Assembly (NCBI GenBank): GCA_012729785.1
Contig: JAAYCL010000002.1
Span: 1 to 25,821 of the forward strand
Direction of reading: 5' to 3'
From: Chlamydiota bacterium
Lineage (GTDB): Bacteria > Auribacterota > Tritonobacteria > UBA1439
DNA length: 25,821 nt
Shown here: piece by piece, positions 1 to 25,821 of the stretch
How the letters are laid out: every line of letters begins with the position of its first letter
Position numbering within the stretch: position 1 is the first letter of the stretch
The notes under the pieces: generated by a model
What the model saw: only the letters and a program-made list of their open reading frames with translations
Told to the model about the DNA's origin: nothing
Databases searched by the model: none
Made by a program: the position numbers and the translations under genes

Positions 1-60
1 AGCGGTTGTACCCTTTTATTTATCCAAGCCCTTCTTGACAATACTAATCTTCGCGGCGCC

Positions 61-78
61 CCCACCCCTAGGGGTGGG
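61..78. repeat. 18-bp perfect palindrome
   Basis: The sequence CCCACCCCTAGGGGTGGG reads the same on both strands (9-bp arms, no loop). It lies in the otherwise featureless first 150 bases. It has no T-tract, so it is not a standard intrinsic terminator; it could be part of the terminator of a gene outside the window or an operator. Nothing else recognisable was seen at 1-151. Confidence 0.5.
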
Positions 79-151
79 CGGGAGCCAACATCTCTCCGAA
101 AGCCCACACTTTAATCTACATCCCCGGGTCGAGGGCGGGCGGCGGCGATCC

Positions 152-181
152 TTGACAGAGGCGCCGGATATGCGCTATGGT
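152..181 (+). promoter_or_regulatory. sigma70-type promoter
   Basis: A perfect TTGACA -35 (152-157) is followed after 18 bases by TATGGT (176-181, 4 of 6 matches to TATAAT). The predicted transcript starts near 188, just before the ribosome-binding site of the gene at 216. This argues against the ATG at 177, which lies inside the -10 box. Confidence 0.5.
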
Positions 182-215
182 TGCGTGGAGGATCCGCGGG
201 CGGGAGGACGACGGG

Positions 216-938
216 ATGGCGTTCGACAAGGCGCAGATGCACCTGATCGCGATCGACGAGATCCGGCCGCTGGGGCAGGGCGACCGGGTCTGCGTGGACA
301 TGCTGTCGAACTTCGGGGAGGGGCACGGCCTCCTGGTGGGGGCGTACAACCGGGCGCTGTTTCTGGTCCACTGCGAGACCATCCCCAACCAGTTCGTCAA
401 CCAGCGCCCGGCGAGGGTCAATGCGGGTCCCGTGTCCATGTACGTCATGTGCGCCAACGGCTCCACCAAGTACCTCAACGAACTCCAGCCGGGCGACGAG
501 CTGCTCACGGTGAACGCGCGCGGCGACGTGTCGTCCAACCGCGTCGCCAGGAGCAAGATCGAGCCGCGGCCGATGCTCCTTGTCCGCGGGACCCACCGCG
601 TGTCGGGCGCCGACCTGTTCCGGCTCCACGACGAATCGGCGGGCTACTTCGACGGCTACCGGACGATCTTCCGCCTCAAGGATGTCGCGACCGGGAATCC
701 GGTCAGCGTTTTCGAGATCGATCGGTACAGGGGCCGGGAGGAGGGGATCCGCGCCGACCTCGACGTGGGCACGATCCTCCAGGACGCCGAGACCATCCCC
801 CTGGTGCGCGAGGACGGGGCGGCGATCTCCGTGAAGAAGCTCCAGGCCGGCGACAGGGTGTGGGCGTATATCCAGAACCCGAAACTGCAGTCGCGGCATT
901 TCGGCATGGCGTACGAAGGATTCTGCCTGGAGCGGTGA
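216..938 (+). CDS. Stand-alone C-terminal domain of archaeal-type 3-dehydroquinate synthase (DHQS II-like)
   Basis: The 240-residue protein matches the C-terminal half of the archaeal 3-dehydroquinate synthase family, which makes dehydroquinate by an alternative early shikimate route. Recognisable family stretches are RPLGQGDRVCVD (residues 17-28), GLLVGAYNRALFLVH (38-52), RPARVNAGPV (64-73), TKYLNELQPGDELL (84-97), TILQDAETIPLV (186-197) and RHFGMAYE (227-234). Full-length enzymes are about 330-370 residues; the N-terminal half is absent. Residues of about 125-182 form an extra segment between the usual KIExRPxLLV strand and the TILQ motif. The start at 216 was chosen because GGGAGGA lies 7 bases upstream and a promoter overlaps the earlier ATG at 177. 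It may not be a functional synthase: without the N-terminal half a binding or regulatory role is equally possible. The neighbours give no shikimate context. Confidence 0.6.
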   Translation: MAFDKAQMHLIAIDEIRPLGQGDRVCVDMLSNFGEGHGLLVGAYNRALFLVHCETIPNQFVNQRPARVNAGPVSMYVMCANGSTKYLNELQPGDELLTVNARGDVSSNRVARSKIEPRPMLLVRGTHRVSGADLFRLHDESAGYFDGYRTIFRLKDVATGNPVSVFEIDRYRGREEGIRADLDVGTILQDAETIPLVREDGAAISVKKLQAGDRVWAYIQNPKLQSRHFGMAYEGFCLER

Positions 939-1028
939 CGCCCCGGTCCCGCCCGCCCGTCCCCCGCAACGCCCGCCTCGCGGCGGCCTCTCCCTTCCGT
1001 TTCCCCCCCATGCCGGGGGCGATTGCGG

Positions 1029-1057
1029 TTGCCTTCCCGCCCGTCTGCGGCTACAGT
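1029..1057 (+). promoter_or_regulatory. sigma70-type promoter
   Basis: TTGCCT (1029-1034), a 17-base spacer and TACAGT (1052-1057) lie 31 bases before the start codon at 1089. The ribosome-binding GGAGG (1079-1083) sits inside the palindrome ACCTCCGGAGGT (1073-1084), which could partly mask it in the transcript. Confidence 0.5.
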
Positions 1058-1088
1058 AATGGAGAGGCGCCCACCTCCGGAGGTCGAG

Positions 1089-1643
1089 ATGAAGCGGATA
1101 CTCCTGCTCGTGCTGCTGGCCGGCGCGGCGCGGCGCGCGTGCGCCGGCGATATCCCGTTCAGGGGATTATGTGCCGGGGACGACGCCGTCTACGGGGCGA
1201 GGAAGGCCGCGTCGGCGCCCGAGGTCGCCCTCGCGCGCGATGGCGACGAGATGCGCCGCGTCTGGGCGGAGGACGTCACGGGGGCGTACCAGGACGCGCA
1301 GGGGCTGCCCGCGGTCGACTGGGATCGCGAATTCGTCGTGGCCGTCTTCCTCGGGGCGCGCCCCGCCGCGGGGCACGGGGTGCAGATCGAGGGGGTGGCG
1401 CTGAAGGGGAAGGTGCTGGAGGTCGCGGTGCGGGAGGTCGCCCCGGCCGCCCCCTCTGTTCCGCCGCGTCCCGTGTCGCCGTACGCAATGGCCGCATGCC
1501 CCCGCGAACGGATCCCCCTCGCCGGGATCCTGATGCTCCGGATGGTCGAGACCGGCGGACCGGTCATCGCCGAGCGCCCCGCATGGTCGTACCGCCTCAT
1601 GGACTCATCGCACGACGGCGCCGCGGGCGGAGGGGAGCGGTGA
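1089..1643 (+). CDS. Secreted PrcB-like domain protein
   Basis: The 184-residue protein begins with a signal peptide (MKRILLLVLLAGA, cleavage probably after ACA near residue 19). The middle resembles the PrcB C-terminal domain: a strand of the form FVVAVFLGARPAAGHGVQIEGV, then a strand ending KVLEVAVREVAP, then a Pro-rich and PY segment. In PrcB-family proteins this small beta-rich domain is linked to a surface protease complex; the role here is unknown. The start is set by GGAGG 5 bases upstream and by the signal peptide; an in-frame ATG at 1023 would lie upstream of the promoter. The stop overlaps the GTG start of the next gene, so the two are probably translated together. Both products are predicted to be exported. 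Confidence 0.5.
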   Translation: MKRILLLVLLAGAARRACAGDIPFRGLCAGDDAVYGARKAASAPEVALARDGDEMRRVWAEDVTGAYQDAQGLPAVDWDREFVVAVFLGARPAAGHGVQIEGVALKGKVLEVAVREVAPAAPSVPPRPVSPYAMAACPRERIPLAGILMLRMVETGGPVIAERPAWSYRLMDSSHDGAAGGGER

Positions 1644-3388
1644 GCGCCGTGCCGCCACGCCCTCTGTTGGCGGTCGTGTGCCTGGCGGCGTCGACCCTCT
1701 GCGCGGGCTGCGCCATCGTCTCCGTGGGCAAGATCCCTCGCCAGGAGGGGGTCTATCCGGCGCAGACCGGCCCCGACACGCCGCTGGTGCTCGCCATCCC
1801 GGGCCTGCGGATACCCGGGCTCCCGGTCGAGCAGGAGCAGCATTTCGGCTTCCTCGTGAAGATGCTCGCGGCGGAGGGGATCCCCTGCCGCGTCCTCGCC
1901 TACGACACCGTCGAGAACCCGCTCATCAGCGGCGCGGCGCTCTTCGCCTCGGACCTGGCGATCGCCTGGACCCGCGTCGGGCCGGCGGTGGTGCGCGAGG
2001 TCCAGTACGAGAACGAGCGCAGGGAGTCCCTCGGCCTCCCGCCGCTGCGGCGCCTCGTGCTCTTCGGCTACAGCCAGGGCGCGGTGATCATGGAGCAGAT
2101 CGCCTGCAGGGTCTTCTTCCAGCTCAAGCGCGACTACGACGCGATGGAGGCCCGCTTCGGCGAGGAGTGGCGGGCGCTCCGGCAGGACCCTGAGTTCCAG
2201 TTTCTGATGACCGCCCTCGACGACTTCCTCGTCATACGGAACATCAAGATCCAGCGCCAGCGCGAGTTCCGGCGCGATCCGGAGCTCCGCCAGTTCTACC
2301 AGCGCGCGGAGGATAAGCTCCATCGCCGCTTGAACGACTTCATCGCCTACCTCGACGATCCGTCGTCGGCCTACCCCGAGATCGACCGGTTCGAGGAGCC
2401 CGGCACGCCCCGGTACCCGAAGCGCTACCGGGAGCTCAGGCTCTGCGCGCACTCCCTCCAGCACTGCTCGCTCGAGGAGCGCGACCGGATACGGAACTTT
2501 CTCATCGACTACGCGCAGTACCACGACCTGCTCGCGCTCTCCCCCTCGTTCGTCTCGGCCGCCGGCTCCTTTTTCGGTTCCCCGCGCGCCAACGAGGGCA
2601 TGCTGCTGTTCAAACTCTTCCCGGTCCTCAGGCTTTTCGCGCGCCGGGAACTGACCCAGATCGCCCAGACGCGGATCGGCACCGTGTACCACCTCCGGAA
2701 CATGGAGGACCTCGCCCGGTCGAACAGGGACGAACGGTACCCGCTGGATCCCGACAATACCCTCTGTATCGTGGGGGTGAACGGCCCCCACGGCGACGGC
2801 ATCGTCGACCAGTCGAGCGCGCACCTGAGCGACCACGCGTTCGAGATCGTCAAGGCGCCGCGCCGCCGGGGCGATCCCGCGGCGGTTCTCTGCCGCGACC
2901 GCCTCCCCGACCTCACCGTCGTCCCCCTCCGCGTGATGCACTTCCCGGAGAGGGCGCTGGGCGGATGGGGGAGGCGGCGCTTCGGGGCGGCGTACATGGA
3001 GGAGGAGAACCCGGCGTTCGACTACCTGCGCAGGTTCCTGCGCGGCGACTGGGACGGTCTGCGCCTCGCGCTCGGCCGCGAGGAGGGGAGCCTCAGGCAG
3101 TTCATGCTCACGCTCGCCTTCGAGGGGGAGGCGTGGAAGAGCCCGTCCCCGCGCAGGCGGGGGCAGTCGCGGAACATCCGCGTCGACGGCCGCTACGACA
3201 ACCCCGCGGATCTGATCTTCACCTGGACCGGGCACTTCACGGCGCCGGGGGAGGAGATGAACCTGGTCGGGCCCGAGACCGCGGAGGGGACGCTCACCAT
3301 CGAGGCCGCGATGCCGTACGGGGAGCGGCTGCAGGTCCCGTTCACCGTCTATCCCGGCTGCAACAGTTTCGTAAAGATCGTGCACTGA
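1640..3388 (+). CDS. Alpha/beta-hydrolase-fold lipoprotein
   Basis: The 582-residue protein begins at GTG (GTGA overlap with the previous stop, GGAGGGGAG upstream). The N-terminus is a signal peptide ending in a lipobox-like LCAGC near residue 20, so it is probably a lipid-anchored envelope protein. After it comes LVLAIPGL, an oxyanion-loop-like strand, then LVLFGYSQGAVIM near residue 140, a classical G-x-S-x-G nucleophile elbow. GPHGDGIVDQSSAHLSD near residue 390 offers the acid and histidine of a lipase/esterase triad. A long helical, charged insertion of about 200 residues separates the two. The C-terminal ~80 residues look like a beta-domain (NPADLIFTWTGHF onward). A lipase, esterase or thioesterase is likely; the substrate cannot be read from the sequence. 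Confidence 0.6.
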   Translation: MSAVPPRPLLAVVCLAASTLCAGCAIVSVGKIPRQEGVYPAQTGPDTPLVLAIPGLRIPGLPVEQEQHFGFLVKMLAAEGIPCRVLAYDTVENPLISGAALFASDLAIAWTRVGPAVVREVQYENERRESLGLPPLRRLVLFGYSQGAVIMEQIACRVFFQLKRDYDAMEARFGEEWRALRQDPEFQFLMTALDDFLVIRNIKIQRQREFRRDPELRQFYQRAEDKLHRRLNDFIAYLDDPSSAYPEIDRFEEPGTPRYPKRYRELRLCAHSLQHCSLEERDRIRNFLIDYAQYHDLLALSPSFVSAAGSFFGSPRANEGMLLFKLFPVLRLFARRELTQIAQTRIGTVYHLRNMEDLARSNRDERYPLDPDNTLCIVGVNGPHGDGIVDQSSAHLSDHAFEIVKAPRRRGDPAAVLCRDRLPDLTVVPLRVMHFPERALGGWGRRRFGAAYMEEENPAFDYLRRFLRGDWDGLRLALGREEGSLRQFMLTLAFEGEAWKSPSPRRRGQSRNIRVDGRYDNPADLIFTWTGHFTAPGEEMNLVGPETAEGTLTIEAAMPYGERLQVPFTVYPGCNSFVKIVH

Positions 3389-3420
3389 GCCGTTCGGCCT
3401 CCCCCCCCGGGCCGGCCCTG

Positions 3421-3429
3421 TGCTACACT
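3421..3429 (+). promoter_or_regulatory. Extended -10 promoter element
   Basis: TGcTACACT (TG at 3421-3422, -10 hexamer 3424-3429) lies 29 bases before the start at 3459, within a C/G-only background. No good -35 box is visible, which is tolerated in extended -10 promoters. Confidence 0.4.
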
Positions 3430-3458
3430 ATCCCCGCCGACGACGAAAGGAAACCTCG

Positions 3459-4007
3459 ATGAGGCGAATGCCGGTGCTGCTGCTCATCCTCTGCTGCGCG
3501 GGCTGCGTCGTTTCCCGGCGGGCGTTCGACGGCCTGCGCGGGGAGAAGGCGCTGCTCGAGGCGAAGAACGCCGACCTTGTCCGCGAACATGAGAAGCTCG
3601 CCGCCGAGAAGGCGGCGGTTGACGCCGAGCTCGCCCGGTGCGGGCGCGAGGCCGCCGCGCACGAGCGGCGCGCGAACGACCTCGGCGAGACGAACCTCGA
3701 ACTGGGGCGCGAGCTCGAGGGGGAGAGGGCGCGGACGGCCGGGCTCGAGGCGCAGCTTCAAGAACGCGGCGGCTCCCTGGCCGAAGCCGTCGAGAAGGCG
3801 CGGTCCCTGGAGCGGAAGCTCGAACAGATCGAGAACGAGCGGGCCGTCGTCCAGCGCCAGTACCAGGCCCTCCTCGAGCGGCACGCCCAGCTCCAGCGCC
3901 GGTCCGGGGAGCCGGAACGAAGCGCTCCCCCGACCCCCCCGTCCGCGGAGGGAGGGGCCGGCGCGAAACAGGAAGAGAGCGGGCTGGAGGTCTCCGGCGG
4001 CGAATGA
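3459..4007 (+). CDS. Coiled-coil lipoprotein
   Basis: The 182-residue protein starts [16 protein letters not shown], a lipoprotein signal with the lipidated Cys at residue 16. Residues of about 25-150 are almost entirely charged heptads rich in E, K, R, L and A, predicting one long coiled coil. The tail (from about 155) is Pro-, Gly- and Ala-rich and probably disordered. AAAGGA lies 7 bases before the ATG. Such proteins often act as periplasmic tethers or spacers. No enzyme motif is present and no named family is recognised. Confidence 0.6.
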
Positions 4008-4027
4008 GGCGCGGGAAGGGAGCGGCG

Positions 4028-5416
4028 ATGGAGTACCGGGCGTGGTTCGAGTGTATCGCGGGGTGCGGCGAGCGGTACCCGCTCGACGAGATCGTGTTCC
4101 AGTGCCGGAGATGCGGCGAGCTGCTCGAGGTGCGCCATGCCATGGACGCCCTGCGGGCGACGCCCGGGGAGGAGTGGAAGAAGCTCTGGGACCGGAGGTA
4201 CCGCCGCACCGAGTGGCCGTACGGGAGCTCGGTCTGGGGCAAGAAGGAGCTCGTCTGCCCCGCGGTGAGGAACGACCGGATCGTCTCGCTCTACGAGGGG
4301 GGGAGCAACCTGTTCCGCGCCGACCGGTACGGCGCGCAGATCGGCGTCGACGAGCTGTGGGTGAAGCTCTGCGGCAACGAGCACACCGGCTCGTTCAAGG
4401 ATCTCGGGATGACCGTTCTGGTCTCGATGGTCAACCAGATGATTGCCGACGGCAAGAAGATCATCGGCGTCGCCTGCGCCTCGACCGGGGACACCTCCGC
4501 CGCGCTCGCCGCCTACTGCGCGGCCGCCGGCATCCAGGCGATCGTCTTCCTCCCGCGCGGCAAGGTCTCCACCGCCCAGCTCATCCAGCCGCTCGCGCAC
4601 GGGGCGCTCACGTTGTCGCTCGACACCGACTTCGACGGCTGCATGGCGCTCATCCGCGAGCTCTGCGCCCGGGAGAAGATCTACCTCGCGAACTCGATGA
4701 ACTCGCTCAGGGTCGAGGGGCAGAAGACGGTCGGGATCGAGATCGTGCAGCAGCTCGACTGGGAGGTCCCCGACTGGATCGTGATCCCCGGCGGCAACCT
4801 GGGCAACGTGAGCGCCCTCGGCAAGGGGCTCCTCGAGATGCGGGAGCTCGGGATCATCTCCCGGCTCCCCCGCATCGCGTGCGCGCAGGCGGCGCGGGCC
4901 AACCCGCTCTACCGTTCGTTCCTGTCGGGCTTCAAGGAGTTCCACCCCGTGAAGGCGGAGAGCACCGCCGCCACCGCCATCCAGATCGGCAACCCGGTGA
5001 GCGTCCGGAAGGCGGTCCGCGTCCTCTCCGCCTTCGACGGGGTCGTGGAGGAGGCGACGGAGGACGAGCTCGCGGACGCGAGCGCGCGCGCCGACCGCAC
5101 CGGGCTCTACACCTGCCCCCACACCGGCGTCGCCCTCGCGGCGCTGGTGAAGCTCGTCCGGCGCGGCGTGGTGCGGCGGAACGACCGCGTCGTCGTGATC
5201 TCGACCGCCCACGGGCTGAAGTTCTCCGAGTTCAAGACCCGCTACCACGAGGGGACCCTTCCGGGCGCCCCCCCGCGGCAGGCGAACCTCCCGGTCTCGC
5301 TGCCGGCGGAGTACGGGGCGGTCAGGGACGCGGTGCTTGGCGCGGTGGAGAAGGCGCGCGGGCGGGAAACGCTCAGAGGAACCGCAGGAGGCGGGAGAGG
5401 CGGTACCGCCGCGTGA
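4028..5416 (+). CDS. thrC: Threonine synthase (PLP-dependent)
   Basis: The 462-residue enzyme converts O-phosphohomoserine to threonine in the cytoplasm. The N-terminus carries a zinc-ribbon-like set of cysteines (C9, C13, C26, C29) found in one branch of threonine synthases. HTGSFKD (119-125) supplies the PLP Schiff-base lysine K124. [15 protein letters not shown] is the usual glycine/serine helix cap, IPGGNLGN near residue 253 is the phosphate-binding loop, and [12 protein letters not shown] lies near the C-terminus. Length fits the family. The start at 4028 has GGGAAGGGAG upstream; an ATG at 4004 overlapping the previous stop is the alternative. The last 44 bases overlap the end of the convergent transglycosylase gene on the other strand. 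Confidence 0.9.
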
Positions 5417-5939
5417 CCTGCCGCACGTAGCGCCGCGTCGAGGGGTAGCTGATCGCCCGGATGAACTGCCGGGCGTTGCCGGGGGTGCGCGTGGCGGCCA
5501 GCCAGCGGTCCACGTTCCGCCCCCCGGCGTTGTAGTGGGCGAGGGCGAACGGCACCGGGTCCCGGAAAGCACGGTAGCGCCGCATCGCCTTCGCGAGGTA
5601 CCAGCAGCCCACCTCGGTGTTCAGCTCCGGGTCGAGGAGCCCCTTCTTCGGCAGCGCGCTCCATCTGCGCCACGCGGCGTACTCCTTGCCGACCACGGGC
5701 ATCACCTGCATCAGCCCCCGTTCCCCCTTGGAGCCGCGCGCGTCCGCCCTGAAGTTGCTCTCGCGGCGCACCACCGCCTTCACGAGGAGCGGATCGAGGC
5801 CGTGGCGGGCGCTCGCCGCCCTGATGACGCCGTCGTAGACGGCCTCCCGGCGGCGCACGCAGTCGAGCATCACCGCGGAGATGACCGCGAGCATCAAGAC
5901 GATTAGCACGGGAAGGGAAAAGAGATTTTTTCCGGTCAT
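5373..5939 (-). CDS. Membrane-anchored lytic transglycosylase (Slt family)
   Basis: The 188-residue protein has one N-terminal membrane segment (about residues 7-25), placing the catalytic domain outside the inner membrane, where it cleaves the MurNAc-GlcNAc bond of peptidoglycan. Family motifs are [11 protein letters not shown] with catalytic Glu60, GLMQVMP (75-81) and the [15 protein letters not shown] block. Length is that of a minimal SLT domain plus anchor. The start at 5939 was chosen because it places the membrane segment directly after MTGKN; an in-frame ATG at 5993 lies upstream of the promoter-like element. No clear Shine-Dalgarno sequence is visible. The gene converges on and overlaps thrC by 44 bases. 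Confidence 0.85.
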
Positions 5940-5981
5940 CGGCGTGTGGTACCATCGTGCCGTATCCGGCGGCGACGCAGG

Positions 5982-5990
5982 AGCATAGCA
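5982..5990 (-). promoter_or_regulatory. Extended -10 promoter for the transglycosylase gene
   Basis: Read on the minus strand, this is TGcTATGCT (TG at 5990-5989, hexamer 5987-5982), about 45 bases before the start at 5939. The -35 region is weak. It matches the TGcTA pattern of other promoters in the window. Confidence 0.35.
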
Positions 5991-6049
5991 CAAGACCGGG
6001 GAGCCCCGCCACCGCTAAACGCGGCGGCGTTCCCGGGAGGTCGGGCGCG

Positions 6050-8584
6050 ATGAGACTGTCGGCGCGCGAGGCGGCCCTGGCGATCGTGCGTCGCCTGAGG
6101 GAGCGGGGGTTCGAGGCGTATTTCGTCGGCGGCTGCGTGCGCGACTGGCTGCTGGGGCGCGAGGGGTACGAGCAGCGCAATCACGACATCGCTACCTCCG
6201 CCTCTCCCGACGAGGTCTCCCGGCTCTTCCCCCGCGTCGTCCCGGTCGGCAGGCGGTTCGGCGTGATGCTGGTCCTTCAGGACGGGCACTGCGTGGACGT
6301 GGCCACCTTCCGGACGGAGACCGGGTACCGGGACGGGCGGAGGCCGACCGGGGTCCGTTTCTCCTCGAGGCGGGAGGACGTGCGCCGGCGCGACTTCACG
6401 ATCAACGGCCTGCTCTACGACCCCCTGGAAGACCGGCTGCTGGACTACGTCGGGGGGCGGGCCGACATCCGGGCCCGGACGATCAGGGCGATCGGGGACC
6501 CGGCCGTCCGCTTCGCGGAGGACCGGCTCCGGCTGCTGCGCGCGGTCCGCTTCGCCTCGACGCTCGGCTTCTCGATCGAGCCGCGCACGCGCGCGGCGGT
6601 GGGGGAGCACGCCCCGGAGATCGGCGTGGTGAGCGGCGAGCGGGTGCGGGACGAGCTCCTGAAGATCCTCATCGGCCCCCGCGCCGGAGAGGGACTCCTC
6701 CTCCTCGACGAGACCGGCCTCCTCGGACCGCTCCTCCCCGAGGTGCAGGCGATGAAGGGGGTGCGGCAGCCGCCGCGGTTCCACCCCGAGGGGGACGTCT
6801 TCAGGCACACGGTCCGGCTCTTCGAGGAGAAGGACAGGCTCCAGGCGGAGGGGACACTGGAGACGCGCGACGTGCCCGGGGCGGAGGAGACGTGGGACGC
6901 CGTGACGGCGTTCGCGGCGCTTCTCCACGACGCCGGGAAACCGGTCACCTTCTCCGTGCGCGACCGGATCCGCTTCGACGGGCACCAGATCGAGGGGGCG
7001 CGGATCGCGCGGGCGGTCTGCGACCGCCTGCGATTCCCGTCGCGCGAGCGGGAGATGATCGCCGACTGCGTCGAGAACCATATGGCGTTCCTCGACGTCG
7101 CCAGGATGCGCGAGAGCACCCTCAAGCGCCTGATGCGCCGGAGGACCTTCCCCCGCGAGCTCACGCTCCACCGCCTGGACTGCCTGGCGAGCGACGGCAA
7201 TTTGGATGCGTACGACACGCTCAGGCGGCGGTGCAGGGAGTTCGGGGAGGCGCGGCTCTCCCCGCCGCCGCTCCTCACCGGGCGCGATCTGATGGCGATG
7301 GGCTGGCGCGAGGGCCCCGGGATCGGGAGGATCCTCGCCGCGATCGAGGAGGAGCAGCTCATGAACCGCCTCTCCACGCGCGAGGAGGCGCTCGAGTGGC
7401 TCCGCGGGGGGGCTTTTCGCTTGCCCTCGGGCCCTTTTGATGCTACAAACGGCGGCGCAACATTCAGGGGGGCCACCATGCACGAGATGATACGCAGGAT
7501 GCAGGCGCACGAGAAGTTCGCCGAGTTCTTCGTCCCCGTGGACGAGAAGACCGAGTTCAGGGACGCGACCTACTTCCTGCGGGAGGACGGGACGTTCGTC
7601 TTCTCCGAGGGGTACTGCCACGAGCCGGAGAAGCCGCTCCTGGAACGCCATCTCGTGTCGCACATCGTCTTCGTCCCCGAGAAGGGGGAGGTGCCCCCGT
7701 ACGCGAAGAAGAAGATCTTCGGGCAGGCGTACGAGAACCTGACGAAGGGGATCATGAACACCCAGCCCCTCAATATGTTCTACCCGCTCCAGCTCAAGCG
7801 GTACCTCGAGATAGACCCGTCGCTCGACGTCCAGAAGCCGCCGTTCGCGCGCTACAAGGCGATGGTGCCGGTGGACTCCCTCGTCGGGCACTTCCCGCAC
7901 CTGCATTCGATGCAGGCGATCTTCGCCCGCGCCGACGGAGGGGACAAGAGCGCCTCGCGGATCAAGCGCTCGGTGGAGGCGTCGGCCGAGTTCCTGGGGA
8001 TCGCCCCGGAGCAGTTCGGCATCTCCGGCTCGCTCTCGATCGGGACGTACGAGAATCCGCACGACCTCGACGTGGTGATCTACGCGAGCGTGAAGGAGGT
8101 CCGGCGCATCGTCGACTACCTCTACAAGGTCACCGCCGTGAAGGAGGAGCGCAAGGTCTTCGAGTTCGGCAAGTACTGGCCGATCCGCTACTGGGAGTGG
8201 GTGGACGGCGAGAAGTTCATGTTCTGCCCGTTCTTCTCGTACCAGAACCTCGACGAGTGCCCGCTTCGGGACTTCACCTGCGAGGTGATCGGCGCGGTGA
8301 AGCTCGACGCGCGCGTGGCGGACCACACGTACAACGCCTACAACCCGACGATCCTCGGCCTCGACAAGGTCAAGCTCGACGGGGCCTCGCGGTCCGGCGG
8401 GATGCGGCTGATCCTGTACCACGGCGGGGAGCGGGGCGACTACGCCGAGGGCGACCGGATCGCGGGGGAGGCGACGCACGTCCTCGTGCGCACCTTCACC
8501 GGGGCGGGGGCGACCCGGCGGCAGTCCGGCGAGTACGAGGCGCTGCTCACCGTCAACATCGGCGACGTCAAGAAGGTCTCCTGA
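6050..8584 (+). CDS. cca: CCA-adding/poly(A) polymerase-type tRNA nucleotidyltransferase with HD domain, in frame with a second nucleotidyltransferase
   Basis: The open frame gives 844 residues. Residues 1 to about 455 are a class II CCA-adding/poly(A) polymerase: GGCVRD (27-32), HDIATSA (45-51), RRDFTINGLLYD, EDRLRLLRAVRFA, and an HD domain (FHPEGDVFRHT, then LLHDAGK with H293-D294). This family repairs or completes the 3' CCA of tRNA. The catalytic D-x-D that normally precedes IATSA reads N44-H45-D46 here, so the first metal-binding Asp is replaced, and the loop before it is about three residues longer than usual. No stop separates this domain from the protein starting at 7478, which has its own promoter and ribosome-binding site. 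A G7 run at 7406-7412 lies at the junction; one extra base would end the first protein at 7440. The start has GGGAGG 9 bases upstream. Confidence 0.75.
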   Translation: MRLSAREAALAIVRRLRERGFEAYFVGGCVRDWLLGREGYEQRNHDIATSASPDEVSRLFPRVVPVGRRFGVMLVLQDGHCVDVATFRTETGYRDGRRPTGVRFSSRREDVRRRDFTINGLLYDPLEDRLLDYVGGRADIRARTIRAIGDPAVRFAEDRLRLLRAVRFASTLGFSIEPRTRAAVGEHAPEIGVVSGERVRDELLKILIGPRAGEGLLLLDETGLLGPLLPEVQAMKGVRQPPRFHPEGDVFRHTVRLFEEKDRLQAEGTLETRDVPGAEETWDAVTAFAALLHDAGKPVTFSVRDRIRFDGHQIEGARIARAVCDRLRFPSREREMIADCVENHMAFLDVARMRESTLKRLMRRRTFPRELTLHRLDCLASDGNLDAYDTLRRRCREFGEARLSPPPLLTGRDLMAMGWREGPGIGRILAAIEEEQLMNRLSTREEALEWLRGGAFRLPSGPFDATNGGATFRGATMHEMIRRMQAHEKFAEFFVPVDEKTEFRDATYFLREDGTFVFSEGYCHEPEKPLLERHLVSHIVFVPEKGEVPPYAKKKIFGQAYENLTKGIMNTQPLNMFYPLQLKRYLEIDPSLDVQKPPFARYKAMVPVDSLVGHFPHLHSMQAIFARADGGDKSASRIKRSVEASAEFLGIAPEQFGISGSLSIGTYENPHDLDVVIYASVKEVRRIVDYLYKVTAVKEERKVFEFGKYWPIRYWEWVDGEKFMFCPFFSYQNLDECPLRDFTCEVIGAVKLDARVADHTYNAYNPTILGLDKVKLDGASRSGGMRLILYHGGERGDYAEGDRIAGEATHVLVRTFTGAGATRRQSGEYEALLTVNIGDVKKVS
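7421..7449 (+). promoter_or_regulatory. Promoter inside the CCA/nucleotidyltransferase junction
   Basis: TTGCCC (7421-7426), a 17-base spacer ending in TGc, and TACAAA (7444-7449) give a promoter with both a -35 and an extended -10. It lies 28 bases before the ATG at 7478 and suggests that the downstream protein is expressed on its own. Confidence 0.5.
7478..8584 (+). CDS. Nucleotidyltransferase-fold protein, archaeal COG1665-like (paralogue 1)
   Basis: Read from the ATG at 7478 this is a 368-residue protein. It has AGGGGGG 5 bases upstream and its own promoter, and its N-terminus aligns with that of the gene at 8789. The N-terminal part carries RDATYFLREDGTF, SEGYCH and IVFVP. The centre has a nucleotidyltransferase signature: GS at 184-185 followed by D196-L-D198, then a segment with FCPFFSY. 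The C-terminus has LILYHGGERGDYAEGD and a small beta-domain. The arrangement recalls the archaeal predicted nucleotidyltransferases of COG1665; substrate and role are unknown. It is in frame with the CCA enzyme upstream, so it may also exist as the C-terminal half of a fusion. Confidence 0.55.
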   Translation: MHEMIRRMQAHEKFAEFFVPVDEKTEFRDATYFLREDGTFVFSEGYCHEPEKPLLERHLVSHIVFVPEKGEVPPYAKKKIFGQAYENLTKGIMNTQPLNMFYPLQLKRYLEIDPSLDVQKPPFARYKAMVPVDSLVGHFPHLHSMQAIFARADGGDKSASRIKRSVEASAEFLGIAPEQFGISGSLSIGTYENPHDLDVVIYASVKEVRRIVDYLYKVTAVKEERKVFEFGKYWPIRYWEWVDGEKFMFCPFFSYQNLDECPLRDFTCEVIGAVKLDARVADHTYNAYNPTILGLDKVKLDGASRSGGMRLILYHGGERGDYAEGDRIAGEATHVLVRTFTGAGATRRQSGEYEALLTVNIGDVKKVS

Positions 8585-8788
8585 CCCCGCCGTATCCGCG
8601 CGCGCAGCAGACGGAGCCGCAGGGTCGTTACGGAGGGCGCGGGGAGACAGACGCTCCCCGCCGCCGCGGACCGACGCGGATCCAGCCGGATGGCGGGTGT
8701 CGGCGAGGCGTCGTGAAAATCCGCGGCAAGAAACGGGTGCCGTCTCCTCCGTGCCGGCGCGTACCTTTGGAAAGGCCCAGGTGCAACC

Positions 8789-9820
8789 ATGATCTACGGC
8801 AAGGACAACCGTGAGCTGATGGAGGGGGTGCGGCGCCACCCGGATTTCAACGATTTCGTCGTCCCGATATCCGCGCTGGACGAGGTGCGCGACGCGACCT
8901 TCTTCCTCCGCAACGACGGGCTCCTCGCCTTCTCCGAGGGGTACTGCCACCCGAAGGGGAAGCTCGTCGCCAACATCATCTACATCCCGGACCCCGCCGG
9001 CACGAAGAACTTCTTCGGGGCGCGGTACGGGAGCGTCATCAAGCAGTACCTGAAGGAGGGGGAGGCGTGGGTCCCGTTCAAGCGGCAGCTCGAGATCTAC
9101 CGCAAGATCGACCCGTCCACGCAGGAGGGGAAGCCGATCTTCGCCGAGAACAAGTGCCTCTTCGACCTCGGCGACTTCGTCGGTTTCGTCCCCCCGCGCC
9201 GCTCCCTCGCCATCGCGCGGAAGCGGTCGGCGGAGATCGACCGCTCGATCCGGAACGTCGGGGCGCTGATGGGGATCGACCCGGAGATGATCGGCTGCAC
9301 CGGCTCGATGGCGTTCGGCAACCTCGCCTCCGCGCACGACTTCGACCTGGTCTTCCACGGCACCCTCGCCGAGCTCCGGCGGGCGGTGGCGCGCATCTAC
9401 GAGATCGTCAAGGACCCGAAACGCGCCGTCTTCGAGATGGGGATGCACTGGGCGATACGGTTCTACGACGACGCGGGGGACATGATCTGCCCGTTCTTCT
9501 CCTACACCGACCCGACGGAGATCCCGCTCCCGAGCTTCGAGATGGATCCGCTCGAGCGGGGGATCGAGGCGGTGGGGACGGTCGCGAACGACGACCACAC
9601 CGGCTTCATGCCGACCTGGCTCCCGCTCGCGGACGCGCGGATCGGCGCGCGGGCGCTCGGGCCGGACGCCGTCCTCGTCATCTACCACGGCGGCAAGCGC
9701 GGGGAGTACCGGACGGGCGACCGGGTGAAGGCCCGCGGGACGCTCGTCCGCGTGACCTCGCCGCGGGGGCGGTACGAGGCCGTCCTCGTGACGGACATGG
9801 ACGACACCGAGAAGCTGTGA
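8789..9820 (+). CDS. Nucleotidyltransferase-fold protein, archaeal COG1665-like (paralogue 2)
   Basis: The 343-residue protein is a diverged paralogue of the preceding one and shares its whole layout: VRDATFFLRNDGLLAFSEGYCHP (35-57 region), IIYIPDP, KIDPS, then TGSMAFG with GS at 172-173 and D184-F-D186, then ICPFFSYTDP and VIYHGGKRGEYRTGDRV near the end. GS...DxD is the metal- and nucleotide-binding signature of the polymerase-beta-like fold. The 204 bases separating the two genes show no RNA gene; a TACCTT box at 8762-8767 might be a -10. The ribosome-binding site (AGG at 8779-8781) is weak. The Lrp gene follows after 13 bases. Function not known. Confidence 0.55.
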   Translation: MIYGKDNRELMEGVRRHPDFNDFVVPISALDEVRDATFFLRNDGLLAFSEGYCHPKGKLVANIIYIPDPAGTKNFFGARYGSVIKQYLKEGEAWVPFKRQLEIYRKIDPSTQEGKPIFAENKCLFDLGDFVGFVPPRRSLAIARKRSAEIDRSIRNVGALMGIDPEMIGCTGSMAFGNLASAHDFDLVFHGTLAELRRAVARIYEIVKDPKRAVFEMGMHWAIRFYDDAGDMICPFFSYTDPTEIPLPSFEMDPLERGIEAVGTVANDDHTGFMPTWLPLADARIGARALGPDAVLVIYHGGKRGEYRTGDRVKARGTLVRVTSPRGRYEAVLVTDMDDTEKL

Positions 9821-9833
9821 GGGGGGATGCGCC

Positions 9834-10325
9834 ATGACGGACGAGATACTCGAGATACTCCAGAAGGACGCGCGGCGGACGCCGGACGAGATCGCCGCGA
9901 TGCTCGGGAAGAAACCGGCCGCGGTGAAGCGCGAGATCCGGAGGCTCGAACAGGAGGGTGTGATCCTCAAGTACAAGGCGGTGGTGAACCGCGAGCTCCT
10001 GAAGAGGCCGTCGCGGGGGGTGCGGGCGCTCATCGAGGTGAAGACCGCGCCGCAGAAGGACGTCGGCTTCGACCGGGTCGCGGAGCGGATCTACCTGTTC
10101 CCGGAGGTGCAGGGCTGCATCCTTCTTTCGGGCGGCTACGACCTGCTGCTGACCGTGGAGGGGAGCGACATCCAGTCGGTCGCCAACTTCGTGGCGCAGA
10201 AGCTCGCGCCGATGGAGCACGTGCGCGGCACGGTGACGCACTTCCTCCTGAAGAAGTACAAGGAGGACGGCGACATCCTCGTCAAGGGGCAACGGAAGGA
10301 CCGGCGGCTCGCGGTCACGCCGTAA
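9834..10325 (+). CDS. Lrp/AsnC-family transcriptional regulator
   Basis: The 163-residue DNA-binding protein has an N-terminal winged helix-turn-helix (about residues 1-60: ILEILQKDARRTPDEIAAML, then VKREIRRLEQEGVI) and a C-terminal RAM/ligand-binding domain (GCILLSGGYDLLLTVEG, then VRGTVTHFLLKKYKEDG). The family forms octamers that sense amino acids and control amino-acid metabolism. The aminotransferase gene 67 bases downstream is the natural candidate target. GAGGGGGG precedes the ATG. The last ~15 residues are a basic tail. Confidence 0.85.
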   Translation: MTDEILEILQKDARRTPDEIAAMLGKKPAAVKREIRRLEQEGVILKYKAVVNRELLKRPSRGVRALIEVKTAPQKDVGFDRVAERIYLFPEVQGCILLSGGYDLLLTVEGSDIQSVANFVAQKLAPMEHVRGTVTHFLLKKYKEDGDILVKGQRKDRRLAVTP

Positions 10326-10392
10326 CGCGCCCATCCCCCCAAAGGGTGGAGGGGAAGAGCGCGATGGAAGGGGCGGGCGCAAGGCGGACAAG

Positions 10393-11592
10393 ATGAAGAT
10401 TCCCATCGCGAAGCGCGTCCGGGAGATGCCCCCGTCCGGTATCCGGCTCTTCTTCGACCTGGTCATCGGGATGGACGACGTCATCTCTCTCGGCGTCGGC
10501 GAGCCGGACTTCGACACCCCGTGGCGCATCCGCGAGACCGGCATCTACTCGCTCGAGCAGGGGTTCACCTCCTACACCTCGAACAGGGGGCTGCGCGAAC
10601 TCCGCGCCGAGATCTCCGACTTCTTGAGGGGGCGGTACGGGCTCCGCTACGACCCGGACGACGAGATCCTCGTCACCGTCGGGGTGAGCGAGGCCGTGGA
10701 CCTGGCCCTGCGGACGATCCTCGACCGGGGGGACCGGTTCCTCGTCCCCCAGCCGTGCTTCGTATCCTACGCGCCGATGACGAGCCTCGCGGGGGGCGAG
10801 GCGGTGCGCATCCCGCTCAGCGAGACGTCGGGGTTCAAGCTCACCCCGGCGCTCTTGCGCCGTCACCTGGGGCGCGACGCGCGGGGGATCATCCTCAACT
10901 ACCCGTCGAACCCGACCGGCGTCTCCTACCGCAGGGAGGAGCTCGCGGCGCTCGCGGCCGCGATCCGCCGCACGAGGCTCACGGTGCTGAGCGACGAGAT
11001 CTACGACGAGCTCACCTACGACTTCGAGCACACCCCGTTCCCGCTCCTCCCGGGGATGCGGGAGCGGACAATCTATCTGAACGGTTTCTCCAAGGCGTAC
11101 GCGATGACCGGCTGGCGGATCGGCTACGCGGCGGGGCCGCGGGGGGTCATCGACGCGATGACCAAGATCCACCAGTACGCGATCATGTGCGCGCCGACGA
11201 TGGCGCAGGTTGCCGCGTGCGAGGCGTTGCGCAGGGGGGGGAAGGACGTCCGGGAGATGAAGCGCGAGTACGACCGCCGGAGGCGGCTCGTGCACGGGCG
11301 GCTCATGCGGATGGGGCTCGACTGCGTGCGGCCCGACGGCGCGTTCTACATCTTCCCCTGCATCCGCTCATCCGGCCTCGACTCGATGGAGTTCTCAAAG
11401 CGCCTGCTCAAGGAGGAGAAGGTCGCGGTGGTGCCCGGGACCGCCTTCGGAGAGGTGGGGGAGGGGTTCGTCAGAATCTCCTACGCCGCAAGCTACGAGA
11501 ACCTGAAGGAGGCGCTCGACCGAATCGAGTGCTTCCTGCGGCGCCTGCGTGCGGACTCGCCGCGGCGCGAAGGATCCGCGGGCGGGAGGTAG
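10393..11592 (+). CDS. Class I/II PLP-dependent aminotransferase
   Basis: The 399-residue enzyme belongs to fold-type I aminotransferases (aspartate/alanine/aromatic group). Seen are ISLGVGEPDFDTP near residue 32, FTSYTSNRGLRELR, ILNYPSNPTG (the NPTG substrate loop), VLSDEIYDELTYD and NGFSKAYAMTGWRIGY with PLP lysine K234, plus a conserved Arg in EGFVRISYA near the C-terminus. Length is typical. Pairing with an Lrp gene is common for this branch, often annotated as aspartate, alanine or N-acetyl-L,L-diaminopimelate aminotransferase; the exact substrate cannot be decided by eye. The hydrogenase-related gene starts 9 bases after its stop, so both could be on one transcript. Confidence 0.8.
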   Translation: MKIPIAKRVREMPPSGIRLFFDLVIGMDDVISLGVGEPDFDTPWRIRETGIYSLEQGFTSYTSNRGLRELRAEISDFLRGRYGLRYDPDDEILVTVGVSEAVDLALRTILDRGDRFLVPQPCFVSYAPMTSLAGGEAVRIPLSETSGFKLTPALLRRHLGRDARGIILNYPSNPTGVSYRREELAALAAAIRRTRLTVLSDEIYDELTYDFEHTPFPLLPGMRERTIYLNGFSKAYAMTGWRIGYAAGPRGVIDAMTKIHQYAIMCAPTMAQVAACEALRRGGKDVREMKREYDRRRRLVHGRLMRMGLDCVRPDGAFYIFPCIRSSGLDSMEFSKRLLKEEKVAVVPGTAFGEVGEGFVRISYAASYENLKEALDRIECFLRRLRADSPRREGSAGGR

Positions 11593-11601
11593 GGCGGTCG
11601 T

Positions 11602-12633
11602 ATGGACGTGCGGCACGTCTCGGAGCAGAACTGGCACGCGTTCGTCGGGTCGCTCGCGCGCACGATGCGCATCTGCCACCCGGTCGCGCACGAAGACGAC
11701 TATCGCCTCGCCGCCTGCGGGCCGGGCGGCTGCCCACGGATCGGCTGGAACCGGTACCGCGCGGTGCAGTCCCTGAAGCCGCTTCTCTTCGAGGCGCGCC
11801 TCGACGTGGGCGAGGTCCTCGGTGCGGGGGGGGCGCCGGATGCCGGCGGCGCGCCGCAGGCGGTGTTCGGGGCCAAGGCGTGCGATCTCGCCTCGCTGGC
11901 CGTGCTCGACTTCGTCTTCGCCGACGAGACGGCGGACCCGTTTTACGCCCGCAACCGGAGACGGACGCTCATCGTCTCCTCGGACTGCACGGCGTTCAAG
12001 GAGGTCTGCTTCTGCACGCTCGTCGGGGGGAAGCCGTACCCGGAGAAGGGATTCGACCTCAACCTCTCCCCCGCGGGAGGGGGGTACCTTGTCGAGGCGG
12101 GGAGCCCAAAAGGGCGGGCGCTCCTCGACGAAGCGCGGGAGCTCTTCTCCCCCCCCTCCGCCGCGCAGCTCGCGGAGGTCGCCGCGGCGCGGAAACGGCT
12201 GACGGCGGCCCTCGAGGAGCAGCAGCGGGCCCGCGGCTACGCGTGGGGCGGCACGTCGAAGGAGCTGATTGAGCGGGTCTTCGAGTCGGGCGTCTGGGCC
12301 GAGGAGGCGGAACGCTGCGTCGAGTGCGGCGCGTGCAACTTCGTCTGCCCGACCTGCCACTGTTTTCTCCTCTCCGACCACGGCCGGGAACGGTTCACGC
12401 GCCTCCGGAACTGGGACTCGTGCCAGTACAAAGGGTTCGCGCGGGTGGGGGGAGGGGGCAACCCGCGGCCCGAGCTCTATCAGCGGCTCCGCAACCGGTA
12501 CGAAAAGAAGTTTCATTTCTGCCCGGTCGTGATGGGGGTCTCCGGCTGCACCGGGTGCGGGCGGTGCGTCGAGGCGTGCATCGGACGGATCGACATGCGC
12601 GAGGTGATGAAGAAGCTGAGCGGCTGCAGGTAA
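11602..12633 (+). CDS. hydB: Sulfhydrogenase beta-subunit-like iron-sulfur protein (HydB/AsrA family)
   Basis: The 343-residue protein has the HydB/AsrA layout. An N-terminal domain carries the family motif FGAKACDLASLAVLD (89-103), then ADPFYARNRR and VCFCTLVGG (135-143), where a conserved cysteine cluster sits. A C-terminal ferredoxin domain has C239xxC242xxC245xxxC249 and C316xxC319xxC322xxxC326, two [4Fe-4S] sites. In soluble hydrogenase I of Pyrococcus (sulfhydrogenase), HydB passes electrons between the flavoprotein HydG and the hydrogenase core; in anaerobic sulfite reductase AsrA does a similar job. Here no sulfhydrogenase alpha/delta pair follows, but the gamma homologue and a membrane hydrogenase do. 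A direct link to that hydrogenase is inference from position. Confidence 0.75.
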   Translation: MDVRHVSEQNWHAFVGSLARTMRICHPVAHEDDYRLAACGPGGCPRIGWNRYRAVQSLKPLLFEARLDVGEVLGAGGAPDAGGAPQAVFGAKACDLASLAVLDFVFADETADPFYARNRRRTLIVSSDCTAFKEVCFCTLVGGKPYPEKGFDLNLSPAGGGYLVEAGSPKGRALLDEARELFSPPSAAQLAEVAAARKRLTAALEEQQRARGYAWGGTSKELIERVFESGVWAEEAERCVECGACNFVCPTCHCFLLSDHGRERFTRLRNWDSCQYKGFARVGGGGNPRPELYQRLRNRYEKKFHFCPVVMGVSGCTGCGRCVEACIGRIDMREVMKKLSGCR

Positions 12634-12638
12634 CATTT

Positions 12639-12903
12639 CACCGCGGAGATCACGGAGAAGACGCGGTTTCTTTTTCGCCGCGGATTTACGCGGATCAACA
12701 CGGATCAGGATTCTGTTTCTTTCGACAATCCGTGAAGATCCGTGCGATCCGCGGCAACGATACACGGAATTCGCCGCGGGGATAACGTCCCGCCGCAGGG
12801 GACACGGAGGAGAAGGGCGTGGGGGCGTGGGGGCGTGGAGGATGCCGAAGCGATGATCCCCGCCGCCTTCGCCGTTCTCCGTGAACTCCTCGTTCTCCGT
12901 GGT
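12639..12903. repeat. Nested palindromic intergenic element
   Basis: The whole gap between the beta and gamma genes is repeat-like. Outer arms: CACCGCGGAGATCACGGAGAA (first 20 of the left arm from 12639) and, inverted, 12875-12903 (TTCTCCGTG...CTCCGTGGT). Inner arms: 12678-12705 (starting CCGCGGAT, ending ACACGGAT) and inverted 12728-12754, about 21 of 27 positions matching, with a 22-base loop. Between inner and outer right arms lie three tandem copies of GGGCGTGG (12815-12838). CGCGGAT/ACACGGAT repeats of this type are a known intergenic repeat theme in many environmental genomes. Confidence 0.6.
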
Positions 12904-12915
12904 ACAACGTATGCC

Positions 12916-13734
12916 ATGATGAAAAACCCGTATCTCCCCGTCGGGGCGACGATCGAGAAGGCGGTCGCGGAGAGCGCCACGATCAAAAGCTTCCTCCTCG
13001 CGCCCGACGAGCCGATGCCGTTCCGCACCGGGCAGTTCGTCGAGCTCACCGTGCCCGGGGTGGGGGAGGCGCCGTTCACCCCCTCCAGCTCCCACTTCGA
13101 GCGGGAGCGCCTCGAACTCACCGTGATGCGGGTTGGGACGGTCACCGCCCGCCTGCACGAGATGCGGGAGGGGGAGCGGGTGGGCGTCAGGGGCCCGTAC
13201 GGGAACGGGTACCCGCTCGAGGAGTTCGAGGGGAAGACGGTCGTCATCTGCGGCGGCGGGGTCGGGCTCGCGCCGCTCCGGTCGCTCCTCCTCACGCTGC
13301 GGCACGAGATCGACCGATACGCCCGGGTGCTGTTGCGCTACGGGGCGCGCACGCCCGCCGATATCATCTACCGCGCGGAGGTCGATCGCTGGCGCCGCGA
13401 CCCGAAGCTCGACGTGGTCCTCACCGTGGACCGGGGCGACGCCTCCTGGGGAGGGAACGTCGGGCTCGTCACGACGCTGCTGGAGGACCTGGGGGTGGAG
13501 CCGGCGCGGGCCGTTGCGGTGGTCTGCGGCCCCCCGATCATGATGAAGTTCACCACCTTCAAGCTGCTCGACGTCGGCTTCGCCCCGCGCGACATCTACC
13601 TCTCGATGGAGAAGAACATGAGCTGCGGCCTCGGGAAGTGCGGCCACTGCCGCCTGGGGCCGTTCTACGCATGCAAGGACGGCCCGGTCTTCACGTACGA
13701 TCAGATCAAGGACCTCCGGGAGATCTGGGACTGA
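12916..13734 (+). CDS. hydG: Sulfhydrogenase gamma-subunit-like FAD/NAD(P)H oxidoreductase (HydG/AsrB family)
   Basis: The 272-residue protein is a ferredoxin-NADP-reductase-fold flavoprotein. Residues of about 8-100 form the FAD barrel (FRTGQFVEL, then VGVRGPYGNGYP). The NAD(P)-binding half has VVICGGGVGLAPLRSLL (109-125) and AVVCGPPIMM (201-210). The C-terminus binds a [2Fe-2S] cluster through C237, C242, C245 and C253, followed by the family hallmark KDGPVFTYDQIK. It exchanges electrons between NAD(P)H and HydB-type iron-sulfur proteins. The start is one of two adjacent ATGs (12916, 12919). No Shine-Dalgarno is visible and a TGgTACAAC box (12901-12908) ends only 7 bases upstream, so the message may be nearly leaderless. 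In-frame codons upstream lie in the repeat. Confidence 0.8.
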   Translation: MMKNPYLPVGATIEKAVAESATIKSFLLAPDEPMPFRTGQFVELTVPGVGEAPFTPSSSHFERERLELTVMRVGTVTARLHEMREGERVGVRGPYGNGYPLEEFEGKTVVICGGGVGLAPLRSLLLTLRHEIDRYARVLLRYGARTPADIIYRAEVDRWRRDPKLDVVLTVDRGDASWGGNVGLVTTLLEDLGVEPARAVAVVCGPPIMMKFTTFKLLDVGFAPRDIYLSMEKNMSCGLGKCGHCRLGPFYACKDGPVFTYDQIKDLREIWD

Positions 13735-13780
13735 ACGGGGCGGCGGCCCGCCGACACGGCGCTGATGATCGTGCGTCGAT

Positions 13781-13854
13781 GGCATCCCTGCGAAAGCAGG
13801 AATCCGGTCGCCAGGGGAATATCGGTTGAATCCAGGCTTTCGCCGGGATGACGG
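13781..13854. repeat. Palindromic dispersed-type repeat (VIPAKAG-encoding class)
   Basis: Left arm 13781-13807 (GGCATCCCTGCGAAAGCAGG...) and right arm 13826-13854 (...CTTTCGCCGGGATGACGG) are imperfect inverted copies. Read on the minus strand the unit encodes a VIPAKAWIQ-like phantom peptide, the signature of a widespread intergenic repeat class in GC-rich bacteria. It fills the 173-base gap between the gamma-subunit gene and the TPR gene. Confidence 0.65.
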
Positions 13855-13907
13855 TATGAAAGATCCATCCGGGGCCCCGTGAGACACGGTGGGGGAGGGA
13901 ACAGGCG

Positions 13908-14663
13908 ATGACGCAATGCCCGCGGTGCAACGCGGCGAACGCGACGAAGAGCAAGTTCTGCGCCGAGTGCGGCATGAGCCTGCGCGAGACCGGCGCGGCG
14001 GTGCACATGGACCGCGGCTACCTCGCGATCCGGCGCGGCGACGTGGACGAGGCGGTGAAGGAGTACCGCGAGGCGATCCGGATCGACCCGTCGAACTCGC
14101 GCGCGCACCGCGAGCTCGCGGCGATCTACTACCACCGGGACATGCTCCCGGAGGCGCTCGAGGAGAACAAGCGGGCGGTGGAGCTCGACCGGGATTTCGG
14201 CATCGCCCACTACGAGCTCGGCACCGCCTACTACCGCCTGGGGATGTTCGACGAGGCGATCGCCGCCTACGAGGCGGCGCTCCGTGCGACCCCGTCGCTC
14301 TACCTCGCCAACTTCCGCCTCGGGGTCATCTACTACTACCGCGGCCACCTCGAAAAGGCGATCGCGATGTACAAGACGGCGCTCGAGCACAACCCGAACC
14401 TGAAGTTCATCCACTACCACCTCGCCATCGCCTACGCGCGGCGGGGGCTGCTCAAGGAGACGATCGAGCAGTTCAAGATCGTGCTCGCCATGGACCCGAA
14501 GATGGCCGCCGCCCACTACCATATCGGCTGCGCCTACTACTACAAGGGGGATCTCGACAAGGCGATGGCGCACTTCGAGAAGGCGCTGTCGCTCGACCCG
14601 CTCGACGAGCAGTCGGCGAGGAACCTCCGGACGCTGAAGGATTTGCGGGGGAGGTTCTTCTGA
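13908..14663 (+). CDS. Zinc-ribbon TPR-repeat protein
   Basis: The 251-residue protein starts with a small zinc ribbon (C4-x2-C7...C18-x2-C21), then about six tetratricopeptide repeats of 34 residues from residue 36 to about 240. Each shows the W/Y-L-G-Y-A-P pattern (for example YELGTAYYRLGMFDEAIAAYEAAL). No signal peptide is seen, so it should be cytoplasmic. GGGGGAGGGA lies 7 bases before the ATG. It sits between the beta/gamma pair and the hydrogenase operon, 34 bases from the latter. TPR proteins are scaffolds; assembly or anchoring of the hydrogenase is possible but unproven. Confidence 0.8.
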   Translation: MTQCPRCNAANATKSKFCAECGMSLRETGAAVHMDRGYLAIRRGDVDEAVKEYREAIRIDPSNSRAHRELAAIYYHRDMLPEALEENKRAVELDRDFGIAHYELGTAYYRLGMFDEAIAAYEAALRATPSLYLANFRLGVIYYYRGHLEKAIAMYKTALEHNPNLKFIHYHLAIAYARRGLLKETIEQFKIVLAMDPKMAAAHYHIGCAYYYKGDLDKAMAHFEKALSLDPLDEQSARNLRTLKDLRGRFF

Positions 14664-14697
14664 CCCCGGGGCCGGTCCGCGGCGCGCCGGAACGACG

Positions 14698-15219
14698 ATG
14701 AAGAAGCTGATCGTGAATCTCGACATCTGCAGCGCATGCCCGGGGTGCGTGACGGGGTGCAGCTACTACTACCACCCGTCCAACCGCGGGATCGACCGGC
14801 TGCGCGAACTCGCCGTCTACGCCCTCGTCTGCCGCCGCTGCGAGCACGGGACCTGCGTCCGCGCATGCCCCGTGGAGGCGCTCGAGAGGGACGCCGAGGG
14901 GGCGCTGGAGCGGCACCCGATGCGCTGCGTCGGGTGCGGCTCCTGCGCGCACGCCTGCCCGTTCGGGACGATCTACCCCGAGCTGCTGCCGTACGCGCTC
15001 TCGGGGTGCGACCTCTGCTTCGACAGGGCGGGAGGGGAGCCGCCGGTCTGCGTGCGAAGCTGCCCGTACGGAGCGCTCGACTGGCGCGAGGAAAACGACC
15101 TCCCCGAGGAATCGGTCCCGCTGCTCGGGGACCGCATCCAGGGCATCTCGCATCACTGGTCGAGGAGGAGGTGCCTGGGCCCGCCGCCGGGCGCCGGGCA
15201 CCGCGGGGGGGCGGGATGA
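14698..15219 (+). CDS. Four-cluster [4Fe-4S] electron-transfer protein (HycB/CooF/HydN type)
   Basis: The 173-residue protein has sixteen cysteines in four ferredoxin-like sets: C11/C14/C17/C21, C45/C48/C53/C57, C77/C80/C83/C87 and C104/C107/C118/C122. This is the layout of HycB, CooF, HydN and DmsB-type subunits, which link a dehydrogenase or other electron source to a group 4 hydrogenase on the cytoplasmic side. No formate dehydrogenase or CO dehydrogenase gene is in the window; the HydB/HydG pair upstream is the nearest possible partner. The tail (from about 155) is basic and Gly/Pro-rich. Only a weak CGGA precedes the ATG. The stop overlaps the next start (ATGA). Confidence 0.8.
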   Translation: MKKLIVNLDICSACPGCVTGCSYYYHPSNRGIDRLRELAVYALVCRRCEHGTCVRACPVEALERDAEGALERHPMRCVGCGSCAHACPFGTIYPELLPYALSGCDLCFDRAGGEPPVCVRSCPYGALDWREENDLPEESVPLLGDRIQGISHHWSRRRCLGPPPGAGHRGGAG

Positions 15220-16142
15220 AGACGCTGTGCATCTACCTGATCTTTCCCGGCTTCGCCGCCACGGCGGTCGCGGGGATGCTGGCGTCGTGGGTCGAGCGGA
15301 AGCTGACCGCGCGCATCCAGTGGCGCGTCGGGCCGCCGTGGTACCAGTCGTTCGCGGACATCCTGAAGCTGCTCGCGAAGGAGACGGTCGTCCCGCGCGG
15401 CTGCTCCCGGGGGCTCTTCGCCGCGGCCCCGTTCGCGGGGCTGGCGGCGGTGGCGCTGGTCGCGAGCATGCTCGGGGCCTCGTGCCTGGATCCGGCGCGG
15501 GGGTTCGTCGGCGACCTGCTCGTCATCGTCTACCTTCTGGTGCTCCCCCCGCTCGCCCTCATCGCGGGCGGGGCGGCGTCCCGCAACACGCTCGCCTCGC
15601 TCGGGGCGAGCCGAGAGATGAAGCTCATGATCGCCTACGAGGTCCCGATGACCCTCGCCCTCCTCGTCGCCGTCATCAAGGCGGGCGTCACGATCAACAC
15701 CGGCGCGATCGTCGCCTTCCAGCGCCTCCACGGGGCGTTCCTCGGGAGTTTCTCCGGCGCCCTGGCCTTCGCGGCGGCGCTCCTCTGCGTGCAGGCGAAG
15801 CTCGGCTTCGCCCCGTTCGACATCGCCGAGGCCGAGACGGAGCTGAGCTCCGGCCCGCTCATCGAGTACTCGGGAAGCATGCTCGCGGCGTTCCGGCTCA
15901 CGAAGATGATGCTCCTCGTCGTGCTCCCCGCCCTCCTGCTCGCCCTCTTCGCGGGCGGGGCGCGGTTTCACGGTTGGGGAATCGTGCGTTCCCTAGTAGA
16001 ATACGGGGCGGTGCTGCTCCTCGTCACCTTGATCAAGAACACGAACCCGCGCCTCCGCATCGACCAGGCGCTCGCCTTCTTCTGGGGGCCGGTGACGGCG
16101 GCGGCGGGGGGGGCGGTGCTGTTGGCGCTCATGGGGTATTGA
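15216..16142 (+). CDS. NuoH/HyfC-like membrane subunit of group 4 hydrogenase
   Basis: The 308-residue integral membrane protein has about eight hydrophobic segments. It keeps the family motifs that face the hydrophilic arm: WVERKLTARIQWRVGPPW near residue 26, SREMKLMIAYEVPM near 131, and FAPFDIAEAETELSSGPLIEYSG near 197, rich in the conserved Glu and Asp residues of the quinone-site/E-channel region. In group 4 hydrogenases this subunit (HycD, HyfC, EchB, MbhM) anchors the peripheral arm and couples redox change to ion movement. The start overlaps the preceding stop by ATGA. A promoter-like sequence lies near its end. Confidence 0.88.
   Translation: MKTLCIYLIFPGFAATAVAGMLASWVERKLTARIQWRVGPPWYQSFADILKLLAKETVVPRGCSRGLFAAAPFAGLAAVALVASMLGASCLDPARGFVGDLLVIVYLLVLPPLALIAGGAASRNTLASLGASREMKLMIAYEVPMTLALLVAVIKAGVTINTGAIVAFQRLHGAFLGSFSGALAFAAALLCVQAKLGFAPFDIAEAETELSSGPLIEYSGSMLAAFRLTKMMLLVVLPALLLALFAGGARFHGWGIVRSLVEYGAVLLLVTLIKNTNPRLRIDQALAFFWGPVTAAAGGAVLLALMGY
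15974..16002 (+). promoter_or_regulatory. Possible internal promoter
   Basis: TTGGGG (15974-15979), a 17-base spacer and TAGAAT (15997-16002) stand out in the GC-rich NuoH-like gene. They could give a separate start for the hydrogenase subunit genes from 16159 on. Position inside a coding gene keeps confidence low. Confidence 0.25.
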
Positions 16143-16158
16143 ACAGACCGGTGATCAG

Positions 16159-16572
16159 ATGAACTGGAAACGCTGGGCGCGCGCCAGGTCGCCGTGGGTC
16201 TTCCATCTCTCGACCGGGTCGTGCAACAACTGCGACATCGAGATCATCGACTGCCTGACGCCGCGCTACGACGTGGAGCGGTTCGGCATCCTCCTCGTCT
16301 GCAGCATCCGGCATGCCGACATCCTCCTCGTCACCGGCTCGATCAACCGGCGCGCGGCGCCCAAGATACGCGAGCTCTACGAGAGCGCGCCGAAACCGTG
16401 CCTCGTGGTGGCGTGCGGCACCTGCGCCTGCGGGCAGCACCTGTTCAAGGAGAGCTACCACACGATGGAGCCGCTCGACGCGCACGTGCCGGTGGACGTC
16501 TACATCCCCGGCTGCCCTCCGAAGCCGGAGGCGCTGATCAGCGGGATCGTGAAGGCGATCGGGACCCTATGA
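16159..16572 (+). CDS. [NiFe]-hydrogenase group 4 small subunit (NuoB/HycG-like)
   Basis: The 137-residue protein carries the proximal [4Fe-4S] cluster next to the NiFe site. Motifs are STGSCNNCDIE (C22, C25), VVACGTCACG (C86, C89, C91) and YIPGCPPKPEAL (C119), as in HycG, EchC and NuoB. It has no twin-arginine signal, so it is cytoplasmic, as expected for group 4 enzymes. The short length matches this group and not the larger periplasmic small subunits. It starts 17 bases after the NuoH-like stop and its own stop overlaps the next gene. Confidence 0.9.
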   Translation: MNWKRWARARSPWVFHLSTGSCNNCDIEIIDCLTPRYDVERFGILLVCSIRHADILLVTGSINRRAAPKIRELYESAPKPCLVVACGTCACGQHLFKESYHTMEPLDAHVPVDVYIPGCPPKPEALISGIVKAIGTL

Positions 16573-17012
16573 GCGCGTCGATGGAGAGGATACGCGAGGC
16601 GTTCGCGGACCGTTTCTCCCGCTGGGAGGAGCGGCACGGGAAACGCTTCTACGCCGAGCTCGCCGCCGACCGCCTCGTGCCGACGGCCCGCGCCCTCTGC
16701 GAGACATGGCGGCTCCGTTTCGTGACCGCGTCGGGGACCGACACGCGGGGGGCGATCGAGCTGCTCTACCATTTCTCGGCGGACGCGGACGGGGCGGTCC
16801 TCTCGCTGCGCGTCACCCTGCCGAAGGAGAAGCCCCGGATCGAATCGCTCGCCCCCCGCCTCAAGGCCGCCGAATGGGTCGAGCGGGAGATCGCCGAGAT
16901 GCTCGGGGTGACGTTCGTCGGCCACCCGGACCCCCGCCGCCTCCTCCTCGCCGACGACTGGCCGGCGGGGGTCCATCCGCTGCGCCGCGACGCGGGGGGG
17001 GAGGGGAGATGA
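16569..17012 (+). CDS. NuoC/HycE-N-like hydrogenase subunit (30-kDa-type)
   Basis: The 147-residue protein matches the 30-kDa subunit family: LLYHFSADADGAVLSLRVTLP strand pair, then AAEWVEREIAEMLGVTFVGHPDPRRLLLADDW near residues 97-128, the conserved NuoC block that packs against the large subunit. In E. coli HycE and HyfG this domain is fused to the large subunit; here it is separate, as in Mbh and Ech-like enzymes. ATGA overlaps join it to both neighbours. Confidence 0.85.
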   Translation: MSASMERIREAFADRFSRWEERHGKRFYAELAADRLVPTARALCETWRLRFVTASGTDTRGAIELLYHFSADADGAVLSLRVTLPKEKPRIESLAPRLKAAEWVEREIAEMLGVTFVGHPDPRRLLLADDWPAGVHPLRRDAGGEGR

Positions 17013-18196
17013 CCGAGCGGATCATCCCGGTGGGGCCGTACCACCCGCTCCAGGAGGAGCCGGAGTTCTTCAAGCTCCACGTCGAGGGGGAGCGCGTGGT
17101 GAAGCTCGACGTGCAGCTCGGCTACAACCACCGCGGCGTCGAGGGGCTCGCGGAGACGAGGTCGTACGACCAGATCCTGTTCCTCGTGGAGAGGATCTGC
17201 GGCATCTGCTCGACCAGCCACCCGTTCGCGAGCGTGAACGCGGTCGAGAACCTGATCGGCTGCGAGGTCCCCCCGCGCGCCCGCTACATCCGCAGCGTCG
17301 TCGGCGAGCTCGAGCGGATCCATTCGCACCTCCTCTGGCTCGGCCTCGCGGGCCACTTCATCGGCTACAACACGGTGTTCATGTGGGCCTGGAAGACGCG
17401 CGAGATCGTCCTCGATCTCCTCGAGCGGATCAGCGGGAACCGCCAGAACTACTCGATGTTCAAGATCGGGGGGGTGCGGCGCGACATCGCCGACGCCGAG
17501 ATCCCCTCCCTCCTCGCCGCGCTCGACACCCTCCGCCCCGCCCTCGACCTGTTCCGCGGCGCGGTCGTGGACGACCCGGTGATCCACGCCAGGACGAAGG
17601 GCGTCGGGGCGCTCACCGCCGACGATATCCGCGCCTACGGGGCGGTGGGGCCCACGGCGAGGGCGTCCGGGGTCGACATCGACGTCAGGAGGGACGACCC
17701 GTACGCCGCCTACGGGGAGGTCCGGTGGAAGGTCGTCACCGGGACGCGCGGCGACGTCTACGACAAGCTCCTGGTGCGGATCCTCGAGATGTACGAATCG
17801 CGGTCGATCATCGTCCAGTGCCTGAACGGTCTCCCGCCCGGGGAGATCGACGCCCGGGTGAAGGCCGTTCCGGCGGGCGAGGGGATCGGGCGCCACGAGG
17901 CCCCGCGGGGGGAGGTCTTCCACTACGTGCGGAGCGACGGGACGAACCGCCCGGCCCGCTACAAGGTGCGCGCGCCGAGTTTCATGAACGTCGCCACGAA
18001 CGCCCGGGCGGTCGTCGGCCAGACCGTCTCCGACGCCACGATCATCCTGGCCGCGGTGGACCCGTGCTACTGCTGCACCGAGCGGATGGCCGCGGTCGAC
18101 GCGTCGACCGGGGAGACGCGCTGGGACAGCGACGCCCTGATCCGTCTCTCCCGGGAGAAGACCGCCCGGATCCGGAGAAGGATGGGCATCCGATGA
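17009..18196 (+). CDS. [NiFe]-hydrogenase group 4 catalytic large subunit (NuoD/HycE-like)
   Basis: The 395-residue subunit holds the NiFe active site. Both ligand pairs are intact: ERICGIC (C64, C67) and DPCYCC (C353, C356). This separates it from NuoD of complex I, which lacks them. After DPCYCCTER a 36-residue C-terminal tail follows; cleavage after Arg359 by the protease encoded downstream would match HycE maturation (there DPCYSCTDR followed by Met). Other family stretches are LGYNHRGVEGL (37-47), ELERIHSHLLWLG and RAPSFMN. It reduces protons to H2 or oxidises H2 in the cytoplasm at the membrane arm. There is no in-frame TGA at the active site, so no selenocysteine. Confidence 0.93.
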   Translation: MTERIIPVGPYHPLQEEPEFFKLHVEGERVVKLDVQLGYNHRGVEGLAETRSYDQILFLVERICGICSTSHPFASVNAVENLIGCEVPPRARYIRSVVGELERIHSHLLWLGLAGHFIGYNTVFMWAWKTREIVLDLLERISGNRQNYSMFKIGGVRRDIADAEIPSLLAALDTLRPALDLFRGAVVDDPVIHARTKGVGALTADDIRAYGAVGPTARASGVDIDVRRDDPYAAYGEVRWKVVTGTRGDVYDKLLVRILEMYESRSIIVQCLNGLPPGEIDARVKAVPAGEGIGRHEAPRGEVFHYVRSDGTNRPARYKVRAPSFMNVATNARAVVGQTVSDATIILAAVDPCYCCTERMAAVDASTGETRWDSDALIRLSREKTARIRRRMGIR

Positions 18197-20001
18197 ACGC
18201 CGCATGGCCGCTCATTCTCCTTCCGTCTTTCGCGGCGGCCGTCTGCCTCGCCTTCAGGCGCCGCCCCGCGTTCTGCGCCGCCTGCGCCGTCGCGGCGCTG
18301 GGGGCGGAAGGGGCGCTGGCGGCGCTCCTGTTCGCGCGCGGCGCCGCCCCGTGGGGATGGAACGGCGTTCCGCTCCTCGCCGCCGACGGGCTGTCGCGCC
18401 TCGTCTGCCTCGGGATCGCCTGCTTCGGGCTCCTGGCGGGCGTCTACTCGCTCGGCTGGTTTGCCCCGCGGGAGCGGGGGGGGGCGTACTGGTGCCTGCT
18501 GCTCCTCACGGAGGCGGCGGGCATGGGCGTGGCCCTCGCCGACCACCTCGTCCTCCTCCTCTGCGCCTGGGGGTTCATGGGCATCACCCTGTACCTCCTC
18601 ATCGCCGCGGCCGGTCCCGCCGCCGCGGACGCGGCCAAGAAGACGATGCTGATGGTGGGGGGGACGGATGCGTTCATGGTCCTCGGCGTCGCGCTCCTCT
18701 CCTTTCATGCGGGGGCGGGGGTGCGTCCCGCCTCCCCGCTCCCCCTCTCGGGGGCGGCTGCGTGGACCGCGTACCTGTGCATCGCCGCGGCCGCCTTCGC
18801 GAAGGCGGGGGCGGTCCCGTTCCACACCTGGATCCCCGACTGCGCGGAGCGCGCCCCGGTCCCCGTCACCGCCCTCCTCCCCGCCTCGCTCGACAAGCTC
18901 CTCGGGATCTACCTCGTCGCGCGGGCGAGTCTGACCCTGTTCGCCATGAACGCGGGGATGCAGAGGCTCCTGCTCGCCGTGGGCGCGGCGACGATCATCT
19001 GCGGCGTGATGATGGCGATGGCGCAGCACGACCTCAAGCGCCTCCTCGGCTACCACGCCGTCTCGCAGGTCGGCTACATGCTGATCGGGATAGGGACCGG
19101 GAACGCGGTGGGGATCGCCGGCGGGCTGTTCCACATGCTCAATCACAGCATCTACAAGACCTGCCTCTTCTTCTCCGCCGGCTCCGTGGAGCGGCGGGCG
19201 GGCACCGCGGATCTCGACGGCCTCGGCGGCCTCTCCCGGGCGATGCCGGTCACCTTCGCCGCGACCCTCATCGCCAGCCTCTCGATCTCCGGGGTCCCGC
19301 CGCTCAACGGGTTCGCGTCGAAGTGGATGGTCTACCAGGGGCTTCTCGAGATGGGGCGGCACGGTGGAAAACTCTGGACGGTCTGGCTGCTCGCGGCGAT
19401 GTTCGGGAGCGTCCTCACGCTCGCGAGCTTCGTGAAGGTCGTGCAGGCCGTCTTCCTCTCCCCCCCCTCCTCGCCGTCCGCGCGGGGGCGCGGGGCGGTG
19501 CGCGAGGCGGGCGCGTCGATGGCGGGGCCCGCGGCGGCGCTCGCGGCGGCGTGCGTCGCCCTGGGCGTGTGGGCGGTGCCGCTCGGCGTCGCGCCGCTGA
19601 TCAGGCCGGCCGTCGGGGCTGCGGTGTCGTTCCCCGGGTTCTGGAATTCCACGGCCGCGACCGTGCTGCTGGCCGCGGGGCTCCTTCTCGGCCTCCTCGT
19701 ATGCCTCGCCGGCCGCCTCTCCCGCGCGCGGGAGTGCGCGCCGTTCATCGGGGGCGAGGAGGGCACGCCGGAGATGATCCTCTCGGGCACGGACTTCTAC
19801 CAGACGATCACCGAGATGCGGGGGCTGCGGGGCATCTACCGTGCCGCGGGCCGGCGGGGATTCGACCTGTACGACCGCGGCCGCGACGCGGTCTTCGCCG
19901 CGGCCCGGCTGCTCCAACGGGCGCACGGCGGCTGCCTGCCCGTATACATCGCCTGGTGCCTGGCGGGGCTCGCGGCCGTCGTCTGGGCCCTGGCGCGATA
20001 G
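18193..20001 (+). CDS. First antiporter-like membrane subunit (NuoL/MrpD/HyfB-like) lacking the TM5 glutamate
   Basis: The 602-residue protein has about 14-16 membrane segments and the proton-conducting transporter domain. Key lysines are present: K204 (AFAKAGAVPFHTWIPD), K235 (LDKLLGIYL), K282 (HDLKRLLGYHAVSQVGYM) and K377 (FASKWMV). The conserved TM5 glutamate, normally W-E, is glycine here: AW126-G127-FMGITLYLLI (codon GGG at 18571-18573). The C-terminal 100 residues end in a FIGGEEGTPE...GRRGFDLYDRGRD segment and a last helix, as in Mrp/Mbh-type subunits. It should belong to the ion-translocating arm, but the missing Glu casts doubt on pumping by this subunit. ATGA overlap with the large subunit gene. 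Confidence 0.85.
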   Translation: MNAAWPLILLPSFAAAVCLAFRRRPAFCAACAVAALGAEGALAALLFARGAAPWGWNGVPLLAADGLSRLVCLGIACFGLLAGVYSLGWFAPRERGGAYWCLLLLTEAAGMGVALADHLVLLLCAWGFMGITLYLLIAAAGPAAADAAKKTMLMVGGTDAFMVLGVALLSFHAGAGVRPASPLPLSGAAAWTAYLCIAAAAFAKAGAVPFHTWIPDCAERAPVPVTALLPASLDKLLGIYLVARASLTLFAMNAGMQRLLLAVGAATIICGVMMAMAQHDLKRLLGYHAVSQVGYMLIGIGTGNAVGIAGGLFHMLNHSIYKTCLFFSAGSVERRAGTADLDGLGGLSRAMPVTFAATLIASLSISGVPPLNGFASKWMVYQGLLEMGRHGGKLWTVWLLAAMFGSVLTLASFVKVVQAVFLSPPSSPSARGRGAVREAGASMAGPAAALAAACVALGVWAVPLGVAPLIRPAVGAAVSFPGFWNSTAATVLLAAGLLLGLLVCLAGRLSRARECAPFIGGEEGTPEMILSGTDFYQTITEMRGLRGIYRAAGRRGFDLYDRGRDAVFAAARLLQRAHGGCLPVYIAWCLAGLAAVVWALAR

Positions 20002-20014
20002 GGGGGGATCCGCG

Positions 20015-20491
20015 GTGACGCTCGTCGTGCTGTGCGTGCTGATGCTCGCGGGGGCGCTCGTGGCGACGGAGGAGGAGAGGCCCGGCGCCTCGGCCCTGGC
20101 CGCCGGCGCGGCGGGGCTCGCCCTCGCGGGGGCGTTCCTCTCGATGGGCGCCCCGCGGCTCGCCCTCGCGCAGGCGGGCGCGGCGATCGCCATCGCCGCG
20201 ATCCTCCTGCGCGCGGGGTCCGCGGACGGGGTCCGCGGGACGGCTGCGGGGACGCGGGCGGGGCTCGGCGCGTCGCTGCTGTTCGCCGTCCTCGTTTTCG
20301 TCGCCGCCCGGGGCCCCCTCGCCTCGCTGCTCGGCGCCGCGGCGCCCGTCGTCGGGCATCCGTCGGCGGGGCGGCTCGCCGCGGAGAGGATCCTCGATGC
20401 GGCCGTGGTGCTCGCGGCGCTGGGGGCGGCGCGGGCGGTCGCGAGGGGACGGCGAAACGGGGGGCGGGAACCGGGGGAGGGGACGCGATGA
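20015..20491 (+). CDS. Small membrane subunit, MbhD/MbhE (DUF4040, NuoJ)-like
   Basis: The 158-residue, five-helix protein starts at GTG, 8 bases after a GGGGGGG tract. The first 70 residues resemble the MbhD/DUF4040 domain, including the line FLSMGAPRLALAQAGAAIAIAAILL. In usual members this reads GAPDVALTEA, so both the Asp and the Glu are replaced (Arg, Gln). The rest resembles a shortened MbhE-like unit (SLLFAVLVFVAARGP, then AERILDAAVVLAALGAA). It is placed where Mbh and Mrp operons carry these subunits. Identification rests on position and short motifs, so it is only moderate. Confidence 0.5.
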   Translation: MTLVVLCVLMLAGALVATEEERPGASALAAGAAGLALAGAFLSMGAPRLALAQAGAAIAIAAILLRAGSADGVRGTAAGTRAGLGASLLFAVLVFVAARGPLASLLGAAAPVVGHPSAGRLAAERILDAAVVLAALGAARAVARGRRNGGREPGEGTR

Positions 20492-20790
20492 GCCAGGCGG
20501 CGCTTCCGGCGACCCTCGGCCTTCTGCTCTTCTGCGCGGGCGTGTACGCGATGCTCGCGAAGCGGAGCATCTCCAAGACCGCGCTCGGCGTCGTGCTCTG
20601 TTCCTACGCGGCGGCCTTCCTCGCGGGGCTGCTCTCCGCGGGAACGCCCGGCGGGGTCGAGGGGGGGATGGCGTGGGCGGGGATCGCCGCGCAGCTCGCC
20701 GCCGCCCTCCTGCTCGCCCCCATGGGGGCGGGGCTCCGGCGCCGCTTCGGCACCGACGACCTCGCGAAGATCAGGGGGCTCAAAGGATGA
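20488..20790 (+). CDS. Small membrane subunit, NuoK/MnhC/HyfE-like
   Basis: The 100-residue protein has three predicted helices. LLLFCAGVYAMLAKRSISKTALGVVL matches the NuoK/MnhC pattern (G-x-Y-x-L-x-x-R-x-x-I-K-x-x-x-G). The TM2 Glu that normally follows this Gly (GLE) is Val here (GVV), and the second helix acid is not seen in AGIAAQLAAALLLA either. Start and stop both overlap neighbours through ATGA. The charged tail FGTDDLAKIRGLKG should face the cytoplasm. Confidence 0.6.
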   Translation: MSQAALPATLGLLLFCAGVYAMLAKRSISKTALGVVLCSYAAAFLAGLLSAGTPGGVEGGMAWAGIAAQLAAALLLAPMGAGLRRRFGTDDLAKIRGLKG

Positions 20791-22292
20791 GCGGGGGGGG
20801 GGGGATGAACATCCTGCCGCTGCTGCTCGCCGCGCCGTTCGCGGGGGCGTGCGTCTGCGCCGTCTCCGGGAAACGTTTCGCGGCCCTGGTGCGGACGGCG
20901 GCGTCCCTCGCCGTCTTCTGGCTCTCCCTCCGCGCGGCGGCGCGCGTTTGCCTCGGCGGCGCCTTCGCCTGGGAGGCGGCGGGGCTCGCCGTCGACGGCC
21001 TCTCGGCCCTCCTGCTCGTCACGGTGGGCCTGATCGGCTTCGCGGTGTCGCTCTACACGCACGGCTACCTGGCGCCGTCCGCGCGGGAAGGGGGGTTCTC
21101 CGCGCTCTTCCTGCTCATGACGGGGGGGATGGTCGGGACCGTCTGCGCCGCCGACCTCGTCTCGCTCGTCGCCTTCCTCGAGATCGCCTCGCTGGCGAGC
21201 TACGCCCTGGTCGCGCACGGAGGGGGGAAAGACGCGCTCGAGGCCGGCTTCAAGTACCTTGCGATCGGCTGCCTCGCCTCGCTCTTCGCCTTCCTCGGGG
21301 CCGCCGTGCTCCGCTCCGCCACGGGCGCGGCATCCCTCGCGGACGCCGCCTCCGCCCTCGCCGCCCCGGGCGCCACGCCGGCCCTCCGGCTGGCGGCGGG
21401 TCTTCTCATCGCGGGGTTCGGCACGAAGGCCGCCCTCGCCCCGTTCCACGCCTGGCTCCCGGACGCCCACACCTCCGCCCCGGCACCGGTCTCCGCGATG
21501 CTCTCGGGGGTCCTGGTCAAGGCCCTGGGCGTCTACGCCCTGCTCAGGCTCTTCCTCGCCGCCCCGGGGCCGGGCGTCGCGGGCGTGCTGGCGACGCTCG
21601 CCGCGGTTTCGATCATCGGCGGCGCCCTCCTCGCCGCGGCGCAGCACGACTACAAGCGGCTTCTCGCCTGGTCCTCCGTGAGCCAGGTCGGCTACATCGT
21701 CGCCGGGGCCGCCACCGGCACGTCGCTGGGGATGGCGGGGGCGCTCCTGCACCTGTGCGCCCATTCGGCGGCCAAGTCGGCACTCTTCCTCTCGGCGGGG
21801 GCGGTCGACAGGGCGGCCGGGACGCGCGACCTGCGCCGGCTCGGCGGGCTCAGGGAGCGGATGCCGGTCACCGCGTCGTCGTCGCTCGCCGCATCGCTGT
21901 CGCTGGCCGGCGTGCCGCCGCTCGGCGGCTTCTGGAGCAAGCTGTTGATCCTCCTCGGGTGCGTCGAGGCGGGGCTCGGAGGCCTCGCCTGCGCGGCGGC
22001 GCTCGGGAGCCTCCTCACGCTGGGCGCCGTGATGAAGGCGCAGCGCGCCATCTTCTACGGCGAATTGAGACCGCACTGGGACGCGGTGCGTGAGGCGCCG
22101 CCGTCGATGCGGGCGCCGATGGTCGCGCTCGCCGTCCTCTCCGCGGCGGCGGGCCTCCTCCTGCTCCCCGGGCCGCCGCGCGCCCTGCTCGCGGGGGCGC
22201 GCGACGCCCTGCGCGGCACGCGGCAGGCGGCGCGGTTCGCCGCCGGAGACGCCGCGGAGGCCCGGGCAAAGAACGGGGTCCGGCTACGATGA
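20787..22292 (+). CDS. Second antiporter-like membrane subunit (NuoN/MrpD/MbhH/HyfF-like)
   Basis: Numbered from the ATG at 20805 the protein is 495 residues with about 14 membrane segments. It keeps the full set of conserved ion-path residues: E126 in AFLEIASLASYAL (TM5), Lys in GTKAALAPFHAWLPDAH, Lys in LVKALGVY, HDYKRLLAWSSVSQVGY, and Lys in FWSKLLILL. It is thus the better candidate for real ion translocation in this complex. Two starts are possible: ATG 20787 (ATGA overlap, giving a 501-residue form beginning MSGGGGM) and ATG 20805, separated by a run of twelve G. The first is chosen because every neighbouring junction uses ATGA coupling; the second has the G-run as ribosome-binding site. 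Confidence 0.85.
   Translation: MSGGGGMNILPLLLAAPFAGACVCAVSGKRFAALVRTAASLAVFWLSLRAAARVCLGGAFAWEAAGLAVDGLSALLLVTVGLIGFAVSLYTHGYLAPSAREGGFSALFLLMTGGMVGTVCAADLVSLVAFLEIASLASYALVAHGGGKDALEAGFKYLAIGCLASLFAFLGAAVLRSATGAASLADAASALAAPGATPALRLAAGLLIAGFGTKAALAPFHAWLPDAHTSAPAPVSAMLSGVLVKALGVYALLRLFLAAPGPGVAGVLATLAAVSIIGGALLAAAQHDYKRLLAWSSVSQVGYIVAGAATGTSLGMAGALLHLCAHSAAKSALFLSAGAVDRAAGTRDLRRLGGLRERMPVTASSSLAASLSLAGVPPLGGFWSKLLILLGCVEAGLGGLACAAALGSLLTLGAVMKAQRAIFYGELRPHWDAVREAPPSMRAPMVALAVLSAAAGLLLLPGPPRALLAGARDALRGTRQAARFAAGDAAEARAKNGVRLR
20793..20804 (+). repeat. Poly-G tract (12 G) at a gene start
   Basis: Twelve consecutive G lie between the two possible start codons of the second antiporter-like gene (20787 and 20805). 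If translation starts upstream, a change in tract length shifts the frame; if it starts downstream, the tract is the ribosome-binding region. Confidence 0.8.
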
Positions 22293-22903
22293 GGGCGCCG
22301 AAACTGAGGGAGCTGCGGGAGGGGATTCGCGCGCTCTTCGGGCGCCGCTGCACGACGCGCTTCCCGGCGGCCGGGACGGAGGTGCCGGAGGGGTTCCGCG
22401 GGGTGCCGCGCTTCGACGAAAAGGGGTGCGTCGGCTGCGGGGCGTGCGCCGTCGTCTGCCCGGTGAAGGATATCGAGGTGACCGACTCGTTGCGGGACAG
22501 GAAAGGGACGCGGCGGCTCACCATCCACCTGGACGACTGCATCTTCTGTGCGCAGTGCGCGAGGAACTGCATCACCGGGAAGGGGGTGGTGATGACCCCC
22601 GACTTCGACCTCTCGACGGACGACCGCGGGAAGATCCGGGAATCGATCGAGAAGGAGCTTGTCCTCTGCGAGCTCTGCGGGGAGGTCGTCGGCGCCCGCG
22701 ACCATCTGCTCTGGATCGCGCGGCGCGTGGGGCCCGCCGCATACACCAATCCCACCCTGATGCTTCCCATGCTCGACGCCCTCGCCCCAACGGAGGAACC
22801 GCCCCCTGGCGGGCGGGATGGGACCCTCCGGGGGGACCGGATGCGGGTGCTCTGCCCGCGCTGCAGGAGGAGCTCCACCGTTGAGTTCTCCATGGAGGGA
22901 TGA
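22289..22903 (+). CDS. NuoI/HyfH-like two-[4Fe-4S] ferredoxin subunit with extra C-terminal CxxC pairs
   Basis: The 204-residue protein bridges the electron donor and the small subunit. It holds two cluster motifs: C47xxC50xxC53xxxC57-P and C84xxC87xxC90xxxC94; the second lacks the usual Pro after the last Cys (NCITG). Two further pairs, LCELC (C127, C130) and LCPRC (C189, C192), could form a rubredoxin-like or zinc site, seen in some group 4 hydrogenase ferredoxins. The segment of about 161-185 is Pro/Gly-rich and flexible. ATGA overlap with the antiporter gene; its 3' end overlaps the protease gene by 23 bases. Confidence 0.85.
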   Translation: MRAPKLRELREGIRALFGRRCTTRFPAAGTEVPEGFRGVPRFDEKGCVGCGACAVVCPVKDIEVTDSLRDRKGTRRLTIHLDDCIFCAQCARNCITGKGVVMTPDFDLSTDDRGKIRESIEKELVLCELCGEVVGARDHLLWIARRVGPAAYTNPTLMLPMLDALAPTEEPPPGGRDGTLRGDRMRVLCPRCRRSSTVEFSMEG

Positions 22904-23390
22904 GATCAGGCGCGGCCTGTGCGGAGACGGGCCGGCGCGCGGCGTCCTGCTCGGGGTGGGGAACCGGCTGCGGGGCGACGACGGGGCGGGGAGCCTCCTC
23001 GCGGCGCGGCTCGCGGCCCGGGGGATAGACCGGGCGTTCGACGGCGGCACAACCCCGGAGAACTACTGCGAGCTCGTCGCCGCCCTTTCCCCCCGGACGG
23101 TCTTCATCGCCGACGCCGCCTGTTTCGGCGGGCGGGAAGGAGAGGTGCGCCTCCTCGACCCGCGCTCCCTCGGGGCGGGGGCCTTCTCGACGCACGGGAT
23201 TTCGCTCCGTCCGCTCGCGGCGTACCTCGAGGAGCGGTGCGGCTGCCGCGTCGTGGTCGTGGGGATCCAGCCGGCCGCCGCGCGGGACGGGGAGGGGGTC
23301 AGCCCCGCCGTCACGGGCGCCGTCGCCGAGCTCGAGGACTGTTTCGCCGGTCTCCTGGGCGGCGGCGCACCGGGGGGGGCGCCCGCATGA
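22881..23390 (+). CDS. [NiFe]-hydrogenase maturation protease (HycI/HyaD family)
   Basis: The 169-residue endopeptidase trims the C-terminal tail of the large subunit after nickel insertion. Metal-sensing residues are present in LLGVGNRLRGDDGAG (D33/D34), VFIADAA (D78) and FSTHGIS (H105). The start is a TTG at 22881 with AGGAGG about 10 bases upstream; no in-frame ATG or GTG lies close to the conserved GVGNRLRGDD. Its presence fits the cleavable tail on the large subunit. ATGA overlap with the next gene. Confidence 0.85.
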   Translation: MSSPWRDEIRRGLCGDGPARGVLLGVGNRLRGDDGAGSLLAARLAARGIDRAFDGGTTPENYCELVAALSPRTVFIADAACFGGREGEVRLLDPRSLGAGAFSTHGISLRPLAAYLEERCGCRVVVVGIQPAAARDGEGVSPAVTGAVAELEDCFAGLLGGGAPGGAPA

Positions 23391-23755
23391 GATGCCGCGT
23401 CCGGATCCTCCTCTCCGCGCCGGCGGTTGTTCTGGCGGCCGTCTGCGTCCTGGCGGCCGAATCCGGCGCGCAGCCGCTCGACCGGAAGGCGATCGGCGCG
23501 CGGCGGGACGCGATGATCGACTGGGCGATCCGCAACGGGGTGGTGCTCAAGGGGATGACCAAGACGGAGGTCCACAGGGTCTACGGGTTCCCGGACAAGA
23601 AGTTCAACACCGCGACGGCCGGGGGGCGCGTTGAGAAGTGGACCTACTACCACCCGCGCCGCCGGAGCGTCTTCCCGTTCACGCGGAGCCCGTTCGCCTC
23701 GCGCTACCGGTTCCTCTACTTCAAGGACGACGTCCTCGTCGACTTCGCGCACTGA
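23387..23755 (+). CDS. Small secreted BamE/SmpA-like protein
   Basis: The 122-residue protein has an N-terminal signal peptide (hydrophobic stretch about 7-22, AESGAQ cleavage region). The mature part has the SmpA/OmlA/BamE pattern: VLKGMTKTEVHRVYGFPDKK, then a KWTYYHP strand, then YRFLYFKDDVLVDF at the end. Such domains are small alpha-beta modules in envelope proteins. It is the last gene of the hydrogenase operon and overlaps the protease gene by ATGA, so it is co-expressed, yet it must act outside the membrane. A role with the hydrogenase is not shown. Confidence 0.55.
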   Translation: MRCRVRILLSAPAVVLAAVCVLAAESGAQPLDRKAIGARRDAMIDWAIRNGVVLKGMTKTEVHRVYGFPDKKFNTATAGGRVEKWTYYHPRRRSVFPFTRSPFASRYRFLYFKDDVLVDFAH

Positions 23756-23768
23756 CGGGGACGCTCTC

Positions 23769-23832
23769 TGCGGCACGCCGACTTCCGCCCCTTGTGGAGC
23801 GACCGTCTTCCGTGGACGGCGGCCGTGCCGCA
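23769..23832. terminator. Possible bidirectional hairpin between convergent genes
   Basis: TGCGGCACG (23769-23777) pairs with CGTGCCGCA (23824-23832), and inside it CCGTC (23803-23807) pairs with GACGG (23815-23819). The site lies between the end of the hydrogenase operon and the end of hemC. No T-tract follows on either side, so termination is uncertain. Confidence 0.3.
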
Positions 23833-23906
23833 TCGCGGCGAAGGCGGTCATGCGTGCGCCGCGGCCCATTCCGGATGAACCCGGCGCAAGGAGTGTCCCC
23901 CGCCGT

Positions 23907-24827
23907 TCAGCGGAGGAGAGGCGCGGCGCCGTTGTCGACGAGGGCCGCGGCGAGGCGCGCGCCCAGCCCGTCCGGATCGGCCGCCCCGCCCTCGGCCTCG
24001 CCGCGCACCGCCTCCCCGCCGTCCGGAGAGAGGACGCAGGCCCGGAGGAGGAGCGTCTCGGGCTCTTCGCCGGGCCCGGCGAAGGCCCCGACGGGCATGG
24101 CGCACCCCCCGCCGAGCGCCGCGAGGAGCGCCCGTTCGGCGCGCGCGGCGGCGTGCGAGGCCGGGTGGTCGAGCGCCGCGGCGATGCGGCGCGCGTCGTC
24201 GTCGCCTGTGCGCACCTCGAGGCCGAGGCAGCCCTGCCCGGGCGCCGGGAGGAAGGCGGGCGGGACGAGGCGCTGGAACGCCACCCCGCCGACGCCGAGG
24301 CGCGCGAGACCCGCCGCCGCGAGGACCAACGCGTCGCACCTGCCCTCGCGCATCTTCCGGAGCCGCGTGTCGACGTTGCCGTGGAGCGGGACGACGCGGA
24401 GGTCGGGCCGGGCGTTGAGGAGCATCGCGGCGCGGCGCGGGCTCGAGGTGCCGACGCGGGCGCCGGGGGCGAGGCGGTGCAGTTCCTCGCCCTCGTCGGA
24501 GACGAGGACGTCGTACGGGTCGAGGCGCCGCGGCACGGAGACGACGGCGAGCCCCTCCGGCTGCTCCACGGGGAGGTCCTTGAGGCTGTGGACGGCGATG
24601 TCGCACCCGCCCCGGCGCAGCTCCTTCTCGATCTCCTTCACGAAGAGCCCTTTCGTCCCGGGGCCGTGAACCGGCGGGGCGGGGAGCCCGTCGCCCGCCG
24701 TGCGGATCGGCCTGACCAGGAACTCCCGCTCCGGCCACGCCGTCCGCAGGGCGGCCACGACCTCCCGCGCCTGCGCGAGCGCGAGCGGGCTCCCCCGCGT
24801 GCCGACGACGACGGCTCCCTCTCCCAT
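23907..24827 (-). CDS. hemC: Porphobilinogen deaminase (hydroxymethylbilane synthase)
   Basis: The 306-residue cytoplasmic enzyme joins four porphobilinogens into hydroxymethylbilane for heme, siroheme or cobalamin. Motifs: VGTRGSPLALAQA (8-20), HSLKDLP with catalytic D84, VGTSSPRR (125-132), RLRKM, PAPGQGCLGLE, and GGGCAMPVGAFA with C242, which holds the dipyrromethane cofactor. Length is normal. The start at 24827 has GGGAGG 8 bases upstream. An in-frame GTG at 24848 lies only a base or so from the -10 box and is unlikely. It stands alone: no other tetrapyrrole gene is in the window. Confidence 0.93.
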   Translation of the reverse strand: MGEGAVVVGTRGSPLALAQAREVVAALRTAWPEREFLVRPIRTAGDGLPAPPVHGPGTKGLFVKEIEKELRRGGCDIAVHSLKDLPVEQPEGLAVVSVPRRLDPYDVLVSDEGEELHRLAPGARVGTSSPRRAAMLLNARPDLRVVPLHGNVDTRLRKMREGRCDALVLAAAGLARLGVGGVAFQRLVPPAFLPAPGQGCLGLEVRTGDDDARRIAAALDHPASHAAARAERALLAALGGGCAMPVGAFAGPGEEPETLLLRACVLSPDGGEAVRGEAEGGAADPDGLGARLAAALVDNGAAPLLR

Positions 24828-24848
24828 CCCCGCGCCCTCCCGCGGCAC

Positions 24849-24854
24849 ATTCTA
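24849..24854 (-). promoter_or_regulatory. -10 box of hemC
   Basis: On the minus strand this is TAGAAT, 21 bases before the hemC ATG, which would give a leader of about 15 bases containing the GGGAGG ribosome-binding site. The -35 region (TACATT at 24877-24872) is weak. Confidence 0.4.
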
Positions 24855-24883
24855 TCGGGTCCGGGCGCGGAAATGTAGGATAA

Positions 24884-25022
24884 ACGCCTGACGCGCACTC
24901 GTCGCCGATCCGTGGGTACCCGGCGCGTGCGGCGGCGTTCTCGAACATCCCCGAGGGCGCGTACGTGCTCGAGGGGGGGACGGTGGACGCGTGGCGGACG
25001 ACCTCGGCGTCGAACCTGGTTA
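24884..25022 (+). pseudogene. Truncated coding relic without start codon
   Basis: One plus-strand frame, opening after TAA at 24881-24883, has about 92% G or C at third codon positions, the pattern of real genes here. It reads ...AFSNIPEGAYVLEGG, then TVDAWRTTSASNLVI, and loses that pattern where the palindrome at 25023 begins. No start codon or ribosome-binding site is seen and the family is not recognised. It may be a gene fragment cut by the palindromic element. Confidence 0.35.
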
Positions 25023-25136
25023 TCGTAGACGTTGTATATAACACGTTGCGCGGATTGCAGTTGCGCGTTAATTCGTCCCGGGACGAATTAACGCGCAACT
25101 CTTTCCGGTCGTGTGCGTTGCATACAACGTCTACGA
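25023..25136. repeat. 114-bp symmetric quasi-palindrome
   Basis: Two 57-base halves mirror each other about the point 25079/25080. The core is a perfect 42-bp palindrome (25059-25100, centre CCCGGG). The outer 15 bases are also perfect inverted repeats (25023-25037 TCGTAGACGTTGTAT and 25122-25136). The 21-base segments between them (25038-25058 and 25101-25121) have equal length but do not match. No target-site duplication is visible beside it. It lies in the 542-base gap between hemC and the beta-propeller gene. Confidence 0.85.
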
Positions 25137-25199
25137 GGCGCGAGCTAAAAGCCCCGAAAATCACCCCCCTCGGGGGATTGACGGGCTCACGGCGCATCG

Positions 25200-25228
25200 T
25201 GGACACTACATTTTATACATGCTATGCC
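25200..25228 (+). promoter_or_regulatory. Promoter upstream of the beta-propeller gene
   Basis: TGGACA (25200-25205), a 17-base spacer ending in TGc, and TATGCC (25223-25228) form an extended -10 promoter in an AT-rich patch (TACATTTTATACATGC). The leader to the start at 25370 would be about 135 bases; no riboswitch is recognised in it. Confidence 0.4.
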
Positions 25229-25369
25229 TTGCGTATGGTTGTCCGCGATCCTGCGTGGGGCGCCCGTCGAAGTGCGCATGGCCCATCGCCGGAATCGAAG
25301 ACTCCGGCACCCCCGGCGACGGGGGTGGGGGCGGCTTTCCGTCGCGCACGCAAAGGGGGAGGTGTTGAG

Positions 25370-25821
25370 ATGAGACGAGTTCTGTTCATCGCGATCGCGG
25401 CGTCGTGGGCGCTCGGGACGGCGCACGGCCAGCTAGCCGACACCCCGTGGCCGATGTTTATGGGCAACGTGCGCCACACGGGGCAGAGCGGCTACGCGGG
25501 CCCGCAGTCCTGCGTCCTGCTGTGGAGCTACAAGATTGGCGAGTCAACCTGGTCTTCCCCCGCCGTGGGAACCGATGAGACCATCTACATCGGCTCGGAC
25601 AATAATTATCTCTATTGCCTCAACTCCGATGGAACGCGCCGGTGGCGGCGCTGGACGGGGGGGAACGTACGAACCTCCCCCGCGCTGGGAAGCAACGGCG
25701 CCGTGTACTTCGGATCTATCGACAACTATCTCTATTGCCTCAACCCCGATGGAACGCTCAAATGGCGGCTCGGGACGGGGGAGGACGTACGATCCTCCCC
25801 CGCGCTGGAAAGCGACGGCGC
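25370..25821 (+). CDS. Secreted PQQ-like beta-propeller repeat protein (3' end outside window)
   Basis: The first 150 residues are in the window and no stop is reached. A signal peptide (MRRVLFIAIAASWALGTAHG) is followed by WPMFMGNVRHTGQSGYAGP, a typical opening of PQQ-like/beta-propeller proteins of exported type. Then propeller repeats of about 38-39 residues follow, each with SSPA, a YxGSxxNYLYCLN strand and DGTxxWR. Adjacent units are nearly the same at DNA level (for example TATCTCTATTGCCTCAA at both 25607 and 25727 region), pointing to recent expansion. GGGGGAGG lies 7 bases before the ATG. Codons such as AAT, TAT and GAT are more frequent than in neighbouring genes. It may bind surfaces or other proteins; cofactor binding cannot be judged. 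Confidence 0.75.
   Translation, partial: MRRVLFIAIAASWALGTAHGQLADTPWPMFMGNVRHTGQSGYAGPQSCVLLWSYKIGESTWSSPAVGTDETIYIGSDNNYLYCLNSDGTRRWRRWTGGNVRTSPALGSNGAVYFGSIDNYLYCLNPDGTLKWRLGTGEDVRSSPALESDG

What the first reader, a model, noticed from the sequence alone, without database searches (positions are those of the whole stretch)
11602..23755. Group 4 [NiFe]-hydrogenase locus headed by sulfhydrogenase beta/gamma-type genes
The membrane hydrogenase (large subunit with both CxxC pairs, NuoB/C/H/I-like subunits, two antiporter-like subunits, maturation protease) is preceded by homologues of HydB and HydG, which in sulfhydrogenase carry electrons to NAD(P). The usual sulfhydrogenase alpha and delta subunits are absent here. 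Together with the four-cluster ferredoxin this gives a complete wire: NAD(P)H, FAD and [2Fe-2S] (HydG-like), two [4Fe-4S] (HydB-like), four-cluster protein, NuoI-like, NuoB-like, NiFe. It could be an NAD(P)H-linked ion-translocating hydrogenase in which a sulfhydrogenase diaphorase module replaces NuoEFG.
Basis: partly seen in the sequence, partly recalled or inferred. Interest (0 to 1): 0.75.

Follow-up and report, generated by a model that had tools for sequence, protein, structure and literature searches.

The report
NAD(P)H-linked membrane hydrogenase, group 4g
This is a membrane hydrogen-making enzyme of a widespread but never characterised bacterial type (group 4g); its genes always come with an NAD(P)H-using electron-entry module borrowed from another hydrogenase family, which suggests it trades electrons with NAD(P)H rather than only with ferredoxin, as databases guess.

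Summary
HydB, HydG, a four-cluster ferredoxin and a group 4 [NiFe]-hydrogenase core lie in one gene run, and the genome has no second HydB, no second [NiFe] large subunit and no [FeFe]-hydrogenase. The linkage is not local. All 54 relatives with enough upstream DNA (Omnitrophota, Elusimicrobiota, Bacteroidota, Kiritimatiellota and others) have HydB-HydG next to this hydrogenase. These HydBs form one clade apart from sulfhydrogenase HydB and diverge in step with the hydrogenase core. The clade includes Ca. Saelkia tenebricola, published as HydDB group 4g, labelled 'ferredoxin-coupled (putative), undetermined role'. In 15 of 56 relatives a near-perfect Rex (NADH/NAD+ sensor) operator lies upstream of HydB, against at most 1 for permuted palindromes; the window's family lacks Rex and its box. 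Best reading: a reversible NAD(P)H:H+ oxidoreductase with HydBG as input module, coupled to ions where an Mrp-like arm is present. That arm is trimmed in the window and absent in sister genera that keep HydBG. Ferredoxin as co-donor is not excluded. asrA/asrB beside one such hydrogenase was noted before (PMC6349859), so this is a new functional variant of a known, uncharacterised kind. Biochemistry is lacking.

The parts
11602..12633 (+). HydB / SHI-beta / AsrA-like iron-sulfur subunit, 343 aa
   Evidence: PF17179 1.4e-26; 9nez_B 3.9e-43; predicted fold Z 34.6 to 9nf0_B over 329 residues; 14 invariant cysteines
12919..13734 (+). HydG / SHI-gamma / AsrB-like FAD, NAD(P) and [2Fe-2S] subunit, about 271 aa (start 12916 or 12919)
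   Evidence: PF00175, PF10418, PF00970; 9nez_C 4.1e-52; invariant GGGxGxAP, CGPPxMMKF and four cluster cysteines
13908..14663 (+). zinc-ribbon TPR protein, family-specific insertion in the operon, role unknown
   Evidence: TPR models; present between HydG and ferredoxin only in L122/L123/L125
14698..15219 (+). HycB/CooF-like ferredoxin subunit with four cysteine sets
   Evidence: PF13247 3.5e-13; two central cluster sets invariant in 80 relatives, the outer two in 47-85%
15216..16142 (+). NuoH-like membrane subunit
   Evidence: PF00146 5.3e-61; conserved charged residues
16159..16572 (+). NuoB-like small subunit
   Evidence: PF01058 3.9e-28
16569..17012 (+). NuoC-like subunit
   Evidence: PF00329 1.1e-25
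17009..18196 (+). [NiFe]-hydrogenase large subunit (NuoD-like), clade of HydDB group 4g
   Evidence: PF00346 and PF00374; 6cfw_L 3.3e-96; RICGIC and DPCYCC; tree
18193..20001 (+). NuoL/Mrp-like antiporter subunit 1; TM5 Glu replaced by Gly, as in 69 of 75 members
   Evidence: PF00361 6.8e-53
20015..20491 (+). MbhD-like subunit, divergent
   Evidence: PF13244 9.6e-06, below the curated cut-off
20488..20790 (+). MrpC/NuoK-like subunit
   Evidence: weak homology to MrpC-like ORFs at the same place in relatives
20787..22292 (+). MrpD/NuoM-like antiporter subunit 2 with intact Glu/Lys set
   Evidence: E132, K214, K245, K330, K385 invariant
22289..22903 (+). NuoI-like two-cluster ferredoxin subunit
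   Evidence: cysteine sets read from the sequence; syntenic in relatives
22881..23390 (+). hydrogenase maturation protease (HycI/HybD type); start codon uncertain
   Evidence: TIGR00072 3.3e-24, above the cut-off
9834..11592 (+). Lrp/AsnC-type regulator (9834-10325) and PLP aminotransferase (10393-11592) directly upstream, conserved with the operon only in this family
   Evidence: homologues immediately upstream of HydB in L123 and L125

Best explanation
The genes encode one membrane complex of the group 4g clade in which a sulfhydrogenase-type diaphorase (HydG-HydB) is fixed on a complex-I-like [NiFe]-hydrogenase and takes the place of NuoEFG. Electrons pass reversibly between NAD(P)H and protons: NAD(P)H, FAD and [2Fe-2S] in HydG, [4Fe-4S] clusters in HydB, four-cluster subunit, NuoI, NuoB, NiFe. 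Shown here by sequence: all parts present, motifs intact, linkage conserved across phyla, co-divergence, Rex operators in relatives. Inferred: physical complex, order of electron flow, nucleotide identity (NADH more likely in the Rex-controlled relatives, undecided in this genome), direction. Likely use: disposing of NAD(P)H from fermentation as H2. This is roughly thermoneutral at H2 of about 10-100 Pa and needs pull by low H2, or push by the ion gradient through the Mrp/NuoL-like arm, at higher H2. In reverse, H2-driven NAD(P)+ reduction could pump ions.
For: HydB+HydG next to the hydrogenase in 54/54 relatives with at least 5 kb upstream, gaps mostly under 100 nt; same in 11/11 informative clade members among relatives picked without regard to linkage, and all HydB hits above 200 bits in those 98 genomes belong to genomes with this hydrogenase or to its genome family. 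Linked HydBs form one clade, 100/100 support, against 19 others incl. SHI beta. Distance correlations HydB-NuoD 0.82 and HydG-NuoD 0.86 equal those within the core (NuoB-NuoD 0.84). FAD, NAD(P) and cluster residues of HydG and 14 Cys of HydB near-invariant. Rex gene beside the operon in 20 loci; Rex box with at most 1 mismatch upstream of HydB in 15/56 loci, at most 1/56 for 100 permuted palindromes, 0/56 inside the operon. HydBG is kept where the antiporter arm is lost. No other hydrogenase found in the genome.
Against: No biochemistry for any member. Rex also controls a ferredoxin-dependent Ech in Caldicellulosiruptor bescii (PMC6391272), so Rex control does not prove NADH as substrate. The window's family lacks Rex and the box. 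The four-cluster and NuoI subunits resemble ferredoxin-linked relatives, and the genome can make reduced ferredoxin (three PF01855 proteins). In the window HydG is separated by gaps and a TPR gene, so co-transcription is assumed.
Confidence: 0.62

Rival explanations
1. Dual-donor complex: reduced ferredoxin enters at the four-cluster or NuoI subunit and NAD(P)H at HydG, so the machine links ferredoxin, NAD(P)H and H2, either making H2 from both or working as an ion-coupled ferredoxin:NAD(P)+ oxidoreductase with the NiFe site as a valve.
For: Two possible entry points are encoded; the genome has PFOR-type enzymes and an Rnf complex, so both carriers are made; it eases the thermodynamic problem of NADH to H2.
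Against: No bifurcating flavin is encoded at the locus; HydG-type FAD is not known to bifurcate (own knowledge). Outer clusters of the four-cluster subunit are not conserved in all members.
Confidence: 0.2
2. Ordinary ferredoxin-coupled group 4 hydrogenase as HydDB presumes for 4g; HydBG is a separately acting NAD(P)H:ferredoxin oxidoreductase that is merely co-expressed.
For: HydDB lists 4g as ferredoxin-coupled (putative); Rex regulates a ferredoxin-linked Ech elsewhere.
Against: Invariant adjacency, exclusive HydB clade and co-divergence with the core; HydBG is kept when the antiporters are lost.
Confidence: 0.14
3. HydBG serves a different enzyme (sulfhydrogenase or sulfite reductase) encoded elsewhere in the genome.
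For: HydBG homologues do serve group 3b hydrogenases and, as AsrAB, sulfite reductase (one search names both families).
Against: Only one [NiFe] large subunit and one HydB in the genome; conserved linkage in relatives. AsrC was not searched for.
Confidence: 0.02

Closest known systems
HydDB [NiFe] group 4g ('ferredoxin-coupled, putative'; undetermined role)
   Same: Large subunit falls in one clade (97*) with that of Ca. Saelkia tenebricola MAG 3300035698_749, published as Mrp-linked 4g (PMC8542988)
   Different: The HydBG module and possible NAD(P)H input are not in the HydDB description; 4g as a whole is called polyphyletic in PMC11291895, so the trait need not hold for all 4g
Enigmatic group 4 [NiFe]-hydrogenase of Saganbacteria RX5A with asrA, asrB, cooF and Mrp-like genes (PMC6349859)
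   Same: Same gene set (AsrA/B are HydB/G homologues), closest sequences said to be from Omnitrophica and Zixibacteria; the authors suggest an oxidoreductase module
   Different: That locus also has a molybdopterin oxidoreductase; no NAD(P)H link, no conservation across phyla and no Rex control was described in the passages read
Pyrococcus furiosus sulfhydrogenase I (group 3b; 9nez/9nf0)
   Same: HydB and HydG subunits homologous over most of their length
   Different: Soluble alpha-delta hydrogenase there; here the core is membrane group 4 and HydB belongs to a separate clade
Pyrococcus Mbh (group 4d; 6cfw)
   Same: NuoBCDHI-like core plus MbhD and Mrp-like subunits; large subunit best PDB match
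   Different: No diaphorase in Mbh; ferredoxin is its donor (own knowledge)

Membership tests
[NiFe]-hydrogenase group 4 | NuoD-like large subunit with both Ni-ligating CxxC pairs, NuoB/C/H/I-like partners and maturation protease | tested here: met
   each motif found in 75 of 76 linked members, the two exceptions being short frames
HydDB group 4g | large subunit clusters with HydDB 4g members | tested here: met
   Same supported clade as Ca. Saelkia, published as 4g. The HydDB classifier itself could not be run
HydDB group 4g | ferredoxin as electron donor (putative in HydDB) | not testable with these tools
   needs an enzyme assay
Group 3b sulfhydrogenase | HydA/HydD hydrogenase pair | tested here: not met
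   single PF00374 match in the genome, the group 4 large subunit
Group 3b sulfhydrogenase | HydB/HydG-type subunits | tested here: met
   but below NCBIfam equivalog cut-offs and in a separate clade
Mbh / Mrp-linked hydrogenase (4d) | full Mrp-type antiporter set | tested here: not met
   window lacks the MrpB, E, F, G-like genes that relatives have at this place
Respiratory complex I | NuoEFG NADH input and quinone site instead of NiFe ligands | tested here: not met
   no NuoEFG in the locus; Ni ligands present

The most novel reading that the evidence does not exclude
A whole cross-phylum clade of group 4 hydrogenases is an ion-gradient-driven NADH:H+ oxidoreductase, a hydrogen-evolving counterpart of complex I built with an independently recruited diaphorase. 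It would let fermenters and syntrophs push NADH electrons uphill onto protons without electron confurcation, and in sister lineages it has shed its antiporter arm while keeping the diaphorase.
Probability: 0.35. Interest if true: 0.85.

Novelty: new variant of a known kind. Interest (0 to 1): 0.62.

Why it matters
Group 4g hydrogenases occur in many uncultured anaerobes and have been modelled as ferredoxin-driven ion pumps. If they run on NAD(P)H, energy budgets and H2 predictions for Omnitrophota, Elusimicrobiota, many Bacteroidota and others change, and a long-standing question (how NADH electrons reach H2 without confurcation) gains a directly testable enzyme. At least one apparently cultured host is in the set (Marinilabiliaceae bacterium JC017, locus L080, whose record is not marked as a MAG). 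The natural loss of the antiporter arm beside a retained diaphorase gives a ready comparison for what the arm does.

Tried and rejected
HydBG as the remnant of a sulfhydrogenase: rejected, no HydA in the genome. Chance neighbourhood: rejected, 54/54. Formate dehydrogenase as the general partner: only 3 loci (L035, L039, L043) carry an FDH-like gene upstream, and the genome's only PF00384 hit is a NuoG/GltD-type fusion. Rex control of the window itself: no box (best 4 mismatches in the whole window) and no Rex gene found in its family. A looser Rex pattern in the window gave chance-level hits. NADH versus NADPH from HydG residues: a basic residue at position 144 is conserved in both SHI and this family, so undecidable. 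Rfam found nothing. No paper found describes NAD(P)H input to group 4g; the library lacks most subscription papers, and the supplementary notes of PMC6349859 were not readable.

Full report
What is there. The window, from a 2.59 Mb, 45-contig, 96.6%-complete genome, carries one run of genes on the plus strand: HydB, HydG, a TPR protein, a four-cluster ferredoxin, NuoH, NuoB, NuoC, the hydrogenase large subunit, a NuoL-like protein, an MbhD-like protein, a MrpC-like protein, a second NuoL/MrpD-like protein, NuoI and a maturation protease. From the ferredoxin to the protease most genes overlap or abut. HydB and HydG are set apart by gaps of 285 and 173 nt. The large subunit has RICGIC and DPCYCC.

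HydB and HydG look like real diaphorase subunits. HydB matches sulfhydrogenase I beta by sequence and by predicted fold (pLDDT 88, Z 34.6 over 329 residues). HydG matches the gamma subunit. In about 75 relatives the HydG FAD motif, the GGGxGxAP loop, CGPPxMMKF and the four [2Fe-2S] cysteines are near-invariant, and HydB keeps 14 cysteines. Fourteen cysteines leave room for a third cluster; this is inference.

The linkage is conserved. One scan of 84,980 species genomes gave 80 loci whose large subunits are 61-85% identical. All 54 with at least 5 kb upstream have HydB and HydG before the ferredoxin and hydrogenase core, with median gaps of 4-9 nt. Among 98 relatives chosen without regard to linkage, all 11 clade members with both parts on the contig show it, while more distant group 4, Mbx-like and complex I loci do not. 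Two have HydBG nearby: L143 beside a 3b-like hydrogenase, and L133 in a differently ordered operon. HydB hits above 200 bits occur only in genomes that have this hydrogenase or belong to the window's family. In the large-subunit tree the linked rows form one group (97*; quick method, so placement relative to 4a and 4d is unsure). In the HydB tree the linked HydBs form one clade at 100/100 against 19 others. Pairwise distances of HydB and HydG track those of the hydrogenase core as closely as core subunits track each other.

Regulation points to NADH in relatives. A Rex gene (PF06971 plus PF02629 in two examples) lies beside the operon in 20 loci. The Rex operator TTGTGAAnnnnTTCACAA (consensus confirmed in PMC6391272) occurs with at most one mismatch upstream of HydB in 15 of 56 loci from Bacillota, Latescibacterota, Elusimicrobiota, Omnitrophota and Bacteroidota, including loci with no adjacent rex. 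A hundred permuted palindromes gave at most one locus, and the same scan inside the operon gave none. The window's own family lacks the gene and the box; the same-class genome G006 has Rex just upstream of HydB. Rex also controls a ferredoxin-dependent Ech in C. bescii, so this is support, not proof.

The antiporter arm is the variable part. The three relatives read in detail have a NuoL1 plus MbhD/MrpB/C/D/E/F/G-like genes, and most other loci have room for them. The window keeps NuoL1, a divergent MbhD, MrpC and MrpD. Sister genera G002 and G004 and the unrelated G070 go straight from the large subunit to NuoI, and G004 has no PF00361 match at E 1e-10 anywhere. NuoL1 lacks the TM5 glutamate in 69 of 75 members, while NuoL2 keeps its charged set.

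How it would work. With NADH at -320 to -280 mV, H2 formation costs 18-26 kJ/mol at 1 atm, about 1-9 at 100 Pa, and is near zero or favourable at 10 Pa or below. A complex that moves ions could be pushed by the ion gradient at high H2 or run without it at low H2. The genome supplies the setting: three 2-oxoacid:ferredoxin oxidoreductase-type proteins, Rnf genes, a glutamate dehydrogenase beside a NuoF and NuoG/GltD-fusion pair, and in this family an aminotransferase and an Lrp regulator directly upstream of HydB. Amino-acid fermentation with NAD(P)H disposal as H2 is a fair guess.

Relation to what is known. HydDB calls 4g ferredoxin-coupled (putative), role undetermined. Ca. Saelkia's enzyme, published as Mrp-linked 4g and presumed to work as other Mbh, is in this clade (L079) and has HydBG. 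PMC6349859 saw asrA, asrB and cooF beside one Saganbacteria group 4 hydrogenase and suggested an oxidoreductase module. What is added here is the cross-phylum invariance, the exclusive HydB clade, co-divergence, Rex operators, loss of the antiporter arm with HydBG retained, and the resulting NAD(P)H hypothesis. No enzyme data exist in anything found.

Noticed in passing
L133 (G088:C65), fused NuoC-NuoD frame on the minus strand, 9598-11298: An in-frame TGA replaces the second cysteine of the L1 motif (ERICGI*GTVH) of another HydBG-linked group 4 hydrogenase; a hairpin follows at once (-11.4 against -5.2 +/- 2.2 kcal/mol for shuffles) and the genome has SelA. Candidate selenocysteine at an unusual place.
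   Followed up: partly
L133, 5395-19303: A second, differently ordered group 4 operon (FDH-like, HydB, HydG, protease, NuoL, NuoL, NuoCD, NuoH, NuoI, NuoL, NuoB) whose HydB lies outside the 4g HydB clade: apparent independent recruitment of HydBG.
   Followed up: partly
L123 (G002), L125 (G004), L128 (G070): The antiporter arm is absent from the operon while HydBG and the core stay; G004 has no PF00361 match anywhere.
   Followed up: yes
window 18193-20001 and 74 relatives: NuoL1 has Gly instead of the TM5 Glu in 69 of 75 members, so its proton path may be altered.
   Followed up: partly
window 13908-14663: Zinc-ribbon TPR protein inserted between HydG and the ferredoxin only in this family of genomes.
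   Followed up: partly
window 12634-12918 and 13735-13907: Both gaps around HydG hold repeat-like DNA (tandem CGCGGATTTACGCGGATCAACACGGAT; an imperfect inverted GCGAAAGC pair), where relatives have almost no gap; the second type has only one other near copy in the genome.
   Followed up: partly
window 8789-9820 and the C-terminal part of 5957-8584: Two similar proteins, the first without a Pfam match, the second read next to a CCA-adding-enzyme-like sequence; homologues of the first lie upstream of the operon in L123 and L125.
   Followed up: no
L035, L039, L043 upstream of HydB: Formate-dehydrogenase-like and FdhD-like genes and (L039, L043) a second, distinct HydB-like gene precede the operon (FDH and FdhD read from sequence).
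   Followed up: no
G000 C22, C37, C27 (L118, L120, L121): A NuoF plus NuoG/GltD-fusion pair resembling Stn-type transhydrogenase beside glutamate dehydrogenase, and two PduS-like genes with microcompartment-type shell genes.
   Followed up: no
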